Assembly (NCBI RefSeq): GCF_007992435.1
Contig: NZ_BKAG01000015.1
Location: forward strand, 62,001 to 126,000
DNA: 64,000 nucleotides
From: Prosthecobacter gellanilyticus
GTDB lineage: Bacteria > Verrucomicrobiota > Verrucomicrobiia > Verrucomicrobiales > Verrucomicrobiaceae
Direction of reading: 5' to 3'
Position numbers and translations under genes: made by a program. The notes below the pieces were generated by a model. That model worked only from the letters and a program-made list of their open reading frames with translations, did no database searches and was not told where the DNA came from. This document shows, piece after piece, positions 1 through 64,000 of the stretch; within the stretch, counting starts at the first letter, position 1, and each line of letters begins with the position of its first letter.

Positions 1-1083
1 GGCGATATCAAGCTCACCCTGAATGATGCTTTGCTGCGCGAGAAAGCGCTTTTCGGTCGTTGCACGCCTGGCTTCTGCTTGTGCGATGGGGCCTTTGTTT
101 TGATTGAAGGGCAGCGGCAGGTTGATGCCGAGCTGCCAGCGATTCTGCCCCTGGTTGTAATCAAAGCCAGGACTCACGTTCACATCCGGATACTGCTTTG
201 CAATCTCCAGACGCAGCGCGGACTCTGTGGCGGCGTAGTCGGCAAGCAGGGCCATCAAGTCAGCACGCTGGGTCAATGCCTGACGGCGGCTGGCAGCGAT
301 GCTGGTGGCGGGAAGGCGCTGGAAGCTTGAGAAATCCAGCTTTGCACCGGCCAATGCATGGACGGGCACACCGACCGCAGCAGCTAGTTTTGCCTCGCCT
401 GTAGCGGCTACACGTTCAGCATCGTGGCGGGCAAGTCGTGTGCGATTGAGCATCAGGCGAGCCTGCGTGAGCTCGAAGGGAGACACATCTCCCGCGTCCA
501 TCTGCGCGGTGAGCTTCTTGATGGCCTCGTCATGGAGCTGCTGCTCGGTTTCGAGCAGGCGGATGTTTTCGCGGGCGCTGTAAAGCTCCAGCATTGCCAC
601 GCGAACTCGTGAACGGGCAGCCCATGCGCGTGATGAGACACGCCAGCGCGCGGCCTCGGCGGTGGCGTGCGCCTGCTCTGTGCGGCGGGAACGCTTGCCT
701 GCGGTTTCGATGGGGATGGACAGGTTCGCTGCCGCGAACCAGGGCGTGATGGGATTCACGCGATTGCTGGCAAACTGAGGCGCGAAGGTGAAAACGGGGT
801 TAGGCCGCATCTGCGCGGTCTTGATGGCTGCAGCGGCCTCATCTGCCTCGGCACGAGCGAGGGTGACATCGGGATGAAAATAGGCAGCGACCAACGCCAG
901 ACGGTTGACATCCCAGGATCCTTGAGATGCTTTTTGTTCAGCAAGAAAGGCCTTCAACCCTGGATCATTCAAGGAATGTCCGGCAAGCTCCTGCACGCCT
1001 GCTTCCGCCGAGATCGGACGTGCCTGATAGCTGACACAAGAGGTCAGCAAGGCGAGTGAAAGCAGGAGCGGGGGCAGCTTCAT
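1..1083 (-). CDS. TolC-family outer membrane efflux lipoprotein (partial, C-terminus off the window)
   Basis: The frame is open from an ATG at 1083 to the window edge, giving 361 residues with no stop. The N-terminus is a lipoprotein signal (MKLPPLLLSLALLTSC, Cys16). It is followed by long amphipathic helices typical of the outer-membrane efflux (OEP) repeat: LARAEADEAAAAIKTAQMRPNP near residue 75 and a second half beginning near residue 250. TolC/CzcC/NodT proteins form the outer-membrane duct of RND or ABC efflux pumps, and full-length members have about 420-480 residues, so roughly the last quarter is missing. It lies 54 bases downstream of the histidine kinase gene on the same strand, which suggests that the pump is controlled by the two-component pair. 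The family call is firm. The transported substrate cannot be read from the sequence; metal export is a guess from the CusS/CzcS-like context. Confidence 0.88.
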   Translation of the reverse strand, partial: MKLPPLLLSLALLTSCVSYQARPISAEAGVQELAGHSLNDPGLKAFLAEQKASQGSWDVNRLALVAAYFHPDVTLARAEADEAAAAIKTAQMRPNPVFTFAPQFASNRVNPITPWFAAANLSIPIETAGKRSRRTEQAHATAEAARWRVSSRAWAARSRVRVAMLELYSARENIRLLETEQQLHDEAIKKLTAQMDAGDVSPFELTQARLMLNRTRLARHDAERVAATGEAKLAAAVGVPVHALAGAKLDFSSFQRLPATSIAASRRQALTQRADLMALLADYAATESALRLEIAKQYPDVNVSPGFDYNQGQNRWQLGINLPLPFNQNKGPIAQAEARRATTEKRFLAQQSIIQGELDIA

Positions 1084-1137
1084 GAGTGGGGTCTTTATGA
1101 AACGACAGCACCATGGCCTCCACGAATGAAAAGGCTG

Positions 1138-2205
1138 TCATTGTTGGCAGGGCAGAACCAGCGTGAGCTGCGTGCGGCCATCTGAAAGCACATCATAATT
1201 GAGCGAGCCATGATGAGATTTCGCGATGGACTCGGCAATGCTCAGGCCAAGGCCGCTGCCCTCAACACTGCTGCCGTGAGCGGGATCTCCACGAAAGAAG
1301 CGCTCAAAGACACGCTTGCTCAGCTCTCGAGAGAGGGCGTGACCGGTGTTGATGATGCGGAAGACGGCCTTGCCCTCCTGACGGGAAAGAGCGACCCTGA
1401 TGCTGCCATCTTGTTGGTTATGCTTCACGGCATTGTCAGCGAGGATGATCAGGAGCTGGCGCAGCCGCATGCGGTCACCGAGCACTGCGACCGGCTGGCA
1501 GGAGTCCAGGACAGGAGCAATGCCCTTCACTGAAGCCAGATGCGAGAGATCCTCCATGAGATCACGGACGAGATCGTGCAGCGGCACCTCCGTGAGAGCG
1601 GCATCCAGCAAGCCGGCGTCCGCCTTGGCGAGAAACATGAGCTGGCCAACGATGCTGGAGAGCCGCTGCACCTCCTCCAGCATGGATGTGAGCCTCTCAC
1701 GCTGGGCAGGAGGTGTGGCATCATCTCCCATCATCTGTTCCAGCGTGCCATGCAGGATGGTGAGCGGCGTCTTCAGCTCATGCGAGGCATGCAGAGTGAA
1801 CTCGCGTGACTGGGTGAAGGAGTTGCCGAGGCGCTCCTTCATGTGATTGAAGACCGTGGTCGTGCGGTCGAGCTCATCACCGTTGCCACTGCGCGGCACA
1901 GGTTGGGAGAGATTCGAGATGTCTGTTTTCTCCAAGGCTTCTGTCAGTTCCTCAATGGGGCGCAACGCGCGGCCCATGAGCAGGCTGCCACCGATGATCC
2001 CGAGCAGAATGGCCGGGATGCCGCCCAGCAAAACGATCTCGAGAGCCTCCTGAAGAGGACTCTCCTTCAGAACAGCGGAGATCCCGCCCTCCAACACCAC
2101 ATTCCGCTGCTCATTGAACTCAAACCAGCTCAAGAAAGCCACAAGCACGAGGGACACACTGAGTGTGACGGCATAGTAGGAGACGATACGGCGGCGCAGG
2201 GTCAT
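1138..2205 (-). CDS. Sensor histidine kinase, HAMP type
   Basis: A 355-residue membrane kinase. Two hydrophobic segments (about 10-28 and 56-78) flank a short periplasmic loop of only about 27 residues. A HAMP-like linker follows (about 79-130), then the HisKA box SHELKTPL at 141-148 with phospho-accepting His142, the N box ADNAVKH at 256-262 and the G2 box GSGLGLSI at 316-323. These are all the motifs needed for autophosphorylation and transfer to the regulator. The start overlaps the stop of the regulator gene by four bases (ATGA), so the two are translationally coupled. The short periplasmic loop argues against a large ligand-binding sensor domain. The kinase probably responds to metal or envelope stress and controls the TolC gene downstream; that is inferred from order only. 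Confidence 0.93.
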   Translation of the reverse strand: MTLRRRIVSYYAVTLSVSLVLVAFLSWFEFNEQRNVVLEGGISAVLKESPLQEALEIVLLGGIPAILLGIIGGSLLMGRALRPIEELTEALEKTDISNLSQPVPRSGNGDELDRTTTVFNHMKERLGNSFTQSREFTLHASHELKTPLTILHGTLEQMMGDDATPPAQRERLTSMLEEVQRLSSIVGQLMFLAKADAGLLDAALTEVPLHDLVRDLMEDLSHLASVKGIAPVLDSCQPVAVLGDRMRLRQLLIILADNAVKHNQQDGSIRVALSRQEGKAVFRIINTGHALSRELSKRVFERFFRGDPAHGSSVEGSGLGLSIAESIAKSHHGSLNYDVLSDGRTQLTLVLPCQQ

Positions 2206-2876
2206 GACTGGTGACGGAGAGCGTAACCCAGACCGCGCACGGTCTGGATCAAAGGCTGCGGACGGTCGCGATCCACCTTCTCCCGCAGCCTGCGGACATA
2301 GACGTCCACGAGATTGGTGCCTGGATCGAAGTCATACTCCCAGACGGTGCCGATGATGTCACGACGACTGACCACGCGGCCTTCCGCCTTTAGCAGGCAC
2401 TCGAGCAGCAGTCTCTCACGCCGGGAAAGTTCCACGCGTTTCCCTCCCCGGCGCGTCTCACAGGAGGCCGGATCATAGGTCAGGTCAGCGATCGAGAAGA
2501 CGGTGTGCTTTGCCACGCTTTGACGGCGCAGCAAGGAGCGCAGACGGGCCAGCAGCTCTGATATGGCAAAGGGCTTGGGCAGATAGTCATCCGCCCCCGC
2601 ATTCAGCCCCTCCACGCGCTGCTCCACCTCGCCACGGGCGGAGAGCATGATGACCGGCGTGACATTGCCAAGACGGCGCATCTCCCGCACAAGGCTCAAG
2701 CCGTCACGACCTGGAAGCATGATGTCCACCAGCAAGGCCTCAAAGCGTTCCCGCAGCGCACGCTGCAGGCCGGCTTCGCCATCATTCACCACATCCACCT
2801 CAAAGCCTTCCTGACTGAGCGCCCCGGACAGCAGGGCGGCAGTTTTCCTGTCATCTTCGACAATGAGGATCTTCAT
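2202..2876 (-). CDS. OmpR/PhoB-family response regulator
   Basis: A 224-residue two-domain regulator. The receiver domain (about 1-115) has the acidic pair EDD at 7-9, phospho-acceptor Asp51 in VDIMLPGRDG, the SAR motif and the KPF motif with its conserved Lys. The C-terminal winged-helix DNA-binding domain (about 125-222) ends in VDVYVRRLREKVD and IQTVRGLGYAL, the usual recognition helix and wing. I chose the ATG at 2876 (MKILIVEDD) over a TTG two codons upstream because the receiver strand begins immediately. It is the first gene of a regulator-kinase-TolC run on the minus strand and is divergent from the G8 protein gene. The 121 bases at 2877-2997 must hold both promoters. Confidence 0.94.
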   Translation of the reverse strand: MKILIVEDDRKTAALLSGALSQEGFEVDVVNDGEAGLQRALRERFEALLVDIMLPGRDGLSLVREMRRLGNVTPVIMLSARGEVEQRVEGLNAGADDYLPKPFAISELLARLRSLLRRQSVAKHTVFSIADLTYDPASCETRRGGKRVELSRRERLLLECLLKAEGRVVSRRDIIGTVWEYDFDPGTNLVDVYVRRLREKVDRDRPQPLIQTVRGLGYALRHQS

Positions 2877-2997
2877 GGACAATCAGAGGAATGAACTGCT
2901 TATGATTGCACCTTCATTCCGCCAAATGACAGCTTTTTCATTCATTCGAAGCCAAATGGCGGGCCTCGTCCGCGTTCCCGCAGCAGACTAACATTCT

Positions 2998-5076
2998 ATG
3001 AGATCATTTTTGCTCTGCCACGCCGTCATGCTTGTGCTCATCTGCGGCTTGGCGCATGCCGCAGAACCTCGGCCACTGGTCCGGACGGCACAGAGCGGAC
3101 CGTGGTCTGACGCGGCCACCTGGGCTGGTGGCAAGCTGCCATCCGCAGGGGCGAGTGTGCAGATCCGCCCCGGGCACACGGTGACGTATGACATCGTCGC
3201 GACAGAGGCGGTGCGTGCTGTGTATGTGGGTGGCACACTGACTTTCGCACGCGACCGGGACACGCGACTGGATGTGGGCTTGATCAAGATCCAACCGGGT
3301 GACGACACCAGCGAGGAAGGCTTCAACTGTGACGCTCACCTGCCCGTGGCAGACCCCACAAAGCCGAAGCCCGCGCTCGAAGTGGGCACCGCCGACAAAC
3401 CCATCGGCGCTGATCATAAAGCACTGATCAGGCTGGTGTACTTTGAGGGCATGGACAAAGAGTCCCTGCCAGCCGTCGTGGATTGTGGCGGACGCATGGA
3501 GTTCCATGGTGCGGCGATGAGCCACACCTGGGTGAAACTGGGGTCTCCAACCAAGACAGGTGACACTGAGATCTCTCTCGCCGAACCGGTGACGGGCTGG
3601 CGCGCGGGCGACCGCGTCATCTTGACCTCGACCACCCGGCAGACCAAAACGGACGAGAAGACCTTCCGGCCCACCGTGCGTGATCTGACCCAGACCGAGG
3701 AGCGCATCATCCGGGAGATCCGGGGCACGACGCTGATCGTGGACCGGCCGCTCGATCATGTGCATGTCGCGCAGGATGGGTATCGCGGTGAGGTGGCCAA
3801 TCTAAGCCGCAATGTCGTGGTCGAATCTGCGGATCCTGCACAAGCACGCGGTCACACGATGTATCACCGGGATTCCTCCGGTGCCATCAGCTACGCGGAG
3901 TTCAGGCATCTGGGAAAGGAAGGTGTGCTGGGACGCTACAGCCTGCATTTCCATCTGGCGCGTGACACCATGCGCGGTGCCTCCGTCATCGGAGCCAGCA
4001 TCTGGGACAGTGGCAATCGCTGGATCACCATTCACGGCACGGACTATCTGGTGGTGAGAGACTGCGTGGGCTACCAAAGCGTGGGCCACGGCTTCTTCAT
4101 GGAAGACGGCACGGAAGTCTTCAATGTGCTGGACCACAATCTGGCCGTGCAGGCCTGTGGCGGGAAGCCGCTGCCACAGCAGGTGCTGCCTTTTGATCAC
4201 AATGAAGGAGCTGGCTTCTGGTGGGCAAACAGCCTGAACACTTTCACGCGCAACGTGGCTGCTGAATGCGATGAATACGGCTACCGCTTCGATGCCACGG
4301 CCACTCCTGAATTCTCACTGACACTCCAGGTGCCAGGGCCTGACGGCAAACGCACGGCCACCGACATCCGCACCCTGCCGTTTGTGCGCTTTGACGACAA
4401 CGAGGCGCACTGCCAGCGCAGGCATGCCTTTAATTTCGGCGGTTTCGGAACCGCTCCACGGAGCCCGAATGATCGTGGACCCAAGGCTGGGGTGGCTGGC
4501 GTGGGGCCTGACAATGAGCACCCTTTTGTCATCCGCCGCTACAAGGCCTGGGACGTGCACTGGGCGCTGCATCCACGTCCACCCAGCGTGATGATCGACG
4601 GTCTCGATGTGCATCATGCGCACTATGCCCTGTGGTTCGCAAACTATGACCGGCATGCCTACCGGGATGTGCGTCTCAACGACATCTCCGTGAATCCAGA
4701 TTTCCAACCGGTGGGCAAGCAGCCCACGGCGGCGGAGTATCCCGGAGAGCTCAAGCCTGTGGATGATCATCCACCGCAGACCATCATCACGCACGTGATC
4801 CCGCAGCCTGACGGATCATGGAAGGTGCGCGGCACTGCGACGGACAATGGCGAAGTCAAACAGGTCGTGGTGAACGGTCTCGAAGCGAAGGCGCAGCGCG
4901 GTGACTTTGCTGAATGGGAGGTGGTCATTCCGGCGGATGCCGCCAAGACCCGGCTGCAAAGCAAAGCGCAGGACAAGGCAGGAAACCTGGAGTCACACGC
5001 TCACACGCTGGGCCAGGTGGGCGGAGTCTGGCAGCCGATGAATCCGGCCACCACGACTGCGATGACGTCTCCCTGA
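2998..5076 (+). CDS. Secreted G8-domain, right-handed beta-helix protein
   Basis: A 692-residue protein with a Sec signal peptide (cleavage near AHA-AEP, residue 22). The first mature segment, SGPWSDAATWAGGKLPSAG followed by VQIRPGHTVTYD, is the G8 fold named for its conserved glycines and found in vertebrate CEMIP/TMEM2 and in bacterial exoproteins. A long parallel beta-helix region follows (about 250-540), with repeated short-strand motifs (VVRDCVGYQSVGHGFF, FDHNEGAGFWWANS, IDGLDVHHAHYALWF). The last 100 residues resemble an Ig-like module (PPQTIITHVIPQPDGSWKV). The vertebrate relatives act on hyaluronan; whether this one binds or cleaves a polysaccharide is unknown. It is transcribed divergently from the two-component operon with no obvious functional link. 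Confidence 0.82.
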   Translation: MRSFLLCHAVMLVLICGLAHAAEPRPLVRTAQSGPWSDAATWAGGKLPSAGASVQIRPGHTVTYDIVATEAVRAVYVGGTLTFARDRDTRLDVGLIKIQPGDDTSEEGFNCDAHLPVADPTKPKPALEVGTADKPIGADHKALIRLVYFEGMDKESLPAVVDCGGRMEFHGAAMSHTWVKLGSPTKTGDTEISLAEPVTGWRAGDRVILTSTTRQTKTDEKTFRPTVRDLTQTEERIIREIRGTTLIVDRPLDHVHVAQDGYRGEVANLSRNVVVESADPAQARGHTMYHRDSSGAISYAEFRHLGKEGVLGRYSLHFHLARDTMRGASVIGASIWDSGNRWITIHGTDYLVVRDCVGYQSVGHGFFMEDGTEVFNVLDHNLAVQACGGKPLPQQVLPFDHNEGAGFWWANSLNTFTRNVAAECDEYGYRFDATATPEFSLTLQVPGPDGKRTATDIRTLPFVRFDDNEAHCQRRHAFNFGGFGTAPRSPNDRGPKAGVAGVGPDNEHPFVIRRYKAWDVHWALHPRPPSVMIDGLDVHHAHYALWFANYDRHAYRDVRLNDISVNPDFQPVGKQPTAAEYPGELKPVDDHPPQTIITHVIPQPDGSWKVRGTATDNGEVKQVVVNGLEAKAQRGDFAEWEVVIPADAAKTRLQSKAQDKAGNLESHAHTLGQVGGVWQPMNPATTTAMTSP

Positions 5077-5092
5077 TCCGCGCGCAGGCAGA

Positions 5093-6010
5093 TCACTGAC
5101 GGGCCTGCACGGCCTTGTGGGCGGTCTCCTGCAGATAGCGGGCGAAGCTCGCATCGAGACCTTTTGGCACGAAGGTGTTTCCCACCGCACTCTCGCCGAA
5201 CAAGATTTCATACCAAACGCAGGCGCCGAGGTACTCGCCGGCCATGTTCGCATGGTGACCGTCCATGCCGAGCACGATCTTGTCACTGGTCTTGGACTTC
5301 GACCAGCGCCAGCCGACGTGCAGAGAGTTCTTTTGGTTCGGCAGTTCCGGCTGCTTCGCTTTCTTCGGGTCAAAGGCGGTGTCCGTCTGGTAGGCCCAGG
5401 CCGGGTCATTGTCCACGATGTGGAAGGCATCTCCGGTGGGGATGATGCGCGCGCCGAACTCCGCGGCGAGCTTGTCATAGGAGGCGCGCAGGCCCTGGTA
5501 CATCTCGTCCTGCGTCTTGGGCTCGCCTTCCTTGGTGGAGGGCTTGGTGAAGCGTGGATCATCCTTCCGATATTCCCAGGTCTCATGCACCAGCAGCTTC
5601 GCCTTCGGCGCGTGCTGGGAGACGTAGTCACGCAGCCATCCTGCATGAGGCTGATAGGTGCTGAAGTCGTGACTCTTGATGCTGGCCTGCTGGATGGTCA
5701 CATAGTCCCAGGTGTCCGCCGCAAGACTTTCCTTCAATCCGAGACCACTGCCGTAGACTCCTGCCTTGTCCTTGGGATCGGCCTCATGCTTCTGCGCTTT
5801 CTCCGCATGCACCTGGAAGGAAGAGCCCCCGATCACGAGAGGCCGATGAATCAACGTATGGCCGCCTGCTTTCGCGAGTTCGCCAAGATGACGCGTGGCA
5901 TTGGCGGAGAAGCTGTTTCCAATAGTCAGCAAGCGAACGGTTTTAGGCTCTCCAGCATGAGCAGAGACGAGGAGAAGCAGGGAAAGGGAGAGCGTGAGGG
6001 CGAATTTCAT
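5093..6010 (-). CDS. Exported SGNH/GDSL-like hydrolase (DUF4886 type)
   Basis: A 305-residue protein with a signal peptide (MKFALTLSLSLLLLVSAHAG). The mature N-terminus LLTIGNSFSANATRHL carries the block I Ser of SGNH hydrolases. The C-terminal DGHHANMAGEYLGACVWYEILFG gives the Asp/His block V and the alanine-rich helix after it. IGGSSFQVH and IQQASIKSH lie where blocks II and III are expected. This pattern matches the DUF4886 group, seen in verrucomicrobia, planctomycetes and Bacteroidetes, whose substrate is unknown but probably an ester on a polysaccharide. It is convergent with the G8 gene (16 bases apart) and divergent from the redoxin gene at 6095. The family call is good; the substrate is unknown. 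Confidence 0.78.
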   Translation of the reverse strand: MKFALTLSLSLLLLVSAHAGEPKTVRLLTIGNSFSANATRHLGELAKAGGHTLIHRPLVIGGSSFQVHAEKAQKHEADPKDKAGVYGSGLGLKESLAADTWDYVTIQQASIKSHDFSTYQPHAGWLRDYVSQHAPKAKLLVHETWEYRKDDPRFTKPSTKEGEPKTQDEMYQGLRASYDKLAAEFGARIIPTGDAFHIVDNDPAWAYQTDTAFDPKKAKQPELPNQKNSLHVGWRWSKSKTSDKIVLGMDGHHANMAGEYLGACVWYEILFGESAVGNTFVPKGLDASFARYLQETAHKAVQARQ

Positions 6011-6094
6011 GACGGGGGTGCAACAAGAGCAGCATCACTGAACGTGAAAAGACGGGAATTTTTGCTTCGAGTTGGACTCTCAGCCGGGACGCTT

Positions 6095-6613
6095 ATGAAA
6101 CACCTCATCCCCACCCTGCTGTTCATCGCCACCACGGCTCTGGCCGCGCCTCCGGAAGATTTCACCGTCAAATCTGCCACGGACAAGAGCAGTTTCACCC
6201 TCAAGGACGCACGTGGGAAGTTTGTGGCGATTCATTTCCTGCTCAAGACCGAGTGTCCGCTGTGCCTGCGCCACACGCGCGACTACATGACAAAGGCCTC
6301 CACCCTGCCCAATGTGGTCCAGGTCTTTTTGAAGCCTGACACTGACAAGGAGATCGAGGCCTGGGCCACCAAGCTGCCTGCGGAGGAGCTGGCCAAGCAA
6401 CCCATCTACCGCGATCCGAACGCGAAGCTGGCCAAGGCCTTTGACATTCCGGATGGCTATCAGTTTCACGGACAGGTTGTTCACTATCCAGCGACCGTCT
6501 TGATCGGACCCGATGGCAAGGAGGTGTTCCGCCATGTGGGCAAGAGCAACAGCGACCGACTCTCCTTCGAAGCTCTGAGCGCAAAGGTGGCTGAGCTGGC
6601 TCCCAAATCTTGA
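6095..6613 (+). CDS. Exported thioredoxin-fold (redoxin/AhpC-TSA-like) protein
   Basis: A 172-residue protein beginning MKHLIPTLLFIATTALAAPP, a clear signal peptide, so it acts in the periplasm. The reading frame is open far upstream, but the region before 6095 is antisense to the hydrolase gene and lacks coding character, so the ATG before the signal peptide is the start. The mature part reads FTLKDARGKFVAIHFL, then CPLC (residues 53-56) in the place of the thioredoxin/peroxiredoxin active site, then PATVLIGPDGKEVFRHVG, the cis-Pro strand of the fold. The CxxC suggests a thiol-disulfide reductase or peroxiredoxin-like role. The partner is not evident from the neighbours. Confidence 0.75.
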   Translation: MKHLIPTLLFIATTALAAPPEDFTVKSATDKSSFTLKDARGKFVAIHFLLKTECPLCLRHTRDYMTKASTLPNVVQVFLKPDTDKEIEAWATKLPAEELAKQPIYRDPNAKLAKAFDIPDGYQFHGQVVHYPATVLIGPDGKEVFRHVGKSNSDRLSFEALSAKVAELAPKS

Positions 6614-6679
6614 TGCCAGCGGGCGAGTGGCTTTGATTGACAGCGCAACTCCGCACGATGAGGGACGGCATGTTCACCC

Positions 6680-7351
6680 ATGCGCACCCGTGTCCTCCAG
6701 CAGGAGCTGCTCGAAACCTATCCCGATGATCATCCGGACGCCATCACGGGGCGCGAAGATCTGCTGCTGGTCAATGCGGTGATGGGAAATCACCGCTGGA
6801 TGGAGAGCATGCTGCGGCAGCACTACCAGCCCGGCTGGAAGGTCACGGAGATCGGCGCGGGTGATGGGGCGCTTTCACGCCGGTTCGTGGAGGCAGGCAT
6901 CTGCGAGGCATCGTGCTTGCATGCTTTCGATCTGGCTGGCCAGCCCGCCAGCTGGCCGCGTGAGGCGGTGTGGACACAGGGGGACCTGTTTCAGCAGCCG
7001 CTGCCGGACAGCGAGGTGCTGATCGCGAATCTCTTTCTTCATCACTTCACTGATGAACAGCTTCGGGAGATCGGCAGGCGCGTCCCGCCGAGGACGCAGA
7101 TCATCCTGGCAGCCGAGCCTGAGCGACGCTGGATGCACACGGTGATGGGGTGCTTCTTCAGCTGGCTGGCGGAGCTTCACCCCATCACGCAGTTTGACAT
7201 GCAGGTGAGCATACGCGCCGGCTTCAGGGATGATGAGCTGCCCCGCAGCCTGGGGCTGGATGAGCGGGACTGGCAGTGGCAGTGCAAGGCCACACCACTG
7301 GGAGGTTATCGTCTCATGGCCGTCCGCCGCCTAACCAAAAGCATTACTTAG
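6680..7351 (+). CDS. Class I SAM-dependent methyltransferase
   Basis: A 223-residue soluble protein with no signal peptide. Motif I is VTEIGAGDGALSRRF (EIGAGDG at 57-63), which binds S-adenosylmethionine. An acidic residue follows in LHAFDLAG, then GDLFQQPLP, the motif IV region VLIANLFLHHF and the post-motif stretch IILAAEPERRW. This is the Rossmann-like class I fold. The LFLHHF motif and the loss of a conserved C-terminal substrate domain resemble small-molecule or quinone/polyketide methyltransferases found in planctomycetes and verrucomicrobia. No biosynthetic genes lie beside it here, so the substrate is unassigned. It is 66 bases downstream of the redoxin gene and may be co-transcribed. 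Confidence 0.78.
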   Translation: MRTRVLQQELLETYPDDHPDAITGREDLLLVNAVMGNHRWMESMLRQHYQPGWKVTEIGAGDGALSRRFVEAGICEASCLHAFDLAGQPASWPREAVWTQGDLFQQPLPDSEVLIANLFLHHFTDEQLREIGRRVPPRTQIILAAEPERRWMHTVMGCFFSWLAELHPITQFDMQVSIRAGFRDDELPRSLGLDERDWQWQCKATPLGGYRLMAVRRLTKSIT

Positions 7352-7463
7352 ACGCGACAGCTTCAGGGGGGGATTCCCGAAGGCGGGGTCACAGGCGTGA
7401 CAAGATTCACATGATGTGCGCCACCGCATGAACGATCCGGCCAAAGCGCACGTTCATGAGATC

Positions 7464-8321
7464 ATGATGAACCGCCGCGCCCTCCTGAGCACAGCCACCA
7501 CCGCCGCCGTCGCCACCACCATGTCTCCCCGCATCACAAGCGCGGGCCAGTTCACCGGCAAGATCAGGAAGTCTCTCAAGTGGGGCATGGCGCAGAAGGC
7601 AGCCCAGGGCATGAGTTTGACGGAAGCTTTCAAAAAGCTGCGAACCTGCGGCTATGAGGGCATTGAACCCAGCCTGATCGGCCATGTGACAGAGGAGAAT
7701 GCCGCGGAGTGGATCACGGCGAGCAAGGAGAGCGGCCTGATCATCGATGGCACTGTGGGCGGACGCGCGGAGGGCCTGGAGGCAGGCATCGACCTCACGA
7801 AGAAACTCGGTGGAGACTCCATGCTGGTCGTGCTGGCGTATCCGGCAGACCAACCGCTCGGGCAGACCTGGAAGGAGTCCGTGGCGCGCATGAAAGCCGC
7901 CGCGCCACACGCGGAGAAGCAGGGCATCAAGATGCTCATCGAGAACGTCTGGAACACCTTTCTCATCAGCGCCTATGACATGGCCCGTTTCATTGACGAA
8001 GTCGGCAGTCCCTGGGTCGGTGTGCATCTGGACATTGGCAACCAGATGCGCTGGGGCATCGCGGAGCACTGGGTGGAGGTGCTGGGCAAACGCAGCGGCA
8101 AGCTGGATGTGAAGGAGTACCATCTGGACAAGGCGATGAAGGAAGGCATGCGCAAAGGCTTCGACACACCGCTCGGAGAAGGCAGCATCAACTGGCCCGC
8201 TGTGCGCGCTGAGCTGGCGAAGATCAACTTCACCGGCTGGGCTGCCGCCGAGGTCAAGGCAGGAGACTGGGACTATCTCGCCGACGTGGCACGCCGCATG
8301 GACAAGGTGCTGGACCTTTGA
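7464..8321 (+). CDS. Tat-exported sugar phosphate isomerase/epimerase-like TIM-barrel protein
   Basis: A 285-residue protein of the xylose isomerase-like TIM-barrel family. The N-terminus MMNRRALLSTATTAAVATT is a twin-arginine-like signal, which fixes the start at 7464 (or the ATG at 7467) rather than the earlier ATG at 7416. Barrel strands carry the usual metal-ligand positions: YEGIEPSLIG, MLIENVWN, VGVHLDIGN, LDVKEYHLD and AAEVKAGDWDY. Homologues isomerise or epimerise keto-sugars; many verrucomicrobial copies are exported and have no known substrate. A second family member lies at 49294-50271 in this window. The gene is convergent with the broken protease gene, 62 bases away. Confidence 0.82.
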   Translation: MMNRRALLSTATTAAVATTMSPRITSAGQFTGKIRKSLKWGMAQKAAQGMSLTEAFKKLRTCGYEGIEPSLIGHVTEENAAEWITASKESGLIIDGTVGGRAEGLEAGIDLTKKLGGDSMLVVLAYPADQPLGQTWKESVARMKAAAPHAEKQGIKMLIENVWNTFLISAYDMARFIDEVGSPWVGVHLDIGNQMRWGIAEHWVEVLGKRSGKLDVKEYHLDKAMKEGMRKGFDTPLGEGSINWPAVRAELAKINFTGWAAAEVKAGDWDYLADVARRMDKVLDL

Positions 8322-8383
8322 GTTGGGTTGTTCTCGGTTCGCTGCTCCCGGTTTTATCATTCCAATGCTTCCGGGCACTTTCC

Positions 8384-11300
8384 TCAAGGCACCTCGACTC
8401 TGAGTCGCAGAAACTTCGCCCCGCCCCCCGTCATGGCGGGAACGAGACGCACGGTCACCGTTTCCGTCACACCGTCGCCGGTCGGCACCACGCTGAGCAC
8501 TTCGACCTCCGCTCCCGCAGGCTGCCAGGTGGCCAGCGTGCTGGAGGTCTCCAGATGATACTGCACGCCGGATGGATTCGAGATCAGGCGGTGATAGCTC
8601 AACGTCAGGTGCCGCTGCCCTGTGCTGCCGTCCGTCTGCACGCCCGTCTGGGGCAGCATGCTGAGGCCGGACATGCCCGGGGCATGGAAGGCATACTGCA
8701 GAAGCCCGCCCACGCCGTTCCCATCCGTGTCTGACTCAGGATCTGCCAGATGCAGGATGCTCCACTGCTCGCTGCGTGTGTTCGGTGGCACGGCGTTGTC
8801 GCTGGCGGAGATCGTGAAACTGGTCACACCATTCGTTAGGCCACTGACGTTGTGCGTCCAGGCGGCAAACGCATTGGCAGAGGAGACACCACTGCCATTG
8901 ACAGAAACCGACGAGACACCGCTGGGGTCCGTGCCGCTGCCCTGCAGCGTCAGATGGTCCATCAGCACCACGCCGCCGCTTCCCGGTGTCAGCAGCAGAT
9001 CCGGAGGAGTGGCATCTTGCGTGGAGCGCTGCGGCTCAGACCAGACGCCTGTGAGGCCGGCGCTGCGGGACCGCACACGGTAATGATAGATCTGCCCGTC
9101 CGTCAGACCGCTGTAACCCCGCTGCGTGTCCGTGACGAAGCCTGTGGAGACCGCGTCGCTGAAATTGCTCAGCGACGCCTTTTGCAATTCGTACTCATAG
9201 CCCGCACCCAGGGAGTTCCACGTGATCGTGTTGCTGGTGCCGCCGGTGTAAAGAGGCTCGGCAGCCAGGACCACATCATTCACGGCCACGATGTCCAGCG
9301 GAGATGAAAGGCCTCCCAGGGCCGGATTGGAGGTGTGCGCAGCTTTCAGCCAGGCATCTGTGGCCACAGTTTGCACAGTCACACCGCCGCTCCAGGACCC
9401 ATGGCTGAAGGTGCCACTCAGCGCCGGAGTCATGGGCAGCGCCGAAACGGCGCGGGTGAAGCGCAGATTGGGCACCGTATTATGGGAAGAGCCTGGCGGC
9501 GAGGTGCCTGCCCACGTCAGGGGATCGCCATAGAAGCTGTCTGAGCGAAGCGCCAGCGTGCGGTCCTGGGTGGTGATGGTGCTGCGCACGGTGCCATCAC
9601 TTGAGAAGTCGTTGTTGTCGAAACTGATGTCGACCATCAGGTTGCTCGTGCCGTTGTAGTCAAAGGGCGTGACGAAGGTGATGGTGTTCCAGCCGAGCGT
9701 GGAGATGGACACATTACCGCTGAAGACCGTGGTCCAGCCGCTGCTTTCCCAGTTACGATCCGTGACCGGGTAATACGTGCGCGTGGTGTGCTTCAGCCGG
9801 ATGGTGAAGTCTTTGAGCGTCTGCCCGGGCAGCTTCGTCACGTCCAGCGCCAGCGAGACGAGCCCGCCCGCAGCCCCTACCTCCGCAGGAGTGTAGATGC
9901 TCTGCATGCGAGCGTCATGGTAGTGGCAGGCCAGAGGATAAAACCACCCATAGGTTCCCGTGCCCGTGGTGGTGGGCACCGGCTGCGCGCAGGCAGAGAG
10001 GGACACCTGGCCGGTGAAATTGGGGAGCTCATTGTCCCAAACGTCATGCGCGGTGACACGGCTGACAAAGCTGGTGCCGCGCGCAGCCACCTCCGGCACA
10101 CTGGACCAGGTGAAGTGGTGCAGATCACCCACCGGAGCCACCGTGAAGCTCCAGACGGGTCCGGAGCGCGTCTGGGCACCGAGGTGTGAGATCACCTTCC
10201 AGTAGTACGTCACTCCCGGCTCCAGCCTGGGCAGCACCAGTGCTGGAGATGTCACGGTGCCGATCAGCTCCACTGGCACCACTTCGGTGCCGAAAAGCAC
10301 CTCATAACTCTGCGGCACTCCACCGGTGGCAGGATGGTAGCTCCACGCCAGATCACTCTCCGGATGAGTGGGTGAGTTCAGGTGCGCGGGGGAAGGATTT
10401 TGCGGGGCCGCAGGCTGCTCATCATCCGCCACCGTCATGCCGAGCTGGCCTGAGGAATAGCCTGCCGCGCTCGCGGTGACGATGACCGTCTGGTCACCGT
10501 CGACCAAGGCATCATCCACCATCGTCAGGTCAAAGCTGGCCGAGCTCGTGCCTGCCGCCATCACCAGCGTCGCCGGCACCTGCAGTTCCGTGGTGTCACT
10601 GGAGACCAGGGTGACCGTCAGCGGACTGACCAGCGTGCCTGGCACCGTGACCACACCTCCCGGCACCGTGCCCACGCTCTCCAGAGTGGGTGAGATCAGC
10701 GCGACGGAAAGCTGCCGGGATTCATTGTCCAGCACCTGGGTGCTGGCATTCGCCGCAGGCCAGCCAGTCACAGTGGCCGTGACCGTCACGCTCTGCGGCC
10801 CATCCAAAAGTGTGTCTTCCGGCATCGTCAGCGTGAAGAAGGCCTGCGTCTGGCCCTGAGGGATCGTCACCGTGGCCGGCACCACCAGCTCCGTGACATC
10901 ATTGGAACTGAGGTTGATCGTGATGGGCACCCCTGCGGCGGCAGGCAGGCTGACACGCGCTTGATTGGAGATGGCAGCACCACCCTCCGTCACGCTGGCA
11001 GGCAGCGTCAGCGTCATGTTCGTCGTCTCATTGTCATTCACACGAACCGTGGCGCTGGAGCCCGGCCAGGTGGACGCGCTTGCGGTCAGGGTCACGGTCT
11101 GGGTCCCGTCGATCCGCGTGTCGTTGATGGGCAGGACAGTGGAAAAGTTCACCTCGGTCTGCCCGGCCAGAATCGTGACCGTGGTGGGAAACTGCACCTC
11201 CTCGCCCGGCCGGTCAGAGGTCAGTGTGATCACCAGGTTGGAGGTCGGCGCCGGTGCCACCGTGACGGATGACGATCCCGGCGCCACACCTTCCGTCATC

Positions 11301-12769
11301 GTGGCCGGCACCAGCAGACGCAGCTGCTTGTCAGGCACGGCACTCAGCTCGATGTCATCAATGTTCCAGCCTGACTGCGGATAGGCATCCGAGGTGGTCA
11401 CCTCATGCTTCCAGCGGATCCACATCTGGCTCTGCCCGTCTGTCAGAGAGGCCAGGTTATGCTCCACAAACGTCCACGCACTGTCACGCGGCGTGCTGAT
11501 GTTATTCTGCCAGGCCACATTCCAGGTGGACCCGTTCGTGGAGACCTCCACGCTGGTGACCACCCACGGCTGGAAGTCGGCGTTCAGCCAGCGCTGGTAG
11601 CGCAGCTTCGCTCCATGTTTTCCGCTGATGCTGAAAGGTCCCGCGAACAAATATTGCGGATTGCTGCTGGCCACGGCGTAGTCGCCGTTCAGGTTGATGC
11701 CGAAGACCTTGGTGCCCGTGGCTCCCGAGGTCGGATCTGGATTGCCAAAGCTCTGCCCGCCCTGGCCGGTCGGCGTGCCATGAGCCCACTCACCTCCGCG
11801 TATCCAGCCCGGGTCCGTGTCCAGGTTCGTGCTAAAAACCGGCGGCGCGTTCACCTCCAGGTATTGCATGCGTGTCTGCACACGATTGGAGGACGTGCTG
11901 GTCAAGGTCAGCGTGGCGACATGCGTGGCGGCCAGCAGCAGATTCGCACTGCTGTTGAGCGTCACCGTGACCTGCGCGTTCGCACCGGCCGCCAGCGTGC
12001 CGCTGGTGGCTGAGAGGGTGACCCAGGTGCGGTTGGAGCCCAGTGTCCAGGGCCGCGGGACATTGCTGTTGTTCGTCAGCGTGAGGATCTGCGCCGCCGG
12101 CGTGAAGGGGCCGCCCACAGGCCCGGCCGCGCTCAGGTGATTCGTCGGCGTGACCAGGATGTCATTGCTGGCCAGCATGGCGTTGTAAACGTTCAGGCGG
12201 CCTCCCGTCACACATTTGCCGGTCAGGGAAGCCAGCGGGTTCACGGTGTTCATCACCAGCTCGCGTAACTGCAAGTGTGTCAAAGCTGGCTTGTAGCTCT
12301 TCAACAGGGCGCAAGCGCCTGTCACGTACGGTGCCGCCATGGAGGTGCCGTCTTTAGAGCCATAGGTGCCGCCGGGAAGCGTGCTGTAGATCTCATTTCC
12401 AGGAGCTGCCAGATCCACCTTGGTGGCGCCAAAGTTGGAGAAGGAGGCGAGGCCGTCCGTGCGCGTCGTGGCGGTCACGGAGAGGATGTTCACGCTGTCA
12501 TACGCGGCGGGATACGCAGGATACTGGTCCACATCCAGCGAGTTGTTCCCGGACGCTGCCACAAACAGGATGCCCTGCTCATGCGCCTCGTCGATGGCAT
12601 CCTTCATCGCCTGGGTGTAGGTCGTGCCCGTGTAGGAGTTCGAGGTCATCGTCACCCCCAGGTCCGTCGCGTAAGATATCGCCTCCGCGCCATCAGACTC
12701 AAAGCCATTGCCGCTGGAGTCGAGGAACTTCAGGCCTAACAAAGAGATCTGCCAGCACACACCGCCCAC
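8384..12769 (-). pseudogene. C-terminal fragment of a broken subtilisin-like (S8) multidomain exoprotease
   Basis: An intact frame of 1461 codons that begins inside a peptidase S8 domain. The oxyanion Asn (FVAASGNNS) and the nucleophile motif GTSMAAPYVTGACALL are present in the first 170 residues, but the Asp and HGTH regions are absent. The remainder is a long adhesive tail: a BACON-like Ig domain (about 205-310), a jelly-roll segment, three Calx-beta-like repeats (EGGAAISNQARVSL style, about 500-790), fibronectin III modules and the verrucomicrobial C-terminal domain ending AKFLRLRVEVP. The missing N-terminal part is in another frame at 12736-13419. Reading upstream of 12769 in this frame gives GAGGGNNSTGVGGVCW, the stretch that normally follows HGTHVAGT. 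The intact ancestor would be one cell-surface or secreted protease. An assembly error is the main alternative. Confidence 0.72.
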
Positions 12770-13419
12770 GCCGGTGCTGTTGTTGCCGCCGCCTGCGCCG
12801 TCATGATGTGATCCGGCTCCACCACCAGCACATGTTCCTCCAGCTTGGAAAGGCGCGAGATCGCACGCGGCACCGTGTCCGTCTTCGGCTCTGCAAAAGC
12901 CACCAGCCAGAGTCCGGAGGCCGGCATCCGCTTCCGCACGCTGGCGCCACCATCTCCGAGGACCTTCAGCAGTTCCGCCTCGGGCATTTTCGGGTTCCGC
13001 AGCTTCACCATCACATGATCACCCACCATCGCGTTTTGCCTGACCAGGCGGTCTCCCTGCGGCGTGCGCACGATCTCATCCTCCACCCGCAGCACGGGAT
13101 ACTTGAACGACTCGTCCCGCACCAGGCGCACGCGGCGAAGCAGCTTCTCCCCGGACGCCGTCTTGACCTCCGTCTGCTGGCTGGCCAGGACCTCGGCTTT
13201 CGCGAACTTGTCCACGATCTCACGCCCCTCGGAGGGCAGGGCTGACTTTTGGGCGGACATGGACGCCGACATGACTCTGGGCACCGGTGACACCTGGGAA
13301 ACAGACAACCTTTCAGCGGCTGCCAGCGGCACTCGACCGCCCTCTCCCCGTCCCATGAGCCATCCCAGCAGCGCGGCGAGCGTCGCCAGCCCGATCAAGC
13401 CATGGAACAGGCGTTTCAT
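12736..13419 (-). pseudogene. N-terminal fragment (signal and propeptide) of the broken S8 exoprotease
   Basis: A 227-codon frame encoding MKRLFHGLIGLATLAALLGWLMG (membrane signal), a basic/Ala-rich linker and an inhibitor_I9/fervidolysin-like propeptide ending SKLEEHVLVVEPDHIM. In intact relatives this leads into a short loop and then the catalytic Asp strand. Here it runs 20 more residues of unrelated sequence and stops at 12736. The reading frame shifts relative to the downstream peptidase fragment, with which it overlaps by 34 bases. No Asp (D-T/S-G) or His (HGTH) motif exists in either frame near the junction. I infer a deletion of roughly 100-150 codons plus a frameshift. The two pieces together would otherwise form one gene at 8384-13419. 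Confidence 0.7.
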
Positions 13420-13722
13420 TAACGTGGAGGGGAATCACGGCGGGGGGGCCGTGGTAGTCAGACAAACGGGGGTGTGGTTTGTTGAAGCTGTTTTACACCC
13501 GAAGCCCCCTCCCCGGCAATGGCAAACCCTCAAAACCAGTGGCTTACGGCGGCCCCGCCTGCGTTTGAGGTGGGTCTGAGGCTGGCGTGAATTAGGACTG
13601 GGGGATTCCTGGCCTCTCGCCGACAAATAGCCCGGATCGATCGGGTTCCCGGTGCGTGGCGTTTTTCCGAGCCATGAAAACTGTCAAGGTTTTGCACACT
13701 GGCCCCGTTTCATTTCATCTCC
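13420..13722. other. Gene-free spacer upstream of the broken protease
   Basis: About 300 bases with no credible coding frame. It lies between the start of the protease propeptide fragment (13419) and the stop of the exported protein gene at 13723, so it should hold the protease promoter. I see no strong terminator hairpin and no clear promoter boxes. Confidence 0.4.
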
Positions 13723-14712
13723 TCAAGGCGAGGAATGGGCCTCCAAGTTTCGTGAGCCTGTCTTTGGATTATAGTAGCCTTCTACCTCTACAAAGTAATC
13801 ACCAAAGGCAATCATTTCGACGTCGACCCGCGCGTAAGTATCGTCGTCAAAATGCACGAAATATGATCGCCTAGTAGAATCAACCCATTGAGGCCGTGCA
13901 ATGGCTTGGTCCATGTCCACTATATCGCTTAGCGCGTAACCAACCGATGGAGCTTCAAAGTCAAGATTTCCGGCTCGCTGCTGAATCTTGCCGGAAACGG
14001 CACGAACTTCAAAGCGCCAAGAGAACCGACCGTCGGCTGTTTTGCTCTCTGCACTTTTACAGGATAACCATATTTTGTGGTTTGCCCCGTGATCTTGGTC
14101 AAGCGCAACCTCGATTGGCTCTCCAGTTCGTTTCAACTGCCGGGGCTTGGCCTTCAAATGTACCAGAGCTTCGCTAGGTCCGGGCTTGTAAAGGTAGAAG
14201 ACAATCGGCCTAGAAGGATCAGGTTCGTGAATTCCATCGCCGACACCTGCGACATAACTAAATCCACGTTCTGAAAACATCCCGCTTTTTTGCCCCGGGA
14301 ATAGGTGGATAAACCCCGGCCTATTGACACTAACGAACAAACGTATTCCCTTCGATTGCAGAGTAAAGTTGCCCGCATCATCGGTCTTTGTCGCTACCTT
14401 GGTGGTACTACCCAGCGTAGCAGTCGCCGACCCCGCAACAGTTGCATTCGCCACAGGGGTGCCATGCTGATCAATGACTCGCCCATAAAATGTAATCGGC
14501 GTCGCAAAAGCTACCGCCATGCGCACGTTGGAGGGCAATTCGGAGCGAGGGGACGATGGCTTGTTGGGCGACGGGGACACCAACTCGGCAGGCGGTCTTA
14601 CCGGTATAGCGACATCATTTTCGCTGGCAGCGAGAGGTGCTGGCTTGGGGCCAACCCAATACAGCAAAGAAGCAATTGCGATGAGCGCTAAAGCAATGAG
14701 AGCCTTTTTCAT
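13723..14712 (-). CDS. Exported protein with a carboxypeptidase-regulatory-like domain
   Basis: A 329-residue protein with an N-terminal hydrophobic anchor (MKKALIALALIAIASLLYWVG), a Pro/Ser-rich linker (about 25-62) and a carboxypeptidase regulatory-like beta-sandwich (about 72-150: FYGRVIDQHGTPVANATVAG followed by TKTDDAGNFTL). The second half matches nothing I recognise. It contains FSWRFEVRAVSGKIQQRAG and YFVEVEGYYNPKTG and looks beta-rich. It starts four bases after the stop of the giant gene at 14717, so the two are almost certainly one transcript and may act together at the cell surface. Base composition looks less GC-rich than the flanking genes, as in its partner. No enzymatic motif is visible. 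Confidence 0.7.
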   Translation of the reverse strand: MKKALIALALIAIASLLYWVGPKPAPLAASENDVAIPVRPPAELVSPSPNKPSSPRSELPSNVRMAVAFATPITFYGRVIDQHGTPVANATVAGSATATLGSTTKVATKTDDAGNFTLQSKGIRLFVSVNRPGFIHLFPGQKSGMFSERGFSYVAGVGDGIHEPDPSRPIVFYLYKPGPSEALVHLKAKPRQLKRTGEPIEVALDQDHGANHKIWLSCKSAESKTADGRFSWRFEVRAVSGKIQQRAGNLDFEAPSVGYALSDIVDMDQAIARPQWVDSTRRSYFVHFDDDTYARVDVEMIAFGDYFVEVEGYYNPKTGSRNLEAHSSP

Positions 14713-14716
14713 AAAA

Positions 14717-17700
14717 TCAATTGGGAACAGCCATTATGCCAAACTGCTTGAGCAGCCTTGCGTAGACGCGAGAAGTCAGTTGGATCGAGTAGACCCATTC
14801 CGCGCTATGTTCATCACCAAAACTATAAATGTCCATCGGCTCTGAATAGGCGACGCTCCCCGCCGTAAAGTACGTGTTGCCAGCAGGCTTTGAGCGAGTT
14901 TGAACGATATAGGCCATTGCTTCCGCCAATTTGTTTACTCGTCGTCCACCTGTGAGTTCAGCGTTGAGCGGTTCTCCGGGGGAGTCTATAATTCTGTACT
15001 GCAAGTTATGCCACATCCTGTTACCAGCAGCTGGCATATTCGGCGGTGCCACTATAGACGCCCATACACTGTCTCCCAAATAAGGAAACTCAGGTAGATA
15101 TGACCAACTATTGGAGGTAAGAACTTCCGGTTTATTGATCGTGTGGTTGAATTCCCACGCTCCCATGGCGAAGTCCTCCGTTAGAAAGAAATTGATCGCG
15201 GTCGTCGCCATTGGATTGAAAACACTACGCAACCCAAGGCTGTTGGTCTCAGTGTCGCTAGCAGTATCAGGTGTGGAACGGTCTCCGAACTCTCGGATGG
15301 TTGTTCCATAGGCCATGTGGGCCATAGCTGCATTGAACATGGCATATCTTGACACGTTGGACATACCCTCTCTGAAAGCAGAGCCTGATACCACATTACC
15401 CATGCTGTGAGCCATCAAACACTTGGTATAGTCTGTTGAAAGGGAGTTAACGTAGTCCGCAAGAGCTTTGCCAGAGAGCCAGGCGCGGTATTCGCTATCG
15501 TTATAAGTGAGACGTCCGTTTGTGGGATTCATCCCCGCAAATGGATCAGTCTCTGCGCTAAAAGTAGGCCATCGAAAGGCTGCAAACCGTCCCTTAAACC
15601 CTTGGTGCCAAAGTCTTTTGAACGTTGTTTGGCCCCAAGTTTGAGTTTCATCATACTCCATTCGCCAGCCGTGGACGTGAACAATATAAGTCTTGGTTTC
15701 ATCAGGATCACGATCCGGAGGGAAATCACCAGGATCCGCCCTGGAGGTCAACGATGGCTGAAGGTCGTCTCCGGTCACCCATGAATCGGGAACATCGTCC
15801 GGCTCTGCGTAAGGTTCACAGACTCTGGCACGCTCGAACATTCTTCGCACATCCATGACCCTAATCCAGGGACCCGGGACGACAATCTCCGGGTTGGAGT
15901 CTATCTTGACAACGGTGCACAACTTCGCTTGTCCCTCTACACAGCCCTCAAATAGAAAGCATCGCTTATTCGCCGATTGAGTGAGGGTGCTTTGCCAGTA
16001 TGAGGCTGGTAGATAGACAGTCTGCTCTCCCGCCACATCTGCGATTGAATGGTAAAAATCTCCTGTTACTTGCTCATTAGCTTTCTGAGGGTTGCTCAAG
16101 TAATCCAGCCCTCCGTTCGGATCGGCAGCTTTGTACATTCTAATACGAGGGGAACTCCCTCCTTCCCATTTAAACCCGATCTTCGCCTCGCCAGATGCGG
16201 CTTTTTGCAATACATCCGAAGGCAAGGTGAGATGGATTCTTGTAAAATCTTCCAAGTCTCGAACCCCGTCAATTGTGCCAAGTGTCGGGGAGTTCCGCCA
16301 GTCAGGCCATAGAGGCACCATTGCTTCGTTTTCGCGCATGGCATCCTCAATATCCTCATGAAGCGTGTTGGGATCGTCGTCGTTGTTGACCCAAAATCTA
16401 AATGGCTTTTCCTGGGAGGCGTACTCGCCGCTATTGATCACCCCATCGCGATCAGCATCCACAGCGAGGTCCGCCATCAGTCGGTTTGCACGGGTGAAGA
16501 TTGTGCTTCCCGGCACGTCGGTTGCATCGCAGCTGTAGACGGCGCTATCTTGGCCAGGCTTCAGCTTAACAAATTCATAGGTAAATGAATACTCCCCGCT
16601 TGGAAGTGTTTTCCTCGCCGTCACCGCCACCACCTCATCATCATAGTCAGCCGCATTGGTGCCCTCCGGCAGCTCATAACTCAAGCGCCACTTGGTGATC
16701 AGGCCGGACGCCGTGGCGTCGCCTTTGGAGCTTGTGGACTCCGCCGCAAACTGGGCCAGCTCCACACGCTCCCATTCCCCCCAGTCCTGCTGTCCAAGAT
16801 CGGTCAGCATACCTGAGTAGATTTGCCCCGGCGTGATCGGGTCCACGTATTCATAGCTGGCGCTTGTGGATCTCGACCCAGATATAAGTGTTGTCTTGCC
16901 ATCGCCCCCTGTTTGAGGAGGCTGGAAGGCCGTTGCGGTCTGTGTTTGCGAGGAGGTGGAAGGGCTCCAGTCAATTCCTGGCTCATCCCAGATCCAGCTG
17001 ATCGAGTCCAGCTCAGGACTGTAGTTGTCTGATTCGCTCACCGTGATCACCGGGGGAGAACTGCTGGATTTCGTCTCTGTGTACCTGTACGAATGTCCCG
17101 TGCTATTGATCGGGCCCGCTGGACCTTCTTCGGATGAATAGGTATTGGAGAACATGCTCTGGGTTTTTGGCTGCCCCGTTGCACGCGGAGCCGTGCTGAC
17201 CGAGGTGCCAAAGGCACTGTAGACCGTGCTGGTTTGAGCATCGTACTCCGTGACCAACCCGCTGGCGGATGTGTTGCCCGTCATCGTTGGCCATAGGACT
17301 GGATTTGTCATTCGATGCTCGGCGGAGGAGTGATGCTGGCGGGAATAACTCGTCGTGCTGGACGAAACCATCGTTGCCTCGGTCACGTCGTCCTTGCTGT
17401 TTTCGGTCTTGCTGACCGTCCACTGCTCGGATTCTTGCTCTTCGATCTTCCGGGCGGCATAGCGTCCGACAGGCGGGTCCTGGAAATAAAATCCGCTGAG
17501 TGAGATGGGATTGGCCTCGGCGAATCCCCTGACCGATGATCTGTAGGCCACAATCTTGGGAGCTTGCGGGAACGGCCGGTTCACCGTGCCCAGAGAGGGC
17601 AGAGTGGGCAGTGATCCAGGGTTCGTTGGATTGGGGGTGACAATGACACCACCACCGCTGTTCTCCACCTTGTAGGGCACACTCAGCGTGGCGCTGCCAG

Positions 17701-20700
17701 CAGCGCTGTTGATCATTATGGCGCGTGGTCCCAGCTCGGTGGGTGCCTTGACATGAAACACCACGTTTCCGGCACCATTCGTCATCAGATCCAGCTCACT
17801 CACCCAGGGAGCCCCAGTAGTGGTCGCGCGCACCTGGCCCGAGCCTCCTGCTGAAATGTGCACCAACACCGCCCTTTGGCCGATCCGCGCATTGACCGTC
17901 ACGCGGCTTCTCAGTTCCTGCCCCGGGCCGGTCACTTGCCCGCCTCCGGAAACCAGCTTGAACTTCAGCACAGGCTTGCTGGCACTGGAGAAGATGTCCG
18001 TCCCCTCTCTCGCCTCCTCGACATCCGAGAATCCATCCCCGTCAAAATCCAAATTTTCGATGTATAGTTTGTTAGCCTCTTTCGGATTTTTGGTATTGCG
18101 GAACTCGTCCAGATTGCAGACACCATCGTGATCCGGGTCAATTTTTGAGAACATGTTCCACTGCTGCTGCGTGATGTGGGGAGTTGCCACGTAAACCGCA
18201 GGAAACGGCTTCACCATGCCCCGGGCATCTTTCGCTGAACGAAGATCGGCTGCCACCTGCGCCGGCAGCAGGGCGAAAGGTGTGTCCCGATGGTATTCGT
18301 AATGCAGCGGGGAGACATCGGCATCCAATGCACTATACTTGTTCAATGCATACTGAGTTTCCCATCCGTCGTCCATGCCGTCTCCATCGGAATCGGGTTG
18401 AAGCCCCGGACCCGGTGGAGGAGGTCGGGTTACGGAGGTGCTGAAAGTGACCTTGATAGTGGGCTTGAGGGAAGCCGTAACGGTGGTCGTGAGAGCCAGA
18501 GTAGCCGCCGTGTTGGGGATGTGAGGAGCCTTCAACTGGATCACGGCCCGTCCGGAGGAATCTGTGACAACCTCCAGCGTCTTGAGTTTCCACGCATCCG
18601 GGGAGACACTCGTCCCGGTGGCAAGCAGCACATGATTGTTGTTCAGGCTGGTAGTGACGGCCAGTCTCAGACCTGCTTTGACCCCACCAAGGCTGCGCGC
18701 CTCCACCACAAGCGGTTGAGCGAGCTGCTTGTGCAGATGCACCGACTGGCTGTTCCCGCTGATAACATGCAGGGTGAAAGCGGGATACTTGGAGGCATCA
18801 CGAGAGTTCGTGCCTGCGGCCACTTCCTCCGCATCCGTGAAGCTGTCTCCATCGGAATCACGACTTCCTGTCGGCGCATAATCCGCCACACCCGGATTTA
18901 AGTGCAGACGCCATTCGTCCTTGTTCATCAGCCCATCGTGGTCGGGATCAATCCGTTTCAGCATCGTCCACAGATGATACTCGATGAACTCAGCGCGCCA
19001 GGTGGCCCGCCTGGTCTCCCACACCGTGGTCAACGGGTTGGGCGGCATACCGAGGGTTATGGAAGGTTTCGGAATCAGCAGCGGATACTCATTCACCAAA
19101 TTGTTCTGCGCGTTTGACTGGGTCAAGGCAGACAAGTTCAGTCTCTGCTGCAGAGTCGCCACAATGCTTTGGCCACTGTTTTCCAGTCTGCTAAGCTCCA
19201 ATCTTTCCGGAGGGCTGAGAGTCAGCCCCGAGACATAGCCAGCCACACCCTCCCGCGCCTTGGCAAGTGAGGCATCCATGGGATCCCGCCAGTCAAGATC
19301 ATGCTTATGGTAACCTGCCTCCCAGTCATTGGGCGCTTCATCGCCATCCACGTCGCCGGTCAACGGCAGCCGGGAGCGCAAGTTCGCGAGAATCACCTGG
19401 GATGCAGCGTCGGGTGCAGGAACAATTCCAGCCAGGGGCGGAGCCGCAGGAAGCTGGGTCACCCCTTTGCTACGCAACCAGCTCACGTAGCCTGAAGGAA
19501 GATGGTCAAAACCAGGTACGTGGGAGGTTGTGTTCGGATTCGAGGTGGAAGGGGGATTCAGGTAGACGATGGCAAAGAAGGACGCGGCGTTCGGGCGAAC
19601 GCCCGTCGAAGGATCTCTGACTTCATGGCGGGCAAGGCGGAGGAGACCGTCGTCCATCCACAGCCTGTAGTTCTCCGCACGTTTGCGCCAAGTCCACTCC
19701 AGCTTAGGATCTGACAATGAAGCTGGGGCCGTCTTGATGGAGGTTCTGCTGTAGGTGCCGGTGGCGTATTGGGTTGTAGGCCCGCTGGTGGTAAGAAAGG
19801 GGTCGGTGAAGAAACCCGCGGGATCGGCTATCGGCCGCCCCCAGAAACCGCGAAGTTCTTCAACGGTCAACACACCGTCCTCATCAGGGTCCTCAAAGGC
19901 ATCACTAAACTTGTATTTGTTGAGTCGGCCTGGATAAAGCTTTGACCAGTTTTCCTCAGTGATGTTGGTCAGTCCGTCAAAGTCCACGTCGTGATTGTCG
20001 GCCAGGGTGGTCGAGGGGTTGCCGCGAAGATCAGTCCCATTGAGGTACTCTTGAAAGTTGCTCACTCCGTCCGCATCGAGATCACCATCCCGTGTCACTA
20101 CCAACGGCTTGTACATGTCATCAACACGATCAGGAATGCCGTTGTGATTCGCGTCGGTCAAGTCAGCAAAGAAGTGTGTCCGGTTCGTGTACCACATCCC
20201 CGAGATGCTTTTCAAAGTCACATCGAATACCGGCTCATCAGCGTCGTTGCTCGTGATGTGGATGGCGGCGGTGACACTCGTTCCTGCCGACGCAGTTGCC
20301 TTGAAATTCACGGTCAAGGTCGTCTCTGCTCCTGCTTCCAGGGAGGTGGTGGACAGGGGACCGACAGTAAACTGAGTCTTGTTTGCTCCGTCCAAAGTTA
20401 CACTCAAAGTGAGATCCTCGGTGCCGGTGTTGTGGATGGTGAACGTCTTTTTAAGATCACTTTTGTCCGCCTTCATGCTGATGCTGGGGAAGGTGGCGGT
20501 CGCCCCGTCCTGGATGAAGAAATTAGAGCCAGCAATTCCTCCCAAAGATTCCTCCACAGCTATCTCGGGTCCCGGGACAGGCTGAGAACCTCCTGCGGCT
20601 GATCCACCTCCAGCGTTCTCAATCGGGTTAGGTGTCAGCGGATCGGTGAAGTAGGCATAAATCTCTTCATAATCCGTCAATCCATCACCGTCCGTATCCA

Positions 20701-22510
20701 CATTCAGCGGGTCTGTTGCCTGATAGATTTCCTCACCATCACGAAGCCCATCACTGTCACTGTCATTTGAAGCAGGATTTGTGCCGCGTGCCAGTTCGTC
20801 GGCATCGCTGAGTGAGTCGTTGTCCAGGTCGTAAGGAAATTCATCCTCAGCATCGACAACGCCATCGCCATCACTGTCTGACGGAGCCTCGAGATCATCG
20901 TTCACCGCATTGTTGTTGTGGTCATTCCAGAGGGAAGCGTCCTGAGGATGTGTATCGAGCTCATCGGCATAACCGTCTCCGTCGCTGTCTGTGATGATGA
21001 CTTCACTCTCGTCGTTGATGCCATTTCCGTTGTGGTCATTCCAAAGAAGAGAGTCGGAAGGATGAGTGTCAAAGGCGTTTGGATGACCATCACCATCATC
21101 ATCCAGATAATTGGCCTCGACGCTGTCGTTATAGCCATTGTGGTTCCAGTCTTCCCATAGATACATATTGCCCGGGTCGGAGTCGTTCTCGTTAGCATAG
21201 CCGTCTCCATCGCCATCCTGGGTGGTCTGCTCCTGATCATCGTTGATACCGTTGCGGTTCCAGTCGTTCCAGAGGCTGGAGTCGCCCGGATCTGAGTCGA
21301 TGGTGTTGTAGTAGCCATCCCCATCCCCGTCCTGCTGAACCTCCAGTTCATCATTGATGCCGTTACGGTTCCAGTCATTCCAAAGGGAACTGTTGTCTGG
21401 ATCAGAATCATTTTCGTTAGGCATCAGGTCGTTGTCGCGGTCAGGATTGGTGGACTCCTGGCTGTCATTGGTACCGTTGCGGTTCCAGTCCTCCCACAGA
21501 TTGAAATCATTGGGGTCGGAATCCAGGTAGTCTGGAACCGGGTCGCCATCGGCATTGTTACCCTCGGTGCTGTCGTTGCAACCATTGTTATTCCAGTCTT
21601 CCCAAAGGCCACTGTTGAAGGGATGAGAGTCCGTGTTGTTAGGCACGTTGTCCCCGTCATCATCGCCCAGGTTGGCCTCGGTGTCGTCATTGATGCCATT
21701 GTTATTCCAATCACACCACAAGACGTTGGAGTTGGGGTGGGAGTCCTGAAGATTGCTCACGCCATCGCCATCCCAGTCTTCATCAGGGTCGTTGATGCCA
21801 TTGTAGTTCCAGTCGTTGTAGAGCGCCGGATCGCCAGGATGGGAATCGGTGTCATTGGAGACACCATCGCCATCCACATCACTGTTCTGGTTTTCGGCAT
21901 CGTCATTAATGCCGTTGCCATTGGCATCATTCCAGACGCCGGGATTAGAGGGATCGCTGTCCTGGGAATCTGGCACGCCGTCACCATCGCTGTCCGGATC
22001 GTTTTCGGGAGAGGTTGGGTCGGGGTCCACGGGATCAGGGATGCCATCGCCATCATGATCGTAGGGCGTCTCACCTGGGCCATCCTCATCCTCGTCCACG
22101 GAGCCGTTACCATACTGTTCGTTATAATCGGAGATGCCGTCCCCATCACTGTCAGTGGTGGTGGGGTCGGACCCTGTCTGGTTGACCTCGTCGGCGTCTG
22201 TGATGCCGTCTCCGTCCGAGTCTGGATTGTAGGGGTCGCTTCCCGCCGCCGCTTCATCGGCATCGGAAAGACCGTCTCCATCTGAGTCTCCGGTCGGCGG
22301 TGGGGTCTCGGGCGGAGGATCCCCAGGAGGCGGGTTTCCGTCATCATAGCCGGAATCCATGATCCCGTCTCCATCAGTATCCACCTCAATCCAGACCGCG
22401 TGCGAATTCGGCGGAAAGGGCATGAGAATGAGCTGGGCGATAAGCAGCCCATGCAGGAAGTAGGCGCGGCGAGACCAGGAACGGCACCAAGGAAGAAGGC
22501 GTGAACGCAT
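14717..22510 (-). CDS. Giant surface protein: Ca-binding TSP3-type repeats, Trp-rich repeats and C-terminal lipase-like domain
   Basis: A single 2597-codon frame. A signal-like N-terminus (about 1-38) is followed by thrombospondin type 3 motifs (DTDGDGIMD, DSDGDGLSD; about 40-185), ten Trp-rich repeats of about 37 residues (188-553), more DxDGDG motifs, and an ASH/choice-of-anchor-D Ig domain (about 655-770). Further on are EF-hand-like loops (DPDHDGLMNKDEW, DPDHDGVCNLDEF), each before an Ig-like module (about 1235-1345 and 1510-1620), then a Ser/Thr-rich stretch (about 1680-1870). The C-terminal 325 residues look like an alpha/beta hydrolase: IVHVHGW oxyanion loop, AHSMGN with nucleophile Ser2369, and a candidate His2568 in GDEHSAEW. 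It probably binds many Ca2+ ions and displays or secretes an esterase/lipase. A small partner gene follows four bases downstream. The hydrolase call is by motif only. Confidence 0.8.
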   Translation of the reverse strand: MRSRLLPWCRSWSRRAYFLHGLLIAQLILMPFPPNSHAVWIEVDTDGDGIMDSGYDDGNPPPGDPPPETPPPTGDSDGDGLSDADEAAAGSDPYNPDSDGDGITDADEVNQTGSDPTTTDSDGDGISDYNEQYGNGSVDEDEDGPGETPYDHDGDGIPDPVDPDPTSPENDPDSDGDGVPDSQDSDPSNPGVWNDANGNGINDDAENQNSDVDGDGVSNDTDSHPGDPALYNDWNYNGINDPDEDWDGDGVSNLQDSHPNSNVLWCDWNNNGINDDTEANLGDDDGDNVPNNTDSHPFNSGLWEDWNNNGCNDSTEGNNADGDPVPDYLDSDPNDFNLWEDWNRNGTNDSQESTNPDRDNDLMPNENDSDPDNSSLWNDWNRNGINDELEVQQDGDGDGYYNTIDSDPGDSSLWNDWNRNGINDDQEQTTQDGDGDGYANENDSDPGNMYLWEDWNHNGYNDSVEANYLDDDGDGHPNAFDTHPSDSLLWNDHNGNGINDESEVIITDSDGDGYADELDTHPQDASLWNDHNNNAVNDDLEAPSDSDGDGVVDAEDEFPYDLDNDSLSDADELARGTNPASNDSDSDGLRDGEEIYQATDPLNVDTDGDGLTDYEEIYAYFTDPLTPNPIENAGGGSAAGGSQPVPGPEIAVEESLGGIAGSNFFIQDGATATFPSISMKADKSDLKKTFTIHNTGTEDLTLSVTLDGANKTQFTVGPLSTTSLEAGAETTLTVNFKATASAGTSVTAAIHITSNDADEPVFDVTLKSISGMWYTNRTHFFADLTDANHNGIPDRVDDMYKPLVVTRDGDLDADGVSNFQEYLNGTDLRGNPSTTLADNHDVDFDGLTNITEENWSKLYPGRLNKYKFSDAFEDPDEDGVLTVEELRGFWGRPIADPAGFFTDPFLTTSGPTTQYATGTYSRTSIKTAPASLSDPKLEWTWRKRAENYRLWMDDGLLRLARHEVRDPSTGVRPNAASFFAIVYLNPPSTSNPNTTSHVPGFDHLPSGYVSWLRSKGVTQLPAAPPLAGIVPAPDAASQVILANLRSRLPLTGDVDGDEAPNDWEAGYHKHDLDWRDPMDASLAKAREGVAGYVSGLTLSPPERLELSRLENSGQSIVATLQQRLNLSALTQSNAQNNLVNEYPLLIPKPSITLGMPPNPLTTVWETRRATWRAEFIEYHLWTMLKRIDPDHDGLMNKDEWRLHLNPGVADYAPTGSRDSDGDSFTDAEEVAAGTNSRDASKYPAFTLHVISGNSQSVHLHKQLAQPLVVEARSLGGVKAGLRLAVTTSLNNNHVLLATGTSVSPDAWKLKTLEVVTDSSGRAVIQLKAPHIPNTAATLALTTTVTASLKPTIKVTFSTSVTRPPPPGPGLQPDSDGDGMDDGWETQYALNKYSALDADVSPLHYEYHRDTPFALLPAQVAADLRSAKDARGMVKPFPAVYVATPHITQQQWNMFSKIDPDHDGVCNLDEFRNTKNPKEANKLYIENLDFDGDGFSDVEEAREGTDIFSSASKPVLKFKLVSGGGQVTGPGQELRSRVTVNARIGQRAVLVHISAGGSGQVRATTTGAPWVSELDLMTNGAGNVVFHVKAPTELGPRAIMINSAAGSATLSVPYKVENSGGGVIVTPNPTNPGSLPTLPSLGTVNRPFPQAPKIVAYRSSVRGFAEANPISLSGFYFQDPPVGRYAARKIEEQESEQWTVSKTENSKDDVTEATMVSSSTTSYSRQHHSSAEHRMTNPVLWPTMTGNTSASGLVTEYDAQTSTVYSAFGTSVSTAPRATGQPKTQSMFSNTYSSEEGPAGPINSTGHSYRYTETKSSSSPPVITVSESDNYSPELDSISWIWDEPGIDWSPSTSSQTQTATAFQPPQTGGDGKTTLISGSRSTSASYEYVDPITPGQIYSGMLTDLGQQDWGEWERVELAQFAAESTSSKGDATASGLITKWRLSYELPEGTNAADYDDEVVAVTARKTLPSGEYSFTYEFVKLKPGQDSAVYSCDATDVPGSTIFTRANRLMADLAVDADRDGVINSGEYASQEKPFRFWVNNDDDPNTLHEDIEDAMRENEAMVPLWPDWRNSPTLGTIDGVRDLEDFTRIHLTLPSDVLQKAASGEAKIGFKWEGGSSPRIRMYKAADPNGGLDYLSNPQKANEQVTGDFYHSIADVAGEQTVYLPASYWQSTLTQSANKRCFLFEGCVEGQAKLCTVVKIDSNPEIVVPGPWIRVMDVRRMFERARVCEPYAEPDDVPDSWVTGDDLQPSLTSRADPGDFPPDRDPDETKTYIVHVHGWRMEYDETQTWGQTTFKRLWHQGFKGRFAAFRWPTFSAETDPFAGMNPTNGRLTYNDSEYRAWLSGKALADYVNSLSTDYTKCLMAHSMGNVVSGSAFREGMSNVSRYAMFNAAMAHMAYGTTIREFGDRSTPDTASDTETNSLGLRSVFNPMATTAINFFLTEDFAMGAWEFNHTINKPEVLTSNSWSYLPEFPYLGDSVWASIVAPPNMPAAGNRMWHNLQYRIIDSPGEPLNAELTGGRRVNKLAEAMAYIVQTRSKPAGNTYFTAGSVAYSEPMDIYSFGDEHSAEWVYSIQLTSRVYARLLKQFGIMAVPN
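20840..21945 (-). repeat. Ten tandem copies of a Trp/Asn/Asp-rich repeat inside the giant protein
   Basis: The coding sequence contains about ten consecutive repeats of 34-38 residues (about 111 bases) covering residues 188-553. Each copy opens with a motif like LWNDWNRNGINDD, then a variable acidic stretch, then DGDGDGYxNxxDSDP and a small linker. Copies differ mainly at the variable stretch and in the aromatic position (Trp, His, Ala, Tyr). Each repeat therefore combines a Trp-containing Asn-rich loop with one thrombospondin-type DxDGDG calcium loop. Neighbouring copies are similar enough at the DNA level to allow recombination and copy-number change. Confidence 0.85.
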
Positions 22511-22920
22511 AAGGCAGATTTTCCGATGAACCCACCTTTGTAGTTATATACGCTACAAGATGTCAATCCTGACGAATAATCAAATGACTAACAAAGAGTC
22601 TTTGCCACCTAAACGAACAATCGCGCTCTTCTGGCGAATTTTCATTTAAATCGAAGGGGATGGAGGCTCGCTGTGACCGCTTTTTGAAAAGGGCAAAAGG
22701 ACTGTTTTCGAACTTGGCGGATTTGAGGGAGGATCAGGATGCAACCTCACTGGAATGGCAGTTCGTACTCGGATTCACGGTGTCCAAAGGGTCCGCTTGG
22801 GTCCGTTGGATGGGGGGAAGAGGTGGTGGATGATGGGGGAGCCCATTTTTTTAATCGGCGCCTCACTTCAGTCTTCTTATGAATCCATCTTTTGTTATGC
22901 GCGATGATGCCTGGCAAACG
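22511..22920. other. Gene-free region upstream of the giant protein gene
   Basis: About 410 bases without a credible coding frame. It should carry the promoter and leader of the giant gene, which reads leftward from 22510. The first 150 bases are clearly AT-rich (for example 22540-22660), in contrast to the rest of the spacer. The iterated-decamer array begins at its right end. Confidence 0.45.
22538..22558. promoter_or_regulatory. Inverted repeat in the promoter region of the giant gene
   Basis: TTGTAG at 22538-22543 and CTACAA at 22553-22558 form a perfect 6-base inverted repeat around an AT-rich 9-base centre. On the minus strand the centre reads as a TATATAA-like box 28-48 bases before the ATG at 22510. 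It could be a repressor operator over a -10 element, but short arms like this also occur by chance. Confidence 0.3.
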
Positions 22921-23400
22921 GGAGCCGTTGACGGTTCGTCCTTCGCAGAATGCTTCGGAGAATGCATTGTTTACTGTGGTTGACGATTGTTTACAGTAGT
23001 TTTCCAGAAGGGCCGATCCGGCTGGATCCGAGTGGATCCGACCTGGGGCGGTGGAGGGAGCCGTTTGCAGTGGTTTGCGATTGTTTGCGATTGTTTACCG
23101 TGGTTTGTCAGAAGAGTCGATCCGGCTGGATCCGAGCGGATCCGACCTGGGGCAGTTGGAGGGAGCCGTTTACGGTTCATCCTTCGCAGAAGGCTTCGGA
23201 GAATGCATTGTTTACCGTGGTTTGTCAGAAGGGCGATCCGGCTCAATCCGACCAGATCCGACCTGGGGGCGTGGTGGAGGCCGTTTACGGTTCGATCTTC
23301 GCCGAATGCTTCGGATAATGCCTTGTTTGCAGGGGTTGACGGTTGTTGACCGTGGTTCTCCAGGAGGGCAATCCGGCTGAATCCGAGTGGATCCAGGTTG
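22921..23400. repeat. Non-coding tandem array of about 4 units, itself built from iterated 10-base words
   Basis: Four imperfect units begin with GGAGCCGTT or a close variant at 22921, 23057, 23162 and 23277 (lengths about 136, 105, 115 and 125). A full unit reads CCTTCGCAGAATGCTTCGGA, then a T/G-rich part, then three GATCCG words and ACCTGGGG. Inside units the sequence repeats with a 10-base period: GTTTGCGATT twice at about 23074-23094, followed by GTTTACCGTG; and GATCCGGCTG, GATCCGAGTG, GATCCGACCT at 23015-23044. Unit lengths are not multiples of three and the possible frames differ from copy to copy, so it is not coding. It lies between the kinase gene and the giant gene, both reading leftward. 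There are no equal spacers, so it is not a CRISPR array. Confidence 0.8.
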
Positions 23401-23530
23401 GTTTGGTTCGCGGGAGGCCCCTCATGCTGGTGAACCAGCTTACGCCCCAGATGATCCAAGTGGATCAAGGCGGATCCAGCTCAAGCGCACTCGTTGGACA
23501 GCGCAACGCAACGCAGCGCCCCACTTCACC

Positions 23531-24886
23531 TCATTTCTTCTTGGCGCCCGACTTCTCCACCGCGGCGGGCGTGGCCTCGTTCTTCTTCGCGGGGGCAGGT
23601 GTGGCCGCAGCCGGAGCCGCCGACGATTCAGCCGCCTCACCCCCTTTCGCCTCCTCTGGAGCAGCGCTCTCAAAGACATGGAAGAACCACAGCACAAAGA
23701 TCAGCGCCGCCAGATTCAGCACGATGGCGATCACCCCCCTCTTGGTAAAGATCGGCTTCTTCGGCACGGCAGGCGCGGCGTCCGCCGCACCCGTTTCATC
23801 GGAGGCTTTTTTGGCGGGCCGCAGCGCGGCCGTCGTGGCGCCGGGCAGTTTCGGTCCCCCGGGCAGCGGCTTCGTCAAAGAGCCCGTCGCCTGTGGTTTG
23901 CCGATGGGTCCCGTGGCCTGAGGCTGCTTCGGTGCCGCAGGGGCTGGCGCGGCCGGGGCTGCCTGCTGGGGCGGCCTGGGTGCGGGTGCACGCGGCATGG
24001 CCGCATTTGGCTGACCACCTGCCACCAGCGGAGCCGTGACCGCTCCCGGTGCCATCTGGGGCGCTGGTGCCGGCTGGTAAATGAAACCCGTCTGCATGGT
24101 GCGCATCAGCACATCCAGCGCATGCCCCACGGAGTGCGGTCGGTGCCCTGGATCCCGCTGCAGCAGCCAGGCCAGCCAGTCGGCCAGAGGCTGATCCATG
24201 TCCGGCCGCACGGCATACATGGATCCGCGCGCGTCAAAGTGCGCCCAGTCAGCCAGAATCTCCTCAGGCGTGCTGCCCTGTGCCGGTGCTGTGCCCGTGG
24301 TGAGGTAAAAGAGGCTGGCCGCTGCGGAGAAAAGATCAGACTGCGAGCTCGGGGGTGCTCCATGCAGCCGCTCTGGTGCCGCGAACCACATGGTCTCCGG
24401 GGTGGGATGCGCCCTGGCCATGGAGATGCCCCAGTCCTGCACCTGCAGGAAAAGTCCGCCGCCCGGGTGATCCGCCACGATCAGATTGCTCGGCTTCAGG
24501 TCACCATGCGGCAGCCGCATGTGCTCTCCCACCATCATCGCGTGCAGCAACTGCACCGCCAGTGCGCGCACGTCGGCAGCGGAGAGGCGTTTCTCTGTGG
24601 GCAGCGCACGGCCGCTGATCCCCGGCACAAACTCATACACGAGCGCAAACTCCTCCTCCGTGGGCAGCAGTGTGATCAGCCCCGCGATCTGCGGATGCCG
24701 CACATGCAGCAGCGAATGCGCCAGGAGCTGAAGCCGCTCACGATCCAGCGGGTAGGAGCTCTCATGATCCTCCAGCATCACCTTGATCAGCACCTTTCGT
24801 CCCGTCGCCGTTTCCACTCCGCGATAGATTTTCGCGGAGGGTCCTGCGGCCAGCAGTTTTTCAGGATGAAACAGATCAGAATGCAT
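23531..24886 (-). CDS. Serine/threonine protein kinase-like membrane protein
   Basis: A 451-residue protein. The N-terminal kinase fold (about 5-265) has the ATP-lysine in VLIKVM (Lys35), HGDLKPSN at 127-134 in place of HRDxKxxN, DWG at 151-153 in place of DFG, and APERL as the APE motif. A Pro/Ala/Gly-rich linker (about 280-375) leads to a single transmembrane segment (GVIAIVLNLAALIFVLWFF, about 383-402) and a short acidic/Ala-Lys tail, so the kinase is cytoplasmic with its tail outside. The glycine-rich loop (LLAAGPSAKIYRG) is atypical, but Lys, catalytic Asp, Asn and metal Asp are all present, so it may be active. The start is the ATG at 24886; a GTG one codon earlier is less likely. Eukaryotic-like kinases are abundant in this phylum; the target is unknown. 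Confidence 0.85.
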   Translation of the reverse strand: MHSDLFHPEKLLAAGPSAKIYRGVETATGRKVLIKVMLEDHESSYPLDRERLQLLAHSLLHVRHPQIAGLITLLPTEEEFALVYEFVPGISGRALPTEKRLSAADVRALAVQLLHAMMVGEHMRLPHGDLKPSNLIVADHPGGGLFLQVQDWGISMARAHPTPETMWFAAPERLHGAPPSSQSDLFSAAASLFYLTTGTAPAQGSTPEEILADWAHFDARGSMYAVRPDMDQPLADWLAWLLQRDPGHRPHSVGHALDVLMRTMQTGFIYQPAPAPQMAPGAVTAPLVAGGQPNAAMPRAPAPRPPQQAAPAAPAPAAPKQPQATGPIGKPQATGSLTKPLPGGPKLPGATTAALRPAKKASDETGAADAAPAVPKKPIFTKRGVIAIVLNLAALIFVLWFFHVFESAAPEEAKGGEAAESSAAPAAATPAPAKKNEATPAAVEKSGAKKK

Positions 24887-24955
24887 CACGGGAGCACGAG
24901 CGCGCCCATGAGAACTGCGGATGCGCGTTTGTGCAAGAGTCGAGTAGGGACAAGA

Positions 24956-26827
24956 TCAGCCCAAACGCTGAATCTTCGTCGCCAGCCCCGCCTTGATCTG
25001 GCGGACCATTATCACCTTTGCCGTTTCGATCCGCGCATAGGCCGGCGAAACCCGCCGCTCTTCCACGCTGATCTTCGCGTCCGCCACCTGCAAGCTCATG
25101 AGCCAGGACTTGCCTGCACGGGTCAGGATGAAACTTGTGTCCGTGGCCGAAGGCAGCGCCTTGACCTCCGTGCCCGGCGGCAGCGTCCACGTCACGGAGA
25201 AAGGCTTCCGGTAGTCTTCCGTGTCACGGATCTCCAGATGATCCTCATGGCGCCGCACCTGCCGCTGAAACTTGTAGCCCTCATGCTCAAAGCGCGCCAT
25301 GGCCGTGCTGCCCTCCACGATCATTTTTGGCACCGGGTGATGCTGGATCTGCAGAAACGGCCCGATCCTCCGCGGTGTCTTGAACCCCGCCGGATCCGGC
25401 AGCGGACCATTGTGCGCCTTCCACGCCGCCAGCTCCGTACGCAGTTCCGCATGACCATGATACCCGCCTGTGCCCGGATCGATCAGCAGCGCGTGCGGCC
25501 CGTCCCACACAGACACATGCAGTGCATCTCCATGACCGTGCGCCGCCAGTGACCCGAGTCCGAGGGGAGAGGCATCCAGCCGCGCCGCCCAGCCGTGAGA
25601 TCTCAGCCCGGCATAACCAGAAGTTGGGAAAGGCTGCCACTCATGCACCGTCAGTCCCGCCGTGGGGATGTTCATGGTGATCACCGGCGGATCCCCCATC
25701 CACCAGCGCAGCGGGCAGTCCTCTCCCAGCAGCCAGGCGCGTGTCTCCTCCGCGGCCTGGTCACGGCTCAGCGTCAGCGGCACCACGGCGGCGTCATCAC
25801 TATCACCGAAATCCCACGGCTCAGTGCCATGCCCCAGCGCCAGTAGAAACCGCGCCGCCAAAGCCAGCCTCTGATGCACCTCACCTGCCTTGCAGCCCAC
25901 CGCACGCGCGGCCTGCCAGGCCAGGTCCAGGGCGAAGGCGTGATAGTGCAGCGCCTGCTCATACGAGCCGCCATCCGGCGCGAACTGCCGCAGCACCTCG
26001 CGCCCCAGCAGATCCCACGCCGTGTCCGCGCTGCAGGAAACCTTTGCCACGCCAGGCCAGCGTGACACCGCCACCACCAGCGCCGCCAGCTCACCTAACA
26101 AATGATTGTTCGCCGATGATCCTGTGGACCGGTGGCGCCAGACCCACGCCGCATGCACCGGCACGATCCGCTTCCGCAGCATCGTCTGGTGGTCACGCAG
26201 CGTCCGGCCGCGCACCGCCTGCTCTGTCGACCACGCGGACACGATCGCATCAAACCAGGTGAAATTGATCAGCCGCAGCGCCGCCTCCAGCGGGCTCGTC
26301 CAGTTGATGCCGATCCCCGCCGGGTTCCGCTCGGTCCAGTCCTCCAGCCAGAGCTGCGCCGTGCGGATCGCGTTCGCATCGTCATTCAGCCAGCCATGCA
26401 TCGCCAGCCGTGTCATCTCCGCCCAGCGGTTGATCTCCCAGATGCTCCGCGCATCCGCACCATCCGGCAGGCGGCGGTAGTCGATCTTGTCCGCCGGACG
26501 ATCATGGGAGATCACCACCCCGCACACCGGATCCCGGTGCCAGCAGGGCGGCGCGCCCACCTCCACATCCTTCCAGCCAAACAGCCGCCAGCTCCCGAGG
26601 ATGAGGTTCTTCGCATCTGCGGAAAGCTGGATCCGCAGCGGCACAGGAGCCGTCGCGCGGTCCGGCAGCCTCGGCACCTTATCATCCACCGGCCCTGGCT
26701 CAAATACCATCACCCGGCGCAGGAAGCCCTTCAGACCTCGTTGCCGCCATCGCGCAGCCATCCGGTGCACCACCTCCCCGGGACTCATAGCCCGGAGCCG
26801 ATGGACATACCATGCAAAACGCGACAT
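24956..26827 (-). CDS. Heparinase II/III family polysaccharide lyase
   Basis: A 623-residue protein. The start at 26827 (MSRFAWYVHRLRAMSPGEVVHR) is supported by a GAGGGGG ribosome site just upstream and by the family's usual N-terminus. The first part (about 80-380) is an all-helical toroid with GSSANNHLLGELAAL, the Asn-His region of PL12/PL15/PL21-type lyases. The C-terminal part (about 400-600) is the heparinase II/III-like beta-sandwich: AHGHGDALHVSVW, LLIDPGTGGYHG and TELAAWKAHNGPLPD. Such enzymes cleave uronic-acid polysaccharides such as heparan or alginate by beta-elimination, and some family members near exopolysaccharide genes act on surface polymer. No clear signal peptide is visible, and the substrate is unknown. 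The stop is 69 bases before the kinase start on the same strand. Confidence 0.86.
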   Translation of the reverse strand: MSRFAWYVHRLRAMSPGEVVHRMAARWRQRGLKGFLRRVMVFEPGPVDDKVPRLPDRATAPVPLRIQLSADAKNLILGSWRLFGWKDVEVGAPPCWHRDPVCGVVISHDRPADKIDYRRLPDGADARSIWEINRWAEMTRLAMHGWLNDDANAIRTAQLWLEDWTERNPAGIGINWTSPLEAALRLINFTWFDAIVSAWSTEQAVRGRTLRDHQTMLRKRIVPVHAAWVWRHRSTGSSANNHLLGELAALVVAVSRWPGVAKVSCSADTAWDLLGREVLRQFAPDGGSYEQALHYHAFALDLAWQAARAVGCKAGEVHQRLALAARFLLALGHGTEPWDFGDSDDAAVVPLTLSRDQAAEETRAWLLGEDCPLRWWMGDPPVITMNIPTAGLTVHEWQPFPTSGYAGLRSHGWAARLDASPLGLGSLAAHGHGDALHVSVWDGPHALLIDPGTGGYHGHAELRTELAAWKAHNGPLPDPAGFKTPRRIGPFLQIQHHPVPKMIVEGSTAMARFEHEGYKFQRQVRRHEDHLEIRDTEDYRKPFSVTWTLPPGTEVKALPSATDTSFILTRAGKSWLMSLQVADAKISVEERRVSPAYARIETAKVIMVRQIKAGLATKIQRLG

Positions 26828-26986
26828 CCCCCTCTGTAAGCATGGCGCGCCCCCCGTGGCAAGGCTGGCCTCTCTCAGAACCGCCACTCACGACCTCAAC
26901 CCTGAGAATTCAAGCACACCACTACCCGAAACGGAGAGCACAGATCTCCACCGCCGCCCATCCGGCCCTCACGACGTATGAGAACT

Positions 26987-27013
26987 ATCTGTGCCCTCTG
27001 CGTTATCTGCGGT
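26987..27013. repeat. Three iterated 9-base words in an intergenic spacer
   Basis: ATCTGTGCC, CTCTGCGTT and ATCTGCGGT follow each other with exact 9-base spacing, then a run of seven A. The site lies between the stop of the SMP-30 gene (27044) and the start of the lyase gene. Similar 9-base iterations occur at 29829-29863 and 40556-40582. Confidence 0.55.
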
Positions 27014-27043
27014 TAAAAAAACCTCCGCAGTTAAAGATCTGGC

Positions 27044-28090
27044 TCAACAATGATGCGCCCCGCGCGTGTTCACATACAGCGTGTAAAGACTCTGGCTCGC
27101 GGTGATGAACAACCGGTTACGCTTCGGCCCGCCAAAGCACAGATTGCTCGTCGTCTCTGGCAGCTTGATCAGCCCGATCCGCTTCCCTTCCGGGTTGAAC
27201 ACATGCACTCCGTCGAACCCGTCGCCGATCCATCCCGCACTCGCCCAGAGATTGCCTTCCACATCACAGCGGATGCCATCGGATCCGCCCTTGCCTTTCG
27301 GATCCACAAACGTGCCCGGATCGATGTTATAGCCCTTGGTGAAGTCCGCAAAAACCTTCCCGGCCTTCACCTTCGTGCCTTCCACCTCATACACACGGAT
27401 CGTCTTCGGCGCGCCCGTGTCCGCCACATACATCTTCTTGTAGTCCGGTGAGAAACACAGCCCGTTCGGCTTCTCCAGATCATCCGTGATCTTCGTGATC
27501 TCGCCCGAGGGATCGATGCGATACACCGCCTCCTTCAGCAGCAGCTCACCTTTGTTGCCCTCATAGTCCATCATGCTCCCGTAACCCGGATCCGTGAACC
27601 ACACCGAGCCATCCGGATGCACCGCGCCATCATTCGGCGCGTTCAGCGGCTTCCCGTCAAACTTGTCCGCCAGCACCGTGATCTTCCCATCCAGCTCATA
27701 CCGCACCACACGACGCGTCGCATGCTCGAAACTGATCTGCCTGCCATGCAGGTCAAACGTGTTGCCATTGCTGTTGTTCGCCTGGTTGCGCAGCACGCTC
27801 ACATGTCCGTCTTCCGGCAGATAGCGCATCTGCGCATTGTTCGGAATGTCACTCCACACCAGATAGTTCCCGGATCCATTCCAGGCCGGCCCCTCGGCCC
27901 ACAGCATCCCCGTGTGCAGCCTCCGGATCGGCGCATTCCCCTGCACCAGCTTCGCGAACGACGGATCGATCGCGATCACATCCGGATCCGGATACCGCTC
28001 CGGCGTTTGCCCGCTCCAATCCCGCCCCCAAGCGCTGGCAGCAGCGGCAGAAGCAAGAGTCGTCAAAAAAGCGCGTCGGTCAGTCATCAT
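27044..28090 (-). CDS. SMP-30/gluconolactonase-family protein, Tat-exported
   Basis: A 348-residue six-bladed beta-propeller. The ATG at 28090 gives MMTDRRAFLTTLASAAAASAWG, a twin-arginine signal; the upstream extension in the same frame has no such character. Blade motifs include LWAEGPAWNGSGNYLVWSDI (the acidic metal ligand region), NGNTFDLHGRQISFEH, NAPNDGAVHPDGSVWFTDPGY, PNGLCFSPDYKKMYVADTG and GSDGIRCDVEGNLWAS. The family hydrolyses sugar lactones using a divalent metal bound by Glu, Asn and Asp, all in place here. It is likely a periplasmic lactonase in sugar-acid breakdown. It sits between the lyase gene and a small conserved gene on the same strand. Confidence 0.88.
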   Translation of the reverse strand: MMTDRRAFLTTLASAAAASAWGRDWSGQTPERYPDPDVIAIDPSFAKLVQGNAPIRRLHTGMLWAEGPAWNGSGNYLVWSDIPNNAQMRYLPEDGHVSVLRNQANNSNGNTFDLHGRQISFEHATRRVVRYELDGKITVLADKFDGKPLNAPNDGAVHPDGSVWFTDPGYGSMMDYEGNKGELLLKEAVYRIDPSGEITKITDDLEKPNGLCFSPDYKKMYVADTGAPKTIRVYEVEGTKVKAGKVFADFTKGYNIDPGTFVDPKGKGGSDGIRCDVEGNLWASAGWIGDGFDGVHVFNPEGKRIGLIKLPETTSNLCFGGPKRNRLFITASQSLYTLYVNTRGAHHC

Positions 28091-28250
28091 AAAAAGGGGA
28101 GGCAGAAGGTTGGAAGTCGTCGGTTCTAAAAAAACGCACCGATGAACGCAAGCCTTCTGAAAAACCTCCCTCTCCCCTACTCCCAATCTCCTGTGAAAAA
28201 CTCTGGGCAACTACTGCCTACCGCTCACAGTCCACCGCCTACTTCCCCTT

Positions 28251-28559
28251 TCACCTCCACTGCATCGTCCTCGCCCGCACCACCACATCCCGCCGGTCAA
28301 AGCGCCGCTCCAAAGCATGCCTGTAGCCGGACCACCACACCTCATCGAACTCCCACGCCACCACCTCATACGCCACCCGGTCTTCCTGCACCTTGCCCAC
28401 CATCGGAGGCTCCTGGCCATGGATCGGCGGGCGGCTGTAAGTCGTCAGCCCGCCAAATTTCTGCATCAGTTCCGCCTTCACCTTCGCATGAAGATCCTGC
28501 GGAAGCGGCTTTTGATCAAAAGCACACAGCGGCAGCAAAAGCTGGATGACATGAGGCAT
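28251..28559 (-). CDS. Small conserved hypothetical protein
   Basis: A 102-residue soluble protein starting MPHVIQLLLPLCAFDQKPLPQDLH at the ATG at 28559. It ends with VAYEVVAWEFDEVWWSGYRHALERRF and VVVRARTMQW. I recognise the pattern (an MPH-LIQLLLPL start, a FGG-T loop and a W-W-Y-R-LE-RF-Q-IVVRA end) from a widespread family of small uncharacterised proteins of about 100 residues in proteobacteria and others. There is no known function, no signal peptide and no catalytic motif. It looks like a ferredoxin-like alpha/beta fold. It is 160 bases upstream of the SMP-30 gene on the same strand, so co-transcription is possible but not evident. Confidence 0.68.
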   Translation of the reverse strand: MPHVIQLLLPLCAFDQKPLPQDLHAKVKAELMQKFGGLTTYSRPPIHGQEPPMVGKVQEDRVAYEVVAWEFDEVWWSGYRHALERRFDRRDVVVRARTMQWR

Positions 28560-28979
28560 GACGGGAATCGGGGTGGCTGACACCCCTAGTTCGCACCAGC
28601 CACCCACTCCGGGCGTGCCGTTCCCATTTCTGGATTTCCCGCATCTGTCGTAGGCGTCCCGCAGGCTGGGCCAAAGTGCGGAACGCCCCGCACCACCCCC
28701 GGACTCCGCATCTCAAGTAACGTTGTTCACGCTTCAACGTGTCAGGAACGCATCACTAAAACACACAGCCATCAAACCTCCCCCAAATGCCTCGCGAGCC
28801 AGAGGCTCGCCGGCCAGTAGCCGGCGGTGAAGCGAACCCGCGCAGCGGGTGAGCGAGAACCGCCGGAACCGCGCCCACCCACTCCCAGTTCAGCCCCGCG
28901 TTCCGGCAGGAACGCCGGAAGCCCCCGCCAACTCACACAACCCATTTACACCCCGCGCCCAACCACCTATTCTCCCACC
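28560..28979. other. Gene-free divergent spacer carrying palindromic repeats
   Basis: About 420 bases between divergently transcribed genes. It holds a repeat at 28727-28745 (TCACGCTTCAACGTGTCAG, matching 32625-32643 with one mismatch) and the composite palindrome at 28794-28866. Promoters for both flanking genes should lie here, but I cannot pick them out. Confidence 0.5.
28794..28866. repeat. Composite palindromic element (REP-like), copy 1
   Basis: Two hairpins side by side. GCGAGCC (28794-28800) pairs with GGCTCGC (28804-28810) around AGA. GTAG then precedes a double hairpin: outer stem CCGGCGGT (28821-28828) with ACCGCCGG (28859-28866), inner stem ACCCGC with GCGGGT around GCA. GAAGCGA and GAGCGAGA separate the two stems. 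A second copy of the double hairpin lies at 38701-38746 with the same length. GTAG at the foot of the stem is a hallmark of REP elements moved by RAYT transposases; no such transposase gene is in this window. Confidence 0.75.
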
Positions 28980-29741
28980 ATGCGCACCTTGATCACTCTC
29001 CTCCCAGCGTTCCTCGTCGCCACCCTCTGGGTCTCCACCTCCGTCCTCGCCCAAAACGAGCCCGCTCCCATCAACCCCGCCGAAGCCAAGGCCGCCTTTG
29101 ACAAGGCCGACCGCGCCCTCAACGAAGCCTGGGCCGCCGCCAAAAAAGCCCTCGACGAATCCGACTTCAACAAGCTCAAGGAAGAGCAGCGCGCCTGGCT
29201 CGAGTATCGCGACTACCTCGCCCGCTCCCCGCTCTACACCGGTGCCTCCGCCCAGGATGAGCTGCCCCTCACCGCCCCCGAATATCTCGAAGCCGCCTCC
29301 CACCTCTCCAACGAGCGCGCCGTCTGGCTCAAAGGCCTCATCCGCGCCCAGGAAGGCGAGGAAACCCTCACCGGCTCCTGGAGCGACAGCTACGGCGGCA
29401 GCATCGACATCGTCCAGAAGGGCAACCAGCTCCACTTCGTCATCCAGTGCGTCCGCGGCCCCACCTCACACGTCGGCGGCCTCGCCGGCATCGCCACCTG
29501 GAATGAGTCCATCGGCTGGTTCAGCGACAAAGGCCGCGCCGACAAAGGCGACGATCCCGAGACCAACCTCAGCTTCATCCAGCGTAACCAAAAGCTCGAA
29601 ATCATCGGCGCCCACACCAGCTACTACCACGGCGCCCGCGCCTACTTCGACGGCACCTACGTCAAGACCGCCAACCTCGACCCCAAAGAACAAACCAAGA
29701 TCCTCAAATCTGCCAAAGACGGCGAAATCCCCGAGGAATAA
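28980..29741 (+). CDS. Exported protein with LprI-like (DUF1311) domain
   Basis: A 253-residue protein with a signal peptide (MRTLITLLPAFLVATLWVSTSVLAQ); the ATG at 28980 is chosen for this reason over an earlier one within the repeat. Residues about 36-75 (FDKADRALNEAWAAAKKALD followed by FNKLKEEQRAWLEYRD) match the LprI-like helical domain first described in the mycobacterial lysozyme inhibitor LprI. The second half (about 125-240) is a beta-rich domain (LTGSWSDSYGGSIDIVQKGN, LHFVIQCVRGPTSHVGGLAG) that I cannot place. The family's inhibitor role is known only for some members; here it is a periplasmic protein of unsure role. No Cys lipobox is seen. Confidence 0.72.
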   Translation: MRTLITLLPAFLVATLWVSTSVLAQNEPAPINPAEAKAAFDKADRALNEAWAAAKKALDESDFNKLKEEQRAWLEYRDYLARSPLYTGASAQDELPLTAPEYLEAASHLSNERAVWLKGLIRAQEGEETLTGSWSDSYGGSIDIVQKGNQLHFVIQCVRGPTSHVGGLAGIATWNESIGWFSDKGRADKGDDPETNLSFIQRNQKLEIIGAHTSYYHGARAYFDGTYVKTANLDPKEQTKILKSAKDGEIPEE

Positions 29742-29828
29742 CGAGTTCATCACAGCCCTCTGAAAATCTTTCTGCCCTAATTTTCCTGCCATCAAACCTA
29801 ACAGAAAGTGCAGAAACCAAAGCTCCCC

Positions 29829-29863
29829 ATCCTGTTAATCCTGAATCCTGTCAATCCTGTAAA
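29829..29863. repeat. Iterated ATCCTG words in an intergenic spacer
   Basis: Four ATCCTG words at 29829, 29838, 29845 and 29854 (spacings 9, 7 and 9), ending in a run of A. The spacer at 29742-29977 is otherwise empty and has no terminator-like hairpin that I can see. Confidence 0.5.
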
Positions 29864-29977
29864 AAACAGCCGAGAAGATCGAATGGCTCCGCGATCACTC
29901 GACATCGCCTATCCAACACTCAGGCACCCTCCCGCCAGCCAACACCTCATGCAGATGCGTTCCCTTCCCAGCATCTC

Positions 29978-30520
29978 ATGAACATCCTCACCTGCCTGAA
30001 GGCCCTTCTCATCCCAGGCATGATGGTCCTCGGGCTCTCCGCCTGCAGCAGCCTGAAACCCGCTGACTTCGCCGACACGCGTCCGGAGTTCGATATCCTC
30101 CAGTTCTACACCGGCCACACCCGCTCCACCGGCCTCCTCGAAAGCCCCCGCGGCCGCCCCATGAAGCGCGTCGCCACCGAGACCTGGGGCCGCATGCAAG
30201 GCCCCGAACTGCACATGACCCAGGACGTCACCTTCGATGATGACAAGCCCACCCGCCGCACCTGGATCATCCGCCGCCTCGACGCTCACCACTACGAAGC
30301 CACCTGCGAAAACATCATCGGCAAAGCCCGCGGCGAAGCCTGGGGAAACACCCTCCGCCTTGACTACACCCTCACCCTCAACCGCCGCAATCCTCTCACC
30401 CGCGTCCGCATGACCCACCACATGGTCCTCCAACCCGACCACCGCACCATGCTCAACACCGTCACCGTCCGCAAACTCGGCCTCATTGTTGGTCGCATCA
30501 CTGAGATCTTCCAAAAGTAG
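29978..30520 (+). CDS. DUF3833-family lipoprotein
   Basis: A 180-residue protein with a lipoprotein signal: MVLGLSACSS, with the lipobox Cys at residue 23. The mature part follows the DUF3833 pattern: PEFDILQFYTGHTRSTGLLE, then a WGRMQGPELHMTQDVTFDDD strand, RRTWIIRRLDAHHYEAT, GEAWGNTLRLDYTL and VRMTHHMVLQPDHRTMLN. It looks like an eight- to ten-stranded beta-barrel of the lipocalin kind. The DUF3833 family is found next to lipid or fatty-acid metabolism genes in proteobacteria, but its function is unknown. It has its own spacer on both sides and no operon partner. Confidence 0.8.
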   Translation: MNILTCLKALLIPGMMVLGLSACSSLKPADFADTRPEFDILQFYTGHTRSTGLLESPRGRPMKRVATETWGRMQGPELHMTQDVTFDDDKPTRRTWIIRRLDAHHYEATCENIIGKARGEAWGNTLRLDYTLTLNRRNPLTRVRMTHHMVLQPDHRTMLNTVTVRKLGLIVGRITEIFQK

Positions 30521-30550
30521 CCAACGCGACCGATTTCACTTAGAGTTCCT

Positions 30551-31045
30551 TTATCTCGTTTGTGCTCCTGGTGCGCCCGCGATGGCCTGTTGAATCTGCA
30601 TGAACAACTCCTGCGGAACATAACCTTTAGCGGCACGAACATGGAGAATGGGGAGGCGGGCTGCCTTCAGAGCCTCATCCACAAATTCATCGCGATCCCG
30701 CCGATCCTTCCTTTGATGACTGCTATCATCTAGTTCAACCACAAGACGAGGTTTCATAGTCGCTGTTTCACAAAGCAGGAAGTCTACATGCTTGCGATCA
30801 ATTCGATTACGAGCAGCCTTGTTGATATGCGGCTGACGGACAAAAAGAATGTCGCTGAGTCTCGGCTTGATAACGATGGTCACGTCAGCCGCCAAGGTGT
30901 TGCGCAGCACATGATACAAAGAAATTTCCGCCGCAGAAAGGAAGTCATCCCGCAAACCATACGGGAACTCGGTAGTATTTGAGATTGCGGGCTCACGACG
31001 CCCCAGAAGCCCAAAAGTCAGAAGAGAGAGGCAGCCATTGTTCAT
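30551..31045 (-). CDS. DUF2726 domain protein (nuclease-like fold)
   Basis: A 164-residue protein. The core LSAAEISLYHVLRNTL, IVIKPRLSDIL, RKHVDFLLCETATMKPRLVVELDDSSHQ and DEALKAARLPILHVRA is the DUF2726 domain, which shares the restriction-endonuclease-like fold: an Asp in VDFLLC, then VELDD in the place of the E-x-K half of the active site. The usual Lys after the acidic residue is not seen, so nuclease activity is uncertain. In other bacteria DUF2726 occurs alone or fused to topoisomerase-type zinc fingers. It is convergent with the lipoprotein gene (30 bases apart). Confidence 0.78.
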   Translation of the reverse strand: MNNGCLSLLTFGLLGRREPAISNTTEFPYGLRDDFLSAAEISLYHVLRNTLAADVTIVIKPRLSDILFVRQPHINKAARNRIDRKHVDFLLCETATMKPRLVVELDDSSHQRKDRRDRDEFVDEALKAARLPILHVRAAKGYVPQELFMQIQQAIAGAPGAQTR

Positions 31046-31243
31046 GCGGGTGAGAGAAAGTAAGAACTCAGCAGCATTCGTCTATTAGTTGGAACGCCTG
31101 AAGCAAGGCACAAACTGGGGACCTCAATATGAAGTGGCCGACTTTCTCCGCAAGTCGAGCCGAGTGCAGTGACATCTTCATGTGTTCGAGTCACCTTCAG
31201 CGCAAGGACACGGCGGCCTGTCCACGTATCCTTTGCATCCCCC

Positions 31244-32563
31244 ATGCCACCCAGCCGCCTGCTGCTCGCCAGCTTCCTTCTCACCCTCCCAGCCCTCTCC
31301 GCCGACCCCAAGCCCGCGATGCGGGTGCTGCGGGACCAGTGCGTGGGCTGCCACAAGCCGGGGAAGGCCAAGGGCGGGCTGCTGCTGACCTCGCATGAGA
31401 AGATGATGAAGGGCGGGGACAATGGTGTGCCCTTGAAAGCCGGGAAGGCCGAGGACAGCCTGCTCTACCAACTGGTGCTTGACGATGGCGATCCGCACAT
31501 GCCGCCGAAGAAGGACCTCACCGCCGCCGAGATCACCGCGCTGAAGACCTGGATCGATGGAGGGGCCGTGTGGGATGCGAGCGTGTTTGATGAGGCTCCC
31601 GCGCCAAAGCCCGTGAAGCTCGTCACCATGCCCGCAAGCTACCAGCCCGTGCTCGCGCTGGCGCTTTCGCCGGATGAAAAACGTCTCGCTGTGGCCCGTG
31701 CGAATGCCGTGACCTTGGTGGATCTCACGAAGCCGGAGCGGCCCGTGCTCGGCAGGCTCGAAGGCCACACGGAAGCGGTTCATTCGTTAGGCTGGAGCCC
31801 GGATGGCAAATGGCTCGTCACTGGCGGCTTTCAAAAGCTCATCGTCTGGGATGCGGCAAGTATGCAGAACGTGCGCGAGCTTAAAGAATCCCTCGTCGGC
31901 AGTGTCACCGCCCTCGTCGTGGATACCGCCGGCAAGCAGGTCTTTGCCGCGGATGGCGAGGCCGGCGGCGCGGGCTTCATCCGCAAGTATGATCTCGAGA
32001 CCGGCAAGCTGCTCACCACCTGGAAAGCCCATGACGACAACGTCCTGGCCCTGCGCCTCTCCGCGAAGGGCGACCGCCTGCTCAGCGGCGGCGCGGACCG
32101 CATGGCGCGCCTCTGGGATCCGGCCACGGCCAAGCAGGTGGCCTTCTATGAAGGGCACACGAACCACGTCACCGCCGTGGCCTTCAACAAGGATGCCAGC
32201 CAGATCGCCACCGCAGGCGCGGACCGTGAAGTCAAACTCTGGAACACCCAGAGCGGCGAGCAAGAAACTTCGTTAGGCGACAAAAAGACTGCTTTCTCCG
32301 CCATCGCCTGGTCCCCGGATGGCAAGACTCTCGTGGCCCTCACCGACAAAGGCAGCGGCAGTCTTTACACAGATTTCGTCAGGCACACTGGCGGCGAGCG
32401 CAGCGAGCGCGCCAAGGAGCGCAAGCTCACCGGCGTCACCGAGCCCGTCACCAGCGTCGTCATCACCGCCGACTCCAAATGGGTCTTCGCCGGCACCTTC
32501 GATGGCAAGGTCCACATCTGGGAAGCCGCCGGCGGCAAACTCAGCGGCGAGCTCAAGCTCTGA
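31244..32563 (+). CDS. Exported cytochrome c-WD40 protein
   Basis: A 439-residue protein with a signal peptide (MPPSRLLLASFLLTLPALSA), a planctomycete-type cytochrome c domain (haem motif CVGCH at 33-37, likely Met ligand in DPHMPPKKDLTAAEI) and a beta-propeller of about seven WD40-like blades (about 130-439: LEGHTEAVHSLGWSPDGKWLVTGG, WKAHDDNVLALRLSAKGDRLLSGG, YEGHTNHVTAVAFNKDASQIATAG). This fusion is almost diagnostic of the Planctomycetes-Verrucomicrobia group. The ATG at 31244 is chosen for the signal peptide. The role is unknown; fused cytochromes of this type usually sit near DUF1553/DUF1501 pairs, which are absent here. Confidence 0.88.
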   Translation: MPPSRLLLASFLLTLPALSADPKPAMRVLRDQCVGCHKPGKAKGGLLLTSHEKMMKGGDNGVPLKAGKAEDSLLYQLVLDDGDPHMPPKKDLTAAEITALKTWIDGGAVWDASVFDEAPAPKPVKLVTMPASYQPVLALALSPDEKRLAVARANAVTLVDLTKPERPVLGRLEGHTEAVHSLGWSPDGKWLVTGGFQKLIVWDAASMQNVRELKESLVGSVTALVVDTAGKQVFAADGEAGGAGFIRKYDLETGKLLTTWKAHDDNVLALRLSAKGDRLLSGGADRMARLWDPATAKQVAFYEGHTNHVTAVAFNKDASQIATAGADREVKLWNTQSGEQETSLGDKKTAFSAIAWSPDGKTLVALTDKGSGSLYTDFVRHTGGERSERAKERKLTGVTEPVTSVVITADSKWVFAGTFDGKVHIWEAAGGKLSGELKL

Positions 32564-32585
32564 GCCGCGAGCATACGCCAGCAAA

Positions 32586-32643
32586 GTAGCCATCACACTC
32601 CGTGTGATGAGCTGTGGACTCTGCTCACACTTCAACGTGTCAG
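32586..32643. repeat. Palindromic repeat pair after the cytochrome-WD40 gene
   Basis: GTAG at 32586-32589 precedes a perfect 8-base hairpin, CATCACAC (32591-32598) with GTGTGATG (32602-32609) and loop TCC. A second motif, TCACACTTCAACGTGTCAG (32625-32643), matches 28727-28745 except for one base and forms an imperfect hairpin. There is no T run, so a simple terminator is less likely than a dispersed repeat. Confidence 0.6.
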
Positions 32644-32666
32644 AGATTCGGTGGACTTTGTTTTAC

Positions 32667-32936
32667 TCACCTCTTTTTGCCTCCGCTTGCTAACAACGAG
32701 AGACAAAAACCAACGAGCATGGCCAGCAAAACGGCATTGGCAGTTGTGGTGACGGCCACCCACAACATGGGATAGAGCTGCTCGGTAAGCCATGTCTCTT
32801 TAAGCCAAAAAGATAGAGGAGCATTTAAGTATACCCACACCATCCCCCACATTTCACCCGTCACCAAGTATGGCACTAAGCTGCCCAGCATCCATAGGCA
32901 ACCAACAGCAGGTGGCAGGAAGGTGTATTTGTTCAT
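32667..32936 (-). CDS. Small hydrophobic membrane protein
   Basis: An 89-residue protein, mostly hydrophobic, with two or three predicted membrane segments (about 8-26, 29-45 and 56-82) and a basic end (GGKKR). I do not recognise the family and see no motif. The frame is convincing because it has a clear ATG at 32936, a coding-like composition of hydrophobic codons and no competing frame. It lies 54 bases downstream of purC on the same strand, separated by a strong hairpin, so it may be a separate unit. Confidence 0.5.
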   Translation of the reverse strand: MNKYTFLPPAVGCLWMLGSLVPYLVTGEMWGMVWVYLNAPLSFWLKETWLTEQLYPMLWVAVTTTANAVLLAMLVGFCLSLLASGGKKR

Positions 32937-32950
32937 TCTCTTCTATTCAA

Positions 32951-32977
32951 GACAAGCCTCGCTGAACGAGGCTTGTC
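32951..32977. terminator. Strong hairpin between purC and the small membrane protein gene
   Basis: GACAAGCCTCG (32951-32961) and CGAGGCTTGTC (32967-32977) form a perfect 11-base stem with a five-base loop, 14 bases after the purC stop (purC reads leftward). No T run follows on either strand, so it may be a repeat element or RNA-stabilising hairpin rather than an intrinsic terminator. Confidence 0.45.
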
Positions 32978-32990
32978 CACCTAACCAAAA

Positions 32991-34298
32991 TCACGGCATC
33001 GCATTCAGCTTCAGCAACTCATCGAGCTTGCCCTTCGCGCGATAAAACTCCGCTTCCGCCAGACCGGCTTCCTCGAGACCCGCGCGAATGGTGGCCGCAT
33101 CAGCCTCACCCAGCACATGCTGCTTGATCAGCGCCGTCTTGCGGGCCTGCAGATCCAGGAAGGCCGGATCCACCACCGGCGTGTGCGGGTAGCGGCCTGC
33201 GGCTTGTCCAGCCTTCAGCATTTCCTTGAAGGCCAGACCGGCCTTCGCGGCCTCCACCTTGGCGGAGTTCACCCCGGCATACCAGTCCGCGCAGATGATG
33301 CGGTAGTAGTCACGCATGGCCTGCTTGTTGTAGTGGATGATGAGATTGCAGCCGTCCACCGGCACCGTGCCGGTGGCGCGGAAGCTGTCGGCATCGATCG
33401 TGTCGACAAAGAAGAGGTCATCCCCATCCACCGCGAACTCCCACTTCAGATCCCAGAGCTGGAGGCCGATCTCCTCCAGGAGCGCACGCACGGCCCAGGC
33501 ACCGAGGAGGGACATCTTGATGGTGCTGGTGAAGAGCTGCGCGCTGAGGCCGGACATGATCAGCGCCTCCTGCTTCGTCACCGCGCGGTCCTCCGGCTCA
33601 TACTTGCTGGTCAGATCGTAGATCGGGCGGTCCAGCATCTGCCAGGCCTCCATGGGGTCACTGAGGCCCAGCTCCTGCTCAAAGGCGCGGCGTTCCTTCT
33701 CATTCAGGGTCTCATACTTCTTCAGCACCGAACTGCCGCTGGTCACCCCGAAACGCACAATGTACTCCAGAGGCACCACATAGGTGCCGCTCTGCTGAAA
33801 CTGGGCGTAGTCATAGACAAAGTTCCCCATCACGTTCCGGAGCGGCGGCTTCATCACCGGGAAGCGGCGCACCACATTGTAGCAGCTCGGGTTTTTCGGG
33901 ATGCCCTGGGCCACGATCTCCCCGGTCACGGCGTCCAGCATGCCCACATGGTGGGTCTGCGCGCCGCCCTCAATCATGGCCGGGAGGGTGCCGTCCATGA
34001 GCTGGGAGCGCCAGGTGCCGCCCAGAGTGTGGGTGTCCAGCAGGACCTCCTCCACCCGCTGCCAGGTCTCCGGCTTCGCCAGGCGGGCATACATCACATG
34101 GCGGAAAATCGCCCGGTTGATGTCATTTCCCTCAATTTTGAAAATGCTGCCCACATCAAAGACCGACCCGGCCTCCGTGGTCTCGCAGACGATGTACCCC
34201 GGGTGGTCAGGCACGGCGTAGAGATTCTGCACGGACCCGCGGTACACGGGCTCGCCGAGGGACTGGGGGGAGAGTTGGGAAGGAAGGTTGGCAGCCAT
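32991..34298 (-). CDS. purC: Phosphoribosylaminoimidazole-succinocarboxamide synthase (SAICAR synthetase)
   Basis: A 435-residue cytoplasmic enzyme of de novo purine synthesis, joining aspartate to CAIR with ATP. The N-terminal ATP-grasp-like half has YRGSVQNLYAV and SVFDVGSIFKIEGNDINRA (the usual SAFDV region). VVPLEYIVRFGVTSGSS corresponds to the family's first signature (VPLE-x-IVR-x3-TGS, one residue longer), and LQLWDLKWEFAVDG to the second (D-x-K-x-EFG). It is longer than the common 240-300-residue bacterial enzyme, with insertions before and after these motifs. The start at 34298 (MAANLPSQLSPQSLGEPVYRG) is preferred to one 14 codons earlier. It is transcribed divergently from rpmI. Confidence 0.84.
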   Translation of the reverse strand: MAANLPSQLSPQSLGEPVYRGSVQNLYAVPDHPGYIVCETTEAGSVFDVGSIFKIEGNDINRAIFRHVMYARLAKPETWQRVEEVLLDTHTLGGTWRSQLMDGTLPAMIEGGAQTHHVGMLDAVTGEIVAQGIPKNPSCYNVVRRFPVMKPPLRNVMGNFVYDYAQFQQSGTYVVPLEYIVRFGVTSGSSVLKKYETLNEKERRAFEQELGLSDPMEAWQMLDRPIYDLTSKYEPEDRAVTKQEALIMSGLSAQLFTSTIKMSLLGAWAVRALLEEIGLQLWDLKWEFAVDGDDLFFVDTIDADSFRATGTVPVDGCNLIIHYNKQAMRDYYRIICADWYAGVNSAKVEAAKAGLAFKEMLKAGQAAGRYPHTPVVDPAFLDLQARKTALIKQHVLGEADAATIRAGLEEAGLAEAEFYRAKGKLDELLKLNAMP

Positions 34299-34478
34299 GG
34301 TTTCTGCCCGCAGGCTCGCCACGGGCGGGGACCTTTTCAATTTCCGGTTTTGGTTTTTCGAGACTTTTTGGCAGTTTTTACCGCCTCCCTTCCCCCAGGG
34401 CTGCCGCTACCCGGGAGGGGAAAAGGACCCGAAAAACACCTTGCCAATCGGGGGATTGCCTCCACCTTCGCCGCCCCT

Positions 34479-34694
34479 ATGTCCAAAAACGCTGGTATAG
34501 CCAAAACGAGAAAGTCCGTGTCGAAGCGATTCAAAGTCACTGCGACGGGTAAGGTGCTGCGCCGTAAACAAGGCAAGCGCCATATCCTGCAGAACAAGAG
34601 CCGCAAACGTAAGCGCAATCTCGGTAAAGTCGCCCTCGTGGCAGAAGTGGATAAGAAAGCCATCCTTGCGAACCTTCCGTTCTCGCATCGTTGA
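34479..34694 (+). CDS. rpmI: 50S ribosomal protein L35
   Basis: A 71-residue, very basic protein beginning MSKNAGIAKTRKSVSKRFKV, with TGKVLRRKQGKRHILQNKS and SRKRKRN, the standard L35 pattern; it binds 23S rRNA. The longer open frame upstream is antisense to purC and is not coding. In most bacteria rpmI lies between infC and rplT; here rplT follows after 122 bases but infC is not next to it (purC is divergent). The 122-base gap holds a strongly structured element. Confidence 0.97.
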   Translation: MSKNAGIAKTRKSVSKRFKVTATGKVLRRKQGKRHILQNKSRKRKRNLGKVALVAEVDKKAILANLPFSHR

Positions 34695-34706
34695 TTTCTT
34701 CCCACA

Positions 34707-34783
34707 GGCCTCCCCAATGGAGGCCACGATGCTCCGGACTGGTCCTCCCCGCAGGATCTACGTTCAGATGAGTCCGGTCATCG
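34707..34783 (+). promoter_or_regulatory. Structured RNA element between rpmI and rplT (possible L20 leader)
   Basis: Two adjacent structures. First, GGCCTCC (34707-34713) pairs perfectly with GGAGGCC (34719-34725) around a five-base loop. Second, CGATG (34727-34731) and CCGGACT (34734-34740) pair with AGTCCGG (34771-34777) and CATCG (34779-34783), a 12-pair stem with one small internal loop. Its loop contains a further stem, GGTCCT (34741-34746) with AGGATC (34753-34758). No T run follows, so it is not an intrinsic terminator. In other bacteria L20 represses its own operon by binding RNA that mimics its 23S rRNA site, so a cis-acting role for this element is plausible but inferred. Confidence 0.55.
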
Positions 34784-34816
34784 AATCCAAAAACAGTCTG
34801 ATCACCGACGAAGAAA

Positions 34817-35197
34817 ATGCCCAGAGCAACTAACGCCCCAGCTAGTCGTAAACGCAGGAAGCGCACCATCGCGAAAGCGAAGGGTTTCCAAGGCTTCCGC
34901 AAAACCCATTTCCGTTACGCCAAGGACGCTGTCCGCAAGGCGATGACGTATAACTACCGCGACCGCAAGGTCCGCAAGCGCACCTTCCGCAACCTGTGGG
35001 TGCAGCGCATCAATGCCGCCTCCCGCTTGGTCGGCATCACCTACAGCCGCCTGATCGAAGGTCTCAATGCCGCCGGCATCGAGATCGACCGCAAGGTGCT
35101 GGCCGACCTGGCCGTGAAGGACGAGGCTGCCTTTGGCGCCATCGCCAACCAGGCCAAAGCCGCCCTCGAGCAGAAGACCGCCAAGGTCGCTGCTTAA
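34817..35197 (+). CDS. rplT: 50S ribosomal protein L20
   Basis: A 126-residue protein beginning [24 protein letters not shown], with [41 protein letters not shown] and the globular [30 protein letters not shown], the typical L20 layout of a long basic N-terminal helix and C-terminal RNA-binding domain. It is needed for early 50S assembly and is known in other bacteria to repress its own operon. A strong intrinsic terminator lies 32 bases after the stop. Confidence 0.97.
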
Positions 35198-35228
35198 TCG
35201 AGATCAGCCTAAATTCCCCAGACCCAAA

Positions 35229-35263
35229 CAGCCGGAGCCGCAAGGTTCCGGCTGTTTTTCTTT
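35229..35263 (+). terminator. Rho-independent terminator of rpmI-rplT
   Basis: CAGCCGGAGCC (35229-35239) and GGTTCCGGCTG (35244-35254) form an 11-pair stem with one G-T pair and a GCAA tetraloop, followed by TTTTTCTTT. It ends the ribosomal unit before hisB. Confidence 0.92.
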
Positions 35264-35358
35264 GGCAAGGACCTCCCTCCCCCCGGATCACGACCCATCC
35301 CAAAGTCCCATCCCCACGTTGACCTGAATAGGCAGCGATTGTTTAGTGACACCTTCCC

Positions 35359-35961
35359 ATGCAGACCACCCGCACCGCGAAACAGCACCGCAAGACCGCT
35401 GAGACCGACATCCAGATCGAACTGGTCGTCGATGGCTCCGGCGTGTCGCAGATCGATACCGGCGTCCCTTTCTTTGACCACATGCTCACGCTGTTCTCGA
35501 AGCATGGCCTCTTCGATCTGAAGGTGAAAGTCGTCGGTGACATCGAGGTGGACTATCACCACACCGTGGAGGACACCGGCATCGTCCTCGGCCAGTGCTT
35601 CCGTGAGGCCCTGGGAAACAAGGCCGGCATCACCCGCTACGGCTTCTGGCTTCTGCCCATGGATGAGACCCTCGCCGAGGTGGCCCTGGACCTCAGCGGC
35701 CGCGCCTTCCTCAGCTACCACGCGCCTGAGCGTGTCGAGGCCATCGGTGGCATCAACCGCTTCAGCTACCAGCTCGTGGAGGAGTTCCTCCGCGCCTTCT
35801 CCTCCAGCCTGCTGGCCACCCTGCACGTGGAGATCCGCCGCGGGCGCGATGCCCACCACATGGCCGAAGCCATCTTCAAAGGTCTCGCCCGCGCCCTGGA
35901 CGTGGCCACCCGCCACGACCCCCGCGTCACCGGCATCCCGAGCACGAAGGAGGTCCTCTAA
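35359..35961 (+). CDS. hisB: Imidazoleglycerol-phosphate dehydratase
   Basis: A 200-residue enzyme of histidine biosynthesis that converts imidazole glycerol phosphate to imidazole acetol phosphate with two Mn2+ ions. The family's repeated metal motifs are visible: [34 protein letters not shown] and [21 protein letters not shown]. It has the length of the monofunctional enzyme and lacks the phosphatase domain of enterobacterial HisB. The stop is four bases before hisH, so the two are co-translated. The ribosomal terminator lies about 95 bases upstream. Confidence 0.97.
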
Positions 35962-35965
35962 CGCA

Positions 35966-36592
35966 ATGAACCTCGGAGTGCTCGACTACGGCGCTGGCAA
36001 TCTGCGCAGCGTCCTCAATGCCTTCACCGCCATCGGCCGCGAGGCCAAGCTGGTGACCAAACCCGCTCAATTTGACGACATCGACCTCCTGGTCTTCCCA
36101 GGCCAGGGTGCCTTTGGCGATAGCATCCGCATCCTGAAGGAAACCCATCTCTGGGATCCTCTCAAAGCCTGGCTGAAGGCCGAGAAACCTTACCTCGGCA
36201 TCTGCCTGGGCTATCAACTCCTGTTTGAGGACAGCGAGGAATCCCCCGGCGTGGAAGGCCTCGCCGTCGCCCCAGGTCGTGTACGCAAATTTGATTCGGC
36301 GCACGGCCTCAAGATCCCGCACATGGGCTGGAACAAGGTCACCTGGGCGGAGGACAAGCCCGTGTGGTGGAAGGACCTCCCGGATCCATCTCACCTCTAC
36401 TTCGTGCACAGCTACTATCCAGACGTGGCGGACCCATCCCTCGCCCTTTGCCGCACGGATTATGGCGTCCCCTTCATCGCCGGCATTGCCAAGAAGAACC
36501 TCATGGCCGTGCAGTTCCATCCGGAAAAAAGCCAGGAAATCGGCCTGAAGCTGCTGAAGAACAGCGTCGACCACCTCGCCACCACGCTCTAA
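35966..36592 (+). CDS. hisH: Imidazole glycerol phosphate synthase, glutaminase subunit
   Basis: A 208-residue class I glutamine amidotransferase that supplies ammonia to HisF. It has MNLGVLDYGAGNLRSV at the N-terminus, the oxyanion strand LLVFPGQGAFGD, the nucleophile elbow YLGICLGYQLLFE with its Cys, the PHMGWNKV motif, VHSYYPD, and VQFHPEKSQ with the His-Glu dyad. All HisH signatures are present. It starts four bases after hisB. hisF and hisA are not in this window, so the pathway is split. Confidence 0.97.
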   Translation: MNLGVLDYGAGNLRSVLNAFTAIGREAKLVTKPAQFDDIDLLVFPGQGAFGDSIRILKETHLWDPLKAWLKAEKPYLGICLGYQLLFEDSEESPGVEGLAVAPGRVRKFDSAHGLKIPHMGWNKVTWAEDKPVWWKDLPDPSHLYFVHSYYPDVADPSLALCRTDYGVPFIAGIAKKNLMAVQFHPEKSQEIGLKLLKNSVDHLATTL

Positions 36593-36606
36593 CCAACTTT
36601 TCCACC

Positions 36607-36756
36607 ATGTCACGCCGCCGCTTAGGTCCGCCCTTGATCCCAGGTTTCTGGATCATCGTGGCCTTTCTGCTGCTGCTGGCATCCGTGGCCGGTTATTACT
36701 ACCTGCTGGCCAGCGAGACCACCTTTGAGCGCAAGGTGGTTCCCGCCGAGACCTGA
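36607..36756 (+). CDS. Small single-pass membrane protein
   Basis: A 49-residue frame beginning MSRRRLGPPLIPGFWIIVAF and continuing LLLLASVAGYYYLLASETTF, then ending RKVVPAET. It has a basic head, one transmembrane helix and a charged tail, so the tail likely faces the periplasm. It starts 14 bases after the hisH stop and ends 46 bases before menA, so it is likely in the same transcript. I do not recognise a family; positive-inside topology and the clean spacing support it being real. Confidence 0.5.
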   Translation: MSRRRLGPPLIPGFWIIVAFLLLLASVAGYYYLLASETTFERKVVPAET

Positions 36757-36802
36757 CACCAGGTCCGCGGCTCTTCCATTCCAGCCACGCAAGATCGATC
36801 TC

Positions 36803-37684
36803 ATGGCTTCCCTCTCTGACTGGATCCAGGCCGCACGGCCCAAGACCCTCGGCGCGGCCATCGCTCCCGTTTTGGTCGGCTTCTTCATCGGCTCCAGGCT
36901 CGGCGGCCATGAGATCCTTACCACCCTGCTCATCTGCACCCTCGGCAGCACCATCGCTCTGCAGATCGCCACGAACTGGTTCAATGATGCCCTGGACTTC
37001 AGCCAGGGGAAGGACACCGCCGCGCGTGTCGGCCCGCGCCGTATCACCGCCGCCGGAGTCGTGAAACCTTCCAGCGTCATGATTGCTGGCTTCCTCATGC
37101 TCGGCGTCGCCATCGCCTTCTCTCTGCCACTCATCGCCGCGCGCGGCCTGCCCATTCTCTTCATCGGCGTTCCCTCGCTTTATTTCTGTTATGGTTATAC
37201 CGGCGGCCCCGCGCCGCTGGCCTATCGCGGCCTTGGCGAACTCTTCGTCATCCTCTTCTTCGGCCTCATCGCCGTCACTGGCTCCGCCTTTGTGCAAACG
37301 GGTGAGTGGCTCACCGGCGGCCTCATTGGTGGCTTGCAGATCGGCTGCCTCAGCACCGTCCTCATCGCCATCAACAACCTACGTGATCTTGATGAAGACC
37401 GAAGCACGGGCAAACGCACTCTCGCCGTTCGCTTCGGCGCCACCTTCGCACGTCTGGAGATCACCCTGCTCACCGCGTTCGCCTACGGCACCGGCATCTA
37501 CTGGGCGCAGACAGGCCTCAGTCGCGTCTGCACGCTTCCGCTCGCCGTCCTGCCCTTGGGAGCCTTTATCGTGATCAAGCTCTGGACCACACCTCCTGGC
37601 CCCGCGTATAACAAACTGCTCGCCATGAGCGGCGCGCAGTTGCTCATCTTCGCCGCGCTGTTTTGTGCGGCAATGGATGGCTGA
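36803..37684 (+). CDS. menA: 1,4-dihydroxy-2-naphthoate polyprenyltransferase
   Basis: A 293-residue UbiA-family membrane prenyltransferase of the menaquinone pathway, attaching the isoprenoid chain to DHNA. The two Asp-rich prenyl-diphosphate motifs are NWFNDALDFSQGKDT (about residue 55-70) and NNLRDLDEDRSTGKRTLAVRFG (about 190-212). N-terminal RPKTLGAAIAPVLVG is typical of MenA. About eight or nine hydrophobic helices are visible. The start is the ATG at 36803 (MASLSDWIQAARPKTL). menC follows within 19 bases or overlaps, depending on its start. Confidence 0.92.
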   Translation: MASLSDWIQAARPKTLGAAIAPVLVGFFIGSRLGGHEILTTLLICTLGSTIALQIATNWFNDALDFSQGKDTAARVGPRRITAAGVVKPSSVMIAGFLMLGVAIAFSLPLIAARGLPILFIGVPSLYFCYGYTGGPAPLAYRGLGELFVILFFGLIAVTGSAFVQTGEWLTGGLIGGLQIGCLSTVLIAINNLRDLDEDRSTGKRTLAVRFGATFARLEITLLTAFAYGTGIYWAQTGLSRVCTLPLAVLPLGAFIVIKLWTTPPGPAYNKLLAMSGAQLLIFAALFCAAMDG

Positions 37685-37703
37685 GCCTCGTTTTCACAGA
37701 GCG

Positions 37704-38675
37704 ATGCTTTCCGAGCCCATCTACGTTTACGACTACCTGCTGCGCAGCGGCGTGGCGCTGAACTCGGCCTCGCATCGCCGCACCTTTCCAGGCGCGCTCA
37801 TCCGCATCGGCTCCGGCTTCGGCTGCATTCATCCCTGGCCTGAGTTTGGCGATGTCTCTGTCGAGGAACAGCTCCGCCTGCTCACCGAAGGCATCACCAC
37901 TCCCGTCACCGCCATGGCCCTGCGTTGCGCGGAGCTCGATGGGGCTGCCCGCGAGGCTGGAGTCAGCCTGTTTGAAGGTCTCGAGATCCCGCCCAGCCAC
38001 TACTCCTGGAGCTTCGCCCAATCCACCGAACCCCAGATCCAGCGCGTCCTCAGCGAAGGCTGGCCCGCGCTGAAAGCCAAAGGCTACGCCAACTCCGGCG
38101 AAACCCGCCGCTTCCTGGAACAATGCGTGCGCGCCGCAGGTAAAAACGATCTCAAGCTCCGCGTCGATTTCAATGGCTGCCTGGATGCGCGCAGTTTCTC
38201 GCAGTTCATCGAGTTCATGCCCCTGCGCACCTATCAGCGGCTCGACCTCATCGAAGACCCCTTTCCTTACGATGCCCAGTTGTGGCAGCAGGCGCAGCAG
38301 CAGTGGGGCGTGAAGCTCGCACTCGACAAAGGCTGGCGTGACGGCACCGAAGGCTTCTCTGCCGTCGTCGTCAAACCCGCGCGCCGTGACTGGCGCATCG
38401 TCGCTGAGAGACACCCCGGTCACTCGCTCATGCTCACTTCCGCCATGGATCATGCGCTCGGCCAGATGTTCGCCGCTTATGAAGCAGGCATCGCCCGCCA
38501 GGAGCTCGGAGACCGCATCGGCCTCACCGGGCTCTGCACTCAGCACCTCTTCGAGAACGATGGCTTCTTCGAGCGCGTCCACTCTCCCGGCGGCCGCCTC
38601 CAGCCCGATCTAGACGGCGGCGGCCTCGGCTTCGGCGACGTCCTCGAACGCCTCCCCTGGCGCCGATTGGTCTAA
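37704..38675 (+). CDS. menC: o-Succinylbenzoate synthase-like enolase-superfamily enzyme
   Basis: A 323-residue protein. Enolase-superfamily features: the strand LKLRVDFNGCLD (first metal ligand Asp), LDLIEDPFPYD (Glu of IEDP), LALDKGW (third ligand region) and AVVVKPARRDW with the catalytic Lys. The position directly after menA and the absence of racemase-type motifs support the dehydratase that makes o-succinylbenzoate from SHCHC for menaquinone. Several in-frame starts exist (37665, 37677, 37704). I prefer 37704 (MLSEPIYVYDYLLRSG) because the fold begins there and the others overlap menA by 8-20 bases. The start is uncertain; the family call is good. Confidence 0.83.
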   Translation: MLSEPIYVYDYLLRSGVALNSASHRRTFPGALIRIGSGFGCIHPWPEFGDVSVEEQLRLLTEGITTPVTAMALRCAELDGAAREAGVSLFEGLEIPPSHYSWSFAQSTEPQIQRVLSEGWPALKAKGYANSGETRRFLEQCVRAAGKNDLKLRVDFNGCLDARSFSQFIEFMPLRTYQRLDLIEDPFPYDAQLWQQAQQQWGVKLALDKGWRDGTEGFSAVVVKPARRDWRIVAERHPGHSLMLTSAMDHALGQMFAAYEAGIARQELGDRIGLTGLCTQHLFENDGFFERVHSPGGRLQPDLDGGGLGFGDVLERLPWRRLV

Positions 38676-38700
38676 CAATGAATCGCGAGCAAACTATTAG

Positions 38701-38794
38701 CCGGTGGTGAAGCGAAACCGCGAAGCGGTGCAGCGAGAACCACCGGATATGTGAAGCATGCCTCTCGACGAGTCACCGCGCCCTGAAAGGGCGC
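38701..38794. repeat. Palindromic element copy 2 plus an adjacent hairpin
   Basis: Outer stem CCGGTGGT (38701-38708) with ACCACCGG (38739-38746) and an inner stem ACCGC with GCGGT around GAA, the same 46-base layout as 28821-28866. Relative to copy 1, C5-G42 has become T-A and C17-G29 has become A-T, so both pairs are kept. A second hairpin, GCGCCCT (38778-38784) with AGGGCGC (38788-38794), follows. The spacer lies between the convergent menC and aminotransferase genes. Confidence 0.75.
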
Positions 38795-38837
38795 AAGAAG
38801 TCCTGTCATCTCCCCCAACCAAAAGCGCGACAACGCC

Positions 38838-40001
38838 TCACTCCTTCATCGCGGCAATCTCCCCGACCACCCGATCCATCTCGGCTTCGGTGTTATAAAA
38901 ATGCGGGCTGAACCGTAGATACGCCTTCCCGGCGCGGTCATACCTCAAACTCGGGCTGATCTTCATCGCGCTAAGATGCTCAAACACCTTGTCCGCCGCC
39001 GGACCACTCCCCTCCTCACGCCAGGCCGTGGTGATGCCAGACGCGTTCGGCCCGTCCTTCGGACTGATGAAGCGGAACCCCAGCGGCTCCAGCCCGTCCA
39101 TGAGCTTCGCCTTCAAGCGCAGAAGCTGCTCGCTCACCTGCGGAATGCCCTTCTCCAGCAGCAGCTCCAGCCCTGCCTTCATGCCAATGATGCCCGCCAC
39201 ATTCAACACACCCGGTTCATACCTGCGGCCACCGCGCTCAAAGGCAATCTCCGTCTGCGCGATGAAATTCGGGCTCTGCACGTTCCACGAGCCGAGCAAC
39301 GTCGGCCGCAGCTGCTCCTGCACTTCCTCACGCACATACACCACACCGGCCGCCATCGGCCCGAGCATCCACTTGTGTGAATCCGCGCTCAGAAAGTCCA
39401 CATAATCCACCCGTGTCTCAAAGGCACCCAGTGTCTGGATCGCATCCAGGCAGAAAAGCACACCGCGCTCACGCAGCATGCGGCCAATCTCATTGAGCCG
39501 GATCCGATAACCACTCAGGAAATGACAGGAGGCCAGCGCGACTAACTTCGTGTTAGGCGTCAGCGCCGCTTCCACCAGTTCCGGCGTGATCACTCCCGGA
39601 GCCTCCGGCTTCAGCAGCTTCACTATCACCCCATGGCGCGCCAGATCCGTCCAAGGGTACACATTCGCCGGATAATCATCCTGATAGCACACCACCTCGT
39701 CTCCAGGCTTCCAATCAAGCCCGTTCGCCACCAGAGAGAGCCCGAGCGAGGTCGGCCCGAGCAGCGAGATCTCGCTCGCTTTCGCTCCGAGCATCTTCGC
39801 CGCCACCGCACGCGTCTCATTCGTCGCGCGCCAGGCTTCCGGAAACTCTTGCATGCGCGTGCAGGCCTCATGCAGGTAGTCCTGCATCACCTTCGTCACC
39901 CGTGCAGGCAGTATGGTGACACCCGCATGGGCAAGAAAAATGCTGTCCCGGGCGACCGGGAACTCGGCGAGACGTTCGGCTTCAGAAGCAAAGAGAGACA
40001 T
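38838..40001 (-). CDS. Class V aminotransferase (cysteine desulfurase-like)
   Basis: A 387-residue PLP enzyme. The N-terminal DSIFLAHAGVTILPARV and RAVAAKMLGAKASEISLLGPTSLGLSL match the fold. FCLDAIQTLGAF holds the Asp that pairs with the PLP nitrogen, and SADSHKWMLGPMAAG contains the Schiff-base Lys. GRRYEPGVLNVAGIIGMKAGLELL and YLRFSPHFYNTEAEMD complete the pattern. Relatives include cysteine desulfurases, isopenicillin-N epimerase-like and kynureninase-like enzymes. A Cys loop typical of IscS/SufS is not evident, so the substrate is open. The ATG at 40001 is preferred to one five codons earlier, leaving 14 bases to the next gene upstream. Confidence 0.85.
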   Translation of the reverse strand: MSLFASEAERLAEFPVARDSIFLAHAGVTILPARVTKVMQDYLHEACTRMQEFPEAWRATNETRAVAAKMLGAKASEISLLGPTSLGLSLVANGLDWKPGDEVVCYQDDYPANVYPWTDLARHGVIVKLLKPEAPGVITPELVEAALTPNTKLVALASCHFLSGYRIRLNEIGRMLRERGVLFCLDAIQTLGAFETRVDYVDFLSADSHKWMLGPMAAGVVYVREEVQEQLRPTLLGSWNVQSPNFIAQTEIAFERGGRRYEPGVLNVAGIIGMKAGLELLLEKGIPQVSEQLLRLKAKLMDGLEPLGFRFISPKDGPNASGITTAWREEGSGPAADKVFEHLSAMKISPSLRYDRAGKAYLRFSPHFYNTEAEMDRVVGEIAAMKE

Positions 40002-40015
40002 GGGAGCTGAGTCCA

Positions 40016-40468
40016 CTACTGGACTTGCGATCTACGTCTGCCAAGCCGGTAACTGGTACCACAATACATGCAGCGGAAACCGAAAGTGATCAGCAGGGAG
40101 ATCACCGCCGAGGCGCGATACGACAGCGGCCAGATCCGGAAGGCCTCATGATGCTTGCGGCAGCGGCGCTCCTTCATCACCGCACCATGGCAGAGCGGGC
40201 AGTTCAGCGAGTCCGCCAGAAGGAAAACCACCACCCGCGAGAACGCAAACGTGCCCAGCCCCGCGAGCGCCAGCACACCCCAGGTCCGCGCCTGCGTGGC
40301 CGCCATGCCCGTCACCCCTGCCACAAAGGCCAGGAAGCCCAGGAAGGCCGTGAACATCAGGAAGGCCACGCAAAAAAGCTTCATCGACCTCGGGAAGTGG
40401 CGCTTCCGACGCTCACGAGGAGCCTGCGAAGGCAGCGGATCAGCGGGGCGGAAGCCTGGGTCTTTCAT
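40016..40468 (-). CDS. Membrane protein with zinc-ribbon-like Cys pairs
   Basis: A 150-residue protein starting MKDPGFRPADPLP at 40468. A basic stretch precedes two membrane segments (about 32-55 and 63-85). NCPLCHGAVMKERRCRKHH and FRCMYCGTSYRLG give CxxC pairs, as in zinc ribbons. It probably sits in the inner membrane with a cytoplasmic metal-binding end. The function is unknown and I do not recognise the family. It ends 14 bases before the aminotransferase start on the same strand. Confidence 0.6.
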   Translation of the reverse strand: MKDPGFRPADPLPSQAPRERRKRHFPRSMKLFCVAFLMFTAFLGFLAFVAGVTGMAATQARTWGVLALAGLGTFAFSRVVVFLLADSLNCPLCHGAVMKERRCRKHHEAFRIWPLSYRASAVISLLITFGFRCMYCGTSYRLGRRRSQVQ

Positions 40469-40519
40469 GGATGACGGTGAAGGAACTCTGATCAGATAAC
40501 CAAGGACTCTCCAGACACC

Positions 40520-40582
40520 AAGGACAAAAAGACTTCCGAGCACGTCATCCTTTTTGTCCTTTCCGTCCTTTCGGTCCTTCGC
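40520..40582. repeat. 12-base inverted repeat followed by three iterated 9-base words
   Basis: AAGGACAAAAAG (40520-40531) and CTTTTTGTCCTT (40550-40561) form a perfect 12-pair stem with an 18-base loop. The right arm runs into GTCCTTTCC, GTCCTTTCG and GTCCTTCGC at exact 9-base spacing (40556-40582). The site is in the divergent spacer between the zinc-ribbon gene and the permease pair, so a terminator role is unlikely; it may be regulatory. Confidence 0.55.
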
Positions 40583-40616
40583 TATCTCTAGCGGTCAGCT
40601 TCCCTTTTCGCGCTGC

Positions 40617-42062
40617 ATGAGCTCCACCGCCCTCCCCGTCCTCACTGATTTTTCGGACCGGCTCTCGCCCATGGTGGTGAAGGAACTCCGCCAGGGCCTG
40701 CGCACCAAGGCCTTTGCGAGCACGCTGCTGCTGATGCATGCGCTGCTCATCATCGCCACGCTCATCACCGGCTCCGCCCAGAATGCGGATGACACACGCT
40801 GGTTGTTTGATGGTCTCTCCACCCTTGTGCTCTGCTTCATCATGCCCTTCCGCGTGGCCAATGCGCTGGCGGAGGAGGTGAAGCTGAACACGCTGGACAT
40901 GCTCCTGCTCACCCGGCTCTCCTGCAGCCGCATCGTCTTTGGCAAATGGGCAAACGTGGCCCTGCAGTCTCTGCTCATCGCCCTGAGCCTCATGCCCTAT
41001 GTCGTCGCGCGCTACATGTTTGGCGGGCTGGAACTCACCACGGAGTTTCTCCTGCTCGGCTCACGCTGGCTGGTCGGCTGCGTGGCCACCGCCGCCCTTG
41101 TGGCCCTTTCCACCATTCGCCAGGCCTGGCTGCGCATGGTGCTGATCCTCGTCCCGCTGTTCTTCTTCGGCTTCGGCGTGTTTGGCTGGATCTTCGCCAT
41201 GAGCATGAGCCGCATCACTGGTTCCGGTGGCGTCACCATGACTGCCTCGTTTGAGCTGATGGCCATCTTCATCACGCTGGTCTCCTCAGCCTGGCTCATC
41301 TTTGCCTTCCTCAGCCTGGCCGCCTCGCGCATTTCCTCCCAGGCGGAGCCGCTCGCCCTCATCAAGCGCAGCGTTCATTCCGTGGCCTTCGTCCTGCCCA
41401 TCATCTTGTATTGGATCACGGGGGAAAAAGCCGTGCTCATGCTCTGCTCACCCGTGATCGGCATCATCACGCTGGATGTCCTCACGGAGACCTTGAATGA
41501 CGTGCCCTCCGCCTACGTCACCTTTTACCGCGGCGGCGCCCTGCGGCGCAGCCTCATTGCCTTGTTCTCACCCGGCTGGAACTCCGGCTTCTGGCTCACG
41601 CTTGTCCTCGCGGCCATCGTCACGGCCTTCATGATGCTCACCGGCGGCTCGGACCAGGCGCCTTACTTTCTGCTCGGCACCTGCTCGGTCTGGATGGTCA
41701 GCGCCGTCATCCAGATCCTGCCCACCCGCCACTCGCATGATCTCCTGCCCATCTTCCTCGGCATGTTTGCCCTGATGTATCTCATCACCGGCATGTTCTC
41801 CGCCCTCGGCATCATGGTCGCGGCCAGCGCGGACCAGCAGCCCTGGCTTCTCGCTGCCCTGCCCACCACTGCCGCCATCGGCGCCTCCAACATGTCCGGC
41901 GGTGCCGAGCAGGAGCGCTTTTTGCGGATCTCTTTGTTATGCGCCGCCTTCTGGCCCGTCCTGCATGCCCTCCTCAGCATGCGTGCCTGGCGCAGGCTCC
42001 GCCCGGTTCGTGAGGAAGCCCGCCGCCTCGCTGAAGATCGTGCTGCTTCCAGCCACGCATGA
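40617..42062 (+). CDS. ABC-2-type transporter permease (first of a paralogous pair)
   Basis: A 481-residue integral membrane protein with about 12 hydrophobic segments. The N-terminal LTDFSDRLSPMVVKELRQGLRTKAF is nearly the same as in the next gene, and LDMLLLTRLSCSRIVFGKW is the amphipathic coupling-type helix of ABC-2 permeases. No ATP-binding motif is present. The gene overlaps the next by four bases (ATGA), so the two paralogues are made together and could form a heterodimer. The matching ATPase is not adjacent and must be encoded elsewhere. The start at 40617 is chosen because the conserved N-terminus begins there. Confidence 0.72.
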   Translation: MSSTALPVLTDFSDRLSPMVVKELRQGLRTKAFASTLLLMHALLIIATLITGSAQNADDTRWLFDGLSTLVLCFIMPFRVANALAEEVKLNTLDMLLLTRLSCSRIVFGKWANVALQSLLIALSLMPYVVARYMFGGLELTTEFLLLGSRWLVGCVATAALVALSTIRQAWLRMVLILVPLFFFGFGVFGWIFAMSMSRITGSGGVTMTASFELMAIFITLVSSAWLIFAFLSLAASRISSQAEPLALIKRSVHSVAFVLPIILYWITGEKAVLMLCSPVIGIITLDVLTETLNDVPSAYVTFYRGGALRRSLIALFSPGWNSGFWLTLVLAAIVTAFMMLTGGSDQAPYFLLGTCSVWMVSAVIQILPTRHSHDLLPIFLGMFALMYLITGMFSALGIMVAASADQQPWLLAALPTTAAIGASNMSGGAEQERFLRISLLCAAFWPVLHALLSMRAWRRLRPVREEARRLAEDRAASSHA

Positions 42063-43522
42063 CCACCCCGCTGCCAGCCCTGCGTGATTTCAGCGACCGC
42101 CTCAGCCCGATGGTCGTCAAAGAGATGCGCCAGGGCCTGCGCACCCGCTTCTTCACCGCGGCGCTGATCTTGTTTCACGTCGTGTTAGGCTGTTTGATGA
42201 TGGCCTATGTCAGCTCTCTCGATCACCGGCAGATCCATGAGATGTTCTGGACCATCATTTCCGTGACTCTCCTCGCCGTGCTGCCCAGCCGGGGCTTCGA
42301 TGCCCTGCATGCCGAGATCAAGGACGGCACGCTCGACACACTCCTGCTCACCGGCATGCCTTCCTTCCGCATCGTCTGGGGAAAGTGGGTCTCGCTCTTC
42401 AGCCAGACGCTCCTCGTCACAGGCTCTCTGCTGCCTTACATGATCGTGCGCTACCAGTTCGGCGGCGTGGAGATCGTGCGCGAGCTGATTTCACTGGCTG
42501 CGCTGGTGGTGGGGTCGGGCCTTGCCACGGCGTCTTTGGTGGGACTTTCCTCTCAGAGCCTCAAGCTTGTGCGCCTGCTCGCCGCAGCTCTCACGGGCAT
42601 CGGCGTTTTCGCCATCGGCATCTTCGCTTATTTCACCGCCTGCAATCAATCCGCCGGCCAGGAGGTGGTCCGCGCCCTGACAGCCTATGGCCTGCCGGCG
42701 GCCATCGCCATCCTCCTCTGGCTCCTGCTGCTCGCTGTCTACCTCGGTTATGTTTTCCTCGGCGTGGGTTCCGCGCGTCTCCCCGGCCTGCCTGACAGCC
42801 ACGCGCTCGTCAAACGCAAGGCGGCGTTCGTCATGATGATCGTCCTGGGCGCGGTCTCCTGGTGGATCCATCTGGCCAGGCCCGGCGGTCTGTCCGGCTA
42901 CAATGCGCAAAATGTCATTGTCTGGGCCAGTTTTTTGCCATCCCTTTTGTTAGTCATGCTGCTTGGCATGGACCTCTGCACTGAAGAGGTTCCTCCAGCT
43001 TCACCCGGCCGCTTTTCCTTCCTCTCCCGGCCAGGCTGGCCCTCAGGTGTTTTCATCATCCTTGGCCTCTCGGTCTCACCCATGCTCAGCCATGAGGCGT
43101 TGCTCAGCACCACCACCCGCTCGTCGAGCCTCATGTCCTGGCATTTCACCACCAGTTTCCTGATCGCTTGCCTGCTTCCCCTCTGCCTGCCGACCGGACC
43201 TTGGCTCGCCAGGATCTCCCCGCTCAGCCGGTGGTGGCTGGTCCAGATGGTCTTGGGCATCCTCGGCTTCCTCCTCGTCGCGACTGCGGAGGCTGCACGC
43301 TCGAGCGACCGCATCTTCTTCGGTTACCTGGGCCTGGTCACACCCGTCACCAGCTTGTTTACCACCATCGGTGTCCGGACTGCAGACCGCGAATCCATCT
43401 CCATGCTGGGCATTGTTGCCAACAGCGTCTGGATGCTCATCGCGGTCCTCTTCGCCTGCGGTCGTCTGAACCGGCACCGCCGTGAATGCGCCCTCCTGAA
43501 CGACCACGAACCTTATGCGTGA
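42059..43522 (+). CDS. ABC-2-type transporter permease (second of the pair)
   Basis: A 487-residue paralogue of the preceding protein: LRDFSDRLSPMVVKEMRQGLRTRFF at the N-terminus and LDTLLLTGMPSFRIVWGKW in the coupling helix. About 12 membrane segments are visible. It overlaps the upstream gene by four bases and the downstream DUF58 gene by eight, so all three form one tight operon. Similar arrangements elsewhere (permease-permease-DUF58, often with a MoxR ATPase) suggest an exported-protein or envelope-assembly role. That is context only; no substrate can be read. Confidence 0.7.
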   Translation: MTTPLPALRDFSDRLSPMVVKEMRQGLRTRFFTAALILFHVVLGCLMMAYVSSLDHRQIHEMFWTIISVTLLAVLPSRGFDALHAEIKDGTLDTLLLTGMPSFRIVWGKWVSLFSQTLLVTGSLLPYMIVRYQFGGVEIVRELISLAALVVGSGLATASLVGLSSQSLKLVRLLAAALTGIGVFAIGIFAYFTACNQSAGQEVVRALTAYGLPAAIAILLWLLLLAVYLGYVFLGVGSARLPGLPDSHALVKRKAAFVMMIVLGAVSWWIHLARPGGLSGYNAQNVIVWASFLPSLLLVMLLGMDLCTEEVPPASPGRFSFLSRPGWPSGVFIILGLSVSPMLSHEALLSTTTRSSSLMSWHFTTSFLIACLLPLCLPTGPWLARISPLSRWWLVQMVLGILGFLLVATAEAARSSDRIFFGYLGLVTPVTSLFTTIGVRTADRESISMLGIVANSVWMLIAVLFACGRLNRHRRECALLNDHEPYA

Positions 43523-44399
43523 CTCCCCTGATCAACTCCGCTCTATCCAGGCGCATGCTCGGGGCTGGGCACGTGTGCTCAAACTGCCCTTCCGCCAGCA
43601 GCGCTGGCGCGGCCAGACCGGCGAGTTCGCCGGCACCGGCACGGGCAGCAGCCTCGACTTCCAGGACCACCGTGCCTACATGCCAGGTGATGATCCGCGC
43701 CAGATCAACTGGCAGGCCTATGCGCGCACCGGCAGCTACACCATGAAGCTCTACCGCGAGGAGGTGCGCCCGCTCGTCGACATCATCCTCGATGCTAGCG
43801 AGTCGATGTTTGCCTATCCAATAAAGGAACAACGCTCGCTCGAACTCCTCACCTACATCGTCGAAGCCTCGCTTCAAACCGGTGCCACCGTACGTGCCTT
43901 CGCCATGCGCGGGGCTTCTCACATCATGCTCGAGGTCGATGCCCTCGTCTCCGGCCGCTGGACCCAGGAGCTCGCCAAACTCCCTGCCACCTCGGCGGGC
44001 GATGCCCCCGCCCTCTCACGCCTGCCTCTGCGAGCCGGAGCCATGCGCGTGCTCATCAGTGATCTGCTCTTCCCGGCTGAGCCCGAGCCCACGCTCGCCC
44101 CGCTCAGTGCCCGCAACGGTCGCGGCCTCGTCTTCGCTCCCTTCACGCAGCAGGAGTCCGCCCCCTCCTGGGAAGGCAACTACGAGTTCATCGATGCCGA
44201 GACCCAGCAGCCTCACGAGCACCGCGTGGAGTCGGATGTCCTGCAGCGCTACCTCCACGCCTACTCACGCCACTTCGACCTCTGGAAAAATGCCGCCGCC
44301 AAACACGGCATCGCCCTCGCTCGAGTAAGCGCCGAGGCCGACTTCCTCACCGCCCTGCGCACTGAAGGCATCATCACCAATGCGGTCGAGGCCGCTTAG
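43515..44399 (+). CDS. DUF58 domain protein
   Basis: A 294-residue soluble protein. TGEFAGTGTGSSLDFQDHRAYMPGDDPRQINWQAYARTGSYTMKLYREE is the DUF58 signature (usually E-Y-x-x-G-D-x-x-R-x-I-x-W-x-x-x-A-R). VDIILDASESM follows, a MIDAS-like D-x-S-x-S of a von Willebrand A fold. DUF58 proteins usually work with MoxR AAA ATPases and BatA-type vWA membrane proteins in assembly of envelope or metal-containing complexes. No MoxR gene is in the window. It overlaps the permease gene by eight bases. Confidence 0.87.
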   Translation: MRDSPDQLRSIQAHARGWARVLKLPFRQQRWRGQTGEFAGTGTGSSLDFQDHRAYMPGDDPRQINWQAYARTGSYTMKLYREEVRPLVDIILDASESMFAYPIKEQRSLELLTYIVEASLQTGATVRAFAMRGASHIMLEVDALVSGRWTQELAKLPATSAGDAPALSRLPLRAGAMRVLISDLLFPAEPEPTLAPLSARNGRGLVFAPFTQQESAPSWEGNYEFIDAETQQPHEHRVESDVLQRYLHAYSRHFDLWKNAAAKHGIALARVSAEADFLTALRTEGIITNAVEAA

Positions 44400-44451
44400 G
44401 TTCACGAAGGATTCTGCCTTCTCGCACCGATCTATCCCACCAACCACCGCC

Positions 44452-45798
44452 ATGAATACCCAACCTGCCACGCCCCTGTCACGTCGTCGTTTTGTCGGAG
44501 GAGCCGGACTCGTCGCCGGCACCATGATCACCCGCCCCATCTTCGGAGCCGGTGCACCGAGCAACAAGCTCAACGTCGCCCTCATCGGCGTCTGGGGCCG
44601 CGGCCTCGCCCATTATGACTCCATCGCCGAGGAGAATGTCGTCGCTCTCTGTGACATCAATGAAGCCCGTTTTCCCGATGCACTGAAGCGCTTCCCGAAT
44701 GCCACCACCTATGTCGACTGGCGCAAATGCCTCGACCACAAAGGTCTCGATGCCGTCGTCATCTGCACGGCCGACCATACGCATGCCTTCATCGCCAACT
44801 GGGCGCTCAAGCGTGACCTCCATTGCTACTGCGAGAAGCCCCTGGCCATCACCGTGAACGAGGCCCGCACCGTCCGCGCCACCTGGGAGACCAAGAAAGG
44901 CAAGCTCGCCACCCAGGTGGGCATGCAGCGCCATGCGCAGCCTAACTTTAACCGTGTCAAAGAACTCATCCGTGATGGTGCCATCGGCGAGCTGAAGGCT
45001 GCCTATGCCTGGGGCAACCGCAAGATCCCGAAACCCGGCTATGCTCCTGAGGAAGGCGCGCCGCCGAAAGGCTTCCATTACGACCTCTGGCTTGGCCCAT
45101 CGCCTTATCATCCCTACAACCCCTCCTACTTTTCTGGTGGCGCAGGCGCGAACTGCCTTTCCTGGAACATGTTCTGGGACTTCGGCGCCGGCCAGATCGG
45201 CGACATGGGCAGCCACACGATGGACCTACTCTGGAATGCCGTGGATGCCAAGCTCCCCACCTCCGCCGATGCCAAGGGCGAGGCCATGAACTCCGATGTC
45301 ACCCCCGTGGAGTGCGAAAGCCACTTTGAGCATCCTGCCAATGACTGGCGCGGCCCCATCACCATCAGCTGGTATCAGGGCGGCGCCATGCCCCGCTCGC
45401 CGAAACCCTTCATCGACCTCACCAAGATCGGCCACGGCGCCATGTTCAAGGGCACCAAAGGCTTCCTCATCGCCGACTTCGACTCGCGCATGATCCTGCC
45501 CTTTGGCGATGACGCCGATCTGACCTATTACAAGCCGCGCACCCAGGAGACCGTGCTCCCGCCGCTCGGCCACTTCCAGAAACAGTGGTTCGATGCCTGC
45601 CGCAACCCCTCCATGAAGACCGCCTGCGACTTCGGCTACAGCTCCGAGATGATCGAGCAGATGCTCCTCGGGTTGGTTGCCTACCGCGTCGGCAAAAAGA
45701 TCAATTACGACGGCAAAACCGGCACCAGCCCCGACACCCCCGAGGCCAACGCCTTCATGACCAAAGCCTACCGCGAAGGCTGGAACATCGACGGCTGA
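44452..45798 (+). CDS. Tat-exported Gfo/Idh/MocA-family oxidoreductase
   Basis: A 448-residue protein. MNTQPATPLSRRRFVGGAGLVAG is a twin-arginine signal (SRRRFVGG), fixing the ATG at 44452. The NAD(P)-binding fold follows: KLNVALIGVWGRGLAHYDSI, VVALCDINEARF, AVVICTADHTHAFIAN and CYCEKPLAITVNEA with the catalytic-region EKP. The C-terminal domain includes WLGPSPYHPYNPSYFSGGAG and DMGSHTMDLLWNA. Exported members of this family in verrucomicrobia act on sugars or sugar derivatives, with the cofactor probably bound before export. The exact substrate is unknown. It follows the DUF58 gene by 52 bases. Confidence 0.88.
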   Translation: MNTQPATPLSRRRFVGGAGLVAGTMITRPIFGAGAPSNKLNVALIGVWGRGLAHYDSIAEENVVALCDINEARFPDALKRFPNATTYVDWRKCLDHKGLDAVVICTADHTHAFIANWALKRDLHCYCEKPLAITVNEARTVRATWETKKGKLATQVGMQRHAQPNFNRVKELIRDGAIGELKAAYAWGNRKIPKPGYAPEEGAPPKGFHYDLWLGPSPYHPYNPSYFSGGAGANCLSWNMFWDFGAGQIGDMGSHTMDLLWNAVDAKLPTSADAKGEAMNSDVTPVECESHFEHPANDWRGPITISWYQGGAMPRSPKPFIDLTKIGHGAMFKGTKGFLIADFDSRMILPFGDDADLTYYKPRTQETVLPPLGHFQKQWFDACRNPSMKTACDFGYSSEMIEQMLLGLVAYRVGKKINYDGKTGTSPDTPEANAFMTKAYREGWNIDG

Positions 45799-45811
45799 TT
45801 TCTCGAAAAAC

Positions 45812-45906
45812 CCTGGTAGGGACGAGCTGTGCTCGTCCCACTTGTCCGTGGGCGAAGGGGGCGCGGAGCCGATCCGCGAGACACCCCGTGCTCTCGTCCC
45901 ACCAGG
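45812..45906. repeat. Nested palindromic element (REP-like) upstream of the FKBP gene
   Basis: CCTGGTAGGGACGAG (45812-45826) can pair with CTCGTCCC at 45832-45839 as a short hairpin, or with CTCGTCCCACCAGG at 45893-45906 as a long inverted repeat with one bulged A. CGCGGA with TCCGCG near 45862-45879 forms an inner hairpin. GTAG occurs at the foot of the short hairpin, as in 32586-32609 and 28818-28866. It fills much of the 209-base spacer after the oxidoreductase gene. Confidence 0.6.
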
Positions 45907-46007
45907 AGCACCTGCGAACACGCATCCAAAGCCCTCCATCCGCCCTTGCCAGCAAGAGGCGGCGGTCTAATCTGCATGCCCGTTTAATCCCCAACCCCCA
46001 TCAGATC

Positions 46008-46403
46008 ATGTCCGATATCGCACTCGCCAAAGGCGAAAAATTCCTCGAAGACAACGCCAAGAAAGAAGGCGTGACCGTCACCGCCAGCGGCCTCCAGTAC
46101 AAAGTCATCACAGAAGGCACCGGCAAGAGCCCGAAAGCCACCGACACCGTGGAAGTCCACTACGAAGGCACCCTCCTCGACGGCAAGGTCTTCGACAGCA
46201 GCTACAAGCGCGGCCAGACCATCGAATTCCCCCTGAACCGCGTCATCGCCGGCTGGACGGAAGGCGTGCAGCTCATGAAGGAAGGCAGCAAATTCCGCTT
46301 CTACATCCCCTCCAAGCTCGCCTACGGCCCCCGCGGCGCCGGTCGTGACATCGGCCCCAATGAGGCCCTGATCTTCGACGTCGAGCTCTTCAAGGTGAAG
46401 TGA
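46008..46403 (+). CDS. FKBP-type peptidyl-prolyl cis-trans isomerase
   Basis: A 131-residue protein. After a short helical N-terminus (MSDIALAKGEKFLEDNAKKEG) comes a complete FKBP domain: TASGLQYKVITEGTGKSPKATDTVEVHYEGTLLDGKVFDSSYKRG, IEFPLNRVIAGWTEGVQLM, KFRFYIPSKLAYGPRGAG and NEALIFDVELFKVK. The key aromatic pocket residues (Tyr, Phe-Asp, Trp, Tyr) are in place. It resembles the C-terminal half of Mip/FkpA but lacks a signal peptide and the long dimerisation helix, so it is likely cytoplasmic. It speeds proline isomerisation during protein folding. The long frame upstream of 46008 is not coding. Confidence 0.93.
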   Translation: MSDIALAKGEKFLEDNAKKEGVTVTASGLQYKVITEGTGKSPKATDTVEVHYEGTLLDGKVFDSSYKRGQTIEFPLNRVIAGWTEGVQLMKEGSKFRFYIPSKLAYGPRGAGRDIGPNEALIFDVELFKVK

Positions 46404-46411
46404 GTTTTTGA

Positions 46412-46485
46412 GCTTTATCCGCCGGGCAGGTCCGATCCGTCCTAAATTTTGTCGTTTCGCAGAAAAGGACGGATCGGTATAAAGC
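46412..46485. repeat. Two-tier perfect inverted repeat downstream of the FKBP gene
   Basis: Inner arms CCGATCCGTCCT (46432-46443) and AGGACGGATCGG (46466-46477) are a perfect 12-base inverted repeat. Outer arms GCTTTAT (46412-46418) and ATAAAGC (46479-46485) add seven more pairs. The loop of 22 bases and the lack of a T run argue against a standard terminator, but RNA from either side would fold strongly. Confidence 0.6.
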
Positions 46486-46507
46486 GGGGTCTCACACCTC
46501 AACCACC

Positions 46508-47632
46508 ATGCCCAAAAAGAAGCTCAACATCGCCGTCGTCGGCCTCGGATTCGGGGCGGAGTTCATCCCCATCTGGCAGCGTCATCCCGACACTGTTTGT
46601 TACGCCATCTGCCAGCGCGACCCGAAGAAGCTGAAGGCCATCGGTGATGCCTTTGATGTGAACGTGCGCTACACGGACTTCAAGGAGATGCTGAAGGACC
46701 CGAATATTGATGCAGTACACATCAATTCACCGATTCCAGATCATGGCTGGATGTCCATTGAGGCACTGAAAGCCGGCAAGCATGTGGCCTGCACCGTGCC
46801 CATGGCCACCAGCATCGAGGACTGCAAAAAGATCTGCGACCTCGTCAAAAAGACCGGCCTCAAGTACATGATGATGGAGACCGTGGTCTATGCCCGCGAG
46901 TTCCTCTTCATGAAGGAGCAGCATCAGAAGGGCAAGCTCGGCAAGCTGCAGTTCCTTCAGTCCAGCCATCAGCAGGACATGGACGGCTGGCCAAACTACT
47001 GGCCCGGCCTTCCGCCCATGTGGTATGCCACGCACTGTGTCGGCCCTGTCGCCGCACTGGCTGGCACACCGGCAGAATACGTGAGTTGCTTCGGCTCCGG
47101 CACCATCCGCCCTGAGTTGGCGAAACAGTATGGCTCTCCCTTCGCCGTCGAAACCGCGCATGTGAAATTCAAGGGCAGCGACCTCAGCGCCCGCGTCATT
47201 CGCAGCCTCTTTGACACCGCACGCCAGTATCGCGAAAGCATCGACGTCTATGGTGACAAGGCCTCCATCGAATGGCCGCTGGTCGAGCATGAACCGCTCG
47301 TCATGCACACCGCGAAGCTTCCCGAACACAAGATTCCCAAGCTCGTCAAAGCCCCTGACTACGCGAAGCTGCTGCCGAAGAGCATCCGCGACTTCACCAC
47401 CAAGGGTGTCTACGATCTCGGCAAGAAGACGCATCTCAGCTTTGTGCAGGGCAGCGGCCATGGCGGCAGCCATCCGCACCTCGCACACGAGTTCGCCACG
47501 GCGCTAGTCGAGGATCGCGATCCCTTCCCGAACGCCAAGCAGTCTGCCAACTGGACCTGCGTGGGCCTCTGCGCTCATGAGTCCGCCATGGCAGGTGGCA
47601 AAATCGTCAAACTGCCCGCCTTCACCGTGTGA
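46508..47632 (+). CDS. Gfo/Idh/MocA-family oxidoreductase, cytoplasmic
   Basis: A 374-residue protein with no signal. The NAD(P)-binding N-terminus is LNIAVVGLGFGAEFIPIWQRH. DAVHINSPIPDHGWMSIEALKAGKHVACTVPMATS occupies the place of the usual EKP motif, with TVPM instead of EKP, which is atypical. The substrate domain has HQQDMDGWPNYWPGLPPMWYATHCVGPVAAL with a candidate catalytic His. The family reduces or oxidises sugars and inositols. It ends at the same place the PhoD gene begins (the ATG at 47632 shares a base with the stop), so they are coupled. The substrate is unknown. Confidence 0.86.
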   Translation: MPKKKLNIAVVGLGFGAEFIPIWQRHPDTVCYAICQRDPKKLKAIGDAFDVNVRYTDFKEMLKDPNIDAVHINSPIPDHGWMSIEALKAGKHVACTVPMATSIEDCKKICDLVKKTGLKYMMMETVVYAREFLFMKEQHQKGKLGKLQFLQSSHQQDMDGWPNYWPGLPPMWYATHCVGPVAALAGTPAEYVSCFGSGTIRPELAKQYGSPFAVETAHVKFKGSDLSARVIRSLFDTARQYRESIDVYGDKASIEWPLVEHEPLVMHTAKLPEHKIPKLVKAPDYAKLLPKSIRDFTTKGVYDLGKKTHLSFVQGSGHGGSHPHLAHEFATALVEDRDPFPNAKQSANWTCVGLCAHESAMAGGKIVKLPAFTV

Positions 47633-49263
47633 TGCATCTCTGGAAATCTAACGTGCCTTTTTCACGTTCTGATTTCCTGCCGATGACACCACCCCTTTTC
47701 CCGATCCCCGACACTCGTTTCCGTTCCCGCCGCAGCTTCATCACCGCTGGCACAGCCTCGCTCGCCGCCGCTGTCCTGTCTCGTGAGTATGCGCGCGGAG
47801 CGGTGGTGAGCTCGCCTAAATTTCCGAGCTATCCCTTCACGCTCGGTGTCGCTTCCGGAGATCCCACGGACACGGGCGTCGTGCTGTGGACACGCCTCGC
47901 GCCATCACCTCTTGAAGGTGGTGGCATGGGCACAGAATCTGTCGAGGTCTCCTGGCAGATTGCCGAGGACGAAGGCATGTCCAAAGGGGTGCAGAAAGGC
48001 ACCGCCATCGCCACACCTGACTGGGGTCACTCCATCCACATCGAGGTGGAAGGCCTGCAGCCTGAGCGCTGGTACTGGTATCAATTCAAAGCTGGCAGCG
48101 AAGTCAGCCCCAAAGGCCGCACCCGCACCTTCCCGGCCGCGAAGACCCTGCCTGATCGTGTGCGTTTCGCCGTTGCCTCATGCCAGCACTATGAGACCGG
48201 CCTCTTCACCTGCTACGAGCACATGGCGCGTGAAGATCTCGATCTCGTCATCCATCTCGGTGACTACATCTATGAGGACGGCGGCATCGACAAACGCGTG
48301 CGCAAACACGTCGGCCCGGAGATCATCACGCTCGATCACTACCGCAACCGCCACGCCCAGTACAAAACCGATCCCGCGCTTCAGGCCATGCACGGTGCCG
48401 CGCCCTGGCTCGTGACCTGGGACGACCATGAATTCGACAACAACTGCGCGGGTGATATCTCCGAGCACCCCGAAGTGCAGAAGGCCGATTATCTGAAGCG
48501 CCGCGCCGCAGCCTATCAGGCCTACTACGAGCACATGCCACTGCGCCGCGCTGCCATGCCCAAAGGCCCTGACATGCTGCTCTACCGCCGCGTGCCCTAC
48601 GGCCAGCTCACGGATTTCCACGTGCTGGACACGCGCCAGTATCGCACCGACCAGCCCTGCGGAGATCACACCAAGCCCCAGTGCCCGGAAGCACTCGATC
48701 CTAATGCCACACTGCTCGGCGCCATCCAGCGAGACTGGCTCTTTGAGAACCTCGCCAAGTCACCCGCCACCTGGAACGTGCTCGCCCAACAAATCATGAT
48801 GGCACGCGTGGATCGCACCGCCGGCACAGAAGCCGGTTTCAGCATGGACCAGTGGCCTGGTTATGAAATGGAGCGCCGCAAGGTGCTGAAGTACATGCAC
48901 GACCAGCGTGTCTCCAATCCCGTCGTGCTTACTGGCGACATCCATTCCAACTGGGCCAACAACCTCATCGCCGATTTCGACAACCTCGACTCCAAAGTCG
49001 TCGCCACCGAGTTCGTCGGCACCTCCATCAGCTCTGGCGGCGATGGCATCTTGAAACCGAAGACCCTCGACTCCACCTACGCCGAAAATCCCTTCGTCAA
49101 ATTCCACAGCCCCGAGCGCGGCTACTTCACCTGCGAAGTCACCCCCAAGCTTTGGACCACCCACTTCCGCGGCGTCGAATACGTCTCCAAACCCGGCGCC
49201 CCCGTCCACACCCGCGCCTCATTCACCGTCGAAGCCGGCAAACCAGGACTGCAAAAGGCGTGA
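47632..49263 (+). CDS. PhoD-type alkaline phosphatase, Tat-exported
   Basis: A 543-residue metallophosphatase. The signal RSRRSFITAGTASLAAAVL is twin-arginine. Starts at 47632 (coupled to the upstream stop) or 47683 (shorter leader) are both possible. The mature enzyme has the PhoD N-terminal Ig-like domain (YPFTLGVASGDPTDTGVVLWTRLAP) and catalytic motifs FAVASCQHYETG, IHLGDYIYEDGG, TWDDHEFDNN and LTGDIHSNWANN, which bind Fe and Ca ions and cleave phosphodiesters and monoesters. It releases phosphate from organic matter in the periplasm. No Pho box could be identified with confidence. Confidence 0.92.
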   Translation: MHLWKSNVPFSRSDFLPMTPPLFPIPDTRFRSRRSFITAGTASLAAAVLSREYARGAVVSSPKFPSYPFTLGVASGDPTDTGVVLWTRLAPSPLEGGGMGTESVEVSWQIAEDEGMSKGVQKGTAIATPDWGHSIHIEVEGLQPERWYWYQFKAGSEVSPKGRTRTFPAAKTLPDRVRFAVASCQHYETGLFTCYEHMAREDLDLVIHLGDYIYEDGGIDKRVRKHVGPEIITLDHYRNRHAQYKTDPALQAMHGAAPWLVTWDDHEFDNNCAGDISEHPEVQKADYLKRRAAAYQAYYEHMPLRRAAMPKGPDMLLYRRVPYGQLTDFHVLDTRQYRTDQPCGDHTKPQCPEALDPNATLLGAIQRDWLFENLAKSPATWNVLAQQIMMARVDRTAGTEAGFSMDQWPGYEMERRKVLKYMHDQRVSNPVVLTGDIHSNWANNLIADFDNLDSKVVATEFVGTSISSGGDGILKPKTLDSTYAENPFVKFHSPERGYFTCEVTPKLWTTHFRGVEYVSKPGAPVHTRASFTVEAGKPGLQKA

Positions 49264-49293
49264 GCCTCCTGCAGTCCTCTCAGTCACACTTGG

Positions 49294-50271
49294 TTAGGCG
49301 CCAGCGATGATCGCCTTCAGCTCATCCAGCGCCTGCTTGGTCCGGGCGATGCCATCCTTCTCGCTGTGCTTCGAGCCTTCATACTCGATGCCGATGTAGC
49401 CGTTGTAGCCAGCCTTCACCACGATGTCGATCAGGCGCTGGTAGTCGAGCGTCATCTCGCGGCCTTCACGGCGGTCTTCAGTGTAGAATTTGCCAGCACC
49501 CGTGTCCCAGTCATAGGCCTTGGCGCTCATGCCCTTCTTCACCCAGGGCATGAACTCGCGCAGGCCCTTGTAAGGATTGTACAACTCGCCCTTCGCACGG
49601 TCCGTGTAGAAGTTGCCGAAGTCTGGAAGAATGCCGACGCGCTTGTGATCCGCCGCCTTCATCACACCCGTGAGCCAGAGGCCATTGCTGGAGAGGCCAC
49701 CATGGTTCTCCACCACCACAAAGAGACCGCGCTTGTCAGCCTCTAGGCACAGGCGGTGCAGGCCATCCGCCGCGAGCTTCATCTGCTCTTCAAAGCTGAG
49801 CTTCGCATCACTGGCCGCATTCACGCGGATGCTGTGGCATCCCAGAGTCACCGCCGCATCCAGCCACTTCAGATGGTTCTCGATCGTCTTCGCACGCTTC
49901 GCATCATCGGCATCACCCAGGTTGCCTTCGCGGTCGCACATGATGAGCAGGCCCTGTACGCCTTCACCTTCCTGGCGCTTCTTCATCTCGCCCAGGTAGG
50001 CCGCATCCGTGGCCTTGTCGAAGAACATCTGGTTCACATACTCCACGCCATCGATGCCGAAGCTGCGGGCGATCTTGCAGAAGTCGAGATGATCGATCGG
50101 CTCCGCGCCATCACGCTTGAACATGCCTTTGTTCAGCGACCATTCGGCAAGCGAGATCTTGAAGGGCTCTTTCTTGTCAGCAGCGCGGACAGTGCCAGAT
50201 GAAACCGAGGCGGCAAACGCAGCGGAGGCGAGCTGGAGGAAATGACGGCGGGAAGGGGTGGAGGTGGTCAT
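49294..50271 (-). CDS. Tat-exported sugar isomerase-like TIM-barrel protein
   Basis: A 325-residue protein with a twin-arginine signal (MTTSTPSRRHFLQLASAAFAASV), which sets the start at 50271. The barrel carries KISLAEWSLNKGMF, DGVEYVNQMF, GLLIMCDREGNLG, HSIRVNAASD, VVVENHGGLSSNG (the Glu metal ligand), VGILPDFGNFY and YIGIEYEG. It is of the hydroxypyruvate isomerase/TIM AP endonuclease superfamily. It is related in fold to the protein at 7464-8321 but is divergent in sequence. It is convergent with the phosphatase gene and divergent from the glycosidase run starting at 50449, where it may contribute to metabolism of the released sugars. Confidence 0.86.
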   Translation of the reverse strand: MTTSTPSRRHFLQLASAAFAASVSSGTVRAADKKEPFKISLAEWSLNKGMFKRDGAEPIDHLDFCKIARSFGIDGVEYVNQMFFDKATDAAYLGEMKKRQEGEGVQGLLIMCDREGNLGDADDAKRAKTIENHLKWLDAAVTLGCHSIRVNAASDAKLSFEEQMKLAADGLHRLCLEADKRGLFVVVENHGGLSSNGLWLTGVMKAADHKRVGILPDFGNFYTDRAKGELYNPYKGLREFMPWVKKGMSAKAYDWDTGAGKFYTEDRREGREMTLDYQRLIDIVVKAGYNGYIGIEYEGSKHSEKDGIARTKQALDELKAIIAGA

Positions 50272-50448
50272 GAGGAGTTTTGCAATCTGCCACGGAATCC
50301 GGGCGCAGCGCAAGCATGAGACGCGTGTGTTGAGTCTGCCTGATGTAAAAAGCTCGTCTGCAAACCACCAGCGCAAGGGTTTCTCCTGACGCCCCGTTCT
50401 CTCCCGCCACGGCGACCACCTCGCCGCGCCACCACAACCTCCAAAAAA

Positions 50449-52104
50449 ATGGCCGAGATGACTCCTCCTCCTGTTCCCGCTCGTCGTCGTTGGCGACTCC
50501 TCCCGGCCCTGCTGGCCACCGCCTGTGCATTGACCACTCCCGTCCACGCGGATGACAAGGACATCACCTGGCTCATCAACTATGACGGCAAAGCTCTGCC
50601 TGATTCCACCTGGAAGGTCGTCGGCACTCCCAAGTCCAGCATCACTTCTGAAGGTTTGAACTTGGTCGATGACGGCACAGGCATCGGCCACTTCCGCACC
50701 GCATGGAAAGCGGAGCCCGCCCAAGAGATCATCGTGGAAGCTACGGTCAAAGTACTGACCACCACAGGCTCGGTTAAAGGCAAGACCACCTCATCCCTCT
50801 GGCCCTGGCGTGATGGCGCTCCCATCTCCATGCTCGTAGGTGATGGCAAACATGAGGAAGGTCTCGTGCTTTTCCCGAATCAAGCCACCAGCCACACGGA
50901 CCGCTTCATTCCGATGGACACGACGAACCGCTTTCACACCTACCGGCTCGTGATTCGCGGCAGCGACATGAGCATGTTGGTGGACGATCAGACTAAGGTG
51001 GAAGGCCAGAATGCTTTCTGGAGAGCCGCGAGTTCGGCAGAACCCTTCATCCAGTTTGGCTCCAGCTCTGAAAGGGCCACGGGCAGCGCCATCTGGCAGT
51101 CCGTGAAGCTCGGCGTGCGCAAGATGACCACAGCTCCGAAAGCAGATCCCATCAAGCTGACTATCAGCGAACCCTGGCTCATCGAGCGTGAAGATATCAG
51201 GCAGACACGCCCCTATCTTTATGACATGGGCAAGGGCCTGCTGCTCATGAGCGCGGCACAGGGGAAAGACTTCTTCTACGAGCCCTATGGCCTGCTGAAG
51301 TCCACCGATGCTGGCAAGACCTGGACACCCATTCCCGGTCTCGACAAAGTGGACACCACACCCCTGCCATGCCTGCGCCGTCCCGATGGCAGCATCCTCG
51401 CCGTATCACGCTGGACACGCCTTCAGCCTGATGGATCCGTCACCGGCAAAACCGTGCATCTCAATGCCGATGCCACCAGTTTCACGATGATCGACAATGT
51501 CATTCATCTGCCGAAGCAATATGCCAACGAGGTCAAAACAGATCAGACCATCTGCGAACGTCACATCTGGAATGATACCGATGGCGGTGTGACGATGGTC
51601 CTCTGGTCACGCAAAGGTGTGAAGCGCCCCGATGGCCGCAACAACACTGAGCGCTGGTCCCACCTCATGCGCAGCACGGACGAAGGCAAGACCTGGAACT
51701 ACTTCTCCACCGTCGGCCCTGGCGGCGAGCCATCCGTGGTGCGCCTCAGTGATACTGAGCAAACCGCAGTCATCCGTGGTGATCGCGATGCCTGCATGAA
51801 GCAGATGTTCTCCAGTGATGGCGGCAAGACTTGGAGCAAGCCCATCGCGCTGGAGGTTGGCAAGGTGCTGCCGGATCTCTTTCTCATGAGCAACGGTGTG
51901 CTCGCCTGCAGCTATGGTCGCCCCGCAAGCTGTCTCATGTTCAGTCTCGATGGCGGCAAGACCTGGCCCTCGCATCATGTCCTCTCGGAGAAGGTCGGCT
52001 TCAACTACACCAGCATCCGCGAGATCAGCCCCGGCAGGCTTCTCTACATCCACGATGCACCCAAGATGAGCGGCATCTATGTGGATGTTGAACGCGTGAA
52101 GTAA
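50449..52104 (+). CDS. Secreted sialidase-like BNR-repeat protein
   Basis: A 551-residue protein with a signal peptide (RRRWRLLPALLATACALTTPVHA). The N-terminal third (about 40-225) is a jelly-roll, carbohydrate-binding-like domain (YDGKALPDSTWKV, AWKAEPAQEIIVEATVKV). The C-terminal part is a six-bladed propeller with four Asp-box motifs: STDAGKTW, STDEGKTW, SSDGGKTW and SLDGGKTW. Exo-sialidases and related glycosidases share this fold. The Arg triad that binds sialic acid cannot be confirmed by eye, so another exo-glycosidase activity is possible. It is the first gene of a six-gene run with short spacers. Confidence 0.84.
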   Translation: MAEMTPPPVPARRRWRLLPALLATACALTTPVHADDKDITWLINYDGKALPDSTWKVVGTPKSSITSEGLNLVDDGTGIGHFRTAWKAEPAQEIIVEATVKVLTTTGSVKGKTTSSLWPWRDGAPISMLVGDGKHEEGLVLFPNQATSHTDRFIPMDTTNRFHTYRLVIRGSDMSMLVDDQTKVEGQNAFWRAASSAEPFIQFGSSSERATGSAIWQSVKLGVRKMTTAPKADPIKLTISEPWLIEREDIRQTRPYLYDMGKGLLLMSAAQGKDFFYEPYGLLKSTDAGKTWTPIPGLDKVDTTPLPCLRRPDGSILAVSRWTRLQPDGSVTGKTVHLNADATSFTMIDNVIHLPKQYANEVKTDQTICERHIWNDTDGGVTMVLWSRKGVKRPDGRNNTERWSHLMRSTDEGKTWNYFSTVGPGGEPSVVRLSDTEQTAVIRGDRDACMKQMFSSDGGKTWSKPIALEVGKVLPDLFLMSNGVLACSYGRPASCLMFSLDGGKTWPSHHVLSEKVGFNYTSIREISPGRLLYIHDAPKMSGIYVDVERVK

Positions 52105-52133
52105 CCCCGGCCTCAGCCTCCACTCCAAAGCTC

Positions 52134-53621
52134 ATGCGCAAGCTGCATCTCGCTTATATCTCACTTTTGGTTACGCTCGGCCAGATCATGGCGGCGGACA
52201 CTGTGACAGACATCGGTGACCGCCTCGAGATCTTCGTGGACCGTGCGCTCATCGACACCATGGAGGGCACGACACTGCAGCTCGGCCAACCACGACCCGA
52301 GGAAATCAGCCTGAAGTTCGATCAGCCATGGGAGAGCAATTTTTCAGCCGCCTATATGACCGTGATCAAAGATGGAGGCACCTACCGGCTTTACTATCGC
52401 GGAGGCACCAAGGAGCCGAGCACGATGGTCAAGGCCGGAACCGAGGTCACCTGCTACGCGGAGAGCCAGGACGGCAAGACATGGGTGAAGCCAAAGCTGG
52501 GCCTCGTCGAGTTTGAAGGCAGCAAGGATAACAATATCATTCTCGGCCCCACCAAGCTTCGCTCCTCGGTGAATTTCACCGCCATGCTCGATGACCGCCC
52601 CGGCATCCCCGCAGCGGAGCGCTACAAAGGCGTGGGCTCTGGAAACGGCCGCGAAGAAGGGCTCATCCGCTTTGTCTCGCCCGATGGCATCCATTGGAAG
52701 GTCTACTCCGAGGAGATCATCTTCGCGGGCTACAAGCTGGATTCGCTCAATGTCGTGAGCTGGCTCCCCGCGGAGCAATGCTACGCCATCTACATGCGCG
52801 CCTGGAGCGAAGGTGGCACGCCGGGGAACCTCAAACCAAGAGATGCTTATCGCACCATCGGTCGCGCCACATCGAAAGATTTCAAGACTTGGTCGGAGCC
52901 GGTGCGCATGCAGTTCAAGGACGAGCCAAAGCCCCGCAATCTCTACTCCAACGCCACGATGCCCTATTTCCGCGCGCCCCATGTCCTGATCTCCATGCCG
53001 CATCGCATGGTGAGCGAGGAAGTGGTGCCGCGTGCCGAGCTAGAAGCCTACAAAACCGAGATCCGCGCCATCGCCAATTCGATCGGCGATGTACTGCTCA
53101 TGTCTTCACGTGACGGCACCACCTATGACCGCGCCTTTATGGAGGCCTTTGTACGCCCAGGCATGGAGCGCGGTGCCTGGCATGCCCGCAGCCTCTTTGC
53201 TTCCATGGGCATCGTCCCGACCAGCGCTGACGAGATGTCCTTCTATGTCTCCACCAACTACGGCATCCCCTCACATCAGATCCGCCGCTACTCTCTGCGG
53301 ACCGATGGCTTCGCCTCCGTCCATGCGGGTTATGTCGGTGGCACCATGATCACCAAGCCCATCATCTTCAGCGGTGACAAACTGGTGCTCAACTACTGGA
53401 CCTCCGCCGCAGGCATCATCCGCGTGGAGTTGCTGGATGAAGCAGGCAAGCCCCTGCCAGGATATCAGATCGGCGACTGCGCCAAGATCATCGGCAATGA
53501 ACTCAAGAGAATCGTGACCTGGAAAGACAAGGACAGCCTGAGTGACTTGATCGGTAAGCCCGTGCGTCTGCGCTTCCGCATGACTGATGCGGATCTGTAT
53601 TCCTTCCGTTTCGAACGTTGA
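52134..53621 (+). CDS. Secreted five-bladed beta-propeller glycosidase-like protein
   Basis: A 495-residue protein with a signal peptide (MRKLHLAYISLLVTLGQIMAAD). Residues about 60-400 hold blade-type repeats of the GH43/GH32/GH68 fold: YMTVIKDGGTYRLYYRGG, CYAESQDGKTWVKPKLG, RFVSPDGIHWKVYSEE, GRATSKDFKTWSEPVRM and LLMSSRDGTTYDRAF. The C-terminal part is a jelly-roll (VELLDEAGKPLPGYQIGDCAKIIG). The fold usually carries three acidic catalytic residues, which I cannot assign. It starts 29 bases after the sialidase-like gene and ends 29 bases before the DUF4838 gene. Confidence 0.72.
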   Translation: MRKLHLAYISLLVTLGQIMAADTVTDIGDRLEIFVDRALIDTMEGTTLQLGQPRPEEISLKFDQPWESNFSAAYMTVIKDGGTYRLYYRGGTKEPSTMVKAGTEVTCYAESQDGKTWVKPKLGLVEFEGSKDNNIILGPTKLRSSVNFTAMLDDRPGIPAAERYKGVGSGNGREEGLIRFVSPDGIHWKVYSEEIIFAGYKLDSLNVVSWLPAEQCYAIYMRAWSEGGTPGNLKPRDAYRTIGRATSKDFKTWSEPVRMQFKDEPKPRNLYSNATMPYFRAPHVLISMPHRMVSEEVVPRAELEAYKTEIRAIANSIGDVLLMSSRDGTTYDRAFMEAFVRPGMERGAWHARSLFASMGIVPTSADEMSFYVSTNYGIPSHQIRRYSLRTDGFASVHAGYVGGTMITKPIIFSGDKLVLNYWTSAAGIIRVELLDEAGKPLPGYQIGDCAKIIGNELKRIVTWKDKDSLSDLIGKPVRLRFRMTDADLYSFRFER

Positions 53622-53650
53622 ATCTCCGACTCATGCACAGCAACGATTTC

Positions 53651-56104
53651 ATGAAACGCATCCTCGCCCTTCTCAGCCTTTCCACCTGCGCCGCCCTGCA
53701 CTCGGCGGACACATTTCTCGTTCAAGATGGCAAGCCTCAGGCCGAGATCATCCTCGCTGAAAAGCCAGCACGCATGGCCAGACTCGCGGCCAGGGAACTT
53801 CAGGCCTATGTGCAGAGAATCAGCGGTGGCAGACTGGAAATCGTCACGGAACCACATGCGGGCAAAGTGCCAGTGTATGTGGGCGTGAGCCGTTTCACGG
53901 AAGAGCTCAAGCTCAGCACCCAGGGTCTGAAGAATGGAGCCTTTCTCATGGCTTCCACTCCACAGTGGCTCGCCCTGCTCGGACCCGATGAGGACTTTGT
54001 GCCCATTGAACCCTGGGGCCGCGACAGGAGTGTGAAGGAGACAGCGCGTGTGAATGCCGAGTTCGACAAGATCACGGGAGACACGTTCTGGAATAATTAC
54101 CGCGAGTTGAATGCACGCTATCACAAGGAGCTCGATGTCTGGGACTACGATGATGCCGGCACACTGAATGCCGTGCATGAATACCTCCGCAGTCTTGGCG
54201 TGCGCTGGTTTGCTCCTGGTGAGCTGGGCGAGGTCGTGCCCGAACAGAAAACACTGCCACTGCCGGAAGTGAACAAAACGGTGAAGCCTGACTTTGGCAT
54301 GCGCCGCTTTACCTTTTACACAGACCACACCGGCATTGGTGACAAAGGCATCTGGTGCTTCCGTCTAGGTTTGAACAATGGGCACAAGATCGGCGGCATC
54401 ACCCAGATCTGCCATGGTATCAAGTTTGTGCTCATGCGGGATGAGATGAAGAAGGCGCACCCGGAGATGTATCTGCTCACCGGCGGGAAACGCGACACCA
54501 CCACCAAGGGCAGCGGCTATCCGGATCTCACCTCGCCTCTGTTCTTTGAAAAGCACCTCAAGTTCTCACGTGCCATGTTCGATCACTTCCAGGAGCCCAT
54601 GCTCAGCATTGATCTGGTGGATGGCTACGGCGGCATGACCTCCGATGACCCAAAGTGGATGGCGCAGCTCACCCCGGAGCGCGGTTGGCCGGGCAGCATG
54701 TCTGACCATGTTTTTGGTTACCTGAACCGCGTGGCGCTGGAGCTGAACAAGTCACACCCGGATCGTCTTGTCAGTGGTCTGGCCTACAGCGGCTACAAGC
54801 TGCCGCCGGAAAAGATCGAGAAGTTCAGCCCGAACTTTGTGCTCATCGAGACACGCCAGCGGCAGAACTTCTGGGACGATGCCAAGCGCAAAGAGCACCA
54901 GGACATGCGCGCGGCATGGACGAAGAAGCTCGCCGCTGACCGCTATCTCACCTGGGACTACAGCATCAATGCGGGCCCCGAGCAGGCCGGCCGGCCCGTG
55001 TATTACACCCAGCAGATCTCCCGTGATCTGCGTGAACTGAAAGGCCGCACCCTGGGAGAAATGATTGAGATCTACGATCACCCTGCCGCGAAAGCCGCCA
55101 CCATGGGTTATGACCCGCTTTCCATCGAGCACCTGAATCTCTACATCACCTCCCGTCTGTGGTGGGATGCGGATCAGGATCTTGAGGCGCTGCTCGCTGA
55201 CTACTTCACCACTTACTTCGGTCCCGCAGCCAAGCCTATGCGCGCCTTCATGGACTACTCCGAGGCCAACTGGATGCACATGGGCCAGGACGCGGAAAAA
55301 ATCGGCCAGGCCATCACCTTGCTCGCAACAGCCCAGACAGCCGCGGATCCACAGAGTGCTCCTGGAAAGCGCATGCAAAAGATCGCCGAGATGATGAAGC
55401 CTCTCAAAGCCCTGCAGCAGCAACTCAGCCGCAAGCGTGAGAGTGATCTTGTGTATCGTGTGCTGGAGGCTCGTCAGACCGGTGGCAAGCCGCTCACCAG
55501 CCGCCCCTTCGATGGTCAGGTGCTGAAGGAGTACTGGACCGATGTGCGCTCCGTGAACCTCGCCAATCTCACCTCCACCGCACCTCACCGCAAAGCCGAG
55601 ACCACCTTTCAAATTCAGCGTGAGGGCAGCATCCTGCACATCGGCATCATCTGCCACGAGCCGGACATGGCCGGGCTGAATGTCACCGCCACTGAGCCGG
55701 ACGATGAGAAGATCCTCAATGGAGACTACGTGACGCTCCTCTTGGAGACACCCAGCCGCGCCTACTACGAGATCACCATCAATCCCGCAGGAGCCGTGTA
55801 TGAAACAGATCACGCAGAAGGCGGCAAAGGAGTGAAGTGGGCCTCTGGAGCTCAATGCGCTGTGCATCGCGGTGAGAAGCTGTGGAGCCTGGAACTGCGC
55901 CTGCCCATCGCCGGTGAAGGAGCCTTTGTGCTGGATCCTCTCAAAGGCATCGATGGCTCGCAGCCGAAAGACTTGTTTCCCTGGCACTTCAACCTTGGTC
56001 GTCAGCGCGTGCGTGGCGCGAACATCGAGCGCACTGCCTACTCCGCCACGGGCAAAGATGACTTCCACGTGCCGGAGAAGTTTGGCAAGCTGTGGGGCAA
56101 GTGA
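53651..56104 (+). CDS. Secreted DUF4838 glycosidase-like protein (paralogue A)
   Basis: An 817-residue protein with a signal peptide (MKRILALLSLSTCAALHSAD). The mature N-terminus FLVQDGKPQAEIILAEKPARMARLAARELQAYVQRISG resembles the GH67 alpha-glucuronidase N-terminal domain. The central part (about 240-540) is the DUF4838 TIM barrel (YLLTGGKRDTTT, ISSRLWWDADQDLEALLADYF region). The last 150 residues form a CBM9-like sandwich (FQIQREGSILHIGIICHEPD). The C-terminal FNLGRQRVRGANIERTAYS is almost shared with the paralogue at 58610. It probably degrades a uronic-acid glycan, but no activity is established for DUF4838. The start at 53651 is chosen for the signal peptide. Confidence 0.82.
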   Translation: MKRILALLSLSTCAALHSADTFLVQDGKPQAEIILAEKPARMARLAARELQAYVQRISGGRLEIVTEPHAGKVPVYVGVSRFTEELKLSTQGLKNGAFLMASTPQWLALLGPDEDFVPIEPWGRDRSVKETARVNAEFDKITGDTFWNNYRELNARYHKELDVWDYDDAGTLNAVHEYLRSLGVRWFAPGELGEVVPEQKTLPLPEVNKTVKPDFGMRRFTFYTDHTGIGDKGIWCFRLGLNNGHKIGGITQICHGIKFVLMRDEMKKAHPEMYLLTGGKRDTTTKGSGYPDLTSPLFFEKHLKFSRAMFDHFQEPMLSIDLVDGYGGMTSDDPKWMAQLTPERGWPGSMSDHVFGYLNRVALELNKSHPDRLVSGLAYSGYKLPPEKIEKFSPNFVLIETRQRQNFWDDAKRKEHQDMRAAWTKKLAADRYLTWDYSINAGPEQAGRPVYYTQQISRDLRELKGRTLGEMIEIYDHPAAKAATMGYDPLSIEHLNLYITSRLWWDADQDLEALLADYFTTYFGPAAKPMRAFMDYSEANWMHMGQDAEKIGQAITLLATAQTAADPQSAPGKRMQKIAEMMKPLKALQQQLSRKRESDLVYRVLEARQTGGKPLTSRPFDGQVLKEYWTDVRSVNLANLTSTAPHRKAETTFQIQREGSILHIGIICHEPDMAGLNVTATEPDDEKILNGDYVTLLLETPSRAYYEITINPAGAVYETDHAEGGKGVKWASGAQCAVHRGEKLWSLELRLPIAGEGAFVLDPLKGIDGSQPKDLFPWHFNLGRQRVRGANIERTAYSATGKDDFHVPEKFGKLWGK

Positions 56105-56193
56105 GCACTCTTCCACTTCAAAACTCCATCAAAGGCTGAAACATTGATTTTGGTTCAAGCTACGTCGAACTGGCCCTCAGACACACCCACGGC

Positions 56194-56952
56194 ATGAAGT
56201 CTATTCTCCCCCTCACTCTGCTTTGCCTAACCATCGCGTTGGCCTGGCGCTCCTTCGCCATCGAGCCTGCGCCGAACAAGCTTGTCGTACTGACCTTTGA
56301 CGACTCCGTGGCCAGTCATGCGACCTTTGTCGGACCTCTGCTGAAGAAGCATGGCTTTGGCGCCACCTTCTTCATCACCGAGGGTTTTGAGTTCCTCGTG
56401 GACAAGACTCACTACATGACTTGGGGGCAGATCAAAGCGCTGGAGACGGATGGTTTCGAGATCGGCAATCACACGCGCAAGCATGCCGGTGTGACCAAGC
56501 AGAAGCCGGAGCAGCTCGCAGCCGATGTGGAATACATCGAGCAAAAGTGCGCAGAGCATGGCATCGCCAAGCCCGTGAGCTTTTGCTATCCCGGTTATCA
56601 GACCAGCGAGGCTGCGGTGAACCTGCTACGCGAGCGTGGCTACCTCTTTGCCCGTGCCGGCGGTGCCCAGGCCTTTGATCCCGTAAAGGGCGAGCCGTTG
56701 CTGATGCCTCAAGCCTTTGATGGCAAGCCCGAGAGCACGTTGGAACAGTTCAAGGCGGCTGTGGCACAAGCCAAAGACGGCAAGATCGCCGTCATGACCT
56801 TTCACGGCGTGCCGGACATCAAGCATCCCTGGGTGAACACAGATCCGGCCAAGTTTGAAAGCTACCTGCAGCACCTCAAAGACGAGGGGTGCACGGTCAT
56901 CGCCATGCGTGATCTCACGAAGTATCTCGCTCCCAAGAAATCGAATCCATGA
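56194..56952 (+). CDS. Exported polysaccharide deacetylase (NodB-type)
   Basis: A 252-residue protein with a hydrophobic leader (MKSILPLTLLCLTIALAWRSF). The CE4 NodB motifs are present: TFDDS at 34-38 (catalytic base Asp plus metal Asp) and NHTRKH at 92-97 (both metal His). FCYPGYQTS is the third motif (usually RxPY; here YPGY), and VMTFHGVPD holds the last His. It removes acetyl groups from amino sugars or polymer such as chitin, peptidoglycan or xylan. It overlaps the next gene by four bases. Confidence 0.9.
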   Translation: MKSILPLTLLCLTIALAWRSFAIEPAPNKLVVLTFDDSVASHATFVGPLLKKHGFGATFFITEGFEFLVDKTHYMTWGQIKALETDGFEIGNHTRKHAGVTKQKPEQLAADVEYIEQKCAEHGIAKPVSFCYPGYQTSEAAVNLLRERGYLFARAGGAQAFDPVKGEPLLMPQAFDGKPESTLEQFKAAVAQAKDGKIAVMTFHGVPDIKHPWVNTDPAKFESYLQHLKDEGCTVIAMRDLTKYLAPKKSNP

Positions 56953-58586
56953 AGTCAGGCTTTGTTCATCATCTCCTCGTCGCAGCCCTGCTCTTAGCTC
57001 TTCCATGCTTCGCGCAGACCACCTCCCTCATCACGAATGGTGATCTTGAAACCATCCAAGAATCTGGCAAGCCCGCCGCGTGGGCTCTCGGCAAGGACAC
57101 CACTTTGGAAAAGGAAGGCGAGAATCATTTCCTGCGCCTCAAGAGCCCGCAACCCGGCGCGAATGTGCTGGTCTATCGTTCCATCCCGCTGACACCGGAC
57201 GTGAAGGCGCTCGAGCTCAGTTACAAGGCACGTCATGAAGGCATCAAGCGCGGCAAGAAGGCCTGGTTTGACGGCCGCATCATCATGAACTTCAAGAATG
57301 CGGCCAAGGGCGCGGTGAATCCATCGCCGAAGCCAGCTTCCTTCAATGGCACCTCCAAGGAATGGAAGACCAAGACCCAGCAGTTTCGCGTGCCTGAGGG
57401 CGCGGCCACGCTGGAAATACTGCTCACCCTCTTTGAAGCCGAGAGCGGCCAGCTGGACTTCGATGACATCACCCTCACGCCGATTGCCCTGAGCATCATC
57501 GAAACCGCCGAGGCCGAAGCGGCTGCCAAGGAAGCCGCACGCATCGCCGCGCTCCCAAAGCCGAAGCCGCAGATGCCGGTGGCCTTGCCCGAGCAGCTTC
57601 CTCCGCCTCTGCATGTCGCAGGCAACCAGCTTCAGACACCCGATGGCAAGACCGTCTGGCTGCAAGGCCTAGCTCTTCCGAGCATGGAATGGTCGGCAGG
57701 AGGCGAGAACGTCCTCAAGTCCATCGACAAAGGCCTGACCGACTGGAAGGCCAACTGCATCCGCCTCTGCCTGCGTGAGCATTTTTGGATAGGCAAGGGT
57801 CCGTATCAAAGTGACGGCGGCATGCGCTATCGCCAGCTCGTGGATGATGCCGTGAATGCCTGTGGCGCCAGGGGTGCCTACATCGTGCTCGACCTTCACG
57901 ACTACCGCGCTCCCCAGCAGAAGCATGCGGATTTTTGGAAAGACATGGCCGCCAAATATAAAGACCATCCCGCCGTCATCTTTGAGCTGCTTAATGAACC
58001 TCATAACATTCCTCGGGAAGTCTGGCGCAATGGTGGTCCGGTTATCGATCAGAAGACCAAGAAGGATGTGGCCACGGAGAACAAAGAGGCGCTTGTGAGC
58101 TTTCAATCCATCGGCATGCAGAAGCTGGTGGATGTGATCCGCGAGACCGGCGCGAAGAACCTCATCATCGCGGGTGGTCTCGACTGGGGTTATGATCTCG
58201 GCGGCATACTAGAAGGCTTCGCGCTCGAGGATCGCGGCGGCAATGGCATCATGTATTCCAGCCACGTGTATCCCTGGAAGAGTGACTGGCAGGGCAAGTT
58301 TCTGGATGCCGCTGCGAAGCATCCCATCTTCATCGGTGAAGTGGGCGCGGATACCCAGCGCATGGAGTTCCTCCCACCCGAGCGCCAGGAAGATCCCGCC
58401 ACCTGGGTGCCTGACATGCTCGGCATCATTCAGAAGCATCGCCTGCACTGGACCGCCTGGTGCTTTCATCCCAAGTCCACACCCCGCGTGCTGCTCGACT
58501 GGGACTACACCCCGACTCCTTTCTGGGGTGAGCCTGTGAAGCAAGCTCTCTCCGGCAAGACCTTTGAGACAAAGAAGCTGCGGTGA
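56949..58586 (+). CDS. Secreted GH5-family glycoside hydrolase with N-terminal CBM
   Basis: A 545-residue protein: signal peptide (HHLLVAALLLALPCFAQ), a jelly-roll domain (about 25-180: LITNGDLETIQESGKPAAWA, IPLTPDVKALELSYKA), an Ala-rich linker and a GH5 (cellulase-like) TIM barrel. Catalytic motifs are FELLNEPH with acid/base Glu350 and IFIGEVGAD with nucleophile Glu464. NCIRLCLREHFW and YIVLDLHDYRAP are further barrel strands. It cleaves beta-linked glucan, mannan or a related polymer; subfamily cannot be told by eye. It overlaps the deacetylase gene by four bases. Confidence 0.9.
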   Translation: MKSGFVHHLLVAALLLALPCFAQTTSLITNGDLETIQESGKPAAWALGKDTTLEKEGENHFLRLKSPQPGANVLVYRSIPLTPDVKALELSYKARHEGIKRGKKAWFDGRIIMNFKNAAKGAVNPSPKPASFNGTSKEWKTKTQQFRVPEGAATLEILLTLFEAESGQLDFDDITLTPIALSIIETAEAEAAAKEAARIAALPKPKPQMPVALPEQLPPPLHVAGNQLQTPDGKTVWLQGLALPSMEWSAGGENVLKSIDKGLTDWKANCIRLCLREHFWIGKGPYQSDGGMRYRQLVDDAVNACGARGAYIVLDLHDYRAPQQKHADFWKDMAAKYKDHPAVIFELLNEPHNIPREVWRNGGPVIDQKTKKDVATENKEALVSFQSIGMQKLVDVIRETGAKNLIIAGGLDWGYDLGGILEGFALEDRGGNGIMYSSHVYPWKSDWQGKFLDAAAKHPIFIGEVGADTQRMEFLPPERQEDPATWVPDMLGIIQKHRLHWTAWCFHPKSTPRVLLDWDYTPTPFWGEPVKQALSGKTFETKKLR

Positions 58587-58609
58587 TCAGACGTTGGTGA
58601 AGGTGCCGC

Positions 58610-61120
58610 ATGACACGTTCATTCTTCCGCCACCTTCTTCTCGCCTCACTCCTGCCAGTCATCGCCTCAGCGGAGTCGTTCATCGTCAAGGATGGCAAGC
58701 CGAACGCAGAGATCATCATCGCGGAGAAGCCGGCGCGCATGGCACGGCATGCGGCGAACGAACTGCAGACCTATGTGGAGAAAATCAGCGGCGCGAAGCT
58801 GCCCATCGTGACCGCGCCGACAGGAGGTGATGCCATCGCCATCTATGTCGGCAAAAGCGCGCGCACGGACAAGCTCAAGGTCAGTGATGAAGGACTTCCG
58901 CATGGTGCCTTCCGCATGTTGTCTGGAGACAAGTGGCTGGTGTTGCTAGGACGCGATCATGACTTCATGCCAGCAGAGCCATGGCCGCACACGGCAGCAG
59001 ACATTCAGCGTGTGCAGCGCGATTGGGATACGATCACGGGAGAGAAGTGGGGCATCGACACCAACTGGACCCAGCTCTTCAAGATGCATAACAAGGAGCT
59101 GGATGCCTGGGAGCAGGACGAGCGCGGCTCCGTGAATGCCGTGCATGAACTGCTGCGCAGCCTCGGAGTACGCTGGTATCTGCCCGGTGCCATTGGCGAG
59201 ATCGTGCCGAAACGGGCAAGTATCGCGCTGCCAGTGGTGGACAAGACCGTGAAGCCGGACTTTGCCCTGCGTTACCCCTATCAATACGCCAAGCGATTCT
59301 ACGGCAAAAGTGAAGAAGCACTCTGGCAGATGCGCCTCGGTGTGAATCAAGCACCTGATCTGATCGGTGTCGGCTACATCGCCCACGGCACGAACTACGT
59401 GCACATGCGGCCGGAGGTGATGAAGGCGCATCCGGAATACTACACGCTCGTCCGTGGTCAGCGCGATACCTCCGACCGCGGCAAGCCCTGCCTCTCCTCG
59501 CCTGGACTGCGCGAGGCGAACGTGAAGTATGTGCGCACCGTCTTTGACAAGCTGGGCGTGTCCACCACCTCGGTGATGCCTGCCGATGGCTATACCGCCA
59601 TGTGCGAGTGCGAGCTTTGCAAAGGCAAGGAGACACCCGAGCGCGGCGGCTTTGGCCGCTTCTCCGACTATGTGTGGGAGTATGTGAATGAAGTGGCCAA
59701 GGAGGTCTACAAGACCCATCCAGACAAGAAGATCATCGCCATGGGTTATGGAGCCTCGGTGCTGCCACCCACGAAGATCGCGAAGCTCAGTCCAAACATC
59801 CTGGTGTGCCTGGCCCAAAGCCGTTCCAGCTTTCAGGAGAAAGAGAAGAAAGAGTGGATCACTGACCTGCGCCGTGAGTGGCTGACCAAGCTGCCTGAAG
59901 GCAGCAAGCAGTTCTGTGTGTATGAGTACTACCTGCATCCCCGCCAGGAGCGCGCCTTTGCCTTCATCCCGGTCTATTTCCCGCACGCCATCGCGGACGA
60001 CCTCCGTGCGCTGAAAGGCATTTCGTTAGGCGATTACATCGAGGTCTATCGTGCGAAGGATCTGGAGACTTTTGGCGTGAATGCGCTGAACCTCTATGTG
60101 ACCTCGCGTCTTTGGTGGGATTCCAGCCTGAACGTGGACGCGATGATCGATGAATACTGCCAGGACATGTATGGTCCCGCCAAGGAAGAGATGAAGACCT
60201 TCATCGCTCATGGTGAGGCCGCGTGGATGGACATGCTCAGCAAGCCGGACTCGATCACGCAGACCTTTGCACTGCTCGCCAGGGCTCAGGCAAAGGCGCC
60301 CTCAGGCTCGCTTTATGCCCAGCGCATCGCGCTGGTGGCAGACTACATCGAGCCTCTGATCGCGCGACGTGACCAGATGCTGCGCAGCGCGGATCGTGAG
60401 AATGCCCGCACAGTGCGCGTGAGTGATCGCGACGGCTCGAAGATCAAGATTGATGGCAAGCTCGACGAAGAGATCTGGAGCAAGCTCTCCGGCTATCAGC
60501 AGGGAGATCTCTTCGACTGCACCACCGGCAAGGCGGCGCGTGAAAGGAGCCGCATGGGATTCTTCTGGCATGACAACGCCATCTACTTCTCCATCCGCTG
60601 CCAGGATCGGGACATGAAGAACCTCAAGATTACCGGCACGCAGGATGATGACCCGCAGATCACTGAAGGTGACCATGTGCAGTTGCTCTTCGAAACCCAG
60701 TCTCATGTCTTCTACCAGATCGCCGTCGATCCAGCAGGACATGTGCTGGACGTGGATCATCATGAAGGGGCCAAGTCCACATGGTCTGCAGGAGCGGAGA
60801 TCGCCACGCATCAGGAAGATGGCCTCTGGACCGTGGAGATTCGTCTCCCTGTGGCCGGAGACATGCAGGCTGCGGTCGATGCCCTGAATGGCGTCTCCGG
60901 CCGCAAGCCAGCGGGAACCTATCCCTGGTATTTCAATATCTGCCGCCAGCGTGTGCGCGGTGACGTGATCGAGCGCCAGGCCTTCTCGCCTACCCAAAAG
61001 TCCGACTTTCTGGAGCCTGCGAAGTTCGGTCGCATGAATGGCTATCTGCCACGTACCACCGCCTGGGATGATGAGAAGAAAAAGCGCGAGGCGAAAACGG
61101 AAAGCTCAACGAAGGAGTGA
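58610..61120 (+). CDS. Secreted DUF4838 glycosidase-like protein (paralogue B)
   Basis: An 836-residue protein with a signal peptide (MTRSFFRHLLLASLLPVIASAES). Its architecture matches paralogue A: FIVKDGKPNAEIIIAEKPARMARHAANELQTYVEKISG, a DUF4838 barrel (MPADGYTAMCECELCKGKET is a distinct Cys-containing stretch), and a CBM9-like end (KIKIDGKLDEEIWSKLSGYQQG, MGFFWHDNAIYFSIRC). The C-terminal PWYFNICRQRVRGDVIERQAFS mirrors paralogue A. Differences in the barrel suggest a different linkage or sugar. Its last 15 bases overlap the end of the convergent gene at 61106. Confidence 0.82.
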   Translation: MTRSFFRHLLLASLLPVIASAESFIVKDGKPNAEIIIAEKPARMARHAANELQTYVEKISGAKLPIVTAPTGGDAIAIYVGKSARTDKLKVSDEGLPHGAFRMLSGDKWLVLLGRDHDFMPAEPWPHTAADIQRVQRDWDTITGEKWGIDTNWTQLFKMHNKELDAWEQDERGSVNAVHELLRSLGVRWYLPGAIGEIVPKRASIALPVVDKTVKPDFALRYPYQYAKRFYGKSEEALWQMRLGVNQAPDLIGVGYIAHGTNYVHMRPEVMKAHPEYYTLVRGQRDTSDRGKPCLSSPGLREANVKYVRTVFDKLGVSTTSVMPADGYTAMCECELCKGKETPERGGFGRFSDYVWEYVNEVAKEVYKTHPDKKIIAMGYGASVLPPTKIAKLSPNILVCLAQSRSSFQEKEKKEWITDLRREWLTKLPEGSKQFCVYEYYLHPRQERAFAFIPVYFPHAIADDLRALKGISLGDYIEVYRAKDLETFGVNALNLYVTSRLWWDSSLNVDAMIDEYCQDMYGPAKEEMKTFIAHGEAAWMDMLSKPDSITQTFALLARAQAKAPSGSLYAQRIALVADYIEPLIARRDQMLRSADRENARTVRVSDRDGSKIKIDGKLDEEIWSKLSGYQQGDLFDCTTGKAARERSRMGFFWHDNAIYFSIRCQDRDMKNLKITGTQDDDPQITEGDHVQLLFETQSHVFYQIAVDPAGHVLDVDHHEGAKSTWSAGAEIATHQEDGLWTVEIRLPVAGDMQAAVDALNGVSGRKPAGTYPWYFNICRQRVRGDVIERQAFSPTQKSDFLEPAKFGRMNGYLPRTTAWDDEKKKREAKTESSTKE

Positions 61121-62632
61121 GGGTGGCTCAGGATCTCCAGGCAGCCAGATGTGGAGCTTGCGCAGGCCGGGAGACTCTTCATCGCGGTGCTGCAGTTGCT
61201 TCACATCCGGCACCTGCCAGAAGGAACGATGCTCCGCAGCGGTGCCGGGGACCTTCACGAAGGAAAGTTTCTCCACGCTCGTGGTCACGGGCTCATCACG
61301 ACGACCTTGGCGACACCAAGGATTGAGCCAGGCAAAGGCTATCACTTCCTCACTGCGCAGATCGTCATGATTTAGAAAACGGTCACGCATGCTCCCCTGG
61401 CCATAAATGCAGGTGAAGTCCGCCGTGGGCAGCACCAGATGAGTCCACTCATCCGGCTTCAGGTAGCGGCGGGTTTGGTAGATGGCGAAGTTGAGATCCT
61501 TGCGCGCAGCGATGACGCGGTGCGTGAGGTTGTAGTCAAACCCAGGCCCGCCCTTCGCCCGCAGCTCGGCAGAGGGCTCGAGGCTCTCCCAAGGAAAAGC
61601 CTGCCCGTCCGCCGCGACAAAGACCAGGAAGTCCATGGGCACAATCGCACCGGCACCAACGAGCGAGTTGCTCTGGCCAGGTGCATGCACATTGATCGTT
61701 AGGCGAATGCCATTCGCATCAGCACCACTCGTGCGGACACCCGTGCATTGCACCTCCTCCGCCGTGGCCCCTTTGCACTCAAGCACATTCAGTCCCTTCA
61801 ACCCCGAATCATTCACCTCAAGTTGCATGGGCTTGAAGCGCAGGTGCCTGGAGCGGATCCACGACTCATCAAACCACTCGGCCTCCGCCGCGGCCATGTA
61901 GAGATTGAAGACATGATCCAGCTTTCCATCCTCAAAAGTAACAATCTGCTTCACCTCCTGGACTTGTTCCGGCGCAAAAGACGCGAATGGCTTCCCCTCC
62001 CCCAGAGCCAGGATCTCAATGTCATCGATCAGACACTCACCCAAGGAATCCGGAGCCAGGAAGACTCCCACATCCTCCTGGGCCCAGCGGTTGTAGTAGT
62101 TGCGCGGCGCCTCCGTGCTGAAGCCAGACCGCCGATAGTTCCGCCACGTCGGATGATTGAGATGACAGATGATCTCCACCCATTCGAGTTTGGCAGACGC
62201 GTGGATCGTTTGCGGCTCTGAATAGACATCGCTATTGCCATAGTAGGCCGTGGGACCGCCGACATAGATGGAAACCTGGCCTGTGAGCACTTTCACACGG
62301 AGACGCAGAGCATCCGTCTCTGGTGGATAGTAAGGTGCGAGACGGAGGAATGATCCTGCACCTGCCGTGAATGCCTGCGGATCACTGACACACACACGCA
62401 GTGCCTTGCCGCTGCCCTCTGGAGTGACCTCGATGCTGCTCCAGGCACGCGCACGCTGCCGGAATTCCTCCGTCCAGCGGTGGATGTCGAGAAAGCCCTT
62501 CTGAAAAGTTCCCGTCGGAGCCGAGTCGAAATCTTCGACCATCCCGATCACTTTTGGTTCCGTGCCCAAAAGCGCTGCCATTCCCGACGCGGTCATGGCA
62601 GCCAGGAGGAGAGGTCGTGTCAGCGAATGCAT
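61106..62632 (-). CDS. Exported protein with carbohydrate-binding-like sandwiches, function unknown
   Basis: A 508-residue protein with a signal peptide (MHSLTRPLLLAAMTASGMAALLG). Two beta-sandwich units seem present: EDFDSAPTGTFQKGF to LIDDIEILALGEGK (about 30-212) and VTFEDGKLDHVFNLYMAAAEA to a DRFLNHDDLRS end (about 230-460). Both recall CBM/laminin-type jelly rolls that end in a conserved DDIEIL-like strand. No catalytic motif is evident and I do not recognise the family. It is transcribed toward the DUF4838 gene, with its end overlapping that gene by 15 bases, and may bind the same glycan. Confidence 0.68.
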   Translation of the reverse strand: MHSLTRPLLLAAMTASGMAALLGTEPKVIGMVEDFDSAPTGTFQKGFLDIHRWTEEFRQRARAWSSIEVTPEGSGKALRVCVSDPQAFTAGAGSFLRLAPYYPPETDALRLRVKVLTGQVSIYVGGPTAYYGNSDVYSEPQTIHASAKLEWVEIICHLNHPTWRNYRRSGFSTEAPRNYYNRWAQEDVGVFLAPDSLGECLIDDIEILALGEGKPFASFAPEQVQEVKQIVTFEDGKLDHVFNLYMAAAEAEWFDESWIRSRHLRFKPMQLEVNDSGLKGLNVLECKGATAEEVQCTGVRTSGADANGIRLTINVHAPGQSNSLVGAGAIVPMDFLVFVAADGQAFPWESLEPSAELRAKGGPGFDYNLTHRVIAARKDLNFAIYQTRRYLKPDEWTHLVLPTADFTCIYGQGSMRDRFLNHDDLRSEEVIAFAWLNPWCRQGRRDEPVTTSVEKLSFVKVPGTAAEHRSFWQVPDVKQLQHRDEESPGLRKLHIWLPGDPEPPSLLR

Positions 62633-62724
62633 GCAGGAGCTTTAATCGTCACCTGCATTGAAGGTTGATCATTCCCGCTCGTAGAAACGTGGCATCAGCA
62701 TAGATAGCTGGGCCGGGCATTTCC

Positions 62725-63441
62725 TCAGATGACTGCCCGCCTTTTGCGAAAGACCAGCATGGCCAGGCCGATGCCGAGTAACACGGCGCTGCCGGGTTCG
62801 GGCACTGCGATGATGTTGTTGCTGTCCAGTGTCACCGCTCCATTCAGCGCATACAATCCGCCCTGGATTTCGGCCCCGGTGTTCAGCGTGATGTCCGCGC
62901 TTGCCAGAATATTGCCTGCGAAGTCGGAATTGGTACCGAGAGTCGCTGAGGAGCCGACCTGCCAGAAGATGTTAGAGGCCTGCGCTCCGTTGATCAGGTT
63001 CACCATGCTGTTTGAAGCGGTGATCAGGGTGGACCCTGCCTGAAAGATCCACACAGCATTCGAATCCCCCAGACCGTCCAGCGTGAGCGTGCCCGTCAGC
63101 CCGAAAGAGCTGGGATCGTTGTACACACCGGACGTGAGCGTGAGCCCGCCGAGGTCAAAAATAGAGCCGTAGGTGGTGGTGGGCGTGCGGCCTGCGGCGT
63201 CGTTGTAGGCCGAGATGAGATCGACCTTGGCGTCCTGCGTGATGGAATCCCCGCCGTGATTGACACCCGTCAGAGTGAGATTCGGCAGGCCAGTGATGGA
63301 GAGGGTGGGAAAACTGCCAATGTCCCCCTGGATGGTCGTGGGGCCGGTGATCGTGATGCCTGCCCCGGCGAGAACGCCGAAAGGCGCGGCGGAGTCCAGA
63401 TCAACTGCCATTTGGGCTGAGGCTCCCCCGAGGGAAAACAT
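62725..63441 (-). CDS. Ice-binding-like (DUF3494) protein with PEP-CTERM anchor
   Basis: At least 238 residues. AAPFGVLAGAGITITGPTTIQGDIGSFP and NLTLTGVNHGG, then VWIFQAGSTLITASNSMVNLI and NIFWQVGSSATLGTNSDFAGNILASADITLNTGA, are the DUF3494 ice-binding beta-solenoid. VPEPGSAVLLGIGLAMLVFRKRR at the end is a PEP-CTERM sorting signal, implying an exosortase elsewhere in the genome. The listed start is internal to a signal-like stretch. Upstream in this frame the signal SPTLLILAFGMFSLGGASAQ is open but has no start codon before a TGA. An ATG at 63520 is out of frame by one base in a run of A (see findings). The role is adhesion or ice/surface binding, inferred from family. Confidence 0.83.
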   Translation of the reverse strand: MFSLGGASAQMAVDLDSAAPFGVLAGAGITITGPTTIQGDIGSFPTLSITGLPNLTLTGVNHGGDSITQDAKVDLISAYNDAAGRTPTTTYGSIFDLGGLTLTSGVYNDPSSFGLTGTLTLDGLGDSNAVWIFQAGSTLITASNSMVNLINGAQASNIFWQVGSSATLGTNSDFAGNILASADITLNTGAEIQGGLYALNGAVTLDSNNIIAVPEPGSAVLLGIGLAMLVFRKRRAVI

Positions 63442-63520
63442 TCCAAATGCTAGGATTAGGAGAGTTGGTGACCTGAGGGCTCCATTTTTTAGGAGCGATA
63501 AGTATGAAGTGGTTTTTCAT

Positions 63521-63855
63521 GTTTTATTTATTTATCAAAATAATAGACGAATCTCTATAAATTACAATATTTAACATAACTTATTATAATTACCGCACTT
63601 TTAGCCTGGCTTCTCAGTTTAATGCACATGAAACGCCCGAGACCCATAAGGCAGGTGTCCAGCATCTCGCGTCTGCCACATTAAGGTGGAGCAAACCAAG
63701 CGGTCGTATCCGAATCAACCTGGATGAGTTGGCAGTGCCTTTCTACCGAAGCGCGGAACTTCAGCCGAGCATACCCGTGATTGACAAGCGATTCGCAGCA
63801 GGAAAAGGCATGCGCCCGAGCGTTTTGAAAGGTGATCCTCGCTCCAATCACCACC
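63521..63855. other. Gene-free spacer with an AT-rich promoter-like part
   Basis: About 335 bases. The left 80 bases (63521-63600) are strikingly AT-rich compared with the neighbourhood and lie just upstream of the ice-binding gene, so they likely hold its promoter. The rest shows no clear gene, hairpin or repeat. Confidence 0.4.
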
Positions 63856-64000
63856 ATGCCACGCCTACCCTGCTATCTCTCACTCCTTGCCTGCGCCCTA
63901 ACCACCGTTGCATTTGCCCAGGAGCCCAAGTCTAACATCCCCTATGTGGAGAACGGTCATGCTCGTCATGTGCTTGATGTATACTCGCCCCCGAATGCGA
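63856..64000 (+). CDS. Exported alpha/beta hydrolase (partial, N-terminal part only)
   Basis: The frame is open from the ATG at 63856 to the window edge (48 codons). A signal peptide (MPRLPCYLSLLACALTTVAFAQ) is followed by SNIPYVENGHARHVLDVYSPPNA, which is the usual opening strand of BD-FAE/carboxylesterase-type alpha/beta hydrolases (a Y-x-x-x-DVY-P motif). The nucleophile and the rest lie outside the window, so the call rests on this short segment only. Confidence 0.65.
   Translation, partial: MPRLPCYLSLLACALTTVAFAQEPKSNIPYVENGHARHVLDVYSPPNA

Follow-up and report, generated by a model that had tools for sequence, protein, structure and literature searches.

A giant calcium-repeat protein with a C-terminal lipase-type hydrolase and an anchored partner: a proposed toxin/immunity pair in Verrucomicrobiota

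Introduction

What is a lipase-type hydrolase doing at the end of a giant, apparently exported calcium-repeat protein, with a second and probably anchored protein encoded right behind it? The two genes lie in a stretch of 64,000 nucleotides from Prosthecobacter gellanilyticus (contig NZ_BKAG01000015.1, positions 62,001 to 126,000), which we refer to as the window. An initial annotation of this DNA pictured a secreted or surface esterase held on a calcium-stiffened stalk. We have examined both proteins and their relatives in Verrucomicrobiota, and we argue here that a toxin with its immunity protein is the likelier answer.

Results

The giant gene, encoding P0001, is on the minus strand at 14717 to 22510 and specifies 2,597 amino acids from its ATG. 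An ORF check returned exactly the single frame, strand, and length given in the initial annotation. Residues 1 to 38 (22397 to 22510, minus strand) resemble a signal peptide, with a hydrophobic stretch from residue 16 (mean hydropathy of 1.36 over 19 residues) and an end point set by eye. Export of P0001 is supported by this signal-like start, as judged from hydropathy. Residues 44 to 640 (20591 to 22381, minus strand) hold TSP3-type calcium loops and ten Trp repeats, as defined by Pfam and motif counts. The whole protein has 26 DxDxDG calcium loops, whereas 1,000 shuffles of the same protein gave a mean of 0.23 and a maximum of 3, and the Trp repeat (LWxDWNxNGxND-like) occurs at a spacing of approximately 38 residues. 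Pfam matched TSP3_bac repeats, an Ig-like domain, and a C-terminal DUF900. The thrombospondin-type loops and Trp-rich repeat that had been described from the sequence were therefore recovered. A further claim, that EF-hand-like loops are combined with Ig-like modules, held only for the latter: an Ig-like domain is found at residues 682 to 761 (20228 to 20467, minus strand; PF22544, 27.7 bits with a cut-off of 25.5), but the EF-hand_1 match falls below the Pfam cut-off.

Ahead of the tip is a Ser/Thr-rich linker, recognized by composition, at residues 1740 to 2003 (16502 to 17293, minus strand); residues 1740 to 2010 are 15% Ser and 13% Thr. It is followed by a domain with DADRDG and RDLEDF motifs at residues 2004 to 2233 (15812 to 16501, minus strand), which is conserved across the alignments of relatives (A2 and A4) and well predicted by AlphaFold2. 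Rhs, CDI, WXG/LXG, T6SS, and T7SS delivery domains were not among the Pfam and NCBIfam matches of P0001 at E values up to 1. Such domains were also absent among the families listed (25 of 26) for 22 full-length relatives. Judged by the domains tested, the pair falls outside the CDI, Rhs, T6SS, and T7SS delivery classes.

The hydrolase domain itself spans residues 2272 to 2593 (14732 to 15697, minus strand) and was delimited by Pfam DUF900, predicted fold, and structural matches. DUF900, an alpha/beta hydrolase family of unknown function, scored 24.6 bits on the C-terminal 348 amino acids and 20.6 bits on the whole of P0001, with a cut-off of 20.5, and is matched by 13 of the 22 full-length relatives at E values up to 0.01. 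DUF2235 (Tox-AB hydrolase 1) was absent among the matches of P0001 or its C terminus at E values up to 1. An AlphaFold2 model of residues 2004 to 2597 had a pLDDT of 87.0 and a pTM of 0.90. Its alignment was made of 48 sequences from the window and the relatives' loci; six relatives alone gave a useless model (pLDDT of 38.5). The best structural matches of the tip model were Bacillus lipase A structures (3qzu: Z score of 14.4, rmsd of 2.6, 162 aligned of 180, model residues 269 to 589), in a test that covered model residues 217 to 590 only and thus does not bear on the fold of the preceding domain. At E values up to 0.001, Foldseek alone returned only four matches, and their TM-scores across the two-domain model were low. 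When a six-row profile of the module was compared to PDB sequences, the only match was pancreatic lipase-related protein 2 (E value of 0.004).

The initial annotation had recognized the hydrolase from AHSMGN and a downstream His, and had named two findings that would speak against it: a C terminus that is not an alpha/beta hydrolase and a triad that cannot form. This check did not refute the assignment. AHSMGN is at residues 2367 to 2372 and the His is residue 2568, with the Ser and the His conserved in relatives. The confidently predicted fold is lipase-like. Geometry of the triad was checked by order only: S2369, D2446, and H2568 follow model strands 359 to 365, 434 to 439, and 550 to 555, which is the usual order. 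Among the 48 sequences, the nucleophile (codon 15404 to 15406, minus strand) is Ser in all, the acid (15173 to 15175, minus strand) is Asp in 32 and Glu in 16, and the His (14807 to 14809, minus strand) is conserved in 47, with one gap. The tip was assigned to the family by its score above the curated DUF900 cut-off, its predicted alpha/beta hydrolase fold, and its triad order. Sequence, predicted fold, and conserved triad agree in supporting a long, putatively exported calcium-repeat protein that ends in a hydrolase.

The partner gene, encoding the 329-amino-acid P0002, occupies 13723 to 14712 on the minus strand. Its start (14712) is separated from the P0001 stop (14717) by a 4-nt gap, as had been noted. 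From the ORF, hydropathy, and Pfam, P0002 appears to be anchored by its N terminus, where a hydrophobic segment (mean hydropathy of 2.1 over 19 residues) precedes a Pro-rich stretch. One region is weakly like a carboxypeptidase regulatory domain (27.9 bits, below the cut-off of 32.3), and the C-terminal end is NPKTGSRNLE. Members of the partner family appear to be exported and mostly membrane anchored; a profile of the family found only weak beta-sandwich matches in the PDB. The P. gellanilyticus genome has one hydrolase copy and one strong partner match, plus two weak ones at an E value of 0.003.

These features could also describe an exported lipase with a dedicated membrane-anchored foldase, in which the partner would aid folding of the tip after export and give no protection. 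A gene directly downstream, with an N-terminal anchor and then a Pro-rich stretch, fits that explanation. However, the lipase-chaperone family was not among the Pfam and NCBIfam matches of P0002 at E values up to 1.

A search for the same gene pair in other genomes, which the initial annotation had suggested, found it in Verrucomicrobiota relatives. In 45 of 50 hydrolase rows, the gene directly after the hydrolase belonged to the partner family (E value at most 6e-11); these include all 17 phylum-sample loci that had been chosen by their hydrolase. A partner gene in this position was one of our criteria for polymorphic toxins. Partner calls were made with a profile trained each time on the other folds of the data, and rows were counted only if there was room downstream of the hydrolase. 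The count leaves out L092 (same genome as L019), L114 (a possible assembly artefact, both contig ends carrying the same sequence), L126, L143, and L145 (without the hydrolase domain), L099, L106, L107, and L109 (under 500 nt downstream), and L123 (neither "full" nor "tail" as defined, but with its partner). Among the five rows without a direct partner, another gene intervenes in L102, with a partner-family ORF further on; L120 and L122 are first pieces of split genes, with the partner behind the second piece in L120 and a partner-family ORF beyond the second piece in L122; and L121 is a broken fragment. In the fifth, L119, an 870-amino-acid TSP3 protein follows the hydrolase instead. (The intervening gene of L102, at 2063 to 3013, looks transposase-like by eye.) In the same loci, 385 other ORFs of 250 to 500 amino acids gave 28 matches to the partner profile, of which 27 were further or separately known partner copies. 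The remaining one (L123, 268 amino acids, E value of 5e-8) is a hydrolase piece and probably a false match.

The two genes overlap by 4 nt (ATGA) in 24 of 54 rows (50 full and 4 tails), and many of the nonoverlapping rows were called from an upstream start codon. Hydrolase and partner distances were correlated over 40 pairs (r of 0.85, to which genome relatedness contributes), and the largest value in 2,000 permutations was 0.22. L102, L119, L121, L122, L120, L113, L026, L169, and L174 (broken, cut off, or interrupted) were omitted from that comparison. The hydrolase was more conserved than the partner in 92% of comparisons. Strict pairing and correlated distances also fit a foldase.

What a foldase does not predict is found in the relatives that have too many partners or too little enzyme. 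Arrays of two partners occur in L024, L096, and L174, and L105 has three; in L024, a third, decayed partner start comes after the two. (At L105, the three partner-family genes lie in a row at 10708 to 14417, behind one 2,696-amino-acid hydrolase protein.) In five loci, only the last 36 to 134 hydrolase codons are kept, together with an intact partner: L020 (G017), L021 (G049), the second cassette of L096 (G094), L124 (G165; on a short contig, with its upstream side poorly known), and L125 (G080). Orphan partner cassettes of this kind were another of our criteria for polymorphic toxins. In a tree of 70 partners, the five tail-only orphans were nested among paired ones, and well-supported branches forced at least four changes. 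The tree was built by a quick method and has several long branches; it omits L102, L119, L121, L122, and one L120 piece, and one was used of the near-identical L129 and L130.

The G017 orphan, the clearest of the five, could be compared to an intact locus, that of G107. The DNA that the two have in common sets in at the catalytic His motif, approximately 98 nt upstream of the hydrolase stop codon (the counterpart in the window is 14717 to 14815, minus strand), and extends across the partner with 79.6% identity; blastn found no other match between the stretches. The two partners are 81% identical, with a dN of 0.118, a dS of 0.864, and a ratio of 0.136. This pairwise omega of 0.14, along a path of which part may predate the enzyme loss, shows the signature expected of an orphan partner under purifying selection. 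G017 is a 99%-complete genome, and a search for the hydrolase module elsewhere in it gave no other match. Directly upstream of its orphan are a 323-amino-acid lipoprotein-like gene and a 3,004-amino-acid TSP3 giant with a different tip. In L096, a tandem duplication (68% identical) again spans the last approximately 95 nt of the hydrolase gene and the partner. In G049, a 95-bp segment beyond the partner repeats, at 96% identity, part of the beginning of the giant gene upstream, and another membrane-protein gene comes after it.

If the partner were a foldase, selection would not be expected to maintain it once its enzyme is lost, nor would two or three copies be expected behind a single enzyme. 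Both situations are found, and we consider the foldase explanation unlikely.

Some partner homologues have no hydrolase at all. Sixteen of them, and L029, had no hydrolase match beside them (the contig of L137 begins just upstream), and on the tree the sixteen require at least three separate changes. They could be orphan immunity genes of greater age, or their function may differ. Stand-alone homologues in L022, L023, L127, L128, L129, and L130 have a lipobox-like GCA(V/I)TPSR start and unrelated genes around them. In L025 (G039), a partner-family gene at 8602 to 10782 is seemingly interrupted, its start and remainder being approximately 1 kb apart.

A further criterion was one N-terminal part with different tips. 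In the relative G039, residues 1 to 416 are common to the hydrolase protein and its next large neighbor (42% identity, E value of 2e-87), after which the two diverge, one ending in this hydrolase and the other in Amidase_3, a peptidoglycan amidase. This arrangement was found in G039 and not for P0001 itself, and when we looked for tip replacement at the window's own locus, none was seen.

The G017 giant shares its tip with three other genes, in G213, in G013, and at a second G017 locus. In G013, the gene after it is related to the lipoprotein-like gene of G017 (25% identity, E value of 2e-6); at the second G017 locus, it is a different, 142-amino-acid one. For this tip, Pfam shows only TSP3 and a subthreshold dockerin stretch, NCBIfam has no family, and PDB matches are at chance level. 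A by-eye guess of a glycosidase was dropped, there being no supporting Pfam, NCBIfam, or PDB match. The end of the G049 giant has an HExxH stretch, with only subthreshold metallopeptidase matches. The domain ahead of the P0001 hydrolase aligns to two TSP3 proteins with PAD (protein-arginine deiminase) tips (E values of 1e-7 and 3e-4), in their PAD middle-domain region; one of these alignments overlaps a subthreshold PAD_M match (20.1 bits, cut-off of 24.8). The known targets of PAD are protein arginines. TSP3 proteins ending in PAD are encoded in L126 (3 to 3746) and L145 (3810 to 7205), each followed by a gene of another family. L126 also has, at 5714 to 6774, a 185-amino-acid ORF that by eye looks like a stand-alone toxin fragment and then a 167-amino-acid ORF, with no Pfam match at E values up to 0.01.

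These observations bear on two other explanations. One keeps the esterase of the initial annotation: a surface enzyme for nutrition or matrix on a calcium stalk, with the partner as an accessory anchoring or regulatory protein. The lipase fold, calcium repeats, and predicted export all suit it, and that much of the annotation, a hydrolase on a putatively exported calcium-repeat protein, was supported. However, a plain esterase leaves unexplained the partners in arrays, the tail-plus-partner orphans, and the exchange of tips on a shared N-terminal part, and we regard it as improbable. The other explanation is a toxin against protists or other eukaryotes, with the partner for self-protection. 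A lipase could act on any membrane, and PAD tips do occur on other TSP3 proteins, but an amidase tip on the same N-terminal part would act on peptidoglycan, and the retained orphan partners suggest attack by relatives. We therefore give it the smallest chance of the explanations considered, and a very slight one.

The initial annotation also described a separately acquired locus, marked by lower GC and a nearby repeat array. GC content is indeed lower, at 0.553 for the giant gene (0.508 for its last 594 codons) and 0.519 for the partner, compared to 0.617 for positions 1 to 13400 and 0.605 for 23531 to 64000. The repeat array is real (23090 to 23328, 2.1 copies of 115 bp), but it is uninformative about the locus because its family has 57 matches scattered over the whole genome, and an island argued from lower GC and the array was rejected. 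(The repeat family, taken from 22950 to 23480, is found in many contigs.) We found no empty site in six relatives around the heparinase-like orthologue (about 19 kb each); in these, 14 of 15 queried window genes, all but the heparinase-like one, had no match at E values up to 1e-8. A test for carriage on plasmids or phages gave no protein-level match among 72,556 plasmid records and 50,697 phage records, a set from which records close to this genome were possibly left out.

In the order samples, 45 of 288 genomes had a match to the hydrolase profile and 57 of 288 to the partner profile. Weak matches are counted in both figures, and several of them extend over no more than the general hydrolase core or a common regulatory-like domain. 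For the hydrolase profile in the phylum sample, the figure was 54 of 288 genomes. Within the genus, the module is in G000, G034, G152, and G169, and G017 has the tail only; it is therefore sporadic. Such patchy occurrence, together with the lower GC, is in keeping with an accessory locus, but no empty site was found and the repeat array is genome-wide. The nearest named record is a Verrucomicrobiaceae MAG, L019. Elsewhere in the window, a subtilase-type gene (8384 to 13419, minus strand) is apparently split, with two overlapping frames near 12.74 to 12.77 kb: a 1,461-amino-acid frame matches Peptidase_S8 only from profile position 75, and a 227-amino-acid signal-bearing frame is just upstream. 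This appears to be a frameshift or an assembly error.

Discussion

Relatives of this locus have a dedicated partner family, partner arrays, orphan copies, and exchange of tips, and therefore we favor a toxin/immunity module. P0001 would probably be an exported lipase-type toxin of the polymorphic kind and P0002 its anchored immunity protein, with an antibacterial role that we propose from sequence and a structural model. The giant would leave the cytoplasm via its signal-like start, and the calcium repeats might serve as a long carrier for the Ser-His-Asp alpha/beta hydrolase of lipase type predicted at its C terminus. At the envelope of a neighboring cell, the tip would hydrolyze an ester, most likely a membrane phospholipid. 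The partner, held outside the cytoplasm by its hydrophobic N terminus, would bind and neutralize the tip in the producer and its kin. Toxicity, substrate, neutralization, and delivery are all what we infer for this pair.

The exchangeable unit would be the tip plus its partner. When a new tip enters a locus with its own partner, the old enzyme may be lost while the old partner survives, retaining the last codons of the old gene that lead into the overlapping partner start. Tail-plus-partner cassettes could then be a readable record of tip replacement with protection retained.

Several observations count against a toxin/immunity module. P0001 has no known delivery domain, and its own locus shows neither exchange nor an empty site. 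The sixteen hydrolase-free partner homologues and L029, in which the role of the family may differ, also weigh on that side, as does L119.

A broader and more speculative possibility is a phylum-wide class of verrucomicrobial weapons. In it, the calcium-stiffened giant would itself be a contact-dependent delivery device that needs no known injector, and each interchangeable tip (this lipase, the amidase, PAD, the G017 tip, and others) would come with its own exported immunity protein. The D-x-D-R-D-G domain ahead of the tip, as a relative of the calcium-binding PAD middle domain, would be a calcium-gated switch. Taken together, these parts make a claim that we hold only tentatively and think is rather more likely wrong than right. 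If our interpretation of the pair is correct, then a hydrolase tip, ATGA, and an anchored partner with a C-terminal NPxxxxRNLE-like end would be a signature for mapping antagonism across Verrucomicrobiota. It would also become testable whether giant TSP3 calcium-repeat proteins are inert stalks or weapon carriers.

In the open-licence literature, we found no lipase effector/immunity family of this make-up, and the comparisons that can be drawn are to parts of it. LipA/Lif of Pseudomonas and Burkholderia is encoded by a lipase gene and then a gene for an anchored periplasmic foldase. P0001 and P0002 are similar in having a lipase-type gene and then an anchored-partner gene, but P0002 has no lipase-chaperone family match, and orphan partners and arrays are found here.

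Three toxin systems can also be compared. Tox-AB hydrolases 1 to 3 are alpha/beta hydrolases that form C-terminal polymorphic-toxin tips with immunity partners, and families 1 and 3 are proposed to act on lipids (PMC3482391). P0001 likewise has an alpha/beta hydrolase tip at its C terminus. However, it matches DUF900 and not DUF2235, its TSP3 carrier is without Rhs, FilH, or WXG, and by Pfam the partner family is unlike SUKH; a search of that paper's available text for thrombospondin, TSP, and deiminase found none of these terms. TslA of Staphylococcus aureus is a secreted type VII lipase toxin with a Ser-Asp-His triad, and its immunity protein, TilA, is a lipoprotein that is exported and whose family varies in copy number (PMC10730906). 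Our pair shares the lipase-type enzyme, the triad, and a predicted exported partner from a copy-variable family, but the TslA lipase domain is N-terminal and is delivered by the T7SS with two small helical partners, whereas that of P0001 is a C-terminal tip on a calcium-repeat carrier. In Vibrio cholerae T6SS clusters, a new effector/immunity module displaces the old effector, and the old immunity gene stays downstream, so that arrays form (PMC5361080). Partner genes are also retained here, and arrays are formed, but the proteins are calcium-repeat giants and the partner keeps beside it a short piece of the 3' end of the former enzyme gene. By analogy, then, the pair would work as these displaced-effector, lipase-toxin, and hydrolase-tip systems do (PMC5361080, PMC10730906, and PMC3482391).
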